Translations under genes and position numbers: made by a program | Notes under the pieces: model-generated | Told to the model about the DNA's origin: nothing | Databases searched by the model: none | Seen by the model: only the letters and a program-made list of their open reading frames with translations | Part shown: positions 1-62,713 of the stretch, piece after piece | Position numbering within the stretch: the stretch's first letter is position 1 | How the letters are laid out: each line of letters opens with the position of its first letter | Source: Anaerolineae bacterium | GTDB taxonomy: Bacteria; Chloroflexota; Anaerolineae; DUEN01 | Direction of reading: 5' to 3' | DNA length: 62,713 bases | Assembly: GCA_025060615.1 (NCBI GenBank) | Contig: JANXBS010000023.1 | Coordinates: 1 to 62,713 of the forward strand

Positions 1-1023
1 GACTAGAATCCACTCTCCAGCCTCCCGCAGCCGTTGCATCTCCCCTGGATCTACCTGTTGACGCTGTAACGCGGCCCGCTGCCGCTCCAGTTGCGCACGC
101 GCGGCCGCGATCTCCTGAGCCACAGTCTCCCGCAAGCCGGAGTAAGGGTCGGATGGGTGACCCTGTCCATGATAGAGGGCAATCGCCTGGCTGATGCTGG
201 CGACGGATGTCGCCGGCCCTAAATGCGTCAGCGGATACGGTGCGTAGGCGACGATCGTTTCCCCTCGGTATACCACGCATGGCTTCCACGCGCCGGTTCG
301 CCACGGCGCCCACAGGGCATCTAGCTCCTCTTTCAGCCGCAGCGGATCAACGGCAGACACGGCAGCTTCCGGGTCACGAGCGGCTCGCGCTGACAGCTCA
401 CGCGCTGCCTGGGGACTGAGGCCAGCGACCACCTGCACGAGGGCGCGCCAAAGCGGTGTGTCAGGCTCCACCTGACTGAGGGCATGGTGAAGTTGAGCGG
501 GCGTAAGCTGATCCGGGCGCAGCTTGTCCTGGGGAGGCGGAGGTTGATAGAAGTTACCAGGCAGCACGACGCGCGCTCGATTCATCTCAGGGCCGACCCG
601 CTTCAGGCTGTCTAAGATGATGCCAGCGCCATCTACCAGGATCAGGTTGCTCAGTCGGCCCATGATCTCGGCGATGAGCAGGGAGAAGCCATGCTCCGGA
701 TGGGTGAATTGGAAATGGATCACACGCTCGAACGGGGGGTGGCTGATGACCTCCAACGCAGCGCCCTGGACGTATTTGCGCAATAGGAGAAACAGCGGGG
801 ACGGTGTCTCGACGCCGCGCCGCAGCCGCTCATCCACTAGGTGAACGCGGGCAGCCTGTGGCTCTATCGAGAGCAGCAGATAGCGACGTTGGCGATGGGC
901 GTAAACCTCTAGCCCTACACTATGTCGGTCAGGCTGTACGATATCCTGAACGCGGCCGCCGGTGAGCGCGGCGCGCAGCTCATCGGCGATGGCTGCGGTG
1001 GTCAACGCGTCGAAAGCTGCCAT
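1..1023 (-). CDS. rqcH: RqcH/NFACT-family ribosome quality control protein (3' end cut by window edge)
   Basis: Translating the minus strand from an ATG at 1023 gives an open frame that runs off the left edge (341 codons seen). It begins MAAFDALTTAAIADELRAAL and contains motifs typical of the NFACT-N domain (PQAARVHL, FSLLIAEIMGRLSNLILVD, LDSLKRV), then enters a Q/R-rich stretch that should lead into the coiled coil. NFACT proteins (RqcH, formerly FbpA or fibronectin-binding protein) bind obstructed 60S-like 50S subunits and add C-terminal alanine tails to stalled chains. The start lies only 3 bases after the stop of the polysaccharide deacetylase gene, so the two are probably cotranscribed. 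Missing here are the coiled coil, NFACT-R and C-terminal parts. The family call is secure; the role as Ala-tail elongator is family knowledge. Confidence 0.88.
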   Translation of the reverse strand, partial: MAAFDALTTAAIADELRAALTGGRVQDIVQPDRHSVGLEVYAHRQRRYLLLSIEPQAARVHLVDERLRRGVETPSPLFLLLRKYVQGAALEVISHPPFERVIHFQFTHPEHGFSLLIAEIMGRLSNLILVDGAGIILDSLKRVGPEMNRARVVLPGNFYQPPPPQDKLRPDQLTPAQLHHALSQVEPDTPLWRALVQVVAGLSPQAARELSARAARDPEAAVSAVDPLRLKEELDALWAPWRTGAWKPCVVYRGETIVAYAPYPLTHLGPATSVASISQAIALYHGQGHPSDPYSGLRETVAQEIAAARAQLERQRAALQRQQVDPGEMQRLREAGEWILV

Positions 1024-1026
1024 AGG

Positions 1027-2121
1027 TTACCAGTCCAGGTGCAGGAGGGCATCAAGATCGTCGGCGGTATGCCGGCCGCGCATGCGGATGCGCTGTAGCT
1101 CGAAAAGGCGATCTGATCGTTGCTCTGTCCCCTGGGTGATGGTCAGCCCTGCCCAGAAGTGAGCGGAATGGAACACAGCGATCGTCTGATCGTCATATTG
1201 CCCGGACGGATAGGCTATGAAGCGGGGGGTGATGCCTAGATAGTATTCGATCGCCTCTTTAGAGCCAAGGGCTTGCCATACTAGATAATCCAGCGGTTGA
1301 CCACGCAGATTCGGATGATTGCGGCTGTGCGATCCGATCTCCATGCCAGCGGCCACTAGCTCCTTCAACTGTTCCCAAGTCATGTAACCCGGGCGCTCTT
1401 CGGTGACGAAGTCAGTGATCACGAAGAAGGCGGCGCGAAAGCCATATTTCCGGAGCAGAGGAAAGGCATTGGTATATTGATCTACGTAGCCGTCGTCGAA
1501 TGTGAGGATGATCGGCTTGGACGGCAGAGGTGTTCCTCGAGTCAGGTGATACACTAAATCGCTTAGGGAGATGCTGGTATACCCATGTTCTTGCAGGTAA
1601 CGCAGGTGCGACTCGAACCGATCTGGTGGCACCGAGAGATCTCGTCGGTACCGATCGGCGTCAGGAGGCGGAGCCGAGATGTAGTGATACATCAAGATGG
1701 GCACATGGGCGATGCGCAGCACCCCATCGGGTGTGGGGCCGGGCGTCGGAGTGAAGGTCGGCGTTGGCGTAGGAGTCAGCGATGGCGTGAGCGTCGGCGT
1801 GGAAGTCGGAGTTATAGTCGGCGATGACGTGAGTGTTGGCGTGGGGGTCGGCGTCATAGTTGGCGATGGTGTGGAGGTCGGCGTCATGGTCGGCGATGGT
1901 GTGGGAGTTAGTGTGGGGATCGGCATCAAGGTTGGCGATGGCGTGATTGTGGCGAGCGAGGAGATGAAGGAAAGGAGAAACGGCATACGCAGGGTGACTG
2001 AGACGTCCGAAGCGGGCTTAACCGATGTCTCGCTGGCTGCCGTGCAGGCGATGATAACCATTAGGATCAGAACTAGCACACATCCGATGCCCCCTAAAGC
2101 CAAATAGCCCGCTGAGCGCAT
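1027..2121 (-). CDS. Membrane-anchored polysaccharide deacetylase (NodB domain) with Thr-Pro-rich linker
   Basis: The protein (364 aa from the ATG at 2121, preceded by AGGAGA) has an N-terminal hydrophobic segment ending in VIIAC, a plausible lipobox with Cys at about residue 26. A T/P/S-rich linker follows at about 60-131, then a carbohydrate esterase family 4 NodB domain. Visible NodB motifs are TFDDGY (207-212), the metal-binding SHSRNHP (264-270) and YPSGQYD (304-310). Such enzymes remove N- or O-acetyl groups from peptidoglycan or other extracellular polysaccharide outside the membrane. The frame stays open 29 codons upstream, but that extension has no ribosome site and is charged, so the inner ATG is preferred. 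The linker DNA is a degenerate GTCGGCG/GATGGTGT repeat. The gene is divergent from the rpiR-like gene and just upstream of rqcH. Confidence 0.85.
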
Positions 2122-2201
2122 GGGATCTCCTGAAGGTATGAATACGATGGCGATCAAAACGCCTTCTCGCTTCTTTATGAAGATTGGTGTTGCGAATTCT
2201 C

Positions 2202-2230
2202 TTGACAAAGAAGATAAAGAAAGGTATACT
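2202..2230 (+). promoter_or_regulatory. Sigma-70-type promoter of the rpiR-like gene
   Basis: TTGACA at 2202-2207 and TATACT at 2225-2230 are separated by 17 bases. The start codon of the RpiR-type regulator lies 77 bases downstream. The region is AT-rich compared with its surroundings. No clear symmetrical operator was seen, although RpiR regulators often control their own promoters. Confidence 0.8.
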
Positions 2231-2306
2231 GCTGGCAGCCGGACGGGCTTTTCAAGTGCTCTCTTTTTTCACATTTTACCTTGTGCTCCTGAGGAGGCAA
2301 GTTCCT

Positions 2307-3206
2307 ATGTACCGGGAGCGGATCGCTCAGGTCTACAATCAGCTGTCGCCGAGTTACCGGCGCATCGCTGATTTTCTGTTGAATAATTACCGGGAGGCCG
2401 CTTTTATGACAGCGGCTGAACTGGGGCAGGCGGTAGATGTGGATACGACGACGGTGGTGCGCTGTGCGCAGCGGTTGGGGTATAATGGTTATCCTGAATT
2501 GATTCGGGATGTGCAGATGCAGGTGAAAAGCGAATTGCAACGCACCTATGCGCCGTTGGAGGGAGACATTAGCACCACGGCCACCTGGCAGCGCTCGTTG
2601 CTCCGTGATCTCGAGAATCTGCAGCAGACCCTAGGGCTGTCCGGTGAGATCGTGGAGGCGCTGATTGAGGCGCTGAAGTCGGCCCGACGCATCCTGATCT
2701 TGGGAGCCGGATATAGCGGCTATCTGGGCGATGCCTTCGCCACGGCGCTTCGTCACTTAGGCGTTGCGGCGGATTACGTGCCGGCCGAGGTCATGAGCCA
2801 ATCCTTCGCGTTGGTGCAGGCCGGACAGGGAGATGTGGCCATCGGTATCTCTACCTCACCTTATGCGGGTGAGGTATCCGTGGCGCTGCAATTGGCCAAG
2901 GAGCGAGGGGTCAAGACGGTGGGGATCTTCGGCTCTTACGCCAGCTCCATCGCCCGTGTGGCCGATTTGAAGATCTTCGCCCCGGCTGCCAGCGCTGGGC
3001 CGTATGCCTCTATGACCGCGATTGCCGCCGTGTTGACAGCGATCCTGCAGATCATCGCCCTCAGCAATCCGGACTCGTTCAGCCGGCTGGTGACTGAGTT
3101 TCAGCGTAACTACCATAGCCTCGTCTCCCACCGCGATCGCGAAGCGCCCGACTTTCGCGGCCTGCTTTCAGCACCGACTGATCTGGAGTCGGGCAAACTC
3201 GGTTGA
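2307..3206 (+). CDS. RpiR-family transcriptional regulator (HTH plus SIS domain)
   Basis: The protein is 299 aa. An N-terminal RpiR helix-turn-helix (residues 1 to about 77; LSPSYRRIADFLLNNY, then VDVDTTTVVRCAQRLGYNGYPEL) is followed by a SIS sugar-phosphate-binding domain (about 125-255; ILILGAGYSGYLGDAFA and the later GISTSPYAGEV, where the family usually has S.SG.T). RpiR regulators sense phosphosugars and repress or activate sugar catabolic genes. The ATG at 2307 is chosen because GAGGAGG lies 9 bases upstream; an open extension from 2184 overlaps the promoter and is hydrophobic, so it was rejected. A FucU/RbsD-type mutarotase gene follows almost immediately, which suggests the effector is a pentose or deoxyhexose derivative. 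Confidence 0.87.
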   Translation: MYRERIAQVYNQLSPSYRRIADFLLNNYREAAFMTAAELGQAVDVDTTTVVRCAQRLGYNGYPELIRDVQMQVKSELQRTYAPLEGDISTTATWQRSLLRDLENLQQTLGLSGEIVEALIEALKSARRILILGAGYSGYLGDAFATALRHLGVAADYVPAEVMSQSFALVQAGQGDVAIGISTSPYAGEVSVALQLAKERGVKTVGIFGSYASSIARVADLKIFAPAASAGPYASMTAIAAVLTAILQIIALSNPDSFSRLVTEFQRNYHSLVSHRDREAPDFRGLLSAPTDLESGKLG

Positions 3207-3217
3207 TAGGGAGCTCG

Positions 3218-3649
3218 ATGATGTTACGCTATCAACTCCTGCATCCGGAGATCTTGGCAACCCTGGGCACGGCTGGACATGGCTCCAGGGTGTTGATCGC
3301 CGATGGGAATTACCCGTTTGCGACCGGTGCCCATCCTGCGGCCCGCCGAGTCTTCTTGAACCTGGCTCCGGGGCTAGTTAAGGTCACCGACGTACTGCGA
3401 GTGTTGGTGGATGCCATCCCTATCGAAGCAGCTCATGTGATGGTGCCAGATAGCGGACCTGAGCCATCCATTTTTGTCGAATTTCGGCAACTTCTGCCTG
3501 AAAATCTGCCTCTACAGGGTTTGGGACGCTTTCAGTTCTACGAGGCCGCTCGCGATCCGAACACCGCGCTGGTCATTGCGACGGGCGAGCAGCGCCTCTA
3601 TGCCAATATCCTGCTCACCATCGGCGTCGTGCCGCCGTCGACAAGCTGA
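3218..3649 (+). CDS. RbsD/FucU-family sugar mutarotase
   Basis: The protein is 143 aa, normal for the family. It resembles FucU more than RbsD: the catalytic histidine sits in GTAGHGS, followed by IADGNYP, and the C-terminal part holds RFQFYEAAR, VIATGEQ and LYANILL, matching FucU landmarks (FYERA, ITGE, YGNILL). These enzymes interconvert sugar anomers (L-fucose, ribose and similar) to feed kinases. The residue after GHG is Ser rather than the usual Asp. Two adjacent ATGs (3218 and 3221) follow an AGGGAG site; a TTG at 3203 overlapping the previous stop is also open. The gene is in tight tandem with the rpiR-like regulator, 11 bases after its stop. Confidence 0.83.
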   Translation: MMLRYQLLHPEILATLGTAGHGSRVLIADGNYPFATGAHPAARRVFLNLAPGLVKVTDVLRVLVDAIPIEAAHVMVPDSGPEPSIFVEFRQLLPENLPLQGLGRFQFYEAARDPNTALVIATGEQRLYANILLTIGVVPPSTS

Positions 3650-3741
3650 TGTGCAGGTGATTCTCACGCCAAAAGTGCTTGAGGATTAAGGAGCCCATGA
3701 GTTTCCCCTGGCTTTTCACACTCAGAGGCGAGCAGACACGC

Positions 3742-6700
3742 TTACCGGCGTCGTTTTTGTTTACGTCCTTGAGGCGTGGCTGCAGCAGCTCGTGGCGGGC
3801 TGCTCGGAGCGGGTGAGGAGGCCGCAGTGCCGCCTGGTCCCGCTGTATCTTGCCGCATGTGACAGTGCTTGTACTTCTTGCCGCTTCCGCACCAGCACGG
3901 GTCATTTCGCCCCGGGGTGGGCCGACTACGCACAGGCTGCGAGGGCTGCGCGGTTCCATCGCCCCGATGGGCTACCATGCGGCCACGGAAGGCAGGTGTC
4001 GGTATAGCCTCTCGTCGAAGTTGCACATGGAAAATCTGATGGACGATATCGCTTCGGATCGCCGCGAGAAGCCCCTGGTACATCTCGTGGGCCTCCTTCT
4101 TGTATGCCACCAGGGGATCCACCTGGCCATAGGCCCGCAGGCCGATGCCCTCACGCAGGGCATCTAGGTCGGTCAAATGCCGAACCCAGCGGCTGTCCAC
4201 GGCGTTTAGCATCACCAGACGCTCGATCTGGCGCATCACTTCTGGCCCAAAGGCGCGCTCTCTTTCATCATATAGCTCACGGGCCATAGTCAACAGCCGC
4301 TCCTCGAGTTGTTGAGGGGTTAGCTCACGCCAGCGCGCGGCTGTCTCCGTTGCCGGCAGCGGGAAGATGCGCTGGATCGCGCTGTGCAGGCCCGTTAGAT
4401 CCCATTCCCCTCGGTCGGGGCTGGCCAGATAGGCGTTAATGAGCGACCGGATTTCGTCCTCGATCATCCCCTCGATGGTGGGCCGCATCGTCGGCTCGGA
4501 AAGGATGCGGCGCCGCTGCGCGTAGATGATCTCACGCTGAGTGTTGACGACGTCGTCGTACTCTAGGACGTGCTTGCGGATGTCGAAGTTGTAGCCCTCC
4601 ACCTTGATCTGGGCGTTTTCGATGGCCTTGGATACCATGTTGTGCTCGATGGGGACATCGTCCTCCACGCCCAACCGCTCCATAAGCTTGGCGACGCTTT
4701 GACCGCCGAACCGCCGCATCAGGTCGTCATCTAGGGCCACGTAAAAGCGCGAGGAGCCTGGATCGCCCTGTCGTCCGGCTCGGCCGCGCAGTTGGTTGTC
4801 TATACGCCGCGCCTCATGTCGCTCGGTGCCAATGATGTGCAAGCCCCCCAGGGCGATGACCTTTTCCCGATCAGCAGCGCATTCCCGCCAGGCCTCGGCT
4901 AGCACCTGCGCCCAGCGCTCGGGGAAGATCCGGGTCGGGTCCTCGCCGCGGCGGAGCATGTCCACTGCCTCATTCCACTGCATTTGGGAGATCTGTGTGA
5001 GGTCTGCCCCTTCGCGACGCAGCCGTTCCCGAGCCAGCCCTTCAGGGTTGCCACCCAGCAAGATGTCCACACCGCGGCCGGCCATGTTGGTGGCGATGGT
5101 CACTGCGCCGGAACGGCCGGCCTGGGCGATGATCGCCGCCTCGCGCTCGTGATACTTGGCGTTCAATACCTCGTGCGGGATGCCGCGCCGCTTCAGCATG
5201 TTGGAAAGCATTTCCGAGGTCTCGATGGCGAGGGTGCCCACCAGCACAGGCTGCCCGCGCTGATGACACTGGACGATTTCCTCCACTACCGCCCGGAACT
5301 TAGCCTCCTTGGTCTTGTAAACGACGTCTGGATAGTCTACCCGAATCATCGGGCGATGGGTTGGGATTACCACCACGTCCAGATTGTAGATCTTGCCAAA
5401 TTCCTCCGCCTCGGTCGCCGCGGTGCCGGTCATGCCCGCCAACTTGTGATACATGCGAAAGTAATTCTGGAAGGTGATAGTGGCCAGAGTGAGCGATTCC
5501 TGCTGAACTCGCACCCCCTCTTTGGCCTCAATGGCTTGGTGCAGGCCCTCGGCATAGCGACGGCCGTACATAAGCCGGCCAGTGAACTCGTCCACGATGA
5601 TCACCTCGCCATCGCGGACGATATAGTCCCGGTCCCGCTTGTATAGCACATGTGCCCGCAGGGCGTTGTCCAAGTACGGGGTGAGCTCGAAGTGCTCAGG
5701 AGCGTACAGGTTGTCAATCCCTAGCCACTGCTCGATCTTGGCGATGCCTTCCTCGGTCAGGGTGACCACGCGCAATTTCTCATCTACAGTGTAGTCCACT
5801 TCTGGACGTAGCCGGCGCACGAGCTCGGCGAACTTGCGATAATAATCCGACGACTCCTGGGCTGATCCGGAGATGATGAGAGGGGTGCGGGCCTCGTCAA
5901 TCAGGATATTGTCCACCTCGTCCACGATGGCGTAGTGCAGCTCTCGCTGTACACATTGGCTAAGGTCCACTACCATGTTGTCGCGCAAGTAGTCGAAGCC
6001 GAACTCGTTATTGGTGCCGTAGGTGATGTCGGCTAGGTACGCCTCGCGGCGGCTACACGGGCGCAGCAGCCGATAACGATCATCCTGAGCGGGGTAATTT
6101 GGGTCGAAGAGGAACGACCCTAGCTCGGGGTTGGCGGCGGCGGACTGGATGACGCCTACGCTCAAGCCGAGCAAATGGTAGATCGGCCCCATCCACTGCA
6201 CGCCCACTTTGGACAGGTAGTCGTTGGGCGTGACCAAGTGGACGCCGCGGCCGGTCAGGGCGTTGAGGTAGAGGGGAAGCGTGGCCACGAGGGTTTTGCC
6301 CTCGCCTGTCTTCATCTCGGCGATCTTCCCTTGGTGTAGCACGATCCCGCCGATGATCTGGACGTCGAAATGGCGGAGGCCGATGGTGCGACGGCCGGCT
6401 TCCCGCACAGCAGCGAAGGCGCGCGGCAGGAGCTCGTTGAGCACCTCCTCTTCCGCCGCGCGCAACGCCTTGTCCGCCTGCTTGAACGCCTCACGAGCCT
6501 GCTGGTATTCCTGGGCCCCTCGCGCGCGTTCCAGCTCTAAGCGCGCCTCATCCACGCGGTCGCGCAATTCAGCTGTGCGCTCACGGATTTGGGCCTTAAA
6601 TTGTTCGGTCATCTCCCGGAACGCCTCGTCAGGCAAGCGTTCCATCTCTGGCTCCAGCGCGTTGATTTGATCTACGATTGGCTGTAGCCGTTTCAGCTCC

Positions 6701-6747
6701 CGAGTGTTGGGATCACCGATTACCTTCTGCACCAGGGTTCGGAACAT
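3742..6747 (-). CDS. secA: Protein translocase ATPase SecA
   Basis: The protein is 1001 aa, longer than the roughly 840-900 aa of many SecA proteins. It has all the hallmarks: [20 protein letters not shown] (Walker A region), [20 protein letters not shown] (Walker B/DEAD box), [14 protein letters not shown] and [15 protein letters not shown] (motif VI). SecA drives preproteins through SecYEG at the inner face of the membrane. A zinc-binding SEC-C motif, [18 protein letters not shown], sits at about 946-963, but the chain continues for another 38 Ala/Pro-rich residues ending in a basic GRKQKRRR tail. A charged coiled insertion near residues 50-110 ([18 protein letters not shown]) also adds length. 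The ATG at 6747 is preceded by AAGGAAG. The gene appears to be monocistronic. Confidence 0.98.
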
Positions 6748-6783
6748 GTCCCACTTCCTTGCAAAGCACGCTTATGTTTACGC

Positions 6784-6792
6784 ATTATATCA
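6784..6792 (-). promoter_or_regulatory. Extended -10 promoter of secA
   Basis: On the minus strand the sequence reads TGATATAAT, an exact extended -10 (TGnTATAAT), 37 bases upstream of the secA start. No good -35 is present 16-18 bases further up, as is common for extended -10 promoters. Confidence 0.6.
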
Positions 6793-6858
6793 CCAGGGAT
6801 GGTGTTCTGGCGAATGGCAGCTTTACACTGCGGATTTATTATCCTCGTTTTTCCTGGG

Positions 6859-6886
6859 TTGACAACCCTATCGCTTGGGATAAGAT
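6859..6886 (+). promoter_or_regulatory. Possible promoter of the THEP1-like NTPase gene
   Basis: TTGACA (6859-6864) and TAAGAT (6881-6886) are spaced by 16 bases, about 68 bases ahead of the chosen GTG start. The -35 is exact and the -10 matches 4 of 6 positions. Confidence 0.45.
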
Positions 6887-6953
6887 ATCCTTGGCTCGCA
6901 GTCAAGTTGTACTTGGCGAAAGAAGCACGATTTCGCCACTAAGGTGGTCTGAG

Positions 6954-7481
6954 GTGCCTGCCAATCTCTTGTTGACCGGTGCGCCTGGTTGTGGCAAAAC
7001 CACTATTATCGAGAAAGTGGTCTCCGCGTTGCCGTGGGGCATGGCTGGCGGGTTCTTTACCCGTGAATTGCGTCAAGGAAGAGGACGGATCGGCTTTGAG
7101 GTGTGCACCTTGACTGGAGAGCGAGCTGTCTTGGCGCACGTGGACATCGTCTCCCGCCACCGAGTGGGACGCTATGGGATAGACGTGGCCACTTTCGAGC
7201 GCGTGGGTGTAGCCGCGCTGGAGAGAGCCATCGCTGCCGGCCTCTGGGTCATTGTGGACGAGATCGGCAAGATGGAGCTCTTTTCTGAGCGGTTTCGTCG
7301 CGCGCTGATCGCGGCCCTGGATGGCCCGATCCCCGTGCTCGCCACTATCAGCGCTCGTCCGCATCCTTGGTGTGACCAGATCAAAGCGCGGCTAGATGTG
7401 GAGCTGTGGACGGTCACGCCTCAGAATCGAGACGCGTTGCCTAGGCGAGCGCTGGAGTGGTTGTCTGCCCGGCGGGTATAG
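6954..7481 (+). CDS. THEP1-type nucleoside-triphosphatase (NTPase_1 family)
   Basis: The 175 aa protein has a P-loop right at its N-terminus (LLLTGAPGCGKTT, K15) and a Walker B segment VIVDEIGKMELFS at about 99-111, the signature of the THEP1/NTPase_1 family. Those proteins hydrolyse ATP, GTP and other NTPs and are found in thermophilic bacteria, archaea and animals; their physiological role is unclear. The frame is open from 6678, overlapping secA, but the family begins just before the P-loop. The GTG at 6954 has AAGGTGG 6 bases upstream, so it is taken as the start. If the longer frame were used the first 92 residues would be non-conserved. The gene is convergent with the reductase gene downstream, whose stop codon begins at the next base. 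Confidence 0.85.
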   Translation: MPANLLLTGAPGCGKTTIIEKVVSALPWGMAGGFFTRELRQGRGRIGFEVCTLTGERAVLAHVDIVSRHRVGRYGIDVATFERVGVAALERAIAAGLWVIVDEIGKMELFSERFRRALIAALDGPIPVLATISARPHPWCDQIKARLDVELWTVTPQNRDALPRRALEWLSARRV

Positions 7482-8510
7482 TCACCACAGATGTACAGGC
7501 GGCAGGTCTTGCATTGTAACCAGCCCAGGGGCGGCGGCGATCACTCGCGGGATAGCATTGACGACGATGGCGACGGTGGCCAGATCGCCGTTGGTGCCGC
7601 GCAGCGTCATCTTCAGGTTAGGGCAGCCCTGGATCTCGATCACGTCATGTTCGTCTTCCGCGTTCAGCGCGGCGAAGAACGTCAACTTAATGAACTCACC
7701 TTCGCCTGTAAAGCCTCGTCCCGTCTGTTTCAGCCCACATATCTGGCCTGGCTTTACGGCGAAATGCTCTGTCACAATCGGCCTTTCAGCGATGAGAGGT
7801 TCCACTGTGATCTCATAGCGCGTCAGCCGTCTTCCCAGGGCATGTGCCACGGCATCCATAGATTCTCGCAGTCCCACATGACCTATCTGTCCCGCCACAG
7901 TCCCTGCCTCGAACTCCTCTAATGTCATGCCACAGCCGATCTTGGCTTGGAAGGGAGCGCGCCGTGTGGAGGCGTTGACCACGCGCGTAACCTCCATTCG
8001 TTCTACTGACTGACAGATAGCGGTCAGGATAGTCGGCAGTGTATCCATAAGGAAGCCTGGATTCACACCCGTGCCCAGCACGCTTTTTCCACATCGCTTG
8101 GCCGCAACGTCGAGCTCTTGGGCATCCTCCGGATGGGCCAGCCAGGGAAATGAGAGCTCTTCAGCCGTGGAGATCACATCCAGCCCCGCCTCCAGGAGCT
8201 CGATGATCTGGCCTTTAACGAGGTTGAGATAAGAGCTCGTCGAGTGAACTGCCACATGAGCTGGTGCACGTGTCAGCACCTCAGTCAGGCGAGCACATAC
8301 GGGGAAGCCTAAAGGGCGAGCTGCTCCGATCACCTCGCCGGCGTCTCGGCCTACCTTTCGGGGATCCATGTCCACTGCGCCGACGAGTTCAACGCCGTGC
8401 CGTTCCAGCACATGGCGTGCGATGGCGCAGCCGATGGAGCCAAGGCCATATTGGATCACGCGAATTGGTTCTGACGTAGGTCTGTCTTTGACGAAGGAGC
8501 CTCTTTTCAT
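7482..8510 (-). CDS. NAD(P)H-dependent reductase of the 2,4-diaminopentanoate dehydrogenase/DapB-like family
   Basis: The protein (342 aa) has an N-terminal Rossmann fold (IRVIQYGLGSIGCAIARHVL) and the DapB-like C-terminal half with GTGVNPGFLMDTLP and INAIPRVIAAAPGLVTMQDLPP. These features match 2,4-diaminopentanoate dehydrogenase (ornithine fermentation) and many uncharacterised relatives. The ATG at 8510 is preferred to one at 8531 because TGAGG lies 6 bases upstream. No other ornithine-fermentation gene is next to it, so the exact substrate cannot be assigned. It appears to be monocistronic and convergent with the NTPase gene. Confidence 0.75.
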   Translation of the reverse strand: MKRGSFVKDRPTSEPIRVIQYGLGSIGCAIARHVLERHGVELVGAVDMDPRKVGRDAGEVIGAARPLGFPVCARLTEVLTRAPAHVAVHSTSSYLNLVKGQIIELLEAGLDVISTAEELSFPWLAHPEDAQELDVAAKRCGKSVLGTGVNPGFLMDTLPTILTAICQSVERMEVTRVVNASTRRAPFQAKIGCGMTLEEFEAGTVAGQIGHVGLRESMDAVAHALGRRLTRYEITVEPLIAERPIVTEHFAVKPGQICGLKQTGRGFTGEGEFIKLTFFAALNAEDEHDVIEIQGCPNLKMTLRGTNGDLATVAIVVNAIPRVIAAAPGLVTMQDLPPVHLW

Positions 8511-8884
8511 CTCATGCCTCAAGTAATCCATCTATCTTGTTCGTGTCATAGATACATTGTCCATTCTAGCATAAGGCCTTTCCTTACCTTCAACGATCTG
8601 CAGTGGTAATCGTAAGCAGTGGTGTAGGATGGCCGCTTATCTTACGCCAATAGGGTTCCCCATCGCGTCATTCAACCACACCCCCGAGCGCGTTGCTGCA
8701 ATTCGTCTGCTAGAAGGTTTGATTTGGAATGCGACGTTGGCAGGCCATGTGGAGTGGGATAGCTGCTTGCTTGAATCCAGCCTATCTACATGCTACAATT
8801 CTCTGTAGGTAAATCAAGGAGCTTAGTCAGGGCCAAACAGTCCGCAGGTTTTTCGATATATTGTTCGCTCGTTGAGCTAGACGA
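8511..8884. other. Intergenic region between the reductase gene and mscS, with divergent promoters
   Basis: This 374-base gap holds a candidate extended -10 for the reductase on the minus strand (TGCTAGAAT, complement of 8563-8571) and a strong promoter for mscS at 8771-8799. A 59-codon frame (8629-8808) crosses the latter promoter and is not considered a gene. No RNA motif or repeat was recognised in the middle part. Confidence 0.5.
8771..8799 (+). promoter_or_regulatory. Sigma-70-type promoter of the mscS-led operon
   Basis: TTGAAT (8771-8776) and TACAAT (8794-8799) are 17 bases apart, leaving an untranslated leader of about 80 bases before mscS. Eight genes follow on the same strand with overlaps or short gaps, so this may drive the whole set to 17.36 kb. 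Confidence 0.75.
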
Positions 8885-9691
8885 ATGCTGACTTTGCCTC
8901 TTTCCGGTACTGGCGCTCAACTGGCTTCGGTTGTCCTACGGCTTGGGCTGATCGGATTGCTGGCTTTTTTAGCCTGGCGCGGGGTACAATGGGCCGCCTG
9001 CCAAGCAGTACGTCGCCTAGAGGGGCCTGGTACCACGGCTGAACAACTGGACCGCCTGAAAACGCTCGTCTATGTCGGACGCAGCGTGGGCTATGCTCTG
9101 ATCCTGCTTATCGCCGGGCTGATGGCGCTGCAGTCTCTGGGTATCAACATCGCCCCGTTGTTGGCGGGAGCCGGTGTGGCTGGGCTAGCGCTCTCGCTGG
9201 GCGCGCAGACCTTGATTCGAGATTTCATTGGCGGGATTTTGATCCTCGCCGAAAATCAGTTTACCATTGGGGACACGATTCAAGTCGGAACCGTGACAGG
9301 AAGCGTGGAGCGCATCACCTTGCGGGCGACGTATCTGCGCGATGCGGAGGGGCGGCTATATGTAGTCCCCAACGGCGACATCCGGCTGGTCTCCAATCTG
9401 ACCGTGGGGTGGGCGCGAGCTGTAGTGGACCTGAGCGTGGATTACCGAGTAGATATGGACCAGGTGCTGCATACGCTGGAATCCGCAGCACAAACGGTCC
9501 AGGAAGATCCAACGATTCAGGCCAGCCTGCTCGAAGCGCCACAAGTTGTTGCCTGGGTAGGCCTCAAGGATCGAGCCGTGCAGGTTCAGCTGATGGCCAA
9601 AACCCGGCCAGGCCAGCAGTGGACGGTGGCGATGGCGCTGCGCAAGTATGCGGTAGAAGCATTGCGAGCCGCGGGCATCGAGATGGCATAG
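8885..9691 (+). CDS. mscS: Small-conductance mechanosensitive channel, MscS family
   Basis: The protein is 268 aa, close to E. coli MscS (286 aa). It has two N-terminal membrane segments and the pore-lining third helix (IAPLLAGAGVAGLALSLGAQTLIRDFIGGILILAE), followed by the beta domain (FTIGDTIQVGTVTGSVERITLRAT and VVPNGDIRLVSNLT). MscS channels open under membrane tension and release solutes on hypo-osmotic shock. It is the first gene after a good promoter and lies 29 bases before a glycosyltransferase fusion, so it may be part of an envelope-related operon. No strong ribosome site was seen before the ATG. Confidence 0.9.
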   Translation: MLTLPLSGTGAQLASVVLRLGLIGLLAFLAWRGVQWAACQAVRRLEGPGTTAEQLDRLKTLVYVGRSVGYALILLIAGLMALQSLGINIAPLLAGAGVAGLALSLGAQTLIRDFIGGILILAENQFTIGDTIQVGTVTGSVERITLRATYLRDAEGRLYVVPNGDIRLVSNLTVGWARAVVDLSVDYRVDMDQVLHTLESAAQTVQEDPTIQASLLEAPQVVAWVGLKDRAVQVQLMAKTRPGQQWTVAMALRKYAVEALRAAGIEMA

Positions 9692-9720
9692 GCGGGCGAG
9701 CTTCAGGGCGGAGTTGGGCT

Positions 9721-11817
9721 ATGGAAACTGTTCGTGTCGGCGTGGTCATCCCTGCGTTTAACGAGGCTCTTCATTTGCCGCGCGTGCTGGATGTGGTGAG
9801 TGGAGTGGATTGGCTCACGCAGATCGTAGTAGTAGACGATGGCTCAACCGACGACACGTTGGCCGTAGCGCAGCGGTACGCGCTTCAAGATCGGCGGATC
9901 TCTGTGATCCATTTGCCGCATAATCGAGGCAAGGCGGACGCCATGCTGGCTGGCGTCCAAGCGCTACGAGCCGACGTGGTGATCTTTCTAGACGCCGACC
10001 TGATCGGCCTACAGCCGCATCACCTGCGACAGCTTTATGAGGCCTTTACTGCTGGGCATTGCGACATGACGGTGGCGATCTTTCGCCGTGGGAGGCTGCA
10101 CACGGATTTCGCCCATTGGCTGACCCCATGGCTGAGCGGTCAACGCTGTCTCCGACGTTCCGCAGCCGAACAGGCGCTCCGATCTCTGCAGGGGAGCCGC
10201 TATGGCGTTGAGACTGGCCTGACCCTCTACGCCCGGAGACATGGCTGGCGTTACCGATACGTGGCCTGGGAAGGGCTCACCCATGTCGTCCAGGAACAAA
10301 AGCACGGTACCCTCCTTGGCCTGTGCGGGCATGCTCGCATGTATATTCAGATCGCGATGATGTTGCTGGCGCTCGGCGGCTCGATCGTGAGAAGCCGCCT
10401 CGTCTTCTCGCTTCACCTTTCACCGCTTTCTTACCAGCGTCTGGCCATCGTGGTCACTGTGCTGCTAGTTCTCACCTTGTGGTTAGGAGGCTATGATCGT
10501 TTACAAGCTCGCACCGAGCTGCGCTTGCGGGACCTAGCCACCCTTGAGGTCGAGCGCTATCATCGCATTCTGATCTTCGCCCCTCATCCCGATGATGAGG
10601 TGCTGGCGTCGGGGGGTGTCATCGCCACTGCCCTGGCCCTAGAGCCTGCCCCTGAGGTGCGCGTGGTCGTGGTTACGAATGGTGAAGCGTCCCTCTCAAC
10701 GGCGCTCGCCAATGGTTACAATCCTATATCACAACACAGCGTGCAGCGGCTGGCTGAGGCGCGCCGGCAAGAGAGCCTGCGCGCTTTGACTGCGCTTGGC
10801 TTATATCCTGAACAGGTTCAGTTCTGGGGGTTCCCAGATGGGGGGCTGGAACCGATCTGGCAACGGTATTGGACGGGCGAGGCTTCCTATCGCTCTCGCT
10901 GGACGGGTTTAACCTCTTCTGAACAGGCGGTCAACAGCCCTGTGGTCCCCTATACTGGTGCGGCCTTGCTGGGCCTCCTGCGGAAGGCACTGGCCGAGTT
11001 CCAGCCGGACGCGGTGGTGATGCCGCACCCGCGCGATGCGCATCCGGACCATCGTGCGCTGGCCTATTTCATCTCGGTGGCCATCTCGCTGAACCAGGCT
11101 GAGGGCCTTTTCCCCGCGCCCGATCTGTTCGCCTATGTGATATGGCTGAACATGTCGCCGCGCCCGGTAAGCATCCGTTTGGATCGCAACCCTCTGCGCC
11201 TCCCAGCACGGTTCAACGAGGACGCCGCCCAGTGGGTGCGTCTCCCCTTGACGGCCACGGTGCGCGAGCACAAGGCCATAGCGATCCAGGCATATCGCAC
11301 GCAAGCGCGCGTCTTGCCCTCTCTGCTGCGCAGCGCGGTGAGCGAGAACGAGGTCTTCACACGCCAGTTGCTGCAGCACGAGATCCCGCAAAGATCCTCT
11401 CCTCCACCCATGCCGCCTGATGAGATGTGGCAGCCTTTCCCATACGAGGAGGACTGGAAGTGGCCGGGCGCCTATCGCCTGGTAGCTCCCCTATCCCTGT
11501 GGGTGGCTGCCGATTCCAGGAACGTATGGCTAGCAGCGCAGCTTCCATCGGCCCCACGCAAAGGGCTTCAATATGTGTTCGTCGTGCGCACGGCGCACGG
11601 CTCCCAGCCCATTGAGATGCGCTTGCCAGCTCGCGAGGTGGCGCAGGCTCGTCACGGGCACTTCGTCCTAGCTAGGGTCCCTGTCGCGGAGCTAGATCGA
11701 GGCGAGTATGGACAGGTGTTGATGGTCTCGCTGGAAACGCGCTTGGCCGGCAGCCTCACTGTGACGCGAGGCACGTGGCGTTTGTTGTACCTGCCCGGAG
11801 GCTATCGACCCTCATGA
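9721..11817 (+). CDS. Fusion of a family 2 glycosyltransferase and a PIG-L/LmbE deacetylase
   Basis: The 698 aa protein joins two enzyme domains. Residues 1 to about 230 form a GT-A/GT2 domain like dolichyl-phosphate-mannose synthase: VVIPAFNEALHLPRVL, VVVDDGSTDDT, HNRGKADAM and the DxD motif FLDADL (D91, D93). One or two hydrophobic segments follow (LAIVVTVLLVLTLWLGG near 250-265). Residues from about 283 form a PIG-L domain with the zinc motif APHPDDEVLASGG (about 287-299) and the matching PHPRDAHPDH (about 435-445). A C-terminal region (from about 570) is unassigned and beta-rich. GT2 enzymes transfer sugars from nucleotide donors, often to polyprenyl phosphate; PIG-L enzymes de-N-acetylate GlcNAc conjugates. 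The start is the ATG at 9721; an upstream open frame overlaps mscS. The next gene overlaps by 4 bases. Confidence 0.85.
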   Translation: METVRVGVVIPAFNEALHLPRVLDVVSGVDWLTQIVVVDDGSTDDTLAVAQRYALQDRRISVIHLPHNRGKADAMLAGVQALRADVVIFLDADLIGLQPHHLRQLYEAFTAGHCDMTVAIFRRGRLHTDFAHWLTPWLSGQRCLRRSAAEQALRSLQGSRYGVETGLTLYARRHGWRYRYVAWEGLTHVVQEQKHGTLLGLCGHARMYIQIAMMLLALGGSIVRSRLVFSLHLSPLSYQRLAIVVTVLLVLTLWLGGYDRLQARTELRLRDLATLEVERYHRILIFAPHPDDEVLASGGVIATALALEPAPEVRVVVVTNGEASLSTALANGYNPISQHSVQRLAEARRQESLRALTALGLYPEQVQFWGFPDGGLEPIWQRYWTGEASYRSRWTGLTSSEQAVNSPVVPYTGAALLGLLRKALAEFQPDAVVMPHPRDAHPDHRALAYFISVAISLNQAEGLFPAPDLFAYVIWLNMSPRPVSIRLDRNPLRLPARFNEDAAQWVRLPLTATVREHKAIAIQAYRTQARVLPSLLRSAVSENEVFTRQLLQHEIPQRSSPPPMPPDEMWQPFPYEEDWKWPGAYRLVAPLSLWVAADSRNVWLAAQLPSAPRKGLQYVFVVRTAHGSQPIEMRLPAREVAQARHGHFVLARVPVAELDRGEYGQVLMVSLETRLAGSLTVTRGTWRLLYLPGGYRPS

Positions 11818-12899
11818 GGCGATGTGGTGCGAAGCCCTTGCTATCAGCCCGTCTCCTTCCCTGGCTGATCACCCTTTTGCTGGTGATCTTTTTAATCCGA
11901 CAGGGTCCCAGCTTGAGCGATCTGCATCGGGTGATCGTCCAGGCGCAGTGGTTTTGGCTCCTGTTGGCTGTGCTCTTTCAAGCCGGTGCTTACGGAGCCA
12001 TAACGTGGCTGAATGAGCTTCTGCTAAGCCAGTACCGGGTGTTAGTACCCTGGCTTCGTCAGTACCTCATTCAGCTCATCATGGCCTTCATCGAGGCTGC
12101 CATCCCCTCGATGGCGATCAGCGGGCTGGTACTGCGCGCCCGGCTGCTAAAGCCGTATGGCGCAACGGCGGATGTGGCCAGCGTCACCACCGTGGTAGAG
12201 ACGGTGCTGATTAGCGCCAGCGTGATCTTTCCCGCGTTTGTGGGGCTCGGATGGATGCTGCTCCACGGGATCGGCGACCGCCGGATCGAGTGGACGGTGC
12301 TGCTGTGGGGGATCGGCTTCCTGGGGGGCGGCGCGGTGCTGATATGGCAGTGGCGATCGGCCCGCCTGAAAGCCATCCAGCGGCGATGGGTGTTTGGGCT
12401 TGGCTCTTGGTGGGACCAGTACCTCCTGTCTCGCTTCCCCGATCGGCTGGGCCAGTGGCCTAGTGCCCGATGGATCGCGCGGGCGCGTTATCTGATGGCG
12501 GAAATGACCATCTTGCTGCGCACGCGTCCCATCGCCATCGTCAGCGCCCTCTGCCTGCGCACAGCCTCTGAGGCGCTGGGCTTCATTGGATGCTTTTACG
12601 CTTTCGGACAGCGCCTGCCGCCCTATACGCTGCTGTTGCTGTACACGCTGACGATCACCATCAACACCTTGGGGGCCATACCAGGCGGCGTGGGCCTGGC
12701 CGAGGTCTCGCTGGCCACCCTGTACGCGCAGTTCGACGTGGAGCTGGAGCGCGCGATGATCATCGCGCTGGCGTACCGGCTGACGGGATACTGGCTTCCA
12801 CGAGCGGTGGGCGGCCTTTCCTGGCTCTGGCTGGAGCGCCTCCATCGCGCGCCATTGGCCTCTGAGGGGCCGGCTGATGGCAATAGACAACCTGGTTGA
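11814..12899 (+). CDS. Lysylphosphatidylglycerol-synthase-like integral membrane protein (UPF0104/flippase-like)
   Basis: The protein (361 aa) is strongly hydrophobic with about seven to eight membrane helices. Its C-terminal signature, LGAIPGGVGLAEVSLATLYAQ, is characteristic of the UPF0104/LPG_synthase_TM family. Members include the membrane half of MprF and many proteins next to glycosyltransferases, where lipid transport is suspected. The start ATG overlaps the preceding stop (ATGA), suggesting translational coupling with the glycosyltransferase/PIG-L fusion. No synthetase (lysyl-transfer) domain is present, so lysylation of lipids is not supported. A lipid-flipping or glycolipid-handling role is inference from context. 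Confidence 0.82.
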   Translation: MRRCGAKPLLSARLLPWLITLLLVIFLIRQGPSLSDLHRVIVQAQWFWLLLAVLFQAGAYGAITWLNELLLSQYRVLVPWLRQYLIQLIMAFIEAAIPSMAISGLVLRARLLKPYGATADVASVTTVVETVLISASVIFPAFVGLGWMLLHGIGDRRIEWTVLLWGIGFLGGGAVLIWQWRSARLKAIQRRWVFGLGSWWDQYLLSRFPDRLGQWPSARWIARARYLMAEMTILLRTRPIAIVSALCLRTASEALGFIGCFYAFGQRLPPYTLLLLYTLTITINTLGAIPGGVGLAEVSLATLYAQFDVELERAMIIALAYRLTGYWLPRAVGGLSWLWLERLHRAPLASEGPADGNRQPG

Positions 12900-13524
12900 G
12901 GCGATCCGACAGCATTTTGATCGGCAATCCGCTCGCTATGACCGGAATCCCTTCACACGCTGGGTGGGGCGCAGCGAGCTCGCCGTCCTGCGGGCGATAA
13001 TCCCCCCGGCTCCTCAGCCGGGCATCACCCCGGCGCTGGACTTCGGGTGCGGAACTGGGCGGGTCGCGCGGCTGCTGCTGGAGCTGGGCTATTCGGTAAC
13101 CGGCTACGATCTGTCGCCGGGGATGTTGGCCCAGGCGCGGGCCGCGCTGGGATACTACTCCAGTATAACCTTCACGGCCGATCGCCGGTGGATTCAGATG
13201 CCATGGCCGCTGATCGTCTCACTGGGCGTGCTCGACTACTATCCGGACACGGCTCCATTGTGGCGAGAGTGGAATGAGCTTCTAGCCCTGGATGGAGTGC
13301 TGGTGGTCACCGCTCCCAACGCCAGCAGCCCGCTGGCGTGGCTGTACGCTGTGACGTCTCGTCTGTCTTGTCCGGCATTCCCCGTGACCGCCCGTGAGCT
13401 GTCGGAAAAAGCTCACCTAGCAGGGTTGCGGGTCACCGATTTGCGCGGCGCGTTCCCACGACATCCCGTGTGGGGACATACCCTCGTGCTACGGCTGGTG
13501 AAGAAAGAACCGGTCAGAGGCTGA
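12877..13524 (+). CDS. SAM-dependent methyltransferase (class I)
   Basis: The 215 aa protein has a class I methyltransferase core: motif I is ALDFGCGTGRVARLL (D55 to G61), followed by VTGYDLSPGMLAQARAAL and a motif IV-like region VSLGVLDYYPD. The overlap of 23 bases with the membrane-protein gene argues for a single transcript. Its substrate cannot be read from the sequence; sitting between glycolipid-type genes and an esterase, a lipid or sugar substrate is plausible. The C-terminal HPVWGHTLVLRLVKK is typical of the Methyltransf_25/UbiE-like group. Confidence 0.85.
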   Translation: MAIDNLVEAIRQHFDRQSARYDRNPFTRWVGRSELAVLRAIIPPAPQPGITPALDFGCGTGRVARLLLELGYSVTGYDLSPGMLAQARAALGYYSSITFTADRRWIQMPWPLIVSLGVLDYYPDTAPLWREWNELLALDGVLVVTAPNASSPLAWLYAVTSRLSCPAFPVTARELSEKAHLAGLRVTDLRGAFPRHPVWGHTLVLRLVKKEPVRG

Positions 13525-13553
13525 AACCAAGCGTATCGCAGGAGGAAGGAACA

Positions 13554-14510
13554 ATGGGCGATCCAAACCTTCGCCAAGCGATTCTCCATTGTCTGGGACG
13601 CTTCCCCGAGCGTGTTCCACTGGCGGCGGAGTTCGAACCCCCTATGGATTTGGGAGATCACACTCGCGCGCGGGTGAGCTATGCGGTCGAGCCGAACGAG
13701 CGAGTTACGGCCTGGCTGTTGTACCCGAAGGGGCCGAAGCTCGTGGGCGGATGGCCGGGCATCCTGGCGATCCATCAGCACGCTGGCCAGTACTACCTAG
13801 GCAAATCGGAGCCGGCCGGGCTGAGCGCCAACCGCATGTACCATTACGGGCTGGAGCTTTGTCGGCGCGGCTACGTGGTGCTCTGCCCTGATCACCTCTG
13901 TTTCGAGGACCGCCGGCCACCTGAGTACGTGCGCGTGGAAAGCGGCTCCCTTCAGGATCACGGGTACGAGTGGTTCGAGTTCACTCAGCGCATCCTACAT
14001 GGCTCGTGTCTCCAAACCAAGTATCTGCACGATCTCGTGTGCGCGCTCGAGCTGCTGGCTGGGTTGCCAGACGTCAACCCGCAACGCCTAGGCGCAATTG
14101 GCCACTCATTGGGTGGACAGGAGGCGCTCTGGTTGGCCTGGTACGATGATCGGGTGAAGGCTGCTGTCTCCTCGTGTGGGTTCAGCCTAATCCGCACGAT
14201 CCTGCGGGATAGGATCAACCACAACCTGGCCATGTATGTGCCAGGTCTATTAGAGGTCTGCGACATGGACGCGCTGGTGGCTGACATCGCCCCGCGCGCC
14301 TTCCTGCTCACCGCTGGCGAGGAGGATCGCATCTTCCCGATAGATGGAGTACGAGCGATCGTTGAGAAAGCCAAAGCGGCGTACGTGCAAGCTGGTGTGC
14401 CCGACCGCTTTCAGGCCATCCTCTTCCCCGCTGGTCACAGTTTTCCCGACGAGGTGAAAGCGGAAGCGTATGCCTTCCTAGATCGGTGGCTCAGGGATAG
14501 TAATCCATGA
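13554..14510 (+). CDS. Alpha/beta hydrolase, dienelactone-hydrolase/acetyl-xylan-esterase-like
   Basis: The 318 aa protein has a serine-hydrolase triad that can be placed by eye: nucleophile S185 in GHSLGGQE, acid D258 in GEEDRIF and H295 in PAGHSFP. The N-terminal half has the family landmark WPGILAIHQHAGQYYLGKSEPAG. This subgroup resembles the dienelactone-hydrolase-like family that includes carbohydrate esterases. No signal peptide is present, so it acts in the cytoplasm. The start ATG at 13554 follows AGGAGGAAGG. It overlaps the next gene by 4 bases (ATGA). The physiological ester is unknown. Confidence 0.8.
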   Translation: MGDPNLRQAILHCLGRFPERVPLAAEFEPPMDLGDHTRARVSYAVEPNERVTAWLLYPKGPKLVGGWPGILAIHQHAGQYYLGKSEPAGLSANRMYHYGLELCRRGYVVLCPDHLCFEDRRPPEYVRVESGSLQDHGYEWFEFTQRILHGSCLQTKYLHDLVCALELLAGLPDVNPQRLGAIGHSLGGQEALWLAWYDDRVKAAVSSCGFSLIRTILRDRINHNLAMYVPGLLEVCDMDALVADIAPRAFLLTAGEEDRIFPIDGVRAIVEKAKAAYVQAGVPDRFQAILFPAGHSFPDEVKAEAYAFLDRWLRDSNP

Positions 14511-15271
14511 CGAGGTGCTCTCCTATGTTGGCCGATATCGTCTTGACCGTATCGCAATCCAAGCGGCTCATCGCCAAAGGCGTGGCCATCCACCCGGCTG
14601 TCCAACGTGCCCGCCAGCGAGGGTGGTTGATTATCGCCACCGGTACCACCAATGGATATGTCGTCGAAGAAGTGCTTGGCCAGCCGTTCGATAAGTATGC
14701 CTACGTTACCGGTCATGTGGTCCCCGCCGGCTTTGACAGCAAGACCCGGCTGGCGCCTCAAAATTTACCCGATGTCATCTTGCACGATGGGGAATTAGTG
14801 GCCGATGTGACCCGCTTCGAAGCCGCCCGTCAGCTCGGCCCCGGCGACGTGTTTATTAAAGGGGCCAATGCGCTGAACTACGAGAGGAAGGTGGCCGGTG
14901 TGTGCATCGGCGATACCAACGGCGGCACAGTCGGCGGCACCTTAGGGCCGATCATCGGCCGGCGCGCTACGCTGATCATCCCTGTGGGGCTGGAGAAGCT
15001 GGTGGCCCACGACATCCTGGAGACGGCGCGTCTGCTGGGCCAAGGTGAGGAGACAGTCAATCACGTGTACCCGCTCTTTCCCATCACCGGCGAGATCATC
15101 ACTGAGATCGAGGCGCTCGCGCTGCTCTGCGGCGTGCAAGCCCGTCATGTGGGATCGGGCGGCATCTTTGGGGCTGAAGGGGCCGTCCGTCTCCTGCTCC
15201 AGGGCACACCAGAAAAGATCGAGGCAGCGTTGCAGTTGGTACGGGGGTTGCAAGCAGAACCGGCTTTCTGA
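14507..15271 (+). CDS. Conserved-looking protein of unknown function
   Basis: I do not recognise this 254 aa protein. It is soluble, with no membrane segment. It is glycine-rich, with possible nucleotide- or phosphate-binding loops: IIATGTTNGYVVEE, GDVFIKGANALN, CIGDTNGGTVGGTLGPIIGRRATLIIPVGLEKL and SGGIFGAEGAVRLLLQG. It ends with a possible small alpha/beta subdomain. The ATG at 14507 overlaps the upstream stop; a second ATG at 14525 with GAGG ten bases upstream is an alternative. It lies between an esterase and a ROK sugar kinase in an apparent operon, so a sugar-related role is possible but unproven. Confidence 0.65.
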   Translation: MTRCSPMLADIVLTVSQSKRLIAKGVAIHPAVQRARQRGWLIIATGTTNGYVVEEVLGQPFDKYAYVTGHVVPAGFDSKTRLAPQNLPDVILHDGELVADVTRFEAARQLGPGDVFIKGANALNYERKVAGVCIGDTNGGTVGGTLGPIIGRRATLIIPVGLEKLVAHDILETARLLGQGEETVNHVYPLFPITGEIITEIEALALLCGVQARHVGSGGIFGAEGAVRLLLQGTPEKIEAALQLVRGLQAEPAF

Positions 15272-15301
15272 TCACGCGTCACGCTGTTCCTACTGAATCT
15301 T

Positions 15302-16243
15302 ATGACCAATCACTGGACATTGGGCGTTGATATAGGCGGCACTAAGATCGCCGCGGCGTTGATTGATGCCGGGGGGCATCCTCATGGTCTGCACGCCATC
15401 CCCACGCTGGCGCATGAGGGCGCAGAGGCGATCCTGGAACGTGTCATCACGTTGGCTCGCGCAGTGATCGCCGAGACCTCGATCATGCCTGTGGCGGTAG
15501 GGGTGGGCACTGGAGGTCAGGTAGACCCAGCGGCGGGGGAGATCGTCTTTGCCACCGAGCTGCTGCCAGGTTGGACGGGGTTACCGCTGGCGCGGCGGCT
15601 GCGCGAAGCGTTGGGATTGCCCGTCTACGTGGCCAACGATGTCCACGCCATGGCCCTGGGCGAGGCCACGTATGGCGCAGGGCGAGGCGTCTGCTATGGG
15701 CTGTACGTGGCTGTGGGCACTGGCATCGGCGGCGGTTGGGTATTGGAGGGCCGTTTGTACCATGGCCGCAGCGGGCTGGCCGGCTCAGTGGGCCACGTGA
15801 AGGTAGAGCCCAATGGGCGCCCATGCACTTGCGGTGGGCGCGGCTGCGTCGAACAGTATGCCAGCGGCCCGGCCATCGCTGAGCATTACCGTCGGTTGCG
15901 CGGGCTGGCTGCCACTCCCAGCGGACACGAAGTAGTGATCTCTATGAATGCTGGCGATCCGCTGGCCCGTTTGGCGATCCGGGAAGCGGGACGCTGGTTG
16001 GGGCTGGCGCTGGCCTCGCTGGTCAATGCGATGGGGCCGGACGCGATCGTCGTCGGTGGTGGCGTCGCTGCGGCCGGTGAGCCCTTCTTCTCCGCTATCC
16101 GCACCAGCCTAGCCCAACATGTGCTGCCTTCTGCTCGTTCGACGCCGGTGATCCCGGCCGCGCTCGGCCCGCACGCAGGCGTCATCGGCGCAGGCGTGCT
16201 CGCCCGGCAAGGGCTGTCTTCGTCAACACTTCCTCGTCTATAA
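15302..16243 (+). CDS. ROK-family sugar kinase (glucokinase-like)
   Basis: The protein (313 aa) has the ROK architecture: a phosphate-binding VDIGGTKIAAALID near the N-terminus, second phosphate loop AVGTGIGGGWVLEG, and the zinc-binding ROK motif CTCGGRGCVEQYASG (Cys at about 175, 177 and 182). GSVGHVKVEPNGRPCTCG places the ROK catalytic His and zinc ligand region. ROK kinases phosphorylate glucose, N-acetylglucosamine, N-acetylmannosamine or allose in the cytoplasm. There is no N-terminal HTH, so it is an enzyme and not a ROK repressor. It follows the unrecognised gene by 30 bases. The exact sugar is not determinable by eye. Confidence 0.88.
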   Translation: MTNHWTLGVDIGGTKIAAALIDAGGHPHGLHAIPTLAHEGAEAILERVITLARAVIAETSIMPVAVGVGTGGQVDPAAGEIVFATELLPGWTGLPLARRLREALGLPVYVANDVHAMALGEATYGAGRGVCYGLYVAVGTGIGGGWVLEGRLYHGRSGLAGSVGHVKVEPNGRPCTCGGRGCVEQYASGPAIAEHYRRLRGLAATPSGHEVVISMNAGDPLARLAIREAGRWLGLALASLVNAMGPDAIVVGGGVAAAGEPFFSAIRTSLAQHVLPSARSTPVIPAALGPHAGVIGAGVLARQGLSSSTLPRL

Positions 16244-16293
16244 CTTACCGCCTATTGTCCATGGTCCATGTTCGTCATCTGTAGTAAGGAGAC

Positions 16294-17361
16294 ATGGCTA
16301 CTTACGATCACTACGCCACCATTGCCGAGCTGCGCTTCAGGCTGGGGATGGTGATCCCAGTCTGGTACAACCCGGCCGAATCCGATGAGGCCATCGCTGG
16401 CCTGTTGCGCCTGACCTTGGCCGATAGCGCGCGCTTTCTGCCACTCAACCATGTCGTGTTGGTGGTGGATGGCAGCCCGCGTTTGGCGCAGATCGTCCAG
16501 GCCGAGCGCGATCACCTAGCTCATCAGGAGGAGGCCGCGCCCGAGCTGATCCTTGAAGAGGAGAACCGGGGTAAGGAGCATGCGGTAACGCGAGGGATGC
16601 AATGGCTGCTTCAGCATCGCCCAGGGGCAGATTTGCTCTGCGTACGCGATGCGGACGCCGATCACTTCATCAACGATCTGCCCAATTTGGCGCGGGCGGC
16701 CGTGCACATCGCTAGAGAGGCGGGCCACCCGCGTGTGCTGATCATCGGCCGGCGTAGCAGCCTGCATCGCCCGATGGGCTGGCTGCGCGGGGAGCTAGAG
16801 CTGTTACAAGACTGGGTGCTGCTTGACGCGTTACGGTTTTACCTAGCGCGCCGGGGCGAGGCGCTGGACCTGCGCTTCTGCGCCGGCCCCGGCACGGTGC
16901 CCGACTTCAACTCAGGCTATAAGCTGTACACGCGGGCAGCTGCTGAGCGCATCTTCGCCGATCCCAGCGCGGAGATGCGCTGCCTAGGTCCTGATGAGTT
17001 CTGGCGCTGTGGGGCAGAGACGGTCTCCGTCGTGCATGGGGTGCTGAGCGGCGCTACCCTGGGCGAGGTGCAACGCATGACCTTCGATGGACAGCCCACC
17101 TCTACGTTCAGCGCAGGGGCTGAGGCCCGCCGGCGATGGTACAGCGGCGTCCTCGCGTGGATTTTCTGTCGACTCGATGTGCCCTTGGAGGCAGCTCAGC
17201 GCATCCTGGACAACTATGTGACCACCAGCTCAATGCGGACGTTGGGATCAGCAGCCGAGGAGCTGTTGGCCATCCGTGGCGAAGCCCTGGAAAGGCTTGC
17301 CATGTATTATGGACAGATGCCCCCACGGCAGCCGCCTGCCCGGCCAATCCCGTTCCTATAG
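16294..17361 (+). CDS. GT-A-fold glycosyltransferase-like protein
   Basis: The 355 aa protein starts after AAGGAG and has a GT2-like core: MVIPVWYNPAESDEAIAGLL, VVLVVDGSP, ENRGKEHAVTRGMQW (the NxGK-like motif) and a DxD-type RDADADHFIND at about 116-125. A family-2-like acceptor segment PDFNSGYKLYTRAAAERIF follows. It has no clear membrane helix. The C-terminal third is helical with the odd segment RRRWYSGVLAWIFCRLDVPLEAAQRI. The donor and acceptor are unknown. As the last gene of the run it may act with the ROK kinase and the glycosyltransferase/PIG-L fusion. It is convergent with valS. Confidence 0.75.
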   Translation: MATYDHYATIAELRFRLGMVIPVWYNPAESDEAIAGLLRLTLADSARFLPLNHVVLVVDGSPRLAQIVQAERDHLAHQEEAAPELILEEENRGKEHAVTRGMQWLLQHRPGADLLCVRDADADHFINDLPNLARAAVHIAREAGHPRVLIIGRRSSLHRPMGWLRGELELLQDWVLLDALRFYLARRGEALDLRFCAGPGTVPDFNSGYKLYTRAAAERIFADPSAEMRCLGPDEFWRCGAETVSVVHGVLSGATLGEVQRMTFDGQPTSTFSAGAEARRRWYSGVLAWIFCRLDVPLEAAQRILDNYVTTSSMRTLGSAAEELLAIRGEALERLAMYYGQMPPRQPPARPIPFL

Positions 17362-17400
17362 CAAACAGCAATGCTTTTCGTTGTTTATCTTCTGTCCGTT

Positions 17401-20121
<2,721 letters not shown>

Positions 20122-20147
20122 CTCGCCTATCCTCCCCTCTGACGAAC

Positions 20148-20181
20148 AAAAAGCTCCTCACGTCTCAAGGACGAGAGGAGC
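20148..20181 (-). terminator. Regulated intrinsic terminator of the valS leader
   Basis: On the minus strand GCTCCTC (complement of 20175-20181) pairs with GAGGAGC (complement of 20153-20159), followed by TTTTT at 20152-20148. The 5' arm abuts the T-box core, as needed for mutually exclusive antiterminator and terminator folding. It lies 27 bases before the valS start. Confidence 0.9.
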
Positions 20182-20417
20182 TCCCGCGGTACCACCTTGG
20201 TTGACAGGGGCATTGCAGGCTTCGTAAGCCGCTTTCATGCTTCCCCTGCCCGCTCTGCGCTGTAACGGGCGAACCCGTGCCCCCTTACTGTGGTTCAGGA
20301 GGCCAGCTCCCCGGCGACCTTCAACGGCGCCCATCGAGCGAGGCTCACACCCGGCGACCTCACCTCTCTGACGATGGCAGACCGTCTACTCCTCCGGTTC
20401 CCAGCCGTTAGGTATGT
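20148..20417 (-). promoter_or_regulatory. T-box riboswitch leader of valS
   Basis: The minus strand carries the T-box core AAGGTGGTACCGCGG (complement of 20184-20198), just ahead of a terminator hairpin. Further up are an AGAGAG element with a paired GGTGTGAGCC-type distal stem (Stem I) and a specifier-loop-like GAAGGTCGCC. The codon GTC in it (complement of 20316-20318) is a valine codon, which fits the downstream valS. T-box RNAs pair the specifier with the anticodon and the T-box bulge with the uncharged CCA end, favouring the antiterminator. The 5' end is set from the promoter. Confidence 0.92.
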
Positions 20418-20423
20418 GACGCG

Positions 20424-20452
20424 ATTATAGCCGTCATAGGCCTTGCTGTCAA
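20424..20452 (-). promoter_or_regulatory. Consensus sigma-70-type promoter of valS
   Basis: Read on the minus strand, TTGACA (complement of 20447-20452), a 17-base spacer and TATAAT (complement of 20424-20429) match the housekeeping consensus at all 12 positions. The high basal strength is sensible in front of a leader that controls by premature termination. Confidence 0.9.
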
Positions 20453-20466
20453 AAAGCCGGCGAACG

Positions 20467-20495
20467 TTGACATCAGCTGCCAGGTCAGTTATGAT
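20467..20495 (+). promoter_or_regulatory. Promoter of the sugar isomerase/epimerase gene
   Basis: TTGACA (20467-20472), 17 bases, TATGAT (20490-20495). The start codon of the isomerase gene follows 31 bases downstream, leaving a short leader with a GGAGG ribosome site. Confidence 0.8.
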
Positions 20496-20526
20496 GGGAA
20501 AGACATCGCTTGGCGGAGGAAAGGTT

Positions 20527-21297
20527 ATGCGCTTTGGCTGCTGTACCACCATCGAAAACGGGCCGCTGGCCGCGCAGGCAGGATACGACTTCATCGAGCT
20601 GAACGTTTGCCGTGACCTCCAACCTGAAACGCCAGATGAGGAATGGGCACCGATTCGCGCCTCCCTGGAGGTGCTTCCGCTTCCCGTCGTTGCCTTCAAC
20701 GTCCTGCTTCCCGGTGATCTCAAAGTGACCGGCCCCCACGTGGATCCTGGCCGCATTCGGCGTTACCTGTACACCGCCTTCGAGCGGGCCGGCGCGTTGG
20801 GGGGTGAGGTGATCGTCTTCGGCTCGGGTGGCGCCCGCACCGTGCCTGAGGGATTCCCACGTGAGACGGCATGGCAGCAATTGGTGCAGTTCGTACGCTG
20901 GGCCGGTGATGCCGCCCAGGCGGTGGGCATGCAAGTGGCCATCGAGCCGCTGAACCGCGGCGAGAGCAACGTCATCAATTCCGTCCTCGAGGCCGTGGAG
21001 CTGGCGAAGGCCGCCGATCATCCTGCCGTGCGCGTGCTAGCCGATCTCTATCACCTCGTCTTGGAGGGCGAGCCGATCCAGGACCTCATCGCCGCTGATG
21101 AATGGCTCGTCCATGTGCACGTGGCCGATGCCGAGCGGCGCTTCCCCGGCAGTGGATCCTTCCCTTATCCCGCGTTCTTCGGGGCCTTGAAAGCTATCGG
21201 CTACGATCAGCGGATTTCCGTCGAATGTCATTGGGATGACTTCGCTACGGAAGGCCCGCGCGCGCTGGCTTTCCTGCGACAGACATGGGCAGCGTAG
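20527..21297 (+). CDS. Xylose-isomerase-like TIM-barrel sugar isomerase/epimerase
   Basis: The 256 aa protein belongs to the AP_endonuc_2/xylose-isomerase-like TIM-barrel superfamily. Visible landmarks are FGCCTTIENGPLAAQAGYDFIELN (start of the barrel), the metal-binding VAIEPLNRGESNVINSV (Glu ligand), ADLYHLVLEGE (Asp/His), VHVHVADAERRFPG and SVECHWDD. Relatives include D-tagatose/D-psicose 3-epimerases, hydroxypyruvate isomerase and inosose-type enzymes; the precise reaction is not clear. The ATG at 20527 follows GGAGGAAAGG; an open frame back to 20443 overlaps both promoters and is rejected. It stands divergent from valS with its own promoter. Confidence 0.82.
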   Translation: MRFGCCTTIENGPLAAQAGYDFIELNVCRDLQPETPDEEWAPIRASLEVLPLPVVAFNVLLPGDLKVTGPHVDPGRIRRYLYTAFERAGALGGEVIVFGSGGARTVPEGFPRETAWQQLVQFVRWAGDAAQAVGMQVAIEPLNRGESNVINSVLEAVELAKAADHPAVRVLADLYHLVLEGEPIQDLIAADEWLVHVHVADAERRFPGSGSFPYPAFFGALKAIGYDQRISVECHWDDFATEGPRALAFLRQTWAA

Positions 21298-21312
21298 ACA
21301 GGGGTGAACTCA

Positions 21313-21492
21313 ATGAAAGTGCCCATCTTTCAGGTAGATGCCTTCACCGATAGGCCGTTCACCGGCAACCCGGCCACCGTCTGCATCCTGCCTTGGCCGC
21401 AGGAGACAGCCTGGATGCAAAGCGTGGCGCGGGAAATAAACCCGTCCGAGACAGCCTTCCTGTTGTGGCAGGAAGATATTTTGTTACCATAG
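21313..21492 (+). pseudogene. N-terminal remnant of a PhzF-family isomerase gene
   Basis: The short frame encodes about 59 residues (KVPIFQVDAFTDRPFTGNPA, then ETAWMQSVAREINPSETAFL). This is the unmistakable N-terminus of a PhzF/diaminopimelate-epimerase-fold protein, including the family's NPA and SETAF landmarks. Whole PhzF proteins are about 260-300 aa, but here homology stops after SETAFLLWQ and the frame ends at 21492. The end lies 9 bases inside the convergent P5C dehydrogenase gene. A proper ribosome site (AGGGGTG) still precedes the ATG. The most likely history is deletion of the phzF 3' part during insertion or rearrangement of the neighbouring catabolic cluster. Confidence 0.8.
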
Positions 21493-23055
21493 CTCGCTAA
21501 TCACCTTGGCCTGGGTGAATAGCAGTAGATAATCCGGGCTTCCGAGTTTGGAGTCGGTGCCGCTCATGTTGAAGCCTCCGAATGGCTCCACACCCACCAG
21601 TGCGCCGGTGCACTTGCGGTTGAAATACAGGTTGCCCACGTGAAAATCCTCTCGCGCCCGCTCTAGCCGCTGCCGATCACGGCTGTAGACTGCGCCAGTC
21701 AGCCCGTACTCGGTGCTGTTAGCAATCCGAAGCCCTTCATCGAAGTCGCGCGCTCGTATCACGGCCAGAACGGGTCCGAAGATCTCCTCCTGGGCGATCC
21801 GCGCATTTGGTTCAACGTCGGCGAAGATGGTGGGTTCGATGAAGTACCCGCCCTCGGGTGTATCTAGAGCATGCCCGCCGAATACCAATCGCCCCTCTTC
21901 ATAGCCGAGTTCGATGTAGTCAAGGATCTTCTGAAAGGCAACGCGATCAATCACCGGTCCCATCCAATTCGACGGCAACACTGTGGGGCCAACGGTGATC
22001 TGTCGTGTCCGCTCCACGATTCGCTCCAGCAAGCGATCGTAGATCTCCTCTACCAGGATGGCTCGCGAGCAGGCTGAACATTTTTGCCCTTGATAGCCGA
22101 AGGCTGACACCACGATCCCTTCTGCAGCGGCCTCCAAGTCAGCTGTCTCGTCTACTAGGATGGCGTTCTTCCCACCCATTTCCAAGATGGTGCGCTTGAT
22201 CCAGAGCTGGCCAGGCTGGGGCCTGGCCGCCAATTCATGGATGCGCAGCCCAACTTCTTTGGAACCGGTGAAGGCGACGAAACGGGTTCTTGGATGGGTC
22301 ACTAGCGTATCTCCTACCGCGCTGCCAGGGCCAGGGACGAAGTTTAGTACGCCCGGTGGCAGTAACAGCTCGTCATTGAACACCTCCACCAGCTTGTAAA
22401 CCACCGTCGGCGAGGCGCTGGCCGGCTTCAACACGATGGTGTTTCCACTCACGAGGGCTGCGGCCATCATCCCAGTGGTGAGGTAGAGAGGGAAATTCCA
22501 AGGGGAGATCACCACTCCGACTCCCAGCGGGATGTATCGAAGCTCCACTTCACGGCCAGGGTATGGGATGATTGGTTGGGTGACATCCAGCCGGGCGATC
22601 TCACGCGCGTAGAACTCGAGTAAGTCAATCGCCTGAGTGGTTTCCCCATCGGCCTCTGTCCAGGATTTGCCCACCTCGTATACCATCCAGGCACTGAACT
22701 CGTGCTTCCGACGGCGCAGGATGGCCGCTGCCTTTAGCAAGTAGCGGGCACGAACCTTAGGCGAGGTCCGTTTCCAGCCATTGAAGGCCTCTGTAGCCGT
22801 CTCGATGGCCTCCGCGGCCAGCCGTTCATTCGCTTTGGCGAAATGTCCAACGACCTGAGCTGGCTGTGCCGGATTAATGGAATCGAATGTCTCGGCGGTC
22901 TCCACACGCTGGCCGCCAATGATGAGCGGGTAGGAACGTCCAAGCTCGGCGCGCATCCGATCGAGCGCGGACTGAAATGCCTCCACGTTTTCCGGCCTCG
23001 TAAAATCGGTCAGAGACTCGTTGGAAAAGGGCATCAGCATAGGGCGAATCTCCAT
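21484..23055 (-). CDS. pruA: 1-pyrroline-5-carboxylate (glutamate semialdehyde) dehydrogenase
   Basis: The protein is 523 aa, matching the roughly 515 aa RocA/PruA single-domain enzymes. It begins with the typical family N-terminus (YPLIIGGQRVETAETFDSINPAQP). It contains VISPWNFPLYL, the NAD-site GNTIVLKPASASP, catalytic Glu in LEMGGKNAILVD and catalytic Cys in GYQGQKCSACSRAI, and ends with EPFGGFNMSGTDSKLGSPDYL. The enzyme oxidises P5C/glutamate semialdehyde to glutamate, the second step of proline and arginine breakdown. No proline dehydrogenase is in the window. It is last in a run of minus-strand catabolic genes, 17 bases after its neighbour. A related semialdehyde as substrate cannot be excluded. 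Confidence 0.88.
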   Translation of the reverse strand: MEIRPMLMPFSNESLTDFTRPENVEAFQSALDRMRAELGRSYPLIIGGQRVETAETFDSINPAQPAQVVGHFAKANERLAAEAIETATEAFNGWKRTSPKVRARYLLKAAAILRRRKHEFSAWMVYEVGKSWTEADGETTQAIDLLEFYAREIARLDVTQPIIPYPGREVELRYIPLGVGVVISPWNFPLYLTTGMMAAALVSGNTIVLKPASASPTVVYKLVEVFNDELLLPPGVLNFVPGPGSAVGDTLVTHPRTRFVAFTGSKEVGLRIHELAARPQPGQLWIKRTILEMGGKNAILVDETADLEAAAEGIVVSAFGYQGQKCSACSRAILVEEIYDRLLERIVERTRQITVGPTVLPSNWMGPVIDRVAFQKILDYIELGYEEGRLVFGGHALDTPEGGYFIEPTIFADVEPNARIAQEEIFGPVLAVIRARDFDEGLRIANSTEYGLTGAVYSRDRQRLERAREDFHVGNLYFNRKCTGALVGVEPFGGFNMSGTDSKLGSPDYLLLFTQAKVISELW

Positions 23056-23072
23056 TCAGCTAAAATGCTTCC

Positions 23073-23975
23073 TCAAGTTGACAACTGAACGCTGATGCCG
23101 GCCAGCTCTTCGATCAGTATCGCCAAAGCCGAATGGTCAAGCTCGGACTTGCCCCTTGCCATGAGCGAGGCGTAAAGCTCGTGCACTAGGCTCGTAGCGA
23201 GCAATGGAACGCCATAAGCCCGCCCCGTGTCCAGCGCGATCTTTAGATCTTTGTGGTGGAGCCTGGCTTTGAAGCCGGGGCGGAAGTTGCGATCCAGGAT
23301 CCGTTGTCCATGTACTTCGAGAACGCGGCTTTGGGCGAAGCCTCCCAACAGCGCCTCGCGCACGCGAGCCGGGTCCACTCCTGCTTTGGCTGCTAGCACC
23401 AGCGCCTCGCTGATCGCTTCGATGGTCAGCGCCACGATGATCTGGTTGCACGCCTTGGCCACTTGCCCGGCGCCGGCCTCCCCGATGCGGACGATGTTCT
23501 TGCCCATCGCCTGAAACACCGGCAGCACCCGCTCGAATACCTCGGGCTTCCCGCCGACCATGATGGACAGCGTGCCCTGGCGGGCGCCGATCTCCCCGCC
23601 GGAGACGGGCGCGTCCAGCATTTCGGCCCCCAGTTTCTCCGCCTTCGCAGCCAGGTTGCGGGCGACTATCGGCGAGATGGTGCTCATGTCCACGATCACC
23701 TTACCCGGGCTGATCCCCTCAAAGACCCCGTTGGGACCTTCTATCACTGATTGTACGTCGGGGGAATCAGGCAGGCATGTGAGGATGATCTCTGCCCGTT
23801 GGGCGACGCCTTTGGGTGATCCGCCATCCGCGGCCCCCGCCGCCACCACTTCTTCGACCGCTCCGCGGCTCCGATTGTGTACCACCAACGGGAACCCCGC
23901 CTTCAAGATATTCAGGGCCATGGGCTTTCCCATGATGCCCAGTCCGATGAACCCAACCGTCGGTTTGTCCATCAT
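23073..23975 (-). CDS. Tartronate-semialdehyde reductase/3-hydroxyisobutyrate-dehydrogenase-family enzyme
   Basis: The protein (300 aa) has the beta-hydroxyacid dehydrogenase layout: Rossmann GFIGLGIMGKPMALNI, substrate loop DAPVSGGEIGARQGTLSIMVGG and catalytic-lysine region GAGQVAKACNQIIVALTIEAISEA, followed by FRPGFKARLHHKDLKIA. These features best match 2-hydroxy-3-oxopropionate (tartronate semialdehyde) reductase, which makes D-glycerate. The ATG at 23975 is used because GAGG lies 6 bases upstream; the first ATG at 23981 abuts it. Position beside an RraA aldolase and dehydrogenases fits breakdown of a sugar acid through a C3 semialdehyde. Confidence 0.85.
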   Translation of the reverse strand: MMDKPTVGFIGLGIMGKPMALNILKAGFPLVVHNRSRGAVEEVVAAGAADGGSPKGVAQRAEIILTCLPDSPDVQSVIEGPNGVFEGISPGKVIVDMSTISPIVARNLAAKAEKLGAEMLDAPVSGGEIGARQGTLSIMVGGKPEVFERVLPVFQAMGKNIVRIGEAGAGQVAKACNQIIVALTIEAISEALVLAAKAGVDPARVREALLGGFAQSRVLEVHGQRILDRNFRPGFKARLHHKDLKIALDTGRAYGVPLLATSLVHELYASLMARGKSELDHSALAILIEELAGISVQLST

Positions 23976-24012
23976 AAGCATCCTCGTTTATGGACTCTCA
24001 ATATTGCTCGGC

Positions 24013-25092
24013 TCAGACCGATTGTTTTAACCTTTCACTGAGCAGAGGCACACCCAGGCGTTCCGCCAGGCCGTCCAACTCTTGCCGGCCTGGTTCTGGC
24101 AGTGGCACCCCCAACTGGATGCTCTGCTCCGTTTGCTCGAACTCGATCTCTCCAGGGACGAAGATACGTTCCACACCAGGCAGACGTGGTTGGGCACGTA
24201 CTTCTCGTACGAACTGATCCATCCGCGCTTGGAAGACCTCGGCTGGCATAAACGCTTCGATATCCAGCGCAGCGAAGAAATGCCCCACGTTTTGTACCCG
24301 ATCGCTTTCGTCGTAGAGATCAACAATGTGGCTTCCAAAGGCTGCGCCAGTGAGCACCCCGCACAGGGCATCGATCACTAGAGCCAGCCCGGCCCCTTTG
24401 TAGCCGCCCATCGGCAGGACCGCTCCTCGCAAGGCTGCCTCAGCGTCTTGAGTAGGCCGACCTTCCTCGTCTATCGCCCATCCTAGCGGAATGCTCTGGC
24501 CGGCCTTGTGCGCCATAACGATCTTTCCCCGCGCAACCACGCTGGTGGACATATCAAGGACAACGGGCCGCTCCTTCCCGCAGGGCAGTCCAACAGCCAG
24601 CGGGTTCGTCCCTAGATAGGGCTTGCGCCCTCCCCAGGGCGGCATGTTGGACGGCGCATTGGTCAAAGCCAGGCCGATCATGCCAGCTTCCACCGCTTGC
24701 TCAACGAAGAAAGCCCCTGTGCCGAAGTGGGAGCTGTTGCGTACCCCTACCACTCCGATCCCCGACTCGCGAGCCATCTCGATCGCTAGCATCATCGCCC
24801 GGCGGCCCACTACCTGTCCCAATCCAGCATCCCCATCCATCAAAGCAATGCTGCCATGTCGTCGTACCACGCGCACATTAGGGGTCGCTCGCGTGGTGCC
24901 GGCTTGCAGCCGCCGCACGTATACGGGCAGCAGCCGCACAACCCCATGGCTGGAGAGCCCCTTTGCGTCCGCCTGGGTCAGGGAATCCGCCACCCATGCA
25001 GCTTCTTCTGCAGGCACGCCGACTGCCTCTAGCACATCACAACAAAAGGAGTGCAGAGCGGACAATGGGACCCGACCTGGTTGGTTTGTCAA
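24013..25092 (-). CDS. Malate/L-lactate/ureidoglycolate dehydrogenase family (Ldh_2) oxidoreductase
   Basis: The 359 aa protein is a clear Ldh_2/YlbC-type NAD(P)-dependent hydroxyacid dehydrogenase: ADAKGLSSHGVVRLLPVYVRRL (with the conserved His), GVRNSSHFGTGAFFVEQA, TNAPSNMPPWGGRKPYLGTNPLAVGLP and PMGGYKGAGLALVIDALCGVLTG. The fold is distinct from classical lactate dehydrogenase. Known substrates include malate, sulfolactate, ureidoglycolate and 2,3-diketogulonate. A TTG start at 25092 is supported by AGGAGAG 6 bases upstream. It sits between RraA aldolase and reductase genes. Confidence 0.87.
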   Translation of the reverse strand: MTNQPGRVPLSALHSFCCDVLEAVGVPAEEAAWVADSLTQADAKGLSSHGVVRLLPVYVRRLQAGTTRATPNVRVVRRHGSIALMDGDAGLGQVVGRRAMMLAIEMARESGIGVVGVRNSSHFGTGAFFVEQAVEAGMIGLALTNAPSNMPPWGGRKPYLGTNPLAVGLPCGKERPVVLDMSTSVVARGKIVMAHKAGQSIPLGWAIDEEGRPTQDAEAALRGAVLPMGGYKGAGLALVIDALCGVLTGAAFGSHIVDLYDESDRVQNVGHFFAALDIEAFMPAEVFQARMDQFVREVRAQPRLPGVERIFVPGEIEFEQTEQSIQLGVPLPEPGRQELDGLAERLGVPLLSERLKQSV

Positions 25093-25107
25093 CGCGTACT
25101 CTCCTGT

Positions 25108-25776
25108 CTATAGGTGAAAGCCGTGCCGATCAAGCGCCTGCCGGAATCCCAACACATCCAGCGTCAACTCTCCCGCTTTCAGTCTACGTATCACCTCCGC
25201 CTCTCGTTCCTCTCGAGCGATGGCGGCTACCAGCACCATTTCGATGCGCTCATGAGCTACGATGACAACCCCATCGTCATCAGCTAGAACCAAGTCGCCT
25301 GGTTGAACCAGAACACCACCACAAACAATGGGATGATTGATCGTCCCCGGCGTTTCTTTGACCGTTGCCTTCATCGATATGGTGCGCGCAAACACAGGAA
25401 ATCCACTTTGGCGAATCTGCGCCACATCGCGCACACCACCGTTGATCACTAGCCCGGCTATCCCGCGTGCTTGTGCGGCCACTGTGGTGATCTCCCCCCA
25501 ATGTCCGGCTTCTATACACTCGCCTACATCTGCTACGATAACGTCGCCTGGCTGCGCTAACGCAATGGCGGCATGTAGGGTGAGGTTATCAGCGGGCTGG
25601 CAGCGGACGGTGAGCGCACTTCCGCAGAGCCGCATGCCAGGCGCGATCGGACGGATCTCATGCGTCATTGCGCCTACGCGACCGGCAGCTTCGTACACCG
25701 TCGCCGCCGACAGCGATGCATAACGGGCGATCAAATCTGCCTTGGGCCGCGAGATTTCTCGGATAAATTGGTCCAT
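25108..25776 (-). CDS. RraA-like 4-hydroxy-4-methyl-2-oxoglutarate aldolase family protein (copy 1)
   Basis: The 222 aa protein shows the HMG/CHA aldolase (RraA fold) markers: LSAATVYEAAGRVGAMTHEI, GDVIVADVGECIEAGHWGEI, LVINGGVRDVAQI (the GGxRD substrate and metal motif) and GDLVLADDDGVVIV. Class II pyruvate aldolases of this type split 4-hydroxy-4-methyl-2-oxoglutarate or 4-carboxy-4-hydroxy-2-oxoadipate to pyruvate plus a keto acid, or decarboxylate oxaloacetate. The same fold is used by the RNase E inhibitor RraA, but catabolic neighbours favour the aldolase role. It lies 15 bases before the Ldh_2 gene. A second family member is at 31156-31911. Confidence 0.85.
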   Translation of the reverse strand: MDQFIREISRPKADLIARYASLSAATVYEAAGRVGAMTHEIRPIAPGMRLCGSALTVRCQPADNLTLHAAIALAQPGDVIVADVGECIEAGHWGEITTVAAQARGIAGLVINGGVRDVAQIRQSGFPVFARTISMKATVKETPGTINHPIVCGGVLVQPGDLVLADDDGVVIVAHERIEMVLVAAIAREEREAEVIRRLKAGELTLDVLGFRQALDRHGFHL

Positions 25777-25843
25777 GGCCTCCTCTTCCGAAGCCTCGTC
25801 AGATTGCCGAAATCTTGCGGAGACCCCAAAAGCTGACTAGGGA

Positions 25844-26944
25844 TCACGGTACGATCACTGCTTTCAACGCTTCCTGGCGTTCCGTTGCGATCAGCGCCTC
25901 ATTGACCTCATCCAGAGTGAAGCGATGAGTGACTAGCTTCTCCACTGACACCCTGCGCAGGAGGGTTAGCGCCCGCAGAAAATGCCTGTTAGCGGCCGAC
26001 CAGACACCTGTGATGGTGATCTGTTTCCTGTTAATGAGGTGAGGGTTGAGAGGGACGGGGCCAGCATCGCCATAGTGGCCAGCGATGAGATAACGCCCAT
26101 TCACCCGCACCATCTCTAGTCCTTCGGCTACGGCTGCAGGGACTCCTGCGCATTCGAGGACAACGTCCGCCCCACGGCCGTGGGTCAGCTCCTGCACGCG
26201 CGCGATACGTTGCGAGGCCGGCGTTTGGGTGATGTCTATCGTCTCAGCCGCGCCTAACTCGCGCGCCAGCATCAGTCGGCGAGCGGGCGCGCCGATCACA
26301 ATTACCTGTGCCGCGCCAGCGTCGAGCGCCAGCAGCAGCCCCATCAGTCCCACGGCTCCACACCCCTGCACGACCACCGTGTCACCATATTCCAGGCCAC
26401 CAATGCGCTCCAGGCCATGTACCATGATGCGCAGCGCGTCGCCCAGTACCACTGCCTCTGGCGGGACTTCTGGCGGGATCACCACGATATCGCTATCGGG
26501 CAAAAGCCAGACGTACTCAGCAAAGCCCCCTACCAGATAGGGATGCTGATCGGCAGGCAGCCAACCGCCATAGCCGATGCGTCGCTCGCATTTGGCAGGA
26601 TCGCCTAGAATAGTGCAGTAATAGCAGCGCATGCAAGACTTGGGCAGCCAGGTGATCAGGTCGCCAATGCGCACAGGTCGGCCGGTGATGTCGAGAATTG
26701 GCCCACTGCCGCCAATCGCTTCCACGCGCGCCACGTTCTCATGCCCTAGGATAGCCGGCATCTTAATGGGCACCCGGCCGTGCAGGATATGCACATCGGT
26801 ACCGCACACGCCCGCCATCACCATTCGCCCCAGCACGGCGCCGTCAGCCAACGGTGGCACTGGCACCTCTTCGATGACGAGAGGACGCTCCTGCGGCGGG
26901 CGGATCTCCCGAAGCATTGCGACCTTCGCGGTCTGAGTGGACAC
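25844..26944 (-). CDS. Zinc-dependent medium-chain dehydrogenase
   Basis: The 366 aa MDR-superfamily protein has a GroES-like N-terminal half with catalytic-zinc region VMAGVCGTDVHILHGRVP and GHENVARVEAIG, and a structural-zinc cluster CMRCYYCTILGDPAKC. The NAD-binding half contains VVVQGCGAVGLMGLLLALDAGA and VIVIGAPARRL. It resembles threonine/sorbitol dehydrogenase-like sugar alcohol or sugar acid oxidising enzymes. The GTG start at 26944 has GGAGGAG upstream. It is downstream of the ABC importer and the PPC gene, so it probably oxidises the imported compound or an early intermediate. Substrate unknown. Confidence 0.85.
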   Translation of the reverse strand: MSTQTAKVAMLREIRPPQERPLVIEEVPVPPLADGAVLGRMVMAGVCGTDVHILHGRVPIKMPAILGHENVARVEAIGGSGPILDITGRPVRIGDLITWLPKSCMRCYYCTILGDPAKCERRIGYGGWLPADQHPYLVGGFAEYVWLLPDSDIVVIPPEVPPEAVVLGDALRIMVHGLERIGGLEYGDTVVVQGCGAVGLMGLLLALDAGAAQVIVIGAPARRLMLARELGAAETIDITQTPASQRIARVQELTHGRGADVVLECAGVPAAVAEGLEMVRVNGRYLIAGHYGDAGPVPLNPHLINRKQITITGVWSAANRHFLRALTLLRRVSVEKLVTHRFTLDEVNEALIATERQEALKAVIVP

Positions 26945-26966
26945 TTCTCCTCCTCTGTATATCTAA

Positions 26967-27374
26967 TCAAAGCCGGCCAACGCGATCCCAATCAGTCAGG
27001 ACAGCACCTGCGGTCTTGGCCAGCACCACCACGCCAAAGGTCAGGATGCGGCACCCCTCTTCTAGATGGCCTCCCATCGCCTTCTCAGTGTTGGCAAACG
27101 TGATATGAGCGTGAACTCGGCCATTGAGGATCAAGCCGTTTAGAGAGAGGATGTCGAACGGGCCTTCACCCTGGATAAAGAGATCACGCGGCGGCAATTC
27201 AGGCGTTTCCACCACATGGATATGATAGCGGTTGATGGAGCCGACACCGCTTAAGATCAGGCCGTGTCGGATGTGGTGTTCCTGAACCGCAGCGCGAATA
27301 GACTGGAGTATATCATCGCCAGAATCCAAGCGAACGATGATCAGCCGGCGAGGCTCAGCGCTTTGCGTATGCAT
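26967..27374 (-). CDS. PPC (DUF296)-domain protein
   Basis: The 135 aa protein is a single PPC/PCC domain: RLIIVRLDSGDDILQSI, HGLILSGVGSINRYHI, then the conserved NGRVHAHITFANTEKAMGGHLEEGCRILTFGVVVL. Plant AHL proteins use this domain with an AT-hook. Bacterial stand-alone members are trimers of uncertain role, and the His/Glu-rich loop (HAHITF...GGHLEEG) looks like a metal site. It is embedded between an ABC permease and a dehydrogenase, which argues for a catabolic (perhaps small-molecule-binding or enzymatic) role and not DNA bending. ATG at 27374, preceded by AAAGGAT. Confidence 0.82.
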   Translation of the reverse strand: MHTQSAEPRRLIIVRLDSGDDILQSIRAAVQEHHIRHGLILSGVGSINRYHIHVVETPELPPRDLFIQGEGPFDILSLNGLILNGRVHAHITFANTEKAMGGHLEEGCRILTFGVVVLAKTAGAVLTDWDRVGRL

Positions 27375-27402
27375 GGAGATCCTTTCTGAGGGGGGTTCGT
27401 CG

Positions 27403-28305
27403 TCATCGTCCCTGAATGCCGGTCATGACCACACCTCGGATGAAGTACCGCTGCCCTAGGAAAAAGATGATCATGATCGGCACCACCAGGAACATGGCAG
27501 CAGCCATGCTGATCTGCCATGAAGCATCGTATGGGTTGATAAAGGCGCGCAGGCCCAGCGCCAATGTCTTTTTGTCTTCGGTGAACAGATAGAGGAGAGG
27601 ATGTAGGAAGTCGTTCCAATGGTACACGAACGAGAAGATCGCGATGGCCGTCAACACCGGCGTGGAAAGCGGCACCAGGATGCGCCGCCAGATGACCCAA
27701 TTCGAGGCGCCGTCAATGCGCGCTGCCTCGTCGAAGTCAGTTGGGATGGTCAGGTAGAATTGCCGCACCAAGAAGATGTTATAAGCGCCACCACCGAAAA
27801 AGGGGGGTACAATCATGGGCAAAAAAGTGTCTAACCATCCCAGCGATTTGAACAGGATGAAACGTGGGATCAAAGTAACGACCTCCGGCAGCATCATGGT
27901 GCTAAGCAGTAGAATGAAGAGCGGCCCGCGGCCCGGGAAGCGCAGACGGGCGAAGCCGAAGGCGACCATCGAGCTGGTGAGCACGTTGCCCACGATGGCG
28001 AAGACCGTGATGGTTGCGGTGTTGGCCAGCCAGCGCAGAAGGGGAGCCCGTTGAAGCGCCTCTGCGTAGTTAGACCAGCGGATAGGGTTGGGGATCCAAA
28101 TCGGCGGATACGCGAAGACCTGTCCCTGTTCCTTTAAGGAAGTGGAGACTAGCCAGGCGAGAGGGATCATGAAGATCACGCTCAAGATAATCATCACGGC
28201 GTACTGAATCACGCGACGTATGTAAAAGCCCGCAGGCTTTCGCCGGCGGCTGCCCGTCATAGCGACAGGCCTGTGCCATACGCTGCTAATCCTTCCAGTG
28301 GCCAT
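27403..28305 (-). CDS. Carbohydrate ABC transporter permease, MalG-type (CUT1)
   Basis: The 300 aa protein has six predicted membrane helices and the permease EAA loop DEAARIDGASNWVIWRRILVPLSTPVL typical of the second (MalG-like) subunit of CUT1 importers. The N-terminal cytoplasmic tail is basic (GSRRRKPAGFYIRRV). Its start overlaps the stop of the partner permease (TGATG). It forms the inner-membrane channel with the upstream subunit. No ATP-binding component is in the window, so a shared MsiK/UgpC-like ATPase elsewhere is expected. Confidence 0.92.
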   Translation of the reverse strand: MATGRISSVWHRPVAMTGSRRRKPAGFYIRRVIQYAVMIILSVIFMIPLAWLVSTSLKEQGQVFAYPPIWIPNPIRWSNYAEALQRAPLLRWLANTATITVFAIVGNVLTSSMVAFGFARLRFPGRGPLFILLLSTMMLPEVVTLIPRFILFKSLGWLDTFLPMIVPPFFGGGAYNIFLVRQFYLTIPTDFDEAARIDGASNWVIWRRILVPLSTPVLTAIAIFSFVYHWNDFLHPLLYLFTEDKKTLALGLRAFINPYDASWQISMAAAMFLVVPIMIIFFLGQRYFIRGVVMTGIQGR

Positions 28306-29207
28306 CAGGCTTCTCCCCCTTCATAGTATACCCACGCCCGTGAGAGACGCAACTGAGCCAGTGTAAAGGCTAAGATGATAGCGAAAAGTAGCCAAGCTAA
28401 TGCGGAAGCGAAGCCCATGTTGAACTGCTCAAAACCCAGCCGATAGAGGTATAGAACTGTGAACAGCGTCGAATTCTGAGGGCCGCCATTGGTCAAGAGG
28501 TAAGCGCTCGTGAAGATCTGGAAGGAGCCGATGATACCCAGTACCAGGTTGAACAGAATCACCGGCGATAGCATAGGGATGGTCACCGAGCGAAACCGTT
28601 GCCACCCGTTTGCCCCGTCTATCTCAGCAGCTTCGTAGAGGGACTGGGGAATGCCCTGGAGGCCTGCCAGGAAGATCACCATGGTGTTGCCCGTTCCCCA
28701 AAGTCCCATGAGAATAAAGGAAGGCTTCGCCGTGGCTGGGTGCCAAAGCCACTGGAGTTCAGGAAGCCCTAACATTCGCAAAAGGGCATTGGCCAATCCC
28801 ACTTCAGGGTTCAAAATCCAAAACCATAGGACCGCATTGGCAACCGCTGGCATGATCGAAGGCAAATAGAAGAAAGTCCGAAACCATGCTTGGAAACGGA
28901 GCTGTTGATTCAAGAGCAACGCGGTCGTCAAGGCGACGATCAGATTCAGGGGGACGCTAAGGAAGGTATAAAAGGCTGTATTCCAGAGGGAGACGCCCAC
29001 CAATGGATTTCGGAAGAGCTGTTTGAAGTTCTCTAGGCCCACCCACACTGGAGGGCTGAACAGATCCCAGCGCATGAGCGACAGCACAATGGAAGCGATC
29101 ATGGGACCAGCAACCCAAAGGATGAAGCCGAGAAGCCATGGCGCAATAAACAGGTATCCGTCAATTGCTTCCCGGCGCATCAACTTGGATCTCGGTCGTC
29201 TGGCCAT
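28305..29207 (-). CDS. Carbohydrate ABC transporter permease, MalF-type (CUT1)
   Basis: The 300 aa protein has six membrane helices, starting with IAPWLLGFILWVAGPMIASIVLSL, and the EAA loop YEAAEIDGANGWQRFRSVTIPMLSPVI. FNLVLGIIGSFQIFTSAYLLTNGGPQNSTLFTVLYLYRLGFEQFNMGFASALAWLL-type content at the C-terminal side is typical of MalF/UgpA-like subunits. AGGAGA sits 9 bases before the ATG. It is separated from the solute-binding gene by a 433-base gap with a strong hairpin. Confidence 0.92.
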   Translation of the reverse strand: MARRPRSKLMRREAIDGYLFIAPWLLGFILWVAGPMIASIVLSLMRWDLFSPPVWVGLENFKQLFRNPLVGVSLWNTAFYTFLSVPLNLIVALTTALLLNQQLRFQAWFRTFFYLPSIMPAVANAVLWFWILNPEVGLANALLRMLGLPELQWLWHPATAKPSFILMGLWGTGNTMVIFLAGLQGIPQSLYEAAEIDGANGWQRFRSVTIPMLSPVILFNLVLGIIGSFQIFTSAYLLTNGGPQNSTLFTVLYLYRLGFEQFNMGFASALAWLLFAIILAFTLAQLRLSRAWVYYEGGEA

Positions 29208-29640
29208 CTGCTAGAATCTCCTAACACACCGTACCTTAAGCCTTACTCAAAGGCGCATATCTCTTTCCTGGCTGAATGGAGGACATGGAAGAGGAGCCCC
29301 TCTACAAAACCCATTGTTTTAGCCTCTCATCTACCTAGCTTGACCTCATCCGGAGATATGGAAAGCCAAGATAGGCAGATAAAAGGCTAAAAGAGGGTTT
29401 CCCTGGAGAGAGTGCTTCGCCCCTCCAGACCTCCCCTGGTCCTGCAGAGGCACCGGCACAGCCATCAAATATCCCTGTGAGATGTGGAAACCCCGTTCCA
29501 TCCCCGGAAAGCCCTCTCAGGCCTTTTTACCTGCGAAGCGGGGTTTGAGGATGCCTCCGGAGGGCCCAAGGAAGCAGGCGAGAGACCTGGTGGGGGGCAA
29601 GGTTGGCGGGTGATAGGCCACCCGCCAACCTTGCTCTATC
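29208..29640. other. Gap between solute-binding and permease genes
   Basis: This 433-base gap is unusually long for an ABC operon. It holds the perfect hairpin at 29597-29634, a 9-base inverted repeat TTTTAGCCT (29317-29325) and AGGCTAAAA (29384-29392), and other GC-rich short inverted repeats. No open frame with a ribosome site was found, and no known riboswitch consensus was recognised. It could serve as an mRNA-stabilising or attenuating leader for the permease genes. Confidence 0.45.
29597..29634 (-). terminator. Strong intergenic stem-loop behind the solute-binding protein gene
   Basis: GCAAGGTTGGCGGGT (29597-29611) pairs perfectly with ACCCGCCAACCTTGC (29620-29634) around an 8-base loop. 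It begins 6 bases after the stop codon of the substrate-binding gene on the minus strand. The run after it is G/C-rich without a T tract, so it is more likely a partial terminator or 3'-end stabiliser than a full intrinsic terminator. Such hairpins make binding protein more abundant than permeases. Confidence 0.7.
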
Positions 29641-31053
29641 TCACCAATTTAACCCAGCCAGCAACTCATCCACCTGACGCTTAGTATTGGCGGCTGCTGT
29701 GGAGATGTCATCACTGGCGCATGTCCAGATCGGGTCGAACTCAGTGGCGTAGATCTCCTTAATGCGCGACTGCTGAGGTGGGAACTTGAACGAGATTACC
29801 TGGCGATCGGTAAGGCCCTTGAAGGGATCGGTATGAACCATGGCGAAGTGCTCAGGCTTGCCATCGTCAGGTTCAATCACTCCTACTGCCTCCTTGAGAG
29901 ACACGCCCCACCGCTTCTGCTGACCAATGTAGGTTTGAATAGGCAGACTCGTCAGGAATTTGATGAACCGCCATCCCTCTTCTTTGTATTTGGCTTGGAC
30001 AGGGATCGCCCATCCACTGCATCCGACTACCACATACTGTCCGCCTGGGCCAGCAGGCAGGAAGGTCACGTCATAATCAAATCGCACGTTCTCCTGCTTA
30101 GCGAAGAAGGTCATGATATGGAAGCTGACTGCCATTGCCACCAGGCCGGCACGGAATGGGTCACCCTGCCCTAGCGCCTGGGCCGGGGTAGGAATGCTGT
30201 TTTCGAGGCAGCGCATCTCGTGGAACATCCGGAAATGTTCCAGGACTGGAGGATCAGTGATGAGGGTCTGTTTATAATCCTCCGTATACCAGTCGCCGCC
30301 GAAGGCTTTGACAAAGCCTCGCGCGTTTTCGGATGCGGTGGGAGTAGGTTCTATCCAAGCGAAGCCCCATTGCTTGATCTTACTGCGATCGAAATTGGGG
30401 CTACTGGCCGGGTTGCCGTTCTCGTCGCGCGTGAGCTCGAGGGCCAGCCTTCGGAAATCCTCCAGGGTCCAATTGTCTTTGGGATATTCCAAGCCGGCTT
30501 GGTCAAACATCGTCTTGTTGTAATACACTCCCCAGGCCGCGCTGTCTTTGGGGATGCCATAGGTCTTACCCTTGTTGCTAAAGGCATCGAACAGCGCGGG
30601 GATATAGTCCTCCGGTTTCACACCGTCTCGTTCCATGTAGGGGATGAGGTCGAGCAGCGCACCACGATGGGCATAATCCTGGACAATGCTCATGTGCTGA
30701 TGGATCACATCGGGGACTACACCTCCAGCTAACATCGTCGGCAGCTTCGTCATGTAGTCATTCCAAGCCTCGAAGCTGACTTTGACCTTGATGTCGGGGT
30801 TTTCCTCCTGGAACTTGTAGACGAAGTTCTCGTACATGGTTCGCTCTAGCCCGACGGCAGCTGGCGTCACCCATTCGATGGTGGTCACCTGCTTAGGCGC
30901 GGCCTGAGGAGCACCCGGCTGAGCAGCCGGCACAGCCGCGGGCACCTGACAGGCAGATGCCAAGGAAGTTAGCCCCATTAGAGCGGCACCTTTTGAAGCT
31001 AAGCTCAGCAGTTGCCTACGGGAGATCCGGCGTTGCATCATCTCAGCGCTCAT
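29641..31053 (-). CDS. ABC transporter substrate-binding lipoprotein (family 1, sugar type)
   Basis: The 470 aa protein begins with a twin-arginine-like, lipoprotein-type signal: RRISRRQLLSLASKGAALMG, then LASAC with the lipid-anchored Cys at about residue 35, followed by an Ala/Pro-rich spacer. The mature part is a family 1 extracellular solute-binding protein (LARELTRDENGNPA-like region, GVYYNKTMFDQAGLEYP, and WAIPVQAKYKEEGWRFIKFLTS). It captures the substrate, probably an oligosaccharide or sugar acid, outside the membrane for the two permeases downstream. AGGAGG lies 7 bases before the ATG. Confidence 0.92.
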   Translation of the reverse strand: MSAEMMQRRISRRQLLSLASKGAALMGLTSLASACQVPAAVPAAQPGAPQAAPKQVTTIEWVTPAAVGLERTMYENFVYKFQEENPDIKVKVSFEAWNDYMTKLPTMLAGGVVPDVIHQHMSIVQDYAHRGALLDLIPYMERDGVKPEDYIPALFDAFSNKGKTYGIPKDSAAWGVYYNKTMFDQAGLEYPKDNWTLEDFRRLALELTRDENGNPASSPNFDRSKIKQWGFAWIEPTPTASENARGFVKAFGGDWYTEDYKQTLITDPPVLEHFRMFHEMRCLENSIPTPAQALGQGDPFRAGLVAMAVSFHIMTFFAKQENVRFDYDVTFLPAGPGGQYVVVGCSGWAIPVQAKYKEEGWRFIKFLTSLPIQTYIGQQKRWGVSLKEAVGVIEPDDGKPEHFAMVHTDPFKGLTDRQVISFKFPPQQSRIKEIYATEFDPIWTCASDDISTAAANTKRQVDELLAGLNW

Positions 31054-31155
31054 AGTTGATCCTCCTACATTCTAGAGAGAAGAGATGGCGGATGGCCGAT
31101 GTGAAGGTCTTTATAAAATATGGTTCCCTGATAGGATTACCACCTCCTTTGTCGC

Positions 31156-31911
31156 TCATTTCAGGTCACGGTAGTAAGCTTCAACGGTTTCGTAGTCTAC
31201 TGTGGGGTCTGAGGGCATACCTAGGCGTTCATACAGCTTGCGTCGCCCTCGCATATCCGCCAACAAGATAGCGCGAGCATGCACAGCTACCTCTTCGGCG
31301 ATCTCCAAGGGCACCACCACAATGCCATCATCGTCACAACCCACGATGTCGCCAGGTCGCACCTGTACACCGCCACACGCGATGCGCGTTTGTACCTCGG
31401 CTACTTCAATGCGTCCTGGGATGATGGTACGACCACGGGCACGAGCGCAGACCGGAGTCCTCTGCAACGCGATTTCGGCGGTATCTCGGCAGTAACCATC
31501 GGTGATGATGCCCACGGCCCCTTCAGCGATAGCAGCTAGGCTGTTATTGGAACCCCAGAACCCCACTTCACGGGAGCCACCTGTATCCGTCACGATTACA
31601 TGTCCAGGCCGAATCAGACCATTGATGCTGATGTTTCCCACCTCCTTAAACCAGATAGCGTGAGCGTTCACGATCTCCTCAGTGGTGTTGAGACGCCACA
31701 TAGGCCGATTAGCGGGGACGCAGCGGATGGTGAGGGCTACCCCCCAGAATTTCATACCAAGCCAGAGCGGACGTACCTCGGGGGACATCAGGCCGATATC
31801 AAAGTATCCGATGCCATCCATTGCGTCGCAGACATCTACGACGCGCAGATACTTGTACAGCTTGAGAAGCTCAAAGGGATCTTCGCCGTTCGCTGGCTGA
31901 GCGGGATTCAT
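31156..31911 (-). CDS. RraA-like aldolase family protein (copy 2)
   Basis: The 251 aa protein belongs to the same RraA/HMG aldolase fold as copy 1 but is clearly divergent. It has VVDVCDAMDGIGYFDIGLM in place of the usual AxxxDA, GHVIVTDTGGSREVGFWGSNNSLAAI, ITDGYCRDTAEI (the GGxRD motif appears as DGYCRD) and GDIVGCDDDGIVVVP. It lies between the lacI-type regulator and the solute-binding protein gene. GGAGG is 9 bases upstream of the ATG. Copy 2 may use a different substrate, since loop residues around the active site are changed. Confidence 0.85.
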   Translation of the reverse strand: MNPAQPANGEDPFELLKLYKYLRVVDVCDAMDGIGYFDIGLMSPEVRPLWLGMKFWGVALTIRCVPANRPMWRLNTTEEIVNAHAIWFKEVGNISINGLIRPGHVIVTDTGGSREVGFWGSNNSLAAIAEGAVGIITDGYCRDTAEIALQRTPVCARARGRTIIPGRIEVAEVQTRIACGGVQVRPGDIVGCDDDGIVVVPLEIAEEVAVHARAILLADMRGRRKLYERLGMPSDPTVDYETVEAYYRDLK

Positions 31912-31953
31912 AGAAGCGGGCCTCCTTAGCGAAATGATAGGTTCATGAACGGA

Positions 31954-32985
31954 TCAGTTATCGTAAGCGATGCGTCGCGAGGCATCCGGACGCAGCCAGG
32001 CCTCACGCGGGATGAGCCGGTTGCGTAAGACTACCATCTGTGGCCGATTCTCTCGACGATGCTCTACCTGGTCAATGAGGAGCTCCACCGCACGCCGCCC
32101 CATCTCATGGGTTGGCTGGGCAATCAGGGTCAACGGCGGCCGATACAGACGTGCCACTTCAAACGCACCAAAGCCGGCGACGTCCACCTGATCTGGCCAA
32201 CGCAGACCTAAATCCTGCAAGGCCATCACAGCGCCTTGGGTCATTAGGTTGTTAAAGACGAAGAGCGCATCCGGTTGAGGTACACGCTGCATCAAGGTGC
32301 GAGCGGCCTCATATCCACCTGTCAGACACGCCTGCCCAGACACCTCAAAGGATGGGTCCACGGCCATGCCTGCCTCCTCAAGCGCTCGACGATAGCCGCG
32401 CAGGCGCTCCTGAGTGGTGAAGACGCCAGACAACCCTGTAATGGCGGCGATCCGGCGGCGTCCCTCTCGGATGAGATGGGTCACACACTGGTACGCTGCC
32501 TCCTCATCATCTGAGGTGATAGAGGAGCATGGCAGATGCGGTAAGCGGCGATTGATGAGCACGATAGGGAGCCCTCCCTCGATGAAACGGATCAGGTGCT
32601 TGGCCTCGCCTGGGGCCGGAGCTAGGATCACCCCGCTGACCAATTGTTGGTTCAGAATCTCCAAATAGCTCTCCTCGCGCTGGGGGTTTTCGTCCGTGTT
32701 GCAGACGATCAGGTTATACCCGCGTTGATGGGCCGCCTGTTCTGCAGCGTGGGCAACCTCGGTGAAGAAGACGTTTTCGATGGAGGACACAATGAGCCCA
32801 ATGAGGTTGTTGCGCCGACGTCGCAGGGAGCGGGCTACCTGATCAGGCCGGTAATCCAATTCCTCGATGGCCTGAAGGACCCGTCGTCGAGTCTGATCAC
32901 TGACCCTCGGATCTCCCGACAGGGTGCGGCTCACCGTTGCCACAGAAACGCCAGCCTGTCGGGCTACATCTCTGATCGTGGCCAA
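31954..32985 (-). CDS. LacI-family transcriptional regulator of the catabolic cluster
   Basis: The 343 aa protein has the LacI DNA-binding head (ATIRDVARQAGVSVATVSRT, hinge YRPDQVARSLRRRR) and the periplasmic-binding-protein-like effector core (NLIGLIVSSIENVFFTEVAHAAEQAA, and the C-terminal PTHEMGRRAVELLIDQVEH). It starts with TTG at 32985, GAGGGG being 5 bases upstream. Two LacI-type operators overlap its own promoter, so it likely represses itself and the genes behind it until the imported sugar (acid) or its derivative binds. Confidence 0.93.
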   Translation of the reverse strand: MATIRDVARQAGVSVATVSRTLSGDPRVSDQTRRRVLQAIEELDYRPDQVARSLRRRRNNLIGLIVSSIENVFFTEVAHAAEQAAHQRGYNLIVCNTDENPQREESYLEILNQQLVSGVILAPAPGEAKHLIRFIEGGLPIVLINRRLPHLPCSSITSDDEEAAYQCVTHLIREGRRRIAAITGLSGVFTTQERLRGYRRALEEAGMAVDPSFEVSGQACLTGGYEAARTLMQRVPQPDALFVFNNLMTQGAVMALQDLGLRWPDQVDVAGFGAFEVARLYRPPLTLIAQPTHEMGRRAVELLIDQVEHRRENRPQMVVLRNRLIPREAWLRPDASRRIAYDN

Positions 32986-33020
32986 TGAATCCCCTCGCTT
33001 TGCGCCGCGTCCTCAACAGA

Positions 33021-33034
33021 TGTAACCGTTTACA
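33021..33034 (-). promoter_or_regulatory. LacI-type operator, promoter-distal copy
   Basis: TGTAACCGTTTACA is a near-perfect palindrome with the central CG typical of LacI/CcpA-family operators. It lies in the 5' leader of the lacI-type gene. Its centre is 21 bases (two helical turns) from the other operator, so two dimers can sit on one DNA face. Confidence 0.8.
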
Positions 33035-33039
33035 TCACT

Positions 33040-33068
33040 ATTGTAAACGATTACATCCTTTTTGTCAA
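33040..33068 (-). promoter_or_regulatory. Promoter of the lacI-led cluster
   Basis: On the minus strand TTGACA (complement of 33063-33068), a 17-base spacer and TACAAT (complement of 33040-33045) form a strong sigma-70-type promoter. The spacer and part of the -10 are inside the first operator. Confidence 0.85.
33042..33055 (-). promoter_or_regulatory. LacI-type operator overlapping the promoter
   Basis: TGTAAACGATTACA is a palindrome with a central CG. It covers the spacer and the upstream edge of the -10 of the lacI promoter, a position that would block RNA polymerase directly. Confidence 0.82.
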
Positions 33069-33105
33069 GATCCTCATCGTCGTAATAAGTGGAAAAGGTC
33101 GGCGC

Positions 33106-33813
33106 TCAGCGAATTCGGCGGTAACGGACGTACAACTCCCGATGGGGATCGTCCGCGCTCAGCGTGAAGATGGCCGGCGGCCCCGCCGGGGTCCCGTCCT
33201 GGCTTACCAGTTGCACTTCCCAGGTCCCTCCCGGCGGCTCTTGAAACTCTACCTGCATGTTCATCAGGCGGGTATATACGCTGGGGCCGGGTCGCGTCTG
33301 GCCAGGCAGCCCACCCACTGACACCGCGTTCACCGTCAGCGGGACGCCATTGCGCGCCACGCGCAAGGAATAGCCCGGTAGCCCGAATTCTGCGAGGGAA
33401 TACACGTACAGATAAATGCGTACGCCCTCTGTCTCCGGCGATTGAGCTGGGAACTGCTCTGCACGCTCCAGTTCAAAGGTAAACGTAGGAGCAGGGGTAG
33501 GGGTAGGCGTCGCCGTGGGTACGGGAGTGGGCGTATCGGTGGGCTGCGGCGTCGGCGTAGGCGGGATGGGTGTATCTGTTGGGGTGGGGGTGGGAAGCAA
33601 GGGAGCGGCTGTGGCTATTGGCGTCGGCTGTTTGACAGCTTTCGCTACAACGGGGGTTGGCGTGAAGGTGGGGCGAAGGGCCCGCGTGGGCGTCGGGCGG
33701 GGCGCGCGCCGGAAGGCGCAGCCGGTCATAAACAACGTCACCAGCAACGTTGCCATTAGCATGAGGAAAACCAGGCGAAGGTAAAATGGCTTTTCTAATG
33801 AGCACAAGAGCAC
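33106..33813 (-). CDS. Lipoprotein with Thr-Pro-rich linker and an unassigned C-terminal domain
   Basis: From a GTG at 33813 (GGGAGG 9 bases upstream) the protein is 235 aa. It begins with a signal segment ending in the lipobox LFMTGC, then a long T/P-rich stalk (TPTPTDTPIPPTPTPQPTDTP and similar), then about 110 residues likely to be a beta-sandwich (FELERAEQFPAQSPETEGVRIYLYVYS, EFQEPPGGTWEVQLVSQDGTPAGPPAIFTLS). I do not recognise the globular part. A longer open frame back to 33906 overlaps the radical SAM gene and lacks a ribosome site. The stalk suggests display at the cell surface. It follows the radical SAM gene on the same strand. Confidence 0.7.
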   Translation of the reverse strand: MLLCSLEKPFYLRLVFLMLMATLLVTLFMTGCAFRRAPRPTPTRALRPTFTPTPVVAKAVKQPTPIATAAPLLPTPTPTDTPIPPTPTPQPTDTPTPVPTATPTPTPAPTFTFELERAEQFPAQSPETEGVRIYLYVYSLAEFGLPGYSLRVARNGVPLTVNAVSVGGLPGQTRPGPSVYTRLMNMQVEFQEPPGGTWEVQLVSQDGTPAGPPAIFTLSADDPHRELYVRYRRIR

Positions 33814-33902
33814 AGCAGCGTTCCTCCCTGCAGGCTGCCTTATGCTACCGCAGACGCAGAAAGATGGCAAGGCCGCGACCATTTTGGGGCAAGCAAGCGC
33901 TT

Positions 33903-35000
33903 TCAAACAAGTTCATCCTCTCGCCGTATCAACAGGTGTCTGTTCCCAATGTGCACGTTGGTCAAGCCGGCCGCGCGCGCGGCCGCTTCGGCCTCTTCGG
34001 CGTGCTGGACAGACGTGCACGGCAGATCGGGCATGTAGAAGTTCGGCGCAAAGGCCAGGAGAGCATACGGGATATGGGGGTTGAGGCTAGCGATGAAACG
34101 AGCGATTGCACTAACTTCGGCGGCATCTACGTAACCCGGCACTAGCAGCGTACTGGCCACCAACAGTGGCGGATCGGGGCGCTCGCCGATGCGCTGGGCA
34201 GCGCGGGCGAAGTTCTCCAGCGTGCGTCGGTTGCTCACCCCGGTTAGCGCCTGGTGCACTGTATCATTATAGGCCTTCAGATCGAATTTGAGACATCCCC
34301 CGCTGATCAGCGAGAGCTCCACCGCGCGGTCGAGCCACCTGGGATGCAAGTTGCCATTGGTTTCCCAGCAGATGCGAACCCCGCGGGCGGCCAGCAAACG
34401 GGAAGCGGCTAGGGCATGTGCCATCTGCGCGGAGGGATCGCCGCCGAAGTAGCAGACGCAGAAGGTGCGTGAGTTCGCCACATCTGCCAAGGCTTGAGCG
34501 CTCATCCCCTGTCCGCGTATGGGCGAAGCCTCGCGGAAGTGCCAGTTTTGACAAAACAGACAATTGAAGGTGCAGCTGGCGTAGAACACGGCCAAGTTGT
34601 GATAGCCGTGGGCATGATGGCCGGGGCAGACCCAGTCAGCGACGCAGTTGGTGGGCAGTGGATCGCGATACCAGTGAAGCAGGCCACGGGCAGGTGTCCC
34701 GGCGAGATGGACCAGCCGGCCGTGGCACACGGTGCGCAGGCCGCAATATCCGCGCTCTCCCTCGCCGATAAGGCACTCGTTGGCGCACAGCGTGCACTGC
34801 ACGCCGCCTTCAGTGCGCGGCGGCTCAGGGGGCAGTCCGAATTCGCGTCGCGTCTGGACGTGGGCGCGGCGAGCGACAGCAAGGGCCTCTGCCGGCCGTT
34901 GTCGCAGACAAGCGACACACACCCTCGGAAGCCTCGCAATTAGAGGCGATTTTCGCCGGCAGATGAGACAGACAGCCATCAGATCCCTATGATAGGGCAT
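33903..35000 (-). CDS. Radical SAM protein of the PflA/AmmeMemoRadiSam-like group
   Basis: The 365 aa protein has the radical SAM cluster motif CTFNCLFCQNW (Cys 143, 147 and 150) and the glycine-rich SAM site CYFGGDPSAQ. An N-terminal treble-clef-like CLICRRKSPLIARLPRVCVAC and a second cysteine patch CTLCANECLIGEGERGYCGLR precede it. The latter patch and CGLR are shared with radical SAM proteins annotated as pyruvate formate-lyase activating enzyme-like or AmmeMemoRadiSam-type, so it may activate a glycyl-radical enzyme or modify a protein; no glycyl-radical enzyme is in the window. ATG at 35000 or, with AGGGA upstream, at 34979. The promoter is not obvious. Confidence 0.8.
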   Translation of the reverse strand: MPYHRDLMAVCLICRRKSPLIARLPRVCVACLRQRPAEALAVARRAHVQTRREFGLPPEPPRTEGGVQCTLCANECLIGEGERGYCGLRTVCHGRLVHLAGTPARGLLHWYRDPLPTNCVADWVCPGHHAHGYHNLAVFYASCTFNCLFCQNWHFREASPIRGQGMSAQALADVANSRTFCVCYFGGDPSAQMAHALAASRLLAARGVRICWETNGNLHPRWLDRAVELSLISGGCLKFDLKAYNDTVHQALTGVSNRRTLENFARAAQRIGERPDPPLLVASTLLVPGYVDAAEVSAIARFIASLNPHIPYALLAFAPNFYMPDLPCTSVQHAEEAEAAARAAGLTNVHIGNRHLLIRREDELV

Positions 35001-35064
35001 CTCTTTGATATGTCAAGTTAAAAATTAGCTGCTCTTAACTTGCTCTAGACATTCGCTTATCCTA

Positions 35065-35088
35065 AGGAGTTATGCTACAATAGCTCCT
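35065..35088 (+). promoter_or_regulatory. Extended -10 promoter with overlapping imperfect palindrome, pdh operon
   Basis: TGCTACAAT (35073-35081) is an extended -10. It lies inside a 24-base interrupted palindrome with AGGAG (35065-35069) and CTCCT (35084-35088) arms, nine of twelve half-site positions being symmetrical. A repressor binding here would cover the promoter. The pdhA start follows about 132 bases later. Confidence 0.5.
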
Positions 35089-35219
35089 AACCTCGTCAAG
35101 CTAAAGGAACTTCTGTTTCCCGTCCCTTTTCATCTTCCTTGTTCCTTGCCGTCATTTCAAGGGTAAAAGGGGACAAATGGGCGAAAGTCAACAAGCTTTA
35201 GATAAGCTGGGAGGGAAGT

Positions 35220-36233
35220 GTGGCTGGCAAGATTTTATCGCAACAGGTAGCAGCGGTAAATGAGTTGTCGCCAACCGAGCTGCTCGATCTTTATCATCAA
35301 ATGGTGCTCATCCGCCGCTTTGAAGAAAAGTCGGCCGAGCTTTACACGGCTGGCTTGATCGGTGGCTTTTTGCATCTGTACATCGGAGAAGAGGCGATCG
35401 CCGTAGGCGCCTGCAAGGCTTTGGGCAAGGAAGACCACCTTCTGACCCCTTACCGAGATCACGGCTGGGCCATCGCCCGTGGCCTGGATCCCAAACGAGT
35501 AATGGCCGAGCTGCTGGGCAAAGCGACGGGCGTTAGCGGTGGCAAGGGAGGCTCTATGCACTTGGCTAGCGCCGAGCACCGCTATTGGGGTGGACACGCC
35601 ATCGTCGGTGGACATATGCCCCTGGCTACGGGCGTCGCCCTAGCAATTCAATACCTGGGTGAGGATGATGCCGTGCTGTGTGTGCTCGGAGAGGGCTCGA
35701 CCAATATTGGCTATTTCCACGAATCAATCAACCTGGCGGCCGTGTGGAAGCTGCCGGTGGTCTATCTGGTCGAGAACAACCTGTACGGCATGGGGACCGC
35801 GATCAGCCGCGTCTCGGCGGTGTCTAACGTCTTCGAGCGGGGGTGCGCATACGGCATTGCCAACAACCAGGTGAACGGCCAGGACGTCCTGGCGGTGTAT
35901 CGGGCCGTGCGTGAGGCCCTGGACCACGCCCGCCACGAGGGGCCTTACCTGCTGGAGGCGCTGACGTATCGTTACGCTGGCCACTCCATGGGCGATCCAG
36001 AACGTTACCGCCAGAAGGCGGAGATCGAGCAATGGCGCGCTCGCGATCCCATCTTGCTGTTTGAGAAGGAGCTGCAATCGAGGGGGATTGCCACTGAGGA
36101 GGAGTTTACGCAGATCCGGCAGACGGTAGAAAATGAGCTAATTGAGATTGTGCGCTTCGCTCAGGAGAGCCCCGAGCCAGATGACACGGCCCTGTGCGAG
36201 CATGTCTACGTCAACCCGATCCCGCACCAATAA
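35220..36233 (+). CDS. pdhA: Pyruvate (2-oxo acid) dehydrogenase E1 component, alpha subunit
   Basis: The 337 aa protein is a ThDP-dependent E1 alpha: RRFEEKSAELYTAGLIGGFLH, YRDHGWAIARG, GKGGSMHLAS and the ThDP/Mg motif GEGSTNIGYFHESINLAAVWKLPVVYLVENN-type region (GEG where GDG is usual). YRYAGHSMGDPERYR marks the phosphorylation-loop region. With E1 beta and E2 downstream it decarboxylates pyruvate and loads the acetyl group on lipoate. Because Aco-type acetoin dehydrogenases are very similar, pyruvate is likely but not proven. The GTG start is preceded by GGGAGGG. Confidence 0.9.
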   Translation: MAGKILSQQVAAVNELSPTELLDLYHQMVLIRRFEEKSAELYTAGLIGGFLHLYIGEEAIAVGACKALGKEDHLLTPYRDHGWAIARGLDPKRVMAELLGKATGVSGGKGGSMHLASAEHRYWGGHAIVGGHMPLATGVALAIQYLGEDDAVLCVLGEGSTNIGYFHESINLAAVWKLPVVYLVENNLYGMGTAISRVSAVSNVFERGCAYGIANNQVNGQDVLAVYRAVREALDHARHEGPYLLEALTYRYAGHSMGDPERYRQKAEIEQWRARDPILLFEKELQSRGIATEEEFTQIRQTVENELIEIVRFAQESPEPDDTALCEHVYVNPIPHQ

Positions 36234-36354
36234 AGTGCCCTGGGGAGATAATCTCCCTTCGGCTTCTTCGCTCGATTAGGAGGGCCTTTGCATCGATGCA
36301 TGGCCCTCGGTAAAAGCTGGATGCAAAGGATAAAGGATAAGGAGGTGACGATCA
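36234..36354 (+). repeat. Two hairpins between pdhA and pdhB
   Basis: The first is a near-perfect 7-base stem GGGAGAT (36243-36249) with ATCTCCC (36251-36257). The second has GAGGGCC (36280-36286) and GGCCCTC (36302-36308) arms around GCATCGATGC. Neither is followed by a T run, so they probably tune mRNA stability or translation and do not terminate. The pdhB ribosome site AAGGAGGTGA follows at about 36340. Confidence 0.5.
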
Positions 36355-37335
36355 GTGGCGCGCATCACCTATCGAGAGGCGATCAGCCAGGCGCTACGAG
36401 AGGAGATGCACCGCGATGAACGGGTGTTCATCATGGGCGAAGAGGTGGGCGTATGGGGTGGCACCTATGCTGTGACGCGCGGGTTTTTGGAGGAGTTCGG
36501 TGAGAAGCGCGTGCGCGATACTCCCATTGCCGAGAGCGTGATTGTTGGCGCGGCGGCTGGCGCCGCCATCCTTGGCTTGCGGCCCGTGGCCGAGATCATG
36601 ACCATCAACTTCGCCTTCCTGGCCATGGACCAGATCGTGAACCATGTCGCTAAGCTCCATTATATGTTCAATGGCCAGATCAGGTGCCCGATGGTGATCC
36701 GGACCGTCGGTGGCGGCGGACGGCAGTTGGCTGCAACCCATTCTCAATCGCCAGATGTGGTCTTTGCCCACTTTCCTGGTCTCAAGGTTGTAGCTCCCGG
36801 TACCCCAGCCGATGCTAAAGGGTTGCTCAAGTCGGCCATTCGTGATGACGATCCGGTCTTTTTCATTGAGCACGCTACGTTATACCCGGTGCGGGGTGAG
36901 GTCCCCGATGACGAAGATTACCTAGTGCCCATCGGCGTATCCGACATCAAGCGAGAAGGAAAGGACGTAACGATCGTCTCTTATTCCAAGATGCTGCAGG
37001 TGTCGCTGGAAGCGGCAAGCCGGCTAGCGGAAGAGAACATCGAGGCCGAGGTGATTGATCTGCGCACGCTGCGGCCTCTGGACACCCGTCCCATTATTGA
37101 GTCCGTGCGCAAGACTAACCGACTGGTGGTAGTCGAAGAGGGGTGGCGGTCGTACGGGATCGGAGCCGAGATCGCCAGCCGGGTGATGGAACAGGCCTTC
37201 GATCACCTGGACGCGCCGGTGCGACGCGTAGCTCAGGCTGAGGTACCGCTGCCCTACAATCGCCGATTGGAGCAGATGGCACTGCCCCAAGTCGAAGATG
37301 TGATCCGCGCGGTCAAGGACGTGATGTATCTGTAG
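36355..37335 (+). CDS. pdhB: Pyruvate (2-oxo acid) dehydrogenase E1 component, beta subunit
   Basis: The 326 aa protein has the E1 beta signatures GEEVGVWGGTYAVTRG, the substrate and subunit loop DTPIAESVIVGAAAGAAILGLRPVAEIM, and C-terminal VIDLRTLRPLDTRPIIESVRKTNRLVVVEEGW. It completes the E1 heterotetramer with pdhA. The GTG start has a near-ideal AAGGAGGTGA site. It is followed by the E2 gene. Confidence 0.94.
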   Translation: MARITYREAISQALREEMHRDERVFIMGEEVGVWGGTYAVTRGFLEEFGEKRVRDTPIAESVIVGAAAGAAILGLRPVAEIMTINFAFLAMDQIVNHVAKLHYMFNGQIRCPMVIRTVGGGGRQLAATHSQSPDVVFAHFPGLKVVAPGTPADAKGLLKSAIRDDDPVFFIEHATLYPVRGEVPDDEDYLVPIGVSDIKREGKDVTIVSYSKMLQVSLEAASRLAEENIEAEVIDLRTLRPLDTRPIIESVRKTNRLVVVEEGWRSYGIGAEIASRVMEQAFDHLDAPVRRVAQAEVPLPYNRRLEQMALPQVEDVIRAVKDVMYL

Positions 37336-37403
37336 TTAAGTCGTTGCAGCTTGCCGTATTTCTCGGCGCCTTGTTAACCCGATTCCGCAAAGGAGTGATC
37401 TCT

Positions 37404-38648
37404 GTGGCTGAGTTGATCCTCATGCCCAAACTGGGCTTCGATATGGCAGAGGGGACCCTGATTGAGTGGGTCAAAAAGGCTGGCGATCCAGTCGCTGAGA
37501 ACGAGGTGATTGCCATTATTGAGACAGACAAAGCTAGCGTGGAGGTGCCCTCGTTCCGCTCAGGCGTGCTGCGCGCGCTTTTGGTCGAAGAGGGAACGGT
37601 CGTCCCTGTCGGTCAGCCCATCGCTGTGATTGGCGCGGCCGACGAAAAGATAGATCTGGCGGCATTAGGGGTGGAGAAAGCTGTTCCTGAGGAAGAGCGC
37701 GAAGCGGCGGCGATAGCAGTGGCCGTCGCGCCAGTTTCAGAGCCTTCACCACCGGCCGAGGCCGGCCGGCGCGCCATTTCCCCTGTGGCACGCCGTATGG
37801 CTGAGGAGCTGGGGATAGATCTGAACCGGATACGTGGCAGCGGGCCGGGCGGGCGAATCATCAAGCGGGACATCGAAGAGCATTTGAAGCAACTCGAGCA
37901 AGCGCCTAGGCCAGCCCCACCGCCGCCGATCCCAATCCCCTCAGCCGCGCCCGCAGAGGAGGGGTACCAGGTTGAGCCTCTATCGCCAATGCGACAGACG
38001 ATCGGCCGGCGGATGGTCGAGAGCAAGCAGCAGGCGCCTCACTTCTACATCACCATCGAAGTGGATATGGAGGCGGCGATGGCGCTACGCGAGCAGCTCA
38101 ACGCGCTGCTGCCAGAAGGGGAGAAGATCTCGGTAAACGATCTAGTGATCAAGGCGGCGGCCATTGCGCTAAGACAGTTTCCGCGTCTCAACGCCTCCTT
38201 TGCTGGCAACGAGATCCATATCCATCATCAGATCAACATCGGGATTGCCGTGGCCCGTGAGGCCGGACTGGTGACCACGGTGGTTCGGGATTGCGACAAG
38301 AAATCGCTCTCGCAGATCGCTCGTGAGGCGCGCGAGCTGATCGGCCGGGCCCGCGAGGGGAAGATGCGGGCGGAGGACATGGTCGGTGGCACCTTTACCG
38401 TCAGTAACTTGGGCATGTTCGGGGTCGAGGATTTCGTCGCCATCATCAATCCGCCGCAGGCGGCTATCCTGGCGGTGGGCGCAGTCCGGCGCGTGCCAGT
38501 GGTAAACGACCAGGATCAACTGAGGGTGGGCACACGCATGAAGGCCACCCTTTCGGCCGATCATCGGGTGACGGATGGGGCGGAAGCTGCTCGCTTTCTG
38601 CAAGCTTTCAAGGCTGCCTTAGAGCAACCGATGCGGCTAGTGCTGTAG
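37404..38648 (+). CDS. pdhC: Dihydrolipoyl acyltransferase E2 component
   Basis: The protein (414 aa from the GTG at 37404, AAGGAGTGAT upstream) has one N-terminal lipoyl domain with the lipoylated lysine in ETDKASVEV, a hinge, a peripheral-subunit-binding domain (ISPVARRMAEELGIDLNRI, GSGPGGRIIKRDI), and the catalytic core with DHRVTDGAEAARFL near the end (HxxxDG active site). It transfers the acyl group from lipoate to CoA and scaffolds the complex. An open upstream extension to 37344 is rejected because it lacks similarity. No E3 (lipoamide dehydrogenase) gene follows, so E3 must be encoded elsewhere. Confidence 0.93.
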   Translation: MAELILMPKLGFDMAEGTLIEWVKKAGDPVAENEVIAIIETDKASVEVPSFRSGVLRALLVEEGTVVPVGQPIAVIGAADEKIDLAALGVEKAVPEEEREAAAIAVAVAPVSEPSPPAEAGRRAISPVARRMAEELGIDLNRIRGSGPGGRIIKRDIEEHLKQLEQAPRPAPPPPIPIPSAAPAEEGYQVEPLSPMRQTIGRRMVESKQQAPHFYITIEVDMEAAMALREQLNALLPEGEKISVNDLVIKAAAIALRQFPRLNASFAGNEIHIHHQINIGIAVAREAGLVTTVVRDCDKKSLSQIAREARELIGRAREGKMRAEDMVGGTFTVSNLGMFGVEDFVAIINPPQAAILAVGAVRRVPVVNDQDQLRVGTRMKATLSADHRVTDGAEAARFLQAFKAALEQPMRLVL

Positions 38649-38674
38649 CTGTATCACTTCCGCAGGAGGACTAA

Positions 38675-39766
38675 ATGTACCGGAGGGTCTTTAATTTCAG
38701 TGCCGGCCCTGCTGTGCTGCCGCTGCCGGTGCTGGAACGGGCTCGCGAGGAGCTGCTGAACTTCGAAGGCTGCGGGATGTCGGTTCTGGAGATGAGCCAT
38801 CGCTCGAAGGAGTTCGAATCCATCTTGGCCAGAGCCGAAAGTGGCTTGCGCCAGAACATGGGGATCTCAGATGACTACGCGGTGCTTTTCCTACAGGGCG
38901 GCGCCAGCCTTCAGTTCGCTATGGTCCCGATGAATCTGTACATCCCAGGAAAGCCTGTAGACGTGCTCCATACGGGGGCCTGGTCGGGAAAGGCCATCGA
39001 GGAACTGCAGAAGTTGGCCGAATACCGGATCGCCGCTTCGACAGAGTCGGAACGGTTCCGCCGCTTGCCCCGTCCGGAGGAGATCCATCTCAATCCGGAT
39101 GCCTCGTACGTCTATATGGTCTCGAACAACACGATTTTCGGCACCCAGTGGCGCGAGTTCCCCAATACCGGAGATGTGCCGTTGGTGGCGGATATGTCCT
39201 CGGACATTCTGTCACGGGTGATAGACGTGTCGCGGTTTGGCTTGATCTTTGCTGGCGCCCAGAAGAATCTGGGGCCTGCCGGCGTCACCGTGGTGATCAT
39301 CCGAAAGGACCTGGCTGAACGGGCCAGCCATCAACTCCCGACGATGTTGCAATACCGGACGCACATCAAGCACAACTCGCTGTACAACACCCCCCCAACC
39401 TTTGCCATCTACATCGTATGGCTGGTGATGGAGTGGGTTCAGGCCGAGGGGGGGCTTGCCGTCATCGAGCGGCGAAACGAGGAGAAGGCCCAACTCTTGT
39501 ACAATGCCATTGACCACAGCGAGTTTTATTACTGCCCCGTGGAAAAGCAGGATCGCTCACGCATGAACGTGATCTTGCGCATTCGCGGCGACAACGAGGA
39601 GCTAGAGAGCCGGTTTGCCCAGGAGGCGAAGGCGGCCGGCCTCACCGACTTAAAAGGCCATCGCTCAGTTGGGGGGCTGCGCGCTTCGATCTACAACGCG
39701 CAGCCGATCGAGGGGGTAAAAGCGTTGATCGAGTTCATGCGCGAGTTTGAGCGGAAATACGGGTGA
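38675..39766 (+). CDS. serC: Phosphoserine aminotransferase
   Basis: The 363 aa protein matches SerC throughout: NFSAGPAVLPLPVLERAREELLNF, GMSVLEMSHRSKEFE, LFLQGGASLQFAMVPMNL, the PLP lysine in FAGAQKNLGPAGVTVVII, and the C-terminal GLTDLKGHRSVGGLRASIYNAQPIEGVKALIEFM-type region. It converts 3-phosphohydroxypyruvate and glutamate to phosphoserine in serine synthesis, and may act in PLP synthesis. AGGAGG precedes the ATG. It lies 26 bases after the E2 gene on the same strand; no obvious promoter separates them, so it may be cotranscribed. Confidence 0.96.
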   Translation: MYRRVFNFSAGPAVLPLPVLERAREELLNFEGCGMSVLEMSHRSKEFESILARAESGLRQNMGISDDYAVLFLQGGASLQFAMVPMNLYIPGKPVDVLHTGAWSGKAIEELQKLAEYRIAASTESERFRRLPRPEEIHLNPDASYVYMVSNNTIFGTQWREFPNTGDVPLVADMSSDILSRVIDVSRFGLIFAGAQKNLGPAGVTVVIIRKDLAERASHQLPTMLQYRTHIKHNSLYNTPPTFAIYIVWLVMEWVQAEGGLAVIERRNEEKAQLLYNAIDHSEFYYCPVEKQDRSRMNVILRIRGDNEELESRFAQEAKAAGLTDLKGHRSVGGLRASIYNAQPIEGVKALIEFMREFERKYG

Positions 39767-39920
39767 GGAGAATGTTACCGCTTCCAAGCCTTTTCACCGT
39801 GCAATTGCGGTGTCACGATCGGCGGTAGCTCTCTTCATGTCTAGCCGCCGAGCACGCGGAGGGCGCAGAGAGCATTTTACTTTTCTTGCCGCTGGAAGCA
39901 AGCGTAGCACTGTACGGTTA

Positions 39921-39960
39921 AGAAAAAGGGCCGGATCCTGCCGCCAGCGGGATCCGGCCC
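39921..39960 (-). terminator. Intrinsic terminator behind the DUF35 gene
   Basis: On the minus strand GGGCCGGATCC pairs perfectly with GGATCCGGCCC (11-base stem, complement of 39928-39938 and 39950-39960), followed by TTTTTCTT. It ends the mevalonate-type operon. On the + strand, it lacks a T run and is unlikely to terminate serC transcripts efficiently. Confidence 0.85.
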
Positions 39961-39993
39961 AAGCATTCTCAGCCTCGTAAAGTCGTGAGAAAC

Positions 39994-40401
39994 TCAATTT
40001 GCCCTTAAACGCGGGCGAAATTTATAGCCGTACACGATCTGCCCTTCAGGGCCTTCCTCGGTCAGCTTACGGGTCACCATCTCTACCGGCATGCCGATAT
40101 GCACCTCGTCTGGATGCACGTCGGTGAGCTGAGCGGTCACCATGGGCCCTTCCTCCAACTTGATCAGGGCTACCGTGTACGGGAGATACGCTTCATAGCC
40201 CTGTGGGCCATCATACATGACAGAATAGGAGTAAACCTGGCCCCGCCCACTCAGCATATAGGATGTTTGAGCCGACTCCGCACAGTGGGGACAGGTGTCC
40301 CTGGGCGGGAACAAGGCGTTTCCACAGCGTTCACAGCGCTCTCCCACTAATCGGTAACGTTGCTGTCGGATTCGCCAGTTCCTAGGTATATGGACAACCA
40401 T
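39994..40401 (-). CDS. DUF35 (Zn-ribbon/OB-fold) acyl-CoA-associated protein
   Basis: From the ATG at 40401 (GAGGAGG just upstream) the protein has 135 aa. An N-terminal rubredoxin-like Zn-ribbon has C23, C26, C37 and C40 (GERCERCGNALFPPRDTCPHC). An OB fold follows (GRGQVYSYSVMYDGPQGYEAYLPYTVALIKLEEGPMVTAQL-type region). In archaea, DUF35 proteins scaffold a complex between thiolase and HMG-CoA synthase and channel acetoacetyl-CoA. Being the last gene after mvaA, mvaS and thiolase, it very probably has that role here. A longer frame to 40440 is not supported by a ribosome site. Confidence 0.88.
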   Translation of the reverse strand: MVVHIPRNWRIRQQRYRLVGERCERCGNALFPPRDTCPHCAESAQTSYMLSGRGQVYSYSVMYDGPQGYEAYLPYTVALIKLEEGPMVTAQLTDVHPDEVHIGMPVEMVTRKLTEEGPEGQIVYGYKFRPRLRAN

Positions 40402-40572
40402 AGAGCCTCCTCGAGCACAAGCTAGGCCCATTGTATCCATATCCCGCTCTCACGAACTATCAATCTGTGCATCCTTCCTGTCTGCCTGCTACATTTGATA
40501 GTTTTTGACAGTGGAGCAGCACCTTGTCGGATACAGGCCAGCTTGCAGGTGTCACGGCCGATAGAGAGCTGG

Positions 40573-41742
40573 TCAATCGGCGGCTTCCAAGATGTGTGTG
40601 ATCACTGTGGCGCCGCTGCCGCCGATGTTCTGAGCCATCCCCAGCCGAGCCGATGGAAGCTGGTTGGGGCCGGCGCGGCCGGTGAGCTGCTGTACTATTT
40701 CCACGATCTGGTAAACACCCGTCGCCCCCACGGGGTGTCCCCGCGCTTTTAGCCCGCCCATGGTTGAGATCGGGATGCGCCCCTCCAGGGTGATGTCACC
40801 GTTCATCGCCAGGCGCACCCCCTCACCACGCCGGGCGAAGCCGGCCGCCTCCAAAGACAGCGCCGCCATGATGCTGAAGGCGTCGTGCAGCTCAAACAGG
40901 TCAATGTCGGCGGGCGTCACCTGAGCCTGCGCATAGGCCTTCTGGCACGATAGAAAGGCCGCCTCCAAGAAGAGCGGGTCCCGCCGATCGTGGATGGCTA
41001 CTGAGTCGGTGGCGATGGCCGAGCCGATGATACGCGCGATCCCGTGAGCCTGTCGCGCCCGTCGAGCCACCTCGCTGTCGGCAGGGGCCAGCACTACAGC
41101 GGCAGCCCCGTCGCAGACAGGGGATGAGTCGAGCAGGTTGATGGGATCAGCAATCATAGCTGCCTGCTGATATGCCTCCACCGTGATCGGCCTGGGGAAC
41201 ATGGCGTTGGGGTTGCCGACAGCGTTGTGATGTGCATTCACCGCAAATCCAGCGAACGCATCATGGGGCACGCGAAACTCGTGCATATACCGGCGCATCA
41301 GCATCGCGTTCAGCGCTACAAACGAGATCCCCTGGCCAGCCTCGTACTCTTGATCCGCCGCCATCGCCAGGGCAGAGGTGATCACTTCCGATGGGCTATC
41401 CGTCATCTTCTCCACCCCCGCCACCACCACTACATCGTGTATTCCGCCGGCGACGGCGATGTAGCCCATGCGCAGAGCAGCTGCGCCGGAGCCGCAGGCC
41501 GCTTCGATTTTGACCGCTTCCACTCCACGCAATCCCACGAAATCCGCGATTAGGGCTCCCAGGTGTTCTTGGCCGACTAACTCGCCGGAAAGCATATTCC
41601 CTACATACAACGCGTCGGGCCGCTCAACCCCTGCATCGTGCAAAGCCGCTCTCACTGCGTCATGGGCCAGATGCCGCAACGAGCGGTCCCAATGTTCGCC
41701 CACTGGCGTCTGGCCGATGCCGATAATCGCTACGTCCCGCAT
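40573..41742 (-). CDS. Acetyl-CoA acetyltransferase (archaeal-type thiolase)
   Basis: The 389 aa thiolase-fold protein has the nucleophilic Cys83 in IEAACGSGAAALRMG and the C-terminal GHPVGATGVYQIVEIVQQLTG. The sequence resembles archaeal and SCP2-type thiolases more than the bacterial PhaA/AtoB group (e.g. GMLS/NMLSGELVGQEHLGALIADFVGL). It condenses two acetyl-CoA to acetoacetyl-CoA. It lies between mvaS and the DUF35 gene, as in archaeal operons. Confidence 0.88.
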   Translation of the reverse strand: MRDVAIIGIGQTPVGEHWDRSLRHLAHDAVRAALHDAGVERPDALYVGNMLSGELVGQEHLGALIADFVGLRGVEAVKIEAACGSGAAALRMGYIAVAGGIHDVVVVAGVEKMTDSPSEVITSALAMAADQEYEAGQGISFVALNAMLMRRYMHEFRVPHDAFAGFAVNAHHNAVGNPNAMFPRPITVEAYQQAAMIADPINLLDSSPVCDGAAAVVLAPADSEVARRARQAHGIARIIGSAIATDSVAIHDRRDPLFLEAAFLSCQKAYAQAQVTPADIDLFELHDAFSIMAALSLEAAGFARRGEGVRLAMNGDITLEGRIPISTMGGLKARGHPVGATGVYQIVEIVQQLTGRAGPNQLPSARLGMAQNIGGSGATVITHILEAAD

Positions 41743-41786
41743 TCCTAACCTCTACCCGCTATAATTCACTGATGGGCTTCTGCAGG

Positions 41787-42836
41787 CTAGCTCATCAGCA
41801 GCTTGCCCCGAAAGCGGGCATACCTCGCGTAGTTGATGACTTGTCGCCGTTTGATATACTCTCTCGTCAGCGGCGCCAGATGGCGTCGCGCCTCGATTTG
41901 CTCCGTCGCCACCCAGGAGAAGGCGTCGCTGCCGGCGCCAGAGCCGAAGCTGACCAGCAGGATGCGATCCCCTGGCTGCGCCTCGTCCAGCACGGCCGAG
42001 AGCCCTAACAGCGAGGAACCAGCGTAGGCGTTACCGATGCGTCCCACCAGTAGCCCCGCCTCAATCTGCTCCCGTCGGAATCCTAGCATCTGCGCGACAC
42101 GCTGTGGGAACTTAACATTGGGCTGATGGAACACAGCATATCGGAAGTCGGCCGGCTGCAAACCCATCTCGTCGAGCAGTTGGCGGGCTGCCGAGATGAT
42201 GTGGTGAAAGTAAGCTGGTTCACCTGTGAAACGTTGACCGTGGCTGGGATAGCGGGCGTGAGGTCGCCGCCAGAAGTCTGAGGTATCAGTGACATAGGAG
42301 ATGGAACCCTCACACACGGCCAGGCTTTCCTCCGCCGGGCCGATCACATAGGCTGCGCCGCCCGCGCCAGCGGTGTACTCCAACGCGTCACCCGGGCGCG
42401 CCTGTGCTGCGTCTGCGCCAATGCACAGCGCGTAGTCGGCCATGCCCGAGCCCACCAGCCCGATAGCCGCTTGAATCGCCTCGGTCCCCGCTTTACAGGC
42501 GAATTCCCAGTCAGCGGCTAAGGTGAATGGAACTGCGCCGATTGACTCGGCCACGATCGTTGCGGTAGGTTTGACCGCATAAGGGTGCGACTCGCTGCCC
42601 ACCCACACGGCCCGAATTTGGGCGGGGTCTACGCAGGCGCGCGCCAATGCATTGCGCGCTGCCTCGATGGACATGGTCACCGTATCTTCGTCCAGCCCCG
42701 GCACTGCCTTCTCCTCGATAGGCAGGCTGCTCTGGCCGTCACTCCACACCTGGGCCACCTCTACTGCTGGCAGGCGATAGCGCGGCACATATGCTCCGTA
42801 GCCGACGATTCCCACACCTCGAACTGGTCTCAACAT
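41787..42836 (-). CDS. mvaS: HMG-CoA synthase (archaeal type)
   Basis: The 349 aa protein has [19 protein letters not shown] at its start, the catalytic Cys114 in [15 protein letters not shown], a His in [16 protein letters not shown], and the later [19 protein letters not shown]. The length and motifs match archaeal HMG-CoA synthases (about 345 aa) and not the longer bacterial or eukaryotic form. It adds acetyl-CoA to acetoacetyl-CoA. GAGG lies 7 bases before the ATG. Confidence 0.93.
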
Positions 42837-42901
42837 ACCACAACCTCATCGTTAGTGAACCGGCGAGCAAACAAATCAGCGAATGGGCGAATCAGCACTC
42901 C

Positions 42902-44203
42902 TCACCTCCCTTGTCGTCCATCGTCTGCCCTTTGTCGTCGTTCTGCCAACAGCGCCTGCGCCCGATCCAGTCGGATGGCGCGCTCAGCTACCATCTGCTC
43001 AGCTACCCAGTCTACTTCGTCACCCATGGCGCCCGCGGCGATCGCTACTTGACGGGCGTGTAGCGCCATGTGGCCGCGCTGGATGCCTTCCGTTGCCAGG
43101 GCGCGCAGGGCGGCCAGATTTTGCGCTAGCCCCACCGAGGCCACCACTGCTGCCAGCTCGCGCGCACTTTGTACGCCCAGAATGCGCAGTGCTAAGCGCG
43201 CGCCCGGATGCGCGCGAGTAGCCCCGCCGACGATCCCTAACGCCAGCGGCATCTCCAGCCGGCCTACCAGATTCCCCTCGGCATCCTTCTCCCAGACGGA
43301 AAGAGGTCGATAGCGTCCATCCCGCGCCGCGTAGGCGTGCGCTCCAGCCTCAATGGCCCTCCAGTCGTTGCCTGTAGCCAACACAACGGCATCCACACCG
43401 TTCATGATGCCCTTGTTGTGCGTCGTTGCCCGATACGGGTCGGCGGCCGCCAGCGCATAGGCTTCTACGATGCGATCTACTACAGCCGGGCCCGGCAACG
43501 CGTTTGTCTCGAGGGCGTGAGCCGGCACCCTGCAGCGCGCCCGCGCCAGCCGCCGATCGGCCAGGTTGGACAGGATGCGCAAGTTGACACGACCGCCCGT
43601 GATCTCTTCCACGAGGGGAGCCAGGGCCTCGCAGGCGGTGTTGACCATGTTAGCGCCCATGGCGTCGCGGCAATCATACAATACATGCACTACCAACATC
43701 GGCCCCGCCGGGCTTTCTGGCACGATCCGGGCCTCTATATCGCGCGCGCCGCCGTGTAGGCTGACGATCACGGGATCGGTCTGGTTGGCTAAGTCCAGCA
43801 GGCGTTGTTTCTGAGCCAACACCGCCGCCCGCGCTGCCTCGACATCAGTCAACCCTAGCACCTGGATTTGCCCGATCATCAGCGATTCGTCGCTCTCCGC
43901 GAAGAAGCCACCGCCCTCACGGGCGAGCCTAGCCGCATAGCTCGCCCCTGCCACCACAGAGGGCTCCTCGATCACCATCGGGATCAAATAGTCCTTGCCA
44001 TTGATCAGAAAGTTGACCGCGATGCCCATCGGCAAGGGATACAACCCGATCACGTTCTCGATCATCTTGTCGGCCTGAGAGAGCGCCAGGCTTCGTTCGA
44101 GCAGCGCAGCCTCTTCGGCGTCTAGTCCGGCCCATTCAGCTACGACGCGAGCCCTTGCCTCAGCGCTCAATCGGTAGAATCCGCTAATCCGGGATGATGG
44201 CAC
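42902..44203 (-). CDS. mvaA: Hydroxymethylglutaryl-CoA reductase, class II-like
   Basis: The 433 aa protein is a full-length class II (bacterial/archaeal, soluble) HMG-CoA reductase: IGLYPLPMGIAVNFLINGKDYLIPMVIEEPSVVAGASYAA-type region, MGANMVNTACEALAPLVEEITGG, THNKGIMNGVDAVVLATGNDWRAIEAGAHAYAARDG and GGATRAHPGARLALRILG. It makes mevalonate from HMG-CoA. The GTG start is near a GGAGGG site. It leads the operon; mvaS starts 65 bases after its stop. Downstream mevalonate kinase and other genes are not in the window. Confidence 0.95.
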   Translation of the reverse strand: MPSSRISGFYRLSAEARARVVAEWAGLDAEEAALLERSLALSQADKMIENVIGLYPLPMGIAVNFLINGKDYLIPMVIEEPSVVAGASYAARLAREGGGFFAESDESLMIGQIQVLGLTDVEAARAAVLAQKQRLLDLANQTDPVIVSLHGGARDIEARIVPESPAGPMLVVHVLYDCRDAMGANMVNTACEALAPLVEEITGGRVNLRILSNLADRRLARARCRVPAHALETNALPGPAVVDRIVEAYALAAADPYRATTHNKGIMNGVDAVVLATGNDWRAIEAGAHAYAARDGRYRPLSVWEKDAEGNLVGRLEMPLALGIVGGATRAHPGARLALRILGVQSARELAAVVASVGLAQNLAALRALATEGIQRGHMALHARQVAIAAGAMGDEVDWVAEQMVAERAIRLDRAQALLAERRQRADDGRQGR

Positions 44204-44216
44204 AGGCCCTCCACAC

Positions 44217-44241
44217 AGAAAAGGCCCCGTCTATCGGAGCC
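44217..44241 (-). terminator. Intrinsic terminator behind the antiporter-like genes
   Basis: On the minus strand GGCTCCG pairs with CGGGGCC (one G-U), followed by TTTTCT (complement of 44217-44241). It lies about 85 bases after the stop of the NuoN-like gene and just before the HMG-CoA reductase start, so it insulates the two operons. The reductase promoter must be close to or inside this short gap; none was obvious. Confidence 0.7.
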
Positions 44242-44325
44242 TCTTTGGTCTGAGCGATTGTTTAGGATAGGGTTAATGTATCACACATCCGCTATCAAAA
44301 TCTATCAGGCTACTTCCAATCCATC

Positions 44326-45741
44326 TCACGGCATGGGGCTCAGCGATTGCGTGATGATGCCGATCACCGTATACACGACGCCATTGGTGATCTGTGGGAT
44401 CATCCCTAGCATCCCAGAGAGGGCTACACCCATCGCGAGCAAAGCGGCCGTCACCGGGGTTTCCCGCGGCGCGGGGCGCTGTCCTGGCACTGGTGTGGCC
44501 CAGAAGGCTTGCAAGAGACGCAGATATCCCAAGGCGACACCGAGCTGCCCGGCCACCACCAGCAATCCCCATCTCGGCTCGGTGAGGAGAAGAATCTGGA
44601 TGAGCGCCCATCGCGGCGCGAACAAGGCTGTTAGCGGGAAGCCGGCCAACCCTAATCCGCCAACCATAATGCCGAGCGTCGTCCATAGCGATCGCCGCGC
44701 CTGTCCGCGCACCGAATCCCAATCATCTTGCACGGCGCGAGCGCGCAAACTAGCTAGGCCGTAAGCGCTCAGGAATAGGCTGATGGCGCGTCCCACGAAG
44801 AGGGCGGCTGCCATCCGCCATTCCAGCGGAGCGCCCAGGCTGAATCCGAGTAACAACACCCCCCAATCGTGCAGGGCGGCATAGGCCCATAGCCGCTGCA
44901 CGCGTTCCGCTGAAAGCGCGCCGAGAGCCCCCCATAACAGCGTTATGAGCCCGCTAAAAGCTAGGATCCGGCTCACCTCGATATGCTCGACCAGCCACGG
45001 CCATGTGACAAAGATGGTCCACACCAGATGCAAAGTGGCGAGCTGCATACCCGTGATAAGGAACGCGCCCACTACCGGCGAAGCTCGCGTCAGAAGGGAG
45101 ACAGATGGGGCGTGTAGTGGGACTGGGGCCAGCAGCAATAGCAGGGCCAGGCCTATGAGGCGCGCGGCCAATTGGATGTGCATCGCGTCATCCGTCTGAT
45201 AGGTAGCCTCCTGGGCATGCCACGCAGCTAAGATCCCCAACGAGAACGCAATCAGTGGCCACCACATCTGGCGAAACGCCGCACGCGTGCCCATGGATCC
45301 GCCTCCCTGGATAACGAACACGGATAGGCAGCTCGCGGCCAGCAGCGCTGACAAGGCACCCGTAGGCGGCTGCACGATCACCGAACTCATCCATAGTGCC
45401 AGGATGATCAAGCCAATGGGGACGAAGATGGGCGCAGCCCGCTGAATCCAGGTGCCGGCGAAGGTCGCCAGCGCGATCAGCCCCAGCGCAGCCAGGATTG
45501 GGCGTTCTGCCTCAGTCACAGCCAGAGTATAGCCAAGCCCCGTCAAAGGTTGGCCGAGTAGAACTGCTCGACCTCCGATCAGCCTCACCTGGTCCAGAGG
45601 CCAGTATAAGCTGACGGCCACCAAGGCCACACCGATGAGACCCGCTGTGAGCGTCGAGAGGATTCCCCATCGCCGCAACGGATATGCCAGCACAGCCGCC
45701 AGCATGACCCCGCCCATGATCAGCGTAGGCCCCTCGATCAC
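44326..45741 (-). CDS. Complex I/hydrogenase antiporter-like membrane subunit (NuoM/N-like, divergent)
   Basis: The 471 aa protein is almost entirely hydrophobic with about 13-14 helices and resembles NuoN/HyfB-type proton-translocating subunits, but weakly. The usual TM7 block (K..P.H.W.PD) appears as LAPVPLHAPSVSLLTRASPVVG, without the conserved lysine or the WLPDA motif. Later helices contain LWAYAALHDWGVLLLGF, comparable to the family's YSSISHLG region. The GTG start overlaps the upstream stop (GTGA). Proton transfer is therefore uncertain; it might be a scaffold subunit. Third gene of a three-gene membrane operon. Confidence 0.65.
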   Translation of the reverse strand: MIEGPTLIMGGVMLAAVLAYPLRRWGILSTLTAGLIGVALVAVSLYWPLDQVRLIGGRAVLLGQPLTGLGYTLAVTEAERPILAALGLIALATFAGTWIQRAAPIFVPIGLIILALWMSSVIVQPPTGALSALLAASCLSVFVIQGGGSMGTRAAFRQMWWPLIAFSLGILAAWHAQEATYQTDDAMHIQLAARLIGLALLLLLAPVPLHAPSVSLLTRASPVVGAFLITGMQLATLHLVWTIFVTWPWLVEHIEVSRILAFSGLITLLWGALGALSAERVQRLWAYAALHDWGVLLLGFSLGAPLEWRMAAALFVGRAISLFLSAYGLASLRARAVQDDWDSVRGQARRSLWTTLGIMVGGLGLAGFPLTALFAPRWALIQILLLTEPRWGLLVVAGQLGVALGYLRLLQAFWATPVPGQRPAPRETPVTAALLAMGVALSGMLGMIPQITNGVVYTVIGIITQSLSPMP

Positions 45742-46415
45742 CTCTGATCCTCCCGAGTCTGGAAGACGCGCGTGTTAGCTCGTTGGGCGACGATCAGGTA
45801 AGCACAGGACAACCCTACCAACAGCTTCATCACCCCCGCTATGCCTTCCGTAACGACATTTCGCTCCAGGGCGGAGTAGTACAAGTGAAAGGCCTCCAGC
45901 CACCACAACAGCCCGATGCCTGCGGTGAGCACTTCATCGCTCAGCGCAAGGGCCAGCAGGCCCATAGCCGCCAGCCAGACGCACAAAATGCCTAAATCCG
46001 GTTCAAGCTCTTTCAACAGCGACCAGGGGCGGATGGAGAGGAGGAAAAGGGCCACCAAGATCACGACGATCAATCGTAAAGTGCTGTGGGCCGAAAGCGG
46101 TGGCCATCGCCATCGCAACCATCGTTCTGGCGATCTCCCCCATCGCGTGGCCTGGGCGGACAAGATCCACATGCCGGTCACCAACCCCCCTGTGACCATC
46201 CGCAGAAAAGCCCATTCGAGCGGCGAATGACGGGCGGCTAGGACGGCTAGCAACACCGATTGGGCTCCCATGCCCGCCACGATCAACCGCCAATTCGTCG
46301 CCACAATCATCAAAGTTGTGATCGCGATCAGGAGGAGCACACCGATCAACCCATCGAGAAGGGCAACGGAGGCATGGAGACGTTCTAAGAACGGAAGGAA
46401 GGGAAAGGGATTCAT
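45738..46415 (-). CDS. HyfE/NuoK-like membrane protein (tentative)
   Basis: The 225 aa protein has about seven membrane helices and a length close to HyfE of hydrogenase 4 (about 216 aa). It includes LLLIAITTLMIVATNWRLIVAGMGAQSVLLAVLAA and a charged conserved-looking loop LKELEPDLGILCVW. It lies between two NuoM/N-like genes, a typical position for the HyfE/MrpC/NuoK-like subunit. Residue conservation cannot be checked by eye, so the family call is by context and shape. It starts 12 bases after the upstream gene. Confidence 0.55.
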   Translation of the reverse strand: MNPFPFLPFLERLHASVALLDGLIGVLLLIAITTLMIVATNWRLIVAGMGAQSVLLAVLAARHSPLEWAFLRMVTGGLVTGMWILSAQATRWGRSPERWLRWRWPPLSAHSTLRLIVVILVALFLLSIRPWSLLKELEPDLGILCVWLAAMGLLALALSDEVLTAGIGLLWWLEAFHLYYSALERNVVTEGIAGVMKLLVGLSCAYLIVAQRANTRVFQTREDQR

Positions 46416-46427
46416 CCTTACCGGACC

Positions 46428-48074
46428 TCAAGGCCGCAGCAAGATCCAGAATAACAACAACGTCAGCAGCACCCAGCCCAAATACCCTTCGCCTTCAATG
46501 GTACGCAGCACGGCTTGCCAAAAGGCTTGCCACCCGCGCGTTCCGGTCTGAGCCAGGCCATAGATCCAATCCAAGCGGGCTACAAAGGCGACGACTTTTC
46601 GCAATTCCTGCCATCGCACGATGGTGGGTTCCCAGGCGTAGTTCAGCCACAGCGCAACTGCGGAGATAACCAGCAGACGCGCCCAAACCACGGAAGGCAT
46701 GTGCAAGATCAACGGAAGCAACCCAGAGGAAAGCGTATTCATCCCCATGAGCCGCAGCGCGATCGCCGGCTGGAGCCCCACGAACAGGACTGGGACGGCC
46801 AGCAGAACGGTAGTGGCCAGCAAACGCATCTCATGCGCGGACATGCGCGTGGTGAGCGGGATGGAGGTCTGCTGCCAGCCGCGAAGCAACGCGGCCAATA
46901 CTAGCGCATCGGCCGCGACTGTGATTATCCAGAAGAAGACATATCCGGTGGGGGGAGCCAGTCGAGCGGTCCACGCCTGGCCGATAAAGCCGGCCGTCGC
47001 TGGATAGCCCAGAAGCGTCAGCACCGCCAGCGCACCCGGCCAGCGTCCACCCCATGCTTGGTTTACCAGATAAGCCACCAAGAGCATTCCCATACCTAGG
47101 CTGAAGGCGAGCAACCAGCCGGCAATCGGAAATGCCCCCTGTCCAGGCCATAAGCTCATCGCTAGCAAGATCACTCCAGCACGGTTCGCGCAGACCAGAT
47201 CCAGCGAGCGATCTCGATCGGGCTCAGCCCAAGCGGCGATGGCGCTGCCAAACAAGGAAACGGACAACAGTCCCAGCCACTGTGGCTCGCCAACCCAGGC
47301 GATGCCCATCATGCCATTTATCTGCCCTAAAAGCCAGAGGCTTGTGACGGCAGGGATCAGATACACAGAGAACCGTTCGGCTGCCGAGTTCAACCGGCTG
47401 TGAAGAAGCCAGCCGTGAAGGGGATAAACCGCCGCCCGCAGGGCCAACGCCGTGCTTATTAACCCTTGGACCAGCGGCGAGAACTCAGCACTGGTGAGTG
47501 GGGCCTCGAGCAAAGCAGGGCCAGAGAGTGCGCAGGCCGCTGCCATCAGGAGCGCACTGGCTGCGCTCAATCCTGCCCGTCCGGTCTCCGATCTATAGGC
47601 AGGCTCCAAGATCAGCCGGGCCAGAGCCACCGACTCCATTAGGACCCACATGCTGGCCAGGGTCAGCAGGTTAGCCGAGAAGGTGACCATCAACGCCACG
47701 GCGGTCAGAGAGAGGTCCGCTGCCCGATAATAGGCGGCCGATCGGCCGCCCTCATCCCAGGCCAACAAGGCGATCGCCAGCCCAAGCAACGCGATCAAGA
47801 AACCGCCCATCCAGGTCCAGGCATTCACCTGCCAGATGAGCCCGCCTTCTTGGTCAAACAATACAGAGGCCCAGGGGCGGCCGACGGTGATGATCGCCCG
47901 TGAGGAACTCAACGCGATCAGCGTAGCCCAAGCCCCCAGGTGGGCGACCAACGCCCAGAGGGGAGCCCAACGATGCCAGGGAGACAAACGCCATAATAGA
48001 AGGGCTAACACCCCCGCCCCCAGTACGAGAGATGGCCCCAATGGCTGGATCAGCCAGATCAAGCTCTCCTCCAC
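46428..48074 (-). CDS. Complex I/Mrp antiporter-like membrane subunit (NuoL/M-like, divergent)
   Basis: The 548 aa protein has about 14 helices and is NuoM/MrpD-like. Helix 5 contains ASMWVLMESVALARLILEP, recalling the FFFFWELM Glu region, but the Glu is shifted. The TM7 block reads LRAAVYPLHGWLLHSRLNSAAERFSVYLIPAVTS-type sequence, with Arg in place of the usual Lys and LPDA missing. A helical C-terminal extension (ARLDWIYGLAQTGTRGWQAF) recalls the end of NuoL. It is the first gene of the set. An unusual low-conservation pump subunit is the best description. Confidence 0.68.
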   Translation of the reverse strand: MEESLIWLIQPLGPSLVLGAGVLALLLWRLSPWHRWAPLWALVAHLGAWATLIALSSSRAIITVGRPWASVLFDQEGGLIWQVNAWTWMGGFLIALLGLAIALLAWDEGGRSAAYYRAADLSLTAVALMVTFSANLLTLASMWVLMESVALARLILEPAYRSETGRAGLSAASALLMAAACALSGPALLEAPLTSAEFSPLVQGLISTALALRAAVYPLHGWLLHSRLNSAAERFSVYLIPAVTSLWLLGQINGMMGIAWVGEPQWLGLLSVSLFGSAIAAWAEPDRDRSLDLVCANRAGVILLAMSLWPGQGAFPIAGWLLAFSLGMGMLLVAYLVNQAWGGRWPGALAVLTLLGYPATAGFIGQAWTARLAPPTGYVFFWIITVAADALVLAALLRGWQQTSIPLTTRMSAHEMRLLATTVLLAVPVLFVGLQPAIALRLMGMNTLSSGLLPLILHMPSVVWARLLVISAVALWLNYAWEPTIVRWQELRKVVAFVARLDWIYGLAQTGTRGWQAFWQAVLRTIEGEGYLGWVLLTLLLFWILLRP

Positions 48075-48078
48075 TTTG

Positions 48079-48179
48079 TAAGAGCCTGTCCAAGGAGGCG
48101 CCTAGAGAGGCTGACGGTAGGCGAAGATAATGGTTTACCTACCCAATGAGATCTTCAGACAGGCTTTAGCCTCCAAGCT
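48079..48179. mobile_element. MITE-like element with imperfect terminal inverted repeats
   Basis: The left end TAAGAGCCTGTCCAAGGA and the right end read in reverse, TAAAGCCTGTCTGAAGA, match closely, with AGCCTGTC (48083-48090) and GACAGGCT (48168-48175) exact. The element is about 100 bases, has no coding potential and is bounded by TA, as in IS630/Tc1-type MITEs. It sits in the leader of the antiporter operon. Confidence 0.5.
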
Positions 48180-48194
48180 TATACTTGAGAAAGG

Positions 48195-48223
48195 ATTTTA
48201 TCACACTCGTCAGAGCGCAGCAA
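48195..48223 (-). promoter_or_regulatory. Extended -10 promoter of the antiporter operon
   Basis: On the minus strand TGATAAAAT (complement of 48195-48203) is an extended -10, with TTGCTG (complement of 48218-48223) 17 bases upstream of it. The transcript would contain the MITE-like element before the first start codon at 48074. Confidence 0.5.
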
Positions 48224-48260
48224 GCTCCTCGTCCTTTGTCCTTTGATGTGATGAATACAT

Positions 48261-48416
48261 CCACCGTGGCTGGCGAAGGCTCATCTGTCGCCGGAAGAGC
48301 TGACCGGTGCATATTATCGCGAGCAGATGGTGCTGGAACGGGCTGAGGGTGTTGAGCTAGCCTTGACCTCTAGTGCTCTGAGATCGCGGCTCTGGCTGCC
48401 GCTCATCCTGCGTTGA
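48261..48416 (+). pseudogene. C-terminal remnant of an exported protein ending in LPLILR
   Basis: A 51-codon stretch without a start codon encodes AHLSPEELTGAYYREQMVLE and later ALTSSALRSRLWLPLILR before TGA at 48414. A stop precedes it a few codons upstream. The end resembles the last residues of the large extracellular protein at the right edge of the window (VYLPLVLRNF). It is probably the tail of a decayed surface-protein gene. Confidence 0.45.
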
Positions 48417-48452
48417 GGGCCTGTTAAGCTTCATAACCTGCTTATCTTCTCT

Positions 48453-48470
48453 TCACAATTTCCTCACAAT
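48453..48470 (+). promoter_or_regulatory. Direct repeat, possible response-regulator site
   Basis: TCACAAT occurs at 48453-48459 and 48464-48470, an 11-base period that places both half-sites on one face of the helix, as for OmpR-family response regulators. It is 65 bases before the start of the Met-rich secreted protein and close to an OmpR-type regulator gene in the same locus. Confidence 0.5.
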
Positions 48471-48534
48471 CCTGAGTTACCCTGAAGTTGAAAGTTAGGG
48501 TCAATCGGTTCATCAACTTTAGGGAGGGATGACG

Positions 48535-49353
48535 ATGAGCAGTAGAGTGAAGCGATGGGCAGGCTTGGCGGGATTGGCCATACTGGCTGGGCTGTTGGGG
48601 ACTGCCTTGGTGGCCAACACGGCTCTGGCGCAGGGTCAGCTATCCAGAAGGCCATGGAATAGGCAAGGGATGGGCGGCATGATGGGCGGCTGGAGCTCCG
48701 GTTGGGGGACGATGGGACCTGGCATGATGGGCGGTTGGGGCTTTGGTATCGGCTCCACACAGGCTATTTCTGGCACATCGCCTTTGGGCTTTAGCGGCTG
48801 CCCCATGTACGGTGGGTGGGGCATCCCTGGCATGGGCACTCCGATCTCCATGGATCAGGCTGTTGAGGCTGTCCAGCGGTATCTAACAGCCTATGGAAAT
48901 CCGGACTTAGTCCTTACCGAAGTTATGGAGTTCACCAATCACTTCTACGCTAAGACCAAGGAAAAGAGTACAGGCATCCACGCCTTCGAGCTCCTCATCA
49001 ACCGCTACAATGGGGCGGTCCATCCTGAGCCTGGTCCCAACATGATGTGGAACATCAAGTATGGGCATATGGGTGGAATGATGGGGATGATGGGCGGCTG
49101 GTGGAACCAGCAAGGCAGCAAGATGACTGTGACGCCGCAGCAGGCTCGGACGAACGCTCAGAAGTGGCTGGACAGCAACTTGCCCGGACGGATGGCTGCT
49201 GATGAAGTAGACACCTTCTATGGCTATTACGCAATCCACGTCCTGCAGGACGACCAGGTTGTGGGAATGCTCAGCGTCAACGGATATACTGGTCAGGTCT
49301 GGTACCACACCTGGCACGGCGACTTCATCGGAATGCGGGAGTTAGAGGAGTAA
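48535..49353 (+). CDS. Secreted Met/Gly/Trp-rich protein with PepSY-like regions
   Basis: From the ATG at 48535 (GGGAGGG 7 bases upstream) the protein has 272 aa. A signal peptide ends in ANTALA (cleavage near residue 32). Then come two Met/Gly/Trp-rich stretches, QGMGGMMGGWSSGWGTMG and GPGMMGGWGFGIG at about 44-73 and GHMGGMMGMMGGWW at about 177-190. Each is followed by a PepSY-like segment (ISMDQAVEAVQRYLTAYG and TPQQARTNAQKWLDSNLPG) ending with NRYNGAVHPEPG or VNGYTGQVWYHTW. Methionine clusters outside the membrane are typical ligands for Cu(I)/Ag(I). I do not recognise the family. It heads a locus with a small membrane protein and a two-component system. Confidence 0.72.
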   Translation: MSSRVKRWAGLAGLAILAGLLGTALVANTALAQGQLSRRPWNRQGMGGMMGGWSSGWGTMGPGMMGGWGFGIGSTQAISGTSPLGFSGCPMYGGWGIPGMGTPISMDQAVEAVQRYLTAYGNPDLVLTEVMEFTNHFYAKTKEKSTGIHAFELLINRYNGAVHPEPGPNMMWNIKYGHMGGMMGMMGGWWNQQGSKMTVTPQQARTNAQKWLDSNLPGRMAADEVDTFYGYYAIHVLQDDQVVGMLSVNGYTGQVWYHTWHGDFIGMRELEE

Positions 49354-49373
49354 GCAGTAGCAACGACATCCAT

Positions 49374-49405
49374 GTGGTGGGCAGAGCCCGCGCTCTGCCC
49401 ACCAC
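49374..49405. repeat. Perfect 14-base-stem hairpin inside the Met-rich locus
   Basis: GTGGTGGGCAGAGC (49374-49387) and GCTCTGCCCACCAC (49392-49405) are exact inverted repeats around CCGC. No T run follows on either strand. It lies between the secreted-protein and membrane-protein genes and may be an mRNA processing or stability element, or a REP-like repeat. Confidence 0.65.
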
Positions 49406-49444
49406 TCGCGTGGTGGAGAACCAAACAGGAAAAGAGGTGACAAG

Positions 49445-49834
49445 ATGAAGCGGGCTGGCTGGTTGGCAATAGGCGCTCTGGTGGTGATTGGGTTGTTTAT
49501 CCTGTTCGTGAGCCTTCCCTTTCTCATCGGTTGGATAGGATGGGGACCTCGATGGTTCTGGACAAATCGAGGCGGTTGGGGCATGATGGGACCTGGCGTG
49601 ATGGGTGGTTGGAGCTTTGGCCCCTTAGGATGGTTGGGGATGATCCTCATGTGGCTGTTTCCGTTAGGGCTTCTGGTCCTGCTGATCTTGGGCATCGTCT
49701 GGCTGGCCAAAGTGATCGCCCAACCGGAAGGCCAGACACTAGCCAGGCCGAGTAGGACATGTCCCGCCTGTGGGCGTCCTGTCCAGGCGGAGTGGAGGCA
49801 TTGTCCTGATTGCGGCCATTCACTGCCTCAATAA
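49445..49834 (+). CDS. Small membrane protein with Met/Gly/Trp motif and C-terminal zinc ribbon
   Basis: The 129 aa protein has an N-terminal helix (10-30), the segment GGWGMMGPGVMGGWSFG (43-59), a second helix (62-90), and a C-terminal zinc ribbon with C106, C109, C120 and C123 (CPACGRPVQAEWRHCPDCG). The Met-rich motif is nearly identical to one in the secreted protein (GWGTMGPGMMGGWGFG) and would lie outside the membrane between the two helices, with the ribbon in the cytoplasm. The family is not recognised. AAGAGGTGA precedes the ATG. It ends 7 bases before the response-regulator gene. Confidence 0.7.
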   Translation: MKRAGWLAIGALVVIGLFILFVSLPFLIGWIGWGPRWFWTNRGGWGMMGPGVMGGWSFGPLGWLGMILMWLFPLGLLVLLILGIVWLAKVIAQPEGQTLARPSRTCPACGRPVQAEWRHCPDCGHSLPQ

Positions 49835-49841
49835 AAAGAGC

Positions 49842-50540
49842 ATGGCTGGCAAGATCCTGATCGTGGAAGATGAGATGAAAATCGCCCGCACGGTCCGGCT
49901 CTATCTCGAGCAGTCCGGCTTCCAGGTGACCACGGTACATGATGGCGCCCTGGCCATGCCGGCCTTTCGCCACGAGCGGCCTGATCTGGTCATCCTGGAC
50001 CTGTTGTTACCTCACATGGACGGCTGGGAGATCTGCCGGCAGATTCGGCGGGAATCAGATGTGCCGATCATCATGCTCACCGCCCGTGACCAGGAGACGG
50101 ATAGGATCGTAGGGCTTGAGCTGGGGGCCGATGATTACATCACCAAGCCCTTCAGCCCTCGCGAGGTGGTCGCCCGCGTGCGGGCCATCCTGCGCCGCGT
50201 CCGGGGTGCGCTACAACCCCTGCTGATCATCCGGGCTGGCGATGTGGTCGTGGACCTGGAGCGCCGTGAGGCGAGCGTGGCCGGGCGCCCCTTGGAGCTT
50301 ACCCCCACAGAATTCGACCTGCTAGCCGTGTTGGCAAGCCATCCGGGCCAGGTGTTCACTCGTCTACAACTATTGGATCAACTGCAAGGCTCAGCATATG
50401 CCGGCTATGAGCGGGTCATTGACCAGCATATCAAGAACCTGCGAGCCAAGCTAGGTGATGACGCGCACAACCCGCGCTACATCGCGACCGTGTACGGCGT
50501 GGGGTATAAATTCCTCTTAGAGGAGGCGGCTCATGCGTAG
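49842..50540 (+). CDS. OmpR/PhoB-family response regulator
   Basis: The 232 aa protein has a receiver domain with the phospho-acceptor D53 (LVILDLLLPHMDGWE), the acidic pair E9/D10, and KPFSP with the conserved Lys. A winged-helix output domain follows (LELTPTEFDLLAVLASHPGQVFTR, then ERVIDQHIKNLRAKLGDD). The start is the ATG at 49842; an upstream frame overlaps the membrane-protein gene. It overlaps the sensor kinase gene by 8 bases. It probably binds the TCACAAT direct repeat ahead of the locus. Confidence 0.93.
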   Translation: MAGKILIVEDEMKIARTVRLYLEQSGFQVTTVHDGALAMPAFRHERPDLVILDLLLPHMDGWEICRQIRRESDVPIIMLTARDQETDRIVGLELGADDYITKPFSPREVVARVRAILRRVRGALQPLLIIRAGDVVVDLERREASVAGRPLELTPTEFDLLAVLASHPGQVFTRLQLLDQLQGSAYAGYERVIDQHIKNLRAKLGDDAHNPRYIATVYGVGYKFLLEEAAHA

Positions 50541-52035
50541 CCTCCGACTAAAGCTCATGGGCGCTTTCGCCCTGGTGATGTTGATCAGTGTCGTCGCCAA
50601 TTCCCTTTTGATCAGCCAGGCTGCCAGTGGTCAGTTCAGCCGCTATGTCACTGAGAGCGGGAGGGCTTGGGCTCAGCGCATGGCGCCGATGCTGGCAGAT
50701 CACTACGCCCGTGCTGGGGGGTGGCAGGGCGCAGAGGCCCTATTGCACAACCCATGGTCAAGCATGATGGGCGTGGGCATGGGGGGGATGATGCTGATGC
50801 CCCACTGGCGGGGTGGCATGATGGGCTGGGGTCGAGATCAGGAGAGAGGGCCAGGCTGGAGTATGAGCGACATGATGAACGGCGACATGTGGGCCTGGAT
50901 GGGCCTTCGCCTGTTGTTGGCTGATGAGCAGGGCGTCGTCGTGGCCGACAGCGCCGCTTCCCTGACAGGGACAAAGCTAAAGCCAGCCGATCTGGCTGCT
51001 GGCGTGCCGATATGGGTGGATGGCCGTCTGGTAGGGACACTTTTAGCTGTGCTGGCCTCGACTGATGCGACGACGCTAGCCAGCGATTTTCTGAAGGGCG
51101 TTCGTCGTCTGACCTGGCTGGTCAGCCTCACCGCAGGGATGGTGGCACTGGCGCTCGGCTTGATCCTCTTTCGCCATATCGTCGCCCCCGTGCGAGCCGT
51201 CACTATGGCTGCGCAACGGATCGCTGCCGGACACCTAGACCAGCGCGTCCCGGTCACCTCGCAAGACGAGATCGGACAACTGGCCAGTGCGTTCAATTAT
51301 ATGGCCGATGCCCTCGCCCGTGACCAGGAGCTCCGCCGTAACATGATCGCCGACATCGCTCACGAGCTGCGCACTCCGCTCAGCGTGATTCAGGCCAACC
51401 TAGAGGCTATGTTAGATGGGGTGTTGTCTGCAACGCCTCAGGAGATCGCCTCGCTGCGGGATGAGGTGGCCCTGCTCGCCCGGCTCGTGGCCGATCTGCG
51501 CCTTCTCTCCTTAGCTGAAGCGGGCCAGCTCAAGCTGGAGCGCGTTCAAACAGACCTGGGCGTGCTAGTGAGCCGGGTGGTGGAGCGCATGCAGCCCCAG
51601 GCCGAGATCAACGGCATCGAACTGGAAACAGACGTGGCACCCACGCTATCGCCAGTCTACGTCGATGCCGATCGGATCAGCCAGGTCGTCGGCAACTTGG
51701 TGAGCAACGCCCTGCGCTATACCCCTGTCGGCGGCAAGATCACCGTGCGCGTCGGGCCTGGGATAGCAGCCGACGATCAGACAGCCGTCGCTGTCTCAGT
51801 CACTGACACTGGTACAGGGCTCGCTCCCGAGGACCTTCCCCACGTCTTTGATCGCTTCTACCGAGCTGACAAATCCAGAAGCCGATCGAGCGGCGGCTCA
51901 GGGATCGGCCTGGCCATCGTCAAGCAACTGGTCGAAGCCCACGGCGGGCGCGTGTGGGTAGAAAGCCCAGTCTTCAACGGGGCGGATGGAGCGCGCTACG
52001 GCACTCGGTTCACGTTTGTCCTTCCAATGGCCTAG
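50533..52035 (+). CDS. Sensor histidine kinase with Met-rich extracellular domain
   Basis: The 500 aa protein has a membrane helix at 10-30, an extracytoplasmic sensor (about 31-190), a second helix near 195-215, HAMP (VAPVRAVTMAAQRIAAGHLDQRVP), a HisKA helix with H277 in DIAHELRTPLSVIQANLE, and an ATPase domain (VVGNLVSNALRYTPVGG, DTGTGLAPEDLPHVFDRFYRADKSR, GGSGIGLAIVKQLVEAHGG). The sensor carries a remarkable Met/Gly/Trp patch at about 78-125 (SMMGVGMGGMMLMPHWRGG, MMGWG, MSDMMNGDMWAWMG) that mirrors the secreted and membrane proteins of the same locus. Such patches can bind Cu(I)/Ag(I). Ligand not proven. Confidence 0.9.
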   Translation: MRSLRLKLMGAFALVMLISVVANSLLISQAASGQFSRYVTESGRAWAQRMAPMLADHYARAGGWQGAEALLHNPWSSMMGVGMGGMMLMPHWRGGMMGWGRDQERGPGWSMSDMMNGDMWAWMGLRLLLADEQGVVVADSAASLTGTKLKPADLAAGVPIWVDGRLVGTLLAVLASTDATTLASDFLKGVRRLTWLVSLTAGMVALALGLILFRHIVAPVRAVTMAAQRIAAGHLDQRVPVTSQDEIGQLASAFNYMADALARDQELRRNMIADIAHELRTPLSVIQANLEAMLDGVLSATPQEIASLRDEVALLARLVADLRLLSLAEAGQLKLERVQTDLGVLVSRVVERMQPQAEINGIELETDVAPTLSPVYVDADRISQVVGNLVSNALRYTPVGGKITVRVGPGIAADDQTAVAVSVTDTGTGLAPEDLPHVFDRFYRADKSRSRSSGGSGIGLAIVKQLVEAHGGRVWVESPVFNGADGARYGTRFTFVLPMA

Positions 52036-52071
52036 AGGATATCGCGAAAGCCTATCTATGTCCGTCGGCAG

Positions 52072-53175
52072 TTATCGGTTGTCTAACCCGCGCACATACT
52101 CCCCGAACGCCTCGCCTAACGGCGTGATCGCTCTCGTCTTCGGGTCGAACAAGTTGGGCGTGGGGTATACCGTGTCCGCCAGCGAGTACCAGCACCATCG
52201 CTGCACCAGCCGGTAATCATCACCAGGATACCCAATCTCCTCATCTCGGGCATTCAGGAAGAAGTCGAACGTCTTCCACATGAAGTCGCGTACGGCCTCA
52301 AACGGGAAACCGTAGTCCGGCGGCATCAGGATGCCGTACTCGGAGACAATGAGCGGCTTATCCCCATACCCACGCGTCCACATCCAGTGACGAAAGCCGA
52401 GGATTTGGCGCTGGAAGATCTCCAAGTCATCGTGATCGGCGATCTCGTACAGCTCTCCCTGCCGGTCGTCGAACCCTGGAGGGATGCCCACACCCCAGGA
52501 ATCGGCCTCCTCGCGCAGGATGAAGGCGTGGATATTCCATACGTCTACAGGCATCGGCTCGCCGTACATCGCTTCGTACGCCGCCAACACACGGTCCAAG
52601 TAACGCAGCCGCAACGCCGTGGGCTGAGAAAGCCCAGCGATGGCCACTCGAGCCGTCGGATCGCGCCCTTTGATGAGCGTGTACAGCGTGTGGTAATGGC
52701 GAGCATATGTTTCGGGCGTGGTGTTGTCCTGCCAGCGGACATCCGGTTCGTTTCCCAATAACCATATGGCGCCTGGCAGAGCGTCTACAGCAGCAAGGAT
52801 CGTCTGCGAGTCAGGCCGAAAGCCCTTCTCGCTCACGCGCACCATCGGCGCGTATTCGATCTCCAGCCCCTCTGGCGGTAGGCGCACTTGCCAGTCTAGG
52901 TACCAGCCGGGCGACAGCCAGGTGAGGTCGTAGTCGGTGATACGGCCCAGCGCCAGTCCCACGCCGAACCGCCAGCGATGGGGGGAGGTGGCGGCAGACA
53001 GAGGTAAGGGCGTTATCAGAGTAGCACGGGTAGGCACAGGCGAAGGAGTGCGCTCGGCAAGCGGCGTGGGCACCAGCGGTTCAGGCGTAGGCATCGGCCG
53101 AGGCGTGAGAAACGGTGCCACAAACCATGTTAATCCCGCGAGCCCAAGTGCAGCTACGATCAGAATGCGGTTCAC
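52072..53175 (-). CDS. Membrane-anchored glycoside-hydrolase-like protein (clan GH-A style TIM barrel)
   Basis: The 367 aa protein has an N-terminal membrane segment and a P/T-rich linker (28-62). A TIM-barrel-like domain follows, with the acid/base-like E143 in WLLGNEPDVRW and the nucleophile-like E279 in PLIVSEYGIL, about 136 residues apart as in clan GH-A. It most resembles the glycosyl hydrolase catalytic core group (Asl1/GH128-like or GH39-like). The substrate, probably a beta-glucan or related extracellular polysaccharide, is not known. The GTG start overlaps the upstream stop (GTGA), indicating coupling with the nuclease gene. Confidence 0.7.
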   Translation of the reverse strand: MNRILIVAALGLAGLTWFVAPFLTPRPMPTPEPLVPTPLAERTPSPVPTRATLITPLPLSAATSPHRWRFGVGLALGRITDYDLTWLSPGWYLDWQVRLPPEGLEIEYAPMVRVSEKGFRPDSQTILAAVDALPGAIWLLGNEPDVRWQDNTTPETYARHYHTLYTLIKGRDPTARVAIAGLSQPTALRLRYLDRVLAAYEAMYGEPMPVDVWNIHAFILREEADSWGVGIPPGFDDRQGELYEIADHDDLEIFQRQILGFRHWMWTRGYGDKPLIVSEYGILMPPDYGFPFEAVRDFMWKTFDFFLNARDEEIGYPGDDYRLVQRWCWYSLADTVYPTPNLFDPKTRAITPLGEAFGEYVRGLDNR

Positions 53176-54464
53176 AACGCTTTCCCCTGCTTTCGGAGCA
53201 GGCGAACAATACGATGATCCAAATCACTCAGCGCGCGGTGGCGCGCAGGGCCAGGCGGCCACCCTTCGACAAGACGGCGCGCCCATTGGCTCCACATCAG
53301 CGCGGCTTTCACATCGCGTGTATGCCACTCGTGATGCTTGGCCAGCTCCAGGAAGGGCGTCACATCATCACCAGGGATGCTCGTGATCCACTCCTCCCAA
53401 AGCGCAGCGGCTTCTTGATGGCGTTGCTGGCGCTTCAACAGCCATCCCAAGCGAGCAAGTGTGGCGCGCCGCACCTCGTCTGGCAATGGCTGTGACAGCG
53501 CTTGCCGATAAGCGCGCTCTGCACGTCTCCAGTCGCCAGCGTCCTCGAACACCCGTCCTAGAGAGGCCCAATCTATAGGGTGAAGCACCGTTGCGTCCTC
53601 TGCCGTCAGGTAAGCTTGACATAGCACGATGGTTAGCGTAGCCATCGAGAGCACATCCTCTCGGTTGTGGTAGAAGACACGAGCCATTGGCCCGACCAGG
53701 CCATCCTGCAGATATCGCTGGTAAAGTATGGGGATCAGCCAGCTTGGCACGTCTTCCTCGGTACGCTCGAAGCCCAAAACTTTGCGCTCTAGGTGGGCCA
53801 GCGCGCACGAGCCCAGCCTCCAGCGCCATAGACGACGCGCCGCAGCCAGTACATCGAAGTGAGGAAGGTCGGCTAGTGGCAACGGCTGCCGAGCCAGCCG
53901 AAAACGTGTGGCCAGCAAGGGCAGATCGAACGTGTGGCCATTGAAAGTGACCACCATCGTGCTGCCAACCATCGCTGCAGCGATGGCGTGCAGGAGGGCG
54001 CGTTCCTCAGAGGGGTTACGCATGAAAAATTGGCGAACGACGAAACGATCGCCCTCAAGGCGGCCGATCCCAATGAGGAATGCGAGGGTCCCAGCCCCTC
54101 CTGACAGCCCTGTCGTTTCCGCATCGAGGAAGACGGCGGAGGTCAAGTTGAGCTGGTCCAGGCCAGGTTGCGGGCTAAACCGTGCAGCCTGGAAGCCACC
54201 GGCAGCGAACCCGGCAGACAGGTGCATTAGATCACCCAAGCGCGCGGGGCCACGCGCCATATCTAAGGGGTAGTGATGTTCGACGAACAGACAGTCACCA
54301 TAAGGCGTGGCAATGATCCGTCCGTCGATCAGGCGTTCTAGCGACAGTGAGGGCGCAAAGCGCGTAGAAAAGGCCAATGGGACGTCCAGTGGCGTCAGGG
54401 CGCGCTCACGACACGCCTGATGAGAGCGCAATATCTGGTCTAGGTGTTCACGATCGAGCTTCAA
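53172..54464 (-). CDS. YprB-like RNase H-fold exonuclease with C-terminal TPR-type helices
   Basis: The 430 aa protein has a DEDD-type nuclease core: VFLDAETTGLSGG (D114, E116), MVVTFNGHTFDLPLLATRF and HNREDVLSMATLTIVLC. It is preceded by the typical YprB N-terminal region (GDCLFVEHHYPLDMARG). A C-terminal stretch from about 295 (DWASLGRVFEDAGDWRRAERAYRQAL) forms TPR-like helices. B. subtilis YprB and relatives are predicted exonucleases of unclear role. A TTG start at 54464 seems likely, 6 bases after the VKOR-fusion stop. Confidence 0.8.
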   Translation of the reverse strand: MKLDREHLDQILRSHQACRERALTPLDVPLAFSTRFAPSLSLERLIDGRIIATPYGDCLFVEHHYPLDMARGPARLGDLMHLSAGFAAGGFQAARFSPQPGLDQLNLTSAVFLDAETTGLSGGAGTLAFLIGIGRLEGDRFVVRQFFMRNPSEERALLHAIAAAMVGSTMVVTFNGHTFDLPLLATRFRLARQPLPLADLPHFDVLAAARRLWRWRLGSCALAHLERKVLGFERTEEDVPSWLIPILYQRYLQDGLVGPMARVFYHNREDVLSMATLTIVLCQAYLTAEDATVLHPIDWASLGRVFEDAGDWRRAERAYRQALSQPLPDEVRRATLARLGWLLKRQQRHQEAAALWEEWITSIPGDDVTPFLELAKHHEWHTRDVKAALMWSQWARRLVEGWPPGPARHRALSDLDHRIVRLLRKQGKAL

Positions 54465-54470
54465 GGTCGG

Positions 54471-55556
54471 TCACGTCCGGCGAGAGGCCCGGCGAGCCTG
54501 CATCCGGCGTTGACGTGCCCGATGGGCCGGGGCCGGGCGCAAAACAAACCACGCGGCGACGCCTGGTTGCCAGTTCAGGGCCAAGAGGGCCGTCATGATC
54601 ACAGCGGAGGTCAAGCACCAGATGCAAGCGGCACCGATCACGAACGGCTCTAGGTATGTCAAATAGATAGAAAACAGCGTGCCCAGGCCGGTAAAAGCTA
54701 GCAACGCCAGGTTTCCCCAAGCAGCTGTTCGCACCTGTCCCCATCGGCCAATAGCCCAGGCGGCTAGAATGGCCACATAACCGACAACTCCTAAAACGCC
54801 GACGGGCAGCACGCCCCACAACCAGGCGTATGGACTTTGCTGCACTACATTGCAGTTGCCCACCGGGCCGCAGAAGGCGGGCGTTTGCAACAGCTCCACA
54901 TAGCTGAGATAGGCCGCGATGGCCAATCCGGCCACGGAGAGCGCCGGCGTTGCCCAAGCGCGCCAGCCATGTTCAGCGACGGCCAGAGGTGAGCTTCGCT
55001 GAACTCGCCGGATTTGAAATCCCACCCAGCCCGTTACTGCGATCATGCCGACCAGTACGACGATAGCCAGCGCGTTCCCAGCGGGATCCTGGGCCAGCCG
55101 CTGTCTTAGGGAGAGCCTAGGGGCGGCAATGGCACTTGCCTCTTGATCAGGGGGCGGCTTGAAATTGGGGATGTCAGGCCAGTCAATCCCGCCGGCTTTC
55201 AATCCCTCAGCGATCAGGCTGGGGAAACGTTCGGGGATCTCTAATGAGCCCACTAGGATCTGATCGCCTACAATCAAAGTGGGGACGCCCTGGCGCTCTG
55301 GCGGGATGTTGAAGCGGACAATAGATACCTGATATAGAGCCCGTCCCTCTGGCTCCAAAATATTAACCTCGGCGATCTGCAGTTGAGAACCATATTGCGC
55401 TTTGAGTGGTGGCAGATCCTTTGTCATTACCTCGTGGCAGTGTGGACATGTAGGGGAGTAGAACAGGATGGCACGCACGATTGGCTCGGCGGCAAGGCCG
55501 GAGGAGGCCAGCCAGAGGACAAGCCCAATCGCCAGTATGAAACCAACGCGTCTCAT
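54471..55556 (-). CDS. Thioredoxin-like/vitamin K epoxide reductase (VKOR) fusion
   Basis: The 361 aa protein has a signal segment and an N-terminal thioredoxin fold with CPHC (C37, C40) and PTLIVGDQILVGSLEIPER. A VKOR domain of about four helices follows, with loop cysteines C229 and C235 (CGPVGNCNVVQ) and the active-site CxxC C311/C314 (CIWC). VKOR reoxidises periplasmic disulfide catalysts using quinone, replacing DsbB. Here the thioredoxin domain comes first, whereas cyanobacterial and actinobacterial fusions usually place it last. It forms disulfides in exported proteins. Following the TPR gene, it is in a five-gene operon. Confidence 0.9.
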   Translation of the reverse strand: MRRVGFILAIGLVLWLASSGLAAEPIVRAILFYSPTCPHCHEVMTKDLPPLKAQYGSQLQIAEVNILEPEGRALYQVSIVRFNIPPERQGVPTLIVGDQILVGSLEIPERFPSLIAEGLKAGGIDWPDIPNFKPPPDQEASAIAAPRLSLRQRLAQDPAGNALAIVVLVGMIAVTGWVGFQIRRVQRSSPLAVAEHGWRAWATPALSVAGLAIAAYLSYVELLQTPAFCGPVGNCNVVQQSPYAWLWGVLPVGVLGVVGYVAILAAWAIGRWGQVRTAAWGNLALLAFTGLGTLFSIYLTYLEPFVIGAACIWCLTSAVIMTALLALNWQPGVAAWFVLRPAPAHRARQRRMQARRASRRT

Positions 55557-55577
55557 GGAAACCTCCCACTCTCCACT

Positions 55578-56309
55578 CTATTGCTCTTTGAGCTCTTTAA
55601 GCTCTCTTTCCGCCTCGTCTTTGGCCCGGGGATCCTGGCCAGGCCCGATTTTGAGGAAGTGCTCGAAATTGGCTATAGCCTCTTCCCGCCGCCCTTCTAG
55701 CTTACTCAACATCCCCAATCCGAAATAGACCTCAGGCAAGTTAGGATCTAAGCTCTTTGCCTGCTCGAAGGATTTTCGGGCGTTCCGGAGATCTCCAGCT
55801 TGCAGATAAGCTGCCCCCAGCAGGTAGTGAAGAGAGGCATCATCCGGTCGTATCGCCAGCCCTGCCTCGAATTCAGCGATTGCCTCGTCCAGGCGGGCCA
55901 TCTGATAATACACCACGCCAAGGTTGGCGTGGGCATCCACGTCCCTCGGCTCAAGCTGCAGCACCCGTTGATAAGCTTGCGCTGCCTTTTCCAGCTCGCC
56001 GTGTTGGAGATACGTGTTGCCCAAAAGGAAGTGAGCATCACGGCTGTCCGGTGCCAGTCGGACGGCAGCCTCAAACTCCTGAATCGCTCGAACGGCGTTG
56101 CCTTGCTTCAGTGCGGCGCTTCCCACTGCGATATGGGCTTGTACATCCCCGCTGGGCACTGAAGCGGGAAGATCGTGACCTTCTCGGGTGATTACGGCCA
56201 CGGCCAATAGGAGAAGGATTGCCAACGCCGGAATGGCCATGGGAAGCCACCGCGTTGGCTTGGAGACGAGGGCGGGCCGGCCTTTCTGGTCATCGGCGAT
56301 CTCCGGCAT
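55578..56309 (-). CDS. Membrane-anchored TPR-repeat protein
   Basis: The 243 aa protein has a single N-terminal membrane helix (WLPMAIPALAILLLLAVAVI) and about five TPR units (AHIAVGSAALKQGNAVRAIQ, AHFLLGNTYLQHGELEKAAQ, AHANLGVVYYQMARLDEAIA, LHYLLGAAYLQAGDLRNARK and VYFGLGMLSKLEGRREEAIA). TPRs are protein-binding scaffolds; the domain should lie outside the membrane. It lies 4 bases after the metallo-hydrolase gene and 21 before the thioredoxin-VKOR gene, so it may help an envelope protein-folding or assembly task. No enzyme motif is present. Confidence 0.85.
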   Translation of the reverse strand: MPEIADDQKGRPALVSKPTRWLPMAIPALAILLLLAVAVITREGHDLPASVPSGDVQAHIAVGSAALKQGNAVRAIQEFEAAVRLAPDSRDAHFLLGNTYLQHGELEKAAQAYQRVLQLEPRDVDAHANLGVVYYQMARLDEAIAEFEAGLAIRPDDASLHYLLGAAYLQAGDLRNARKSFEQAKSLDPNLPEVYFGLGMLSKLEGRREEAIANFEHFLKIGPGQDPRAKDEAERELKELKEQ

Positions 56310-56313
56310 ACGC

Positions 56314-56955
56314 TCATCCTTGTCTGTAATCCAGGAGCACCACTTGGGTCTCTTCAGGGAGCTCTGAAGAAGTGATCTTCAGGGTTTCCTGGACATTGGC
56401 GTGGTTGATACCCATGACGCGCAGGAATTTCTCCACATCATCCAACGGATGCTGGAGGACGGGAGTCTTATAGTGCATCGGGATAACGATACGAGGCTCG
56501 ATCTGGCTGATCACCTCGGCCGCTTGACCAGCATCGAGGGTGCGCTTTCCGCCTACAGGGATAAGCAACACGCTGACATCGCCAATGGCCTCGATCTGCT
56601 CTTCCGAGAGAAGATGCCCCAAGTCACCCAGATGGCAGACGGTCAAGCCGTTGAAATCGAAGAGGAAGACGGTATTGCGCTCGTCGGGCCGGCCACGTTG
56701 GCGGGCGTGCCACGTCGGGATACCCGTAATGAACACGCCTTTGACTTCGTACTCGCCAGGGCCGGCGAGGACTTTCGGCTCCCCCTTGACCAGGTCTATA
56801 GAGGCGTGACCGGGGACGGCATGGCTACTAGTGACCACATCAGCTCGCAGTCGTGGCAGAGTATATCCTAGGCTCTTATCGTAGGGATCGGTTACGATGG
56901 TGACGCCACCCTCGCGTAGGCGAAAGCAAGCATGGCCGTACCACGTGATTTCCAA
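56314..56955 (-). CDS. Metallo-beta-lactamase-fold hydrolase (UPF0173-like) with altered metal motif
   Basis: The 213 aa protein looks like a Lactamase_B_3/UPF0173 member: ITWYGHACFRL, then TIVTDPYDKSLGY, CHLGDLGHLL (H108, D111, H114) and IPMHYKTP near residue 170. The main metal motif, normally HxHxDH, reads SSHAVPGH (H45, H50), with the middle His and the Asp lost. This suggests a single-metal or altered activity. A TTG start at 56955, GGGGAGGG 5 bases upstream. It is the first gene of the operon. Confidence 0.78.
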   Translation of the reverse strand: MEITWYGHACFRLREGGVTIVTDPYDKSLGYTLPRLRADVVTSSHAVPGHASIDLVKGEPKVLAGPGEYEVKGVFITGIPTWHARQRGRPDERNTVFLFDFNGLTVCHLGDLGHLLSEEQIEAIGDVSVLLIPVGGKRTLDAGQAAEVISQIEPRIVIPMHYKTPVLQHPLDDVEKFLRVMGINHANVQETLKITSSELPEETQVVLLDYRQG

Positions 56956-57356
56956 CTATGCCCTCCCCGCACGGTGAAGTCAATAACCAGTGGTCGAGGC
57001 CATTATACTGCAAACCCTAGGGTCGGGCAACTGATAATTCACTACTCATAGTGGGAAGAGGCCTTTATTTACCAAATCCACGGAGAAGTCCCTGCCTGCT
57101 ACTTCAAGTTGTCAAAGTGCAAAGAATAGTGCTCCTTCTTGATATGGCTACTCTATGCTAAAATGCAGTTGATCAAGCTTTCTGCTTGGAAGAGGATCGC
57201 GCAAACAGTCCAGACGAGGTAAGTTTGCTCTTCTCGCATCCCCAGAGCCTAGTACGATGACGGCAAATTGTGCCCTTTCGAGTGTGCTCATGGGGTATCA
57301 TATCGACCACGGCCAGATTGTGAAAATAGGTGCATCACAGCAAGGGGAGAAGGAGT
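56956..57356. other. Intergenic region between divergent hydrolase and epimerase genes
   Basis: This 401-base gap contains an extended -10 for the + strand (TGCTAAAAT, 57156-57164) about 190 bases before the epimerase. No repeat, RNA or further conserved-looking frame was recognised; the frame starting at 57257 lacks a ribosome site. The hydrolase promoter on the minus strand was not identified. Confidence 0.45.
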
Positions 57357-58316
57357 ATGCGGGTCCTTATCACTGGAGGAGCAGGTTTTCTGGGCTCTGC
57401 CTTGGCACGCCGTCTGATCGCCGAAGGGCACCATGTGCGCGTGCTGGATGACCTCAGCTCGGGCGATCCTTCTCGGCTGCCGCCCGGGGTCCTTTTCACA
57501 CGAGGTGACGTGCGGGATCGCCCTAAGTTGTGGACGCTTTTGCAGGGAGTTCAATGTGTCTTTCATCTAGCAGCGCGGGTCTCTGTAGCCGAATCGGTGG
57601 CTTACCCACGGGAGTACACAGATGTGAATGTGAGCGGAACGGTAGCGTTGATGGAGGCCGTACGCGACGTAGGCGTGCGACGAGTGGTATTGGCCTCCTC
57701 AGGTACCGTGTATGGGGATCAGCCCCATCAGCCGGTGGATGAGAACATGCGGCCTAACCCCTTGGCTCCCTATGCAGTGAGCAAGATCGCTGCTGAATAT
57801 TACGTCTTCACGTTGGGTGCGTTGTACAACGTCGAAACGGTGGCACTGCGTATATTCAATGCATATGGACCCGGGCAGGCATTGCCCCCGGTGCACGCGC
57901 CGGTGATCCCACAATTTTTAAAGCAGACCTTAAGTGGAGAATCGCTAGTTATCTTCGGTGACGGGCTGCAGACACGAGATTTCGTATACGTGGACGACGT
58001 AGTGGATGCGCTCATCGCGGCGGCGACGGCGCCCGGTGTCAACCGACAGATTATCAACATTGGCTCAGGGCAGGAGGTGAGCATCAACGCGCTGGTCCGC
58101 TTGATTGCTGAGGTGACCGGCCGTCGGCCCTCTGTATTGTACAACGAGAAACAATCAGGAGGAGTATCCCGGCTGGTGGCTAACTTAGAGAAGGCTCATG
58201 CACTATTGAATTACGAGCCGCGAGTGGACCTGCGTACAGGCCTACAAAGGCTGTTGGCTGAGGACGACCGATTCCGCTCGATGCTGAGTTATCCTGTGGA
58301 GCGAAGCAGCGTTTAG
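57357..58316 (+). CDS. NAD-dependent sugar-nucleotide epimerase/dehydratase (extended SDR)
   Basis: The 319 aa protein is an extended SDR with N-terminal Rossmann MRVLITGGAGFLGSALARRL, the substrate loop VFHLAARVSVAESV, the Tyr-Lys pair in NPLAPYAVSKIAAEYY, and GDGLQTRDFVYVDDVVDA. These match UDP-glucose 4-epimerase-like (WbpP/GalE family) enzymes that make sugar precursors for surface glycans. The substrate nucleotide sugar cannot be read from the sequence. The ATG at 57357 follows AGGGGAGAAGGAG; a longer frame to 57330 is not supported. It has a long leader and stands divergent from the hydrolase operon. Confidence 0.9.
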   Translation: MRVLITGGAGFLGSALARRLIAEGHHVRVLDDLSSGDPSRLPPGVLFTRGDVRDRPKLWTLLQGVQCVFHLAARVSVAESVAYPREYTDVNVSGTVALMEAVRDVGVRRVVLASSGTVYGDQPHQPVDENMRPNPLAPYAVSKIAAEYYVFTLGALYNVETVALRIFNAYGPGQALPPVHAPVIPQFLKQTLSGESLVIFGDGLQTRDFVYVDDVVDALIAAATAPGVNRQIINIGSGQEVSINALVRLIAEVTGRRPSVLYNEKQSGGVSRLVANLEKAHALLNYEPRVDLRTGLQRLLAEDDRFRSMLSYPVERSSV

Positions 58317-58375
58317 CCTTTAAAGCTTATCCAAGAGCTATGTAGCAACTACTTGGAAGCTGAAGCGATTGCAGA

Positions 58376-58404
58376 TTGCCTCATCTTCTCAGCGGTGATA
58401 CAAT
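58376..58404 (+). promoter_or_regulatory. Promoter of the UroD-family gene
   Basis: TTGCCT (58376-58381), 17 bases, TACAAT (58399-58404), 35 bases before the start codon. Confidence 0.65.
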
Positions 58405-58439
58405 GTTTTGCCGATCACTTTACAGCTTGAGGTGTCCAC

Positions 58440-59546
58440 ATGGCTCAGCGTAAGCCGATGACCTCACGGGAACGGATGTTAACTGCGCTAGCGCTCGGAG
58501 TGCCTGATCGCTTGCCGGTGACTGTTCATCAATGGCAGGAATATCATCTGAAGCACTACCTGGGTGGCATGAGCGATCTCGAGGCGTTCCGTTATTTTGG
58601 CATGGATGCCGCTGTTTCCATCTTTGACGCCTTCCAGATGACCAGCGCTCCCCACTGGCAGATCGAGGAGCGCCACAGCCGGGGCGAGGACGGCCGGCGA
58701 GTCATCGAATACACCATCACTACCCCGGAAGGAGTGCTCACCCGCCGCGATGAAGGCAACGAGCAGACGACGTGGTGTGTGGAGCCACTGATCAAGCGTA
58801 AAGAGGACATGCTGCTGGTCAAGAAGTACTTGCCGGTGCCCAAGCTCGACAAAGAGAAGGTGCGCGCTCGGCGGGCTGAGGTAGGGGAGGATGGAATCCT
58901 TCGCGGCTTCCTCTTTGGCGACCAGGGTGGTCCTTGGCAACATGCCTGCGTGCTTTATGGCACCGAACAGATGATCATGGCCACTTATGACGATCCCGGC
59001 TGGGTGCATGAGCTGCTGCGGGCCCTTACTGACAAAAAGCTGCAGTTTATCGAAGAAAGTCTGGCCGGCGCGCCATTCGATCTGATCGAGACCGGTGGCG
59101 GAGCGGCCTCATCCACGGTGATCTCACCCAAGATCTTCCGGGAGTTCTGCCTGCCTTACGACCGGGAGCTGCACGATGCGTTGCATGCGGTAGGGCACAA
59201 GGTAGTTTACCACACCTGTGGCGGTATGATGGACATCCTGGAGCTCATCGTGGCTAATGGCTGCGATGCCTCAGAGACACTGGCGCCGGCCGGTGTAGGT
59301 GGGGATGCGGTGCACGAGGAGATCAAGCGTCGCATCGGGGACAAAGTCTGCCTGATCGGCGGCATGGACCAGTTTAACATCCTGACGGCCGGCACGCCCG
59401 AGCAGATCCGACAGGAGGTGCGCCGGCTGTTTGAGGCGTTGGGGCCCGGCGGCGGCTATATTATGTCTCCATCAGATCACTTCTTTGAAACGCCAGTCGA
59501 GAACCTGCGCGTCTATGCTGAGGCCGCGCGCGAGTGTGTGTATTGA
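58440..59546 (+). CDS. Uroporphyrinogen decarboxylase (URO-D) family methyltransferase-like protein
   Basis: The 368 aa protein belongs to the URO-D superfamily: RERMLTALALGVPDRLPV at the start, EFCLPYDRELHDALHAVGHKVVYHTCGGMMDILELIV with the zinc-type HxC, and ISPSDHFFETPVENLR-like sequence at the end. The HTCG motif points to the MtaA/CmuA-like cobalamin- or CoM-dependent methyltransferase branch and not to haem synthesis. No corrinoid protein or reactivase is adjacent, so the substrate is unknown. GAGGTG lies 5 bases before the ATG. It has its own promoter. Confidence 0.85.
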   Translation: MAQRKPMTSRERMLTALALGVPDRLPVTVHQWQEYHLKHYLGGMSDLEAFRYFGMDAAVSIFDAFQMTSAPHWQIEERHSRGEDGRRVIEYTITTPEGVLTRRDEGNEQTTWCVEPLIKRKEDMLLVKKYLPVPKLDKEKVRARRAEVGEDGILRGFLFGDQGGPWQHACVLYGTEQMIMATYDDPGWVHELLRALTDKKLQFIEESLAGAPFDLIETGGGAASSTVISPKIFREFCLPYDRELHDALHAVGHKVVYHTCGGMMDILELIVANGCDASETLAPAGVGGDAVHEEIKRRIGDKVCLIGGMDQFNILTAGTPEQIRQEVRRLFEALGPGGGYIMSPSDHFFETPVENLRVYAEAARECVY

Positions 59547-59963
59547 ACACCTCTTAGCCTCTATCTGAAAATTATAGGCTCATATCCAGACCTAGTGCAT
59601 GGCCACCAGAGCTGGGATAAACGTGTGCGTGATCCGCTGGAGATTGATCCTGAACTCGCACATGGCTATGTAGCTGCTGAAATATTTCTTATGGACACCC
59701 CCGAAAGGCCGGCTTTCCTGTGAACACGGTCCCACCCTACGAGTTATAGATACCCTGACAGAGGCAGTGGTAGACCGTCAGCCTGCTGCGCTTGGTGGGG
59801 CGGAACACGCGTGCCTCCGCTATGCTCTTCCCGCAGTGTAGGCATCAAAGGGTAAAGCGGCTTTTCTGTGGGACATAGCGGCTCACGCCACCGTCGGTGC
59901 CGACTCAGAGCAGCGGGCTACGGCGGTAGGGGCGAAGCGCCGCTTCGCCCCTACCTTAAAAAT
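59547..59963. other. Intergenic region behind the UroD gene
   Basis: This 417-base gap has a weak hairpin after the UroD stop (AGCCTCTA at 59556-59563 with TATAGGCT at 59573-59580). A decayed minus-strand stretch near 59720-59860 could encode CLHCGKSIAEARVFRP and later TVYHCLCQGIYNS, a zinc-ribbon-like remnant possibly from a transposase or regulator. The large palindrome at 59925-59955 is also here. No intact gene was found. Confidence 0.4.
59925..59955. repeat. Large REP-like palindrome
   Basis: GGTAGGGGCGAAGCG (59925-59939) and CGCTTCGCCCCTACC (59941-59955) are exact inverted repeats with only one base between them. It lies directly downstream of the large extracellular protein gene on the minus strand, where it may protect or terminate the transcript. 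The shape is typical of dispersed REP/MITE repeats. Confidence 0.65.
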
Positions 59964-62713
59964 TTAAAAATTCCGCAGCACCAGCGGCAGGTAGACCTGC
60001 GCATAGACGATGTGCAGGCTGGCATCCAACGTGGAGTCGGGCCGGTACATGCGGCCATGCTCGTCCGCCAGCCAGACGTCGGAGAGTTCCAGCGCTGTGT
60101 TGGTGACCGAGACCAGCGGGGTGAAGGTGATGCGCACTAGCCGCCCCTCGGTCAGGCCCGCTGGCGCGCCCAGACGCACCACGGCAGTATCCGTCAGGCG
60201 GCCGCTGGCGTTGACGATGGAGAGCGTCGGCGTGAGCACCACCCAGGTGCCATAGGGCCCCCGGAAATCCGGCGCGCCCTCCACTTTCTGTACCCGCAGG
60301 TGGGCCGGATTGAAGCGCAGGTCAAACTCCACGCCGTAGACCGGCTGCGCTGTTGCCCCGGAGAGGCTCACGTCCACCGTGAAGGGCGTGCCCACGTAGG
60401 CCGGCGGCGCCACCGGGAAGGTCAGGCTGACGACCACGCTGGCCTGGGGCTCAACGGTGGCCGCCGTCTCCACCGCCGGCTCCTCCAGCACGCCCAGCCC
60501 ACCTACACCCACCGCAGTGGCGTAGTAGGGCGCGGACTTGACCACCTCCACCGTGTTGGAACCTAGCCGCCACAGGAGGCACTGATAGTCTGCCCCTGCC
60601 GCCGAGCCGGAGCCGTTGAGCGAGGCTATCCCCACCGGCGGCATCCACGGCTCCCAGTACGAGGTCTCCGGGCGGGATGGGTCGTACTTGCCCACGCGCA
60701 GGAAGATGCGGATGGCGGCGTTGCTCCAGTTCGCGGGCGTCGCGCTAAAGGTGTATGCGCGGGTCGTTGCGCTCCCGTCGGGCTGGTTGGCGTACCAGGT
60801 TGTGGAATTGCTCCAGTACGGCCCACCCGTCACGTTGCCCGCGCTGTCCACCGTCACCAGGTCTACCCGGTCCACTCGCAGGTTGGTGCGGGCGATGTCG
60901 CTCATCCCGGCCTCGTATTCTCCACCTTGGACGTTATAGGAGTAGAGCGGACCGTTGTTCAGCCGGATACCTAGCCCCTCCACCGTCCGGACGCTTCCTG
61001 CCACGCTGTAGTTCAGCCCCAGCGCGTAGCGATACCTGGCCCACCAGACATCCACTTCGTAGGATTCCAAGTTCAGCGCGCTCTGTATCTCCTGGACGGC
61101 CTGCCCGAAGAACCAGCCGACCGGAATGCCGCCATAGTTGGGCTTGTTCCAGGACTCCTTCTGCTCCCACGAGGTCACCTCGCCGCTTTTCTGCAGCCGG
61201 GCCGATGTGACTACCCACTCTAGGGTAAAGTCGTGCTGGCGGGGGATGCCCGCCGTGAGGGAGAAGGTCGGGCTGGTGTAGGGCTTGCATCCGGCGGCCG
61301 ACGCTTTGACCTGGTATGACGCATAAGCCCTAGCATTGGCGACCTCCAGCGTGTAGCGGCCATCGCTGCCAGTGGTGGTGCTGGCCAGTTGGGTGCTTCC
61401 GGCCCACAGTTGGACCATTGCCCCGGCGAAGGGTTGGCCCCAATCGTTCCAGACCATCCCGCGCACCCAGCCTTTGGTCGTCGGCGGCATCACGACTGAC
61501 GGCATGGCCGTCTGGCCCGTCCGTATCGCTACCGTAGCCCTCGTTGGCAGGTTGCCTTCGCGGACCGCTTCCAGCGTATGGTTGCCGCTGATCACCTTTG
61601 TGAAGGTAAAGGTTCCATCAGCGCCGGTGATGAGGGGGGTTTTACCATCCAAGGTGACCATGACCCGATTCAGCGGGGTCGTACCCGAAAGGACGGTGCC
61701 CTGGATGGCCCCCCACTGGTTGACGTAGAGTTTGATCTCCGACGGCGTGACGTTGACCCGGTACGGGTTCGCCAGGTCGCGGGTCGCCGTGACCACCTGG
61801 GTAGCCGTGGAGTAGCCCGGCGCGGTGAGGGTGATGACCATCGTGGTCGTCATCGCCGGAGGAGTGCTCAGGTTCAGCGGCACGCCGAGGAAGACGTTAT
61901 AGGCGCTGGTGGAGGTGACCTGCGCGGTGTGGTTCACCGGCGGGAACGTCCGCAGGCTCAGTTGGCCGCCGATGAGGTAGGCCGCCAGGTCGCGGTTATC
62001 CGGCGCGTAGGTCTCGTCAAAGACGGCGACGCCCAGGTCCACATGGCGCGCCGGCGGGATGATGCCCAGCGTGGTGGTGACCGCATTGTTTACCAGCGTC
62101 GTCTCCGGCGTGGCGGTGGTGGCGCTGACGCGGACGGGCAGGAGCGCCGTGTTCTCCAGGTCGGGGACGTTGAAGGTGCGCACGACGGTGGTGCTGCTGA
62201 AGGGCGGGAGCGCAGCGATGTTCGCCGGGGGGATGGGCGTGCCGCTGACCGTCTCGGTGAAGGTGACGACGATGTTCGTGGCGGTGACCCAGCCGCCGTT
62301 GAAGACCGTGGCGGTGACGGTGGCGGTATCTATGATGCGGGCGATGCGCGGGCTGGCCCAAAGGTGCGCCGCGTCCAGCACCAGGTCGGCGCGGGTGGTG
62401 TCGTTGGCCGCCGGGTCAGGGACGGTGCTTTTGACGAAAAGGGGTTTGGTGGTGAGGCTGGTATCTGCGGCGTAGAGGACCGCTGCCTGGCCGTCCGGGC
62501 CGACGGCGATGACGGGATCGTTGTTGACCGCATAGACCACCTGGCGGAAGGAGACAAGGACGTTGCCGTCCCGGTCCAGGCGGGCATAGCGCGTGTAGCC
62601 TTCGCCACCCCACTGATCTTCCGCCACCAGGTGGACGCGGTCGCTGGCATCTATGGCAAAATGGACCACGAGGGAGGCATCCGGATGGGCGTCGGCCGTG
62701 ACCAGCCGTGCGG
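59964..62713 (-). CDS. Large modular extracellular protein with CARDB-, carboxypeptidase-regulatory- and cohesin-like domains (5' end missing)
   Basis: At least 916 residues are visible; the frame continues off the right edge (a GTG inside at 62669 is not the true start). Visible modules are a WD/BNR-type strand region (VHLVAEDQ, YAVNNDPVIAVGPDGQAAVL), a CARDB-like domain, a carboxypeptidase-regulatory beta-sandwich (GWVRGMVWNDWGQPFAGAMV, GRYTLEVANARAY), and a cohesin-like domain near the end (YVGTPFTVDVSLSGATAQPV, YGVEFDLRFNPAHLRVQKVE). It ends AQVYLPLVLRNF. This is a secreted surface protein, probably for binding or scaffolding. The cohesin assignment is by shape. Confidence 0.82.
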   Translation of the reverse strand, partial: ARLVTADAHPDASLVVHFAIDASDRVHLVAEDQWGGEGYTRYARLDRDGNVLVSFRQVVYAVNNDPVIAVGPDGQAAVLYAADTSLTTKPLFVKSTVPDPAANDTTRADLVLDAAHLWASPRIARIIDTATVTATVFNGGWVTATNIVVTFTETVSGTPIPPANIAALPPFSSTTVVRTFNVPDLENTALLPVRVSATTATPETTLVNNAVTTTLGIIPPARHVDLGVAVFDETYAPDNRDLAAYLIGGQLSLRTFPPVNHTAQVTSTSAYNVFLGVPLNLSTPPAMTTTMVITLTAPGYSTATQVVTATRDLANPYRVNVTPSEIKLYVNQWGAIQGTVLSGTTPLNRVMVTLDGKTPLITGADGTFTFTKVISGNHTLEAVREGNLPTRATVAIRTGQTAMPSVVMPPTTKGWVRGMVWNDWGQPFAGAMVQLWAGSTQLASTTTGSDGRYTLEVANARAYASYQVKASAAGCKPYTSPTFSLTAGIPRQHDFTLEWVVTSARLQKSGEVTSWEQKESWNKPNYGGIPVGWFFGQAVQEIQSALNLESYEVDVWWARYRYALGLNYSVAGSVRTVEGLGIRLNNGPLYSYNVQGGEYEAGMSDIARTNLRVDRVDLVTVDSAGNVTGGPYWSNSTTWYANQPDGSATTRAYTFSATPANWSNAAIRIFLRVGKYDPSRPETSYWEPWMPPVGIASLNGSGSAAGADYQCLLWRLGSNTVEVVKSAPYYATAVGVGGLGVLEEPAVETAATVEPQASVVVSLTFPVAPPAYVGTPFTVDVSLSGATAQPVYGVEFDLRFNPAHLRVQKVEGAPDFRGPYGTWVVLTPTLSIVNASGRLTDTAVVRLGAPAGLTEGRLVRITFTPLVSVTNTALELSDVWLADEHGRMYRPDSTLDASLHIVYAQVYLPLVLRNF

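Follow-up and report, generated by a model that had tools for sequence, protein, structure and literature searches.

A three-gene complex I-like module in Anaerolineae

Why would bacteria keep complex I-like membrane proteins that appear to have lost proton-path residues and are encoded with no recognizable redox partner alongside? The question is raised by three adjacent genes in a 62,713 nt stretch of DNA from an Anaerolineae bacterium, analysed at its full length and referred to here as the window. The first gene of the trio, P3 (46428..48074, minus strand), encodes a 548 aa antiporter-like membrane protein of NuoL/MrpA type, assigned from its ORF and from profile homology. It is followed, after 12 bases, by P2 (45738..46415), encoding a small membrane protein of 225 aa that resembles HyfE weakly and served as the marker of the system. 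P1 (44326..45741), an ORF likewise assigned by homology, overlaps P2 by 4 bases and encodes a 471 aa antiporter-like membrane protein of NuoN/HyfF type. An earlier note on this DNA had placed a three-gene module at 44326-48074; these coordinates are exact to the ORF ends, and all three genes lie on the minus strand.

Profile comparison shows P3 and P1 to be homologues of the antiporter-like subunits of complex I. Against NuoL/M/N and Hyf_D/Hyf_F sets, both gave profile-profile probabilities of 92.9-99.6%, with two controls at approximately 0. For P3, hhalign gave 92.9-98.7% against the NuoL, NuoM, NuoN, Hyf_D, Hyf_F and DabB-like sets (two controls, again approximately 0), and no match to a single HyfB sequence. 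By homology to NuoL/M/N the two proteins belong to the PF00361 family, P1 through a direct match above the Pfam cut-off (41 bits) and P3 via profiles only. P1 also matched the NuoN model TIGR01770 (1.1e-13, below that model's own cut-off), and MbhH and MrpD were among its best PDB matches. With HMMER, the single P3 sequence matched no Pfam or NCBIfam family and no PDB chain; NuoN and Mrp models were matched by some of 36 P3 family members (no more than 6 for any one model; best 6.9e-17), and among PDB chains the 36-member profile matched MrpA best (7d3u_A, 1.5e-17) and also NuoM (3rko_M, 3.1e-15). The profile alignments kept 29/34 P1, 31/33 P2 and 37/37 P3 sequences by length, and locus L053 was excluded from alignments A1-A3 (letter X). 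In both trees, which were midpoint-rooted and had many long branches, the canonical subunits separated as one group (support 100/100 for P1 and 98 for P3).

P2 can be described as HyfE-like only weakly. Its best hhalign result (E 6.5e-4 over 156 columns, probability at most 27.5%) was against HyfE combined with a small protein of the home genome, compared with 0.075-0.55 for NuoH and permease controls; against HyfE alone the P2 profile had no match. The single P2 sequence matched nothing in Pfam or NCBIfam (HMMER), and 30 P2 homologues had only scattered weak matches in Pfam. An AlphaFold2 model built from two alignment rows was of middling quality (pLDDT 62.5) and had no Foldseek match at E <= 0.001; with VIA, complex I, NDH or MBS chains made up 8 of the first 9 rows (best Z 9.6, where Z below ~13 may reflect a common helical-bundle arrangement). 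Arg43 and Arg114 of P2 were invariant in 30 aligned sequences. The description of two NuoM/N-like genes around a HyfE-like gene, given in the earlier note, is accordingly sound for the antiporter type of P3 and P1 but weak for the identity of P2. A DUF4040/MbhD reading of the first half of P2, which rested on an E value of 0.07, was rejected.

Proton-path residues

Two reports regard the Lys/Glu wire of antiporter-like subunits as central to proton transport by complex I (PMC5938582, PMC11496545). Its hallmark in complex I and Mrp, a TM5 Glu-TM7 Lys ion pair with a terminal Lys/Glu in TM12, was found neither in the window's trio nor in its close homologues. The P3 motif is LRAAVYPLHGWLLHS, in which Arg213 appears to stand in place of the TM7 Lys; in P1 it is LLLLLAPVPLHAPSVS, where Leu203 appears to take this position and WLPDA is gone. 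These readings agree with the claim, made by eye in the earlier note, that the TM7 Lys and the WLPDA block were altered in one protein and lost in the other. The TM5 Glu is absent from both, and in P3 an acid, Glu147, sits four residues past the conserved Trp143. Residues in P3 were placed by sequence alignment only, because its AlphaFold2 model (two alignment rows, pLDDT 39) was unusable.

The canonical references kept both TM5 Glu and TM7 Lys in 15/15 cases, and the close homologues in none (0/37 for P3 and 0/29 for P1, for either residue). P1 contains no lysine at all and P3 a single one, compared with 7-14 in nine canonical antiporter-like subunits from the home genome; 13 of the 29 close P1 homologues are also lysine-free. 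The columns of the TM8 'middle Lys' aligned inconsistently even among the references, a point that is moot for the window's P1 because it has no Lys. More distantly, a Glu occupied the TM5 column in 6/20 P1 proteins of distant same-class loci, for which the residue table took in P3 of 12/13 loci after a length filter, and outside the class the P3 proteins of loci L114 and L115 retain both TM5 Glu and TM7 Lys.

Arg, His and acidic residues persist in P1 and P3, so an unusual ion path is conceivable. The trio might still move ions by an altered chemistry in which Arg, His and shifted acids replace Lys/Glu, as a reduced Mrp-type cation/proton exchanger or channel, a reading that we consider rather unlikely. 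It would fit the conserved His of P1 (His210, 28/29) and of P3 (His220, position 216 in the trimmed alignment, 36/37), the invariant G-x-P near TM12 (Gly356/Pro358 in P3 and Gly366/Pro368 in P1, numbered as in alignments A1 and A3), and the acid (24 Asp and 5 Glu) and TM7 Arg (29) among 37 P3 homologues. At the TM12 position Arg is the most frequent residue, with 17 Arg, 9 Gln and others among the 37 P3 proteins, and 16 Arg, 7 His, 5 Gln and 1 Phe among the 29 P1 proteins; MrpA as the best PDB match of P3 points the same way. However, Arg is a poor proton carrier, the window's P1 and many of its relatives lack lysine, and by eye we noticed no MrpB, E, F or G-like genes in the neighbourhoods read.

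Mutational data bear on both sides. Isolated complex I antiporter modules conduct protons, and this conduction is blocked when the middle Lys, or the terminal Lys/Glu, is replaced (PMC11496545); in Nqo12 and Nqo13, changing the middle or terminal Lys to a nonpolar residue, or the terminal Glu to Gln, has this effect, only partly in one assay, which argues against an altered ion path in the trio (PMC11496545). Neutralization of the TM5 Glu to Gln, in the same two subunits, raised conduction rather than blocking it, which favours such a path (PMC11496545); loss of the TM5 Glu alone is therefore no argument for a dead pump.

Redox partners and the origin of the trio

No match to Escherichia coli NuoCD, E, F, G, H or I, or to HyfA, C, G, H or I, was obtained among the open frames of the window. 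Across 60 same-class loci, the stretches that were read held a hydrogenase-type large subunit in 0/60 and a small redox subunit in 0/60, and HyfG, HyfI, HyfC and HyfA/H had no match there, in agreement with the statement of the earlier note that hydrophilic Nuo and hydrogenase partners are missing nearby. Several of these loci were short or ended at contig ends beside the trio, so a partner gene a little further out could have escaped notice in them.

Other classes of the phylum present a different picture. At 9 of 13 such loci, a NuoD/HyfG-like large subunit is encoded directly upstream of the trio, with PF00346 matches of 1e-30 to 6.3e-48 in L105, L107, L109, L112, L113 and L115, the six that were scanned. 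Both CxxC pairs of the Ni ligands are intact in five of eight aligned large subunits (L105, L106, L107, L115 and L117), and the first is broken in the other three (L109, L112 and L113); L108 lies outside that alignment. Four of the nine loci (L107, L108, L113 and L115, with L113 the weakest) also encode a small subunit of the HyfI/NuoB family directly downstream. The small-subunit profile had six rows, one of them (E. coli NuoB) out of frame and with its gene running off the locus; L107, L108 and L113 match it by construction, because they are rows of it, and the small-subunit claim therefore rests on HyfI (L107, L108 and L115) and on PF01058, which was above its cut-off in L107 and L115 and below it in L113. 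The four cluster cysteines are all present in L107 and L108, three are present in L113 and none in L115. One locus with a large subunit, L115, still has the antiporter TM5 Glu and TM7 Lys in P3.

For these outside loci we read genes starting at 5000-15000; the trio of L110 (P2 at 4246-4869) lies outside this range, the P2 genes of L111 and L113 were located by a separate P2 search (a wrong-strand frame overlay affected the gene reading), and the label 'P3' in some loci reflects position and weak profile scores. E. coli NuoI, HyfA and HyfH had no match in the outside loci. A 270 aa membrane protein encoded downstream in L105, L106, L107, L108, L113 and L117 was considered as NuoH and rejected (hhalign E 0.032, probability 1.6%).

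The trio resembles E. coli hydrogenase-4 (Hyf) and the group 4 [NiFe] hydrogenases Ech and Mbh in combining NuoL-type and NuoN-type subunits with a HyfE-like small protein and, in other classes, in clustering with a HyfG-like large subunit and, at four loci, with a HyfI-like small one. It differs in the window's class, where these partners were not matched in the stretches read, and in the window itself through the lost TM5 Glu and TM7 Lys and the lysine-free P1. Like Mrp Na+/H+ antiporters, the trio has no redox subunits beside it, and MrpA and MrpD are among the matches of P3 and P1, respectively; unlike them, it has no noticed MrpB/E/F/G-like neighbours and is missing the canonical Lys/Glu. 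DabA/DabB inorganic-carbon transporters also have an antiporter-like protein outside complex I, and P3 aligns with an hhalign probability of 98.7% to a home-genome protein that we take to be DabB-like, a label of our own, but no DabA partner was noticed alongside. Energy-converting hydrogenase-related (Ehr) complexes are described as coupling a cytoplasmic redox reaction to charge translocation, and they share with the outside loci antiporter-like subunits and a large subunit of the hydrogenase-like family, with degenerate Ni ligands in some (PMC6349859). From Ehr as described there, the window form differs in having no redox subunit alongside, and the outside loci differ in the NuoI, HyfA and HyfH matches that they lack.

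Because loci of other classes have large and small subunits, Ni-ligand cysteines and antiporter Lys/Glu, we interpret the trio, with moderate confidence, as what remains of a Hyf/Ech-type (group 4 [NiFe] hydrogenase-related) complex: its membrane arm, deprived of redox subunits in the window's class and now non-pumping. That redox subunits were lost, and not gained, is itself our inference. The term 'stand-alone', used in the earlier note, would then fit the present state of the module but not its original nature. The earlier note named two findings that would speak against it: the first, hydrophilic partners within the operon of relatives, is seen at those 9 of 13 loci; the second, presence of all key Lys/Glu, does not hold for the window or its close homologues. 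Its suggestion of a non-pumping or differently coupled complex is a fair one, because the proton-path residues are altered or lost and no redox partner was found in the window or in what was read of the 60 same-class loci.

Alternatively, the trio could serve a functioning redox complex as its membrane arm, with the soluble subunits encoded at other sites in the genome and joining in trans, as might be imagined from the large and small subunits that accompany it in other classes. Strong NuoD/HyfG-like matches in the home genome are at C10, C14 and C4, and two weak partial ones at C10 and C3. However, the C10 and C4 clusters, whose surroundings were read, carry their own membrane arms alongside, and the strongest match, at C10, is part of a hydrogenase-like cluster, so we consider assembly in trans quite improbable.

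In the remnant-arm reading that we prefer, the ancestor would have been a redox-coupled ion pump from which the partners and the proton wire were lost stepwise, leaving a trio that would not pump protons by the known mechanism. P3, P1 and the HyfE-like linker P2 may continue to form a complex in the membrane, one that retains the conserved G-x-P near TM12 and in P3 has an acid-Arg pair in place of Glu-Lys. Instead of converting energy, it might then have a redox-independent role in the membrane, structural or scaffolding, or act as a gated leak; assembly and role together form the weakest step of this proposal.

Mevalonate neighbours

Just downstream of the trio and on the same strand lie four genes that had gone unremarked in the earlier note. 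They encode HMG-CoA reductase (HMGR; 42902..44203, PF00368 1.4e-116), an HMG-CoA-synthase-like protein (41787..42836; best Pfam match ACP_syn_III_C, with HMG_CoA_synt_C only weak), a thiolase that is probably an acetyl-CoA acetyltransferase (40573..41742), and a DUF35/ChsH2-type OB-fold protein with a zinc ribbon (39994..40440). The gap between P1 and HMGR (44204..44325, minus strand) holds a terminator-like hairpin followed by a T run, with a local fold of about -15 kcal/mol; against shuffles, the whole-gap z was only -1.1, which is not strong. The hairpin was absent from the consensus-scan hits and matched no Rfam family at gathering score.

The mevalonate cluster is a positional partner of the trio with its own promoter-like element. 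HMGR adjoins P1 on the same strand in 21/37 close and 2/20 distant loci, P2-HMGR pairs within 6 kb share one orientation in 15/15 cases among the matches listed in the class searches, and the linkage extends to at least 28/199 class genomes. Such data could suggest that the trio and the mevalonate enzymes act together, for instance with the trio anchoring the HMGR/HMGS/thiolase/DUF35 group to the membrane or regulating it. We find this improbable: HMGR occurs in 186 of 199 class genomes and P2 is also widespread, yet the two lie within 6 kb in at least 15 of the 111 genomes listed in both searches (a lower bound, assemblies being broken), and in genome G034 the pair is 6.7 kb apart on opposite strands. 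A conserved, putatively promoter-like element, TGATAGATTTTGATAG (44292..44307, minus strand), precedes HMGR; it is exact on the HMGR strand in 17/23 linked loci and also in 10/14 regions in which HMGR and the trio are apart. In the home genome its only two matches both fall within the mevalonate cluster, and none precedes P3.

Returning to a remnant membrane arm, we speculate, with some doubt, that the trio represents a class-wide Chloroflexota complex in which a hydrogenase antiporter-like arm was uncoupled from redox chemistry and from the Lys/Glu wire and took on a new redox-independent role, tied in some lineages to mevalonate/isoprenoid metabolism. If so, nature would here offer a case of complex I-like subunits that selection maintains although they do not pump. 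The series within this phylum, which runs from loci that have large and small subunits to the bare trio under purifying selection, is a test bed for roles of the fold besides pumping and for the gain and loss of modules in complex I-like machines. A literature search by title and abstract, with subscription papers and preprints outside its scope, found no paper on an orphan trio.

Retention of the trio

A search of related genomes for the same three-gene set found the system widespread in the class: the P2 profile was present in 161/199 genomes, and the trio kept its order in 33/37 close loci. In distant same-class loci P2 and P1 were adjacent in 20/20, and P3 was detected in 13/20. The trio genes are under purifying selection, with dN/dS of 0.06-0.29, well below 1 in every pair tested.

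This retention makes it highly improbable that the genes are decaying leftovers without function, although loss of the partners and the faster divergence of P3 than of HMGR (61% versus 82% identity between the window and L042) would fit decay. One in-frame stop occurred in 5 of the 150 P2 matches listed, of which the G013 case is the gene's own stop codon; P3 had no internal stop among the matches listed in the class search. The trio has been kept in many related bacteria though its proton carriers and electron partners were lost, and its task is therefore probably a different one from classical proton pumping; a non-pumping membrane complex is the present role that we favour. At one locus, L058, P3 is found without an adjoining P2, and P2 is encoded on another contig of that genome.

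Identity and conservation of the gene trio

The window is the complete contig G000:C23 of a 3.86 Mb home genome, and carries three genes arranged head to tail on the reverse strand: P3 (46428-48074), P2 (45738-46415) and P1 (44326-45741). By sequence, P1 is recognizable as a NuoN-type protein. As a single sequence, P3 matched no family in Pfam or NCBIfam, and a single HyfB sequence gave no hhalign match to it. The P3 family profile matched MrpA, NuoM and ND5, and hhalign related P3 to NuoL/M/N sets at 97.5-98.5 % and to its homologue P1 at 99.2 %. P2 is a small membrane protein, for which HyfE was the best, albeit weak, sequence match. The best-supported interpretation is that the trio is a remnant Hyf/Ech-type membrane arm that has been kept by selection, and that in the window's class it is orphaned from its redox partners and lacks the known proton wire. 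No account of such a trio was found in the titles and abstracts searched.

Among 199 genomes of the class, P3 was found in 48 by single-sequence search and P2 in 161 by profile search. Trio order was kept in 33 of 37 close loci, the exceptions being L058, L060, L069 and L074, of which the last two lie at contig ends. P2 and P1 were adjacent in all 20 distant loci, 13 of which had a detectable P3. Comparison of the window with two relatives gave dN/dS values of 0.17-0.29 for the trio; the range for other pairs was 0.06-0.29, and the HMG-CoA reductase (HMGR) gene gave 0.07-0.10. These values are rough, because the more divergent pairs are close to saturation at synonymous sites. An in-frame stop was present in five of the 150 P2 matches listed, one of them being the gene's own end.

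Loss of the usual proton-path residues

The residue alignment included 15 canonical subunits (nine from the home genome and six from E. coli), all of which retained both the Glu of TM5 and the Lys of TM7. In P1, the TM7 position was Leu in 27 of 29 close homologues, none of which kept the TM5 Glu; the 20 distant P1 homologues had Leu (10) or Trp (5) at TM7, and Glu at the TM5 column in six. The TM5 Glu was absent from every P3 homologue (0/37 close, 0/12 distant), and Arg replaced the TM7 Lys in 29 of the 37 and in all 12. Window P1 contains no lysine and window P3 a single one, close to the C-terminus, compared with 7-14 per canonical subunit of the home genome (n=9). In a study of isolated Nqo12 and Nqo13 (PMC11496545), loss of a middle or terminal charged residue blocked proton conduction, and neutralization of the TM5 Glu raised it. 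Taken with that work, the residue losses indicate, at the level of sequence, that the usual wire is absent from P1 and P3. The main rival interpretation is that the trio conducts ions by an altered path; an acidic residue three positions beyond the TM5 Glu site of P3 is conserved in 29 of 37 homologues. We prefer a present role as a non-pumping membrane complex.

Redox partners in other Chloroflexota classes

In a phylum-wide sample, the P2 profile matched 107 of 400 genomes. A NuoD/HyfG-like large subunit was encoded directly upstream of the trio in nine of 13 loci outside the class (L105-L109, L112, L113, L115 and L117); the large-subunit profile had no match in 60 class loci, some of them short or ending at contig ends. 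Both CxxC motifs were intact in five of eight aligned large subunits, and the first was broken in three. A HyfI/NuoB-family small subunit directly followed P1 in L107, L108, L113 (the weakest) and L115. The L107 and L108 proteins retain all four cluster cysteines, and the L113 and L115 proteins three and none, respectively. The L115 small subunit (7890-8483, reverse strand; PF01058, 31.4 bits) is HyfI-like, and the large subunit of this locus retains both CxxC motifs, although its partner has lost the four cluster cysteines.

Of 12 outside P3 proteins examined, those of L114 and L115 retained the TM5 Glu and TM7 Lys, and the remaining 10 did not. Neither residue was kept in any of 12 outside P1 proteins, nine of which had Arg at TM7; WLPD was exact in four and altered in the remainder. 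Canonical subunits separated from all trio members in both trees, which were midpoint-rooted and had long branches. We infer the order of partner and residue losses from these patterns.

A 270-aa membrane protein adjoins the trio in six outside loci (L105:11913-12737, L107:6789-7607, L108:12243-13064, L113 within 6976-8148, L106 and L117). It had no clear family match, and the support for its suspected identity as NuoH was insufficient.

Elsewhere in the home genome, the separate cluster L047 (G000:C10:17000-36999) encodes a small subunit, two antiporter-like subunits, a NuoH-like protein and a HyfG-like large subunit in which both CxxC motifs are present; it may represent a complete group 4 [NiFe] hydrogenase. 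L046 (G000:C9:45000-64999) holds a second complex I membrane arm, with NuoJ, K, L, M and N matched by BLAST and NuoH- and NuoA-like genes seen by eye; inspection by eye of the 20 kb listed revealed no peripheral subunit.

Mevalonate neighbours and a putative regulatory element

P1 was followed by a co-oriented HMGR gene in 21 of 37 close and two of 20 distant loci, and linkage to the trio, all counts summed, occurred in at least 28 of 199 class genomes. Among the matches listed, at least 15 of the 111 genomes having both P2 and HMGR carried them within 6 kb, in the same orientation in all 15 pairs.

Upstream of HMGR is an element, TGRTAG-N3-TTGRNAG, a repeat of TGATAG/TGACAG with period 10 that is often followed by a TATAAT-like box. 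The window has one copy before HMGR (44292-44307, reverse strand) and one between the thiolase and DUF35 genes (40496-40511, forward strand). Of 23 linked loci, 17 had an exact element in the P1-HMGR interval in the orientation of HMGR, and L054 had one in the opposite orientation; in L075, HMGR and P3 are divergent with the element between them. Of 14 regions in which HMGR is distant from the trio or on a different contig, 10 had an exact element no more than 170 bases upstream of the approximate start of HMGR (one of the genomes, G126, having no P2 among the matches listed). The two window copies, both within the mevalonate cluster, are the only exact matches to a near-identical pattern in the 3.86 Mb home genome, and the reversed control pattern had none. 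The element is probably a regulator site for the mevalonate genes. The window P1-HMGR gap also contains a hairpin with a T run; together, element and hairpin make a separate promoter for the mevalonate genes probable and the shared location weak evidence for a shared function with the trio.

The upper mevalonate cluster of the window (39994-44203, reverse strand) has adjoining thiolase, HMG-CoA-synthase-like and DUF35 genes, a grouping that resembles the archaeal thiolase/HMGCS/DUF35 complex. Elsewhere in the window, a T-box leader (Rfam RF00230, 111.8 bits) is located at 20164-20411 on the reverse strand.
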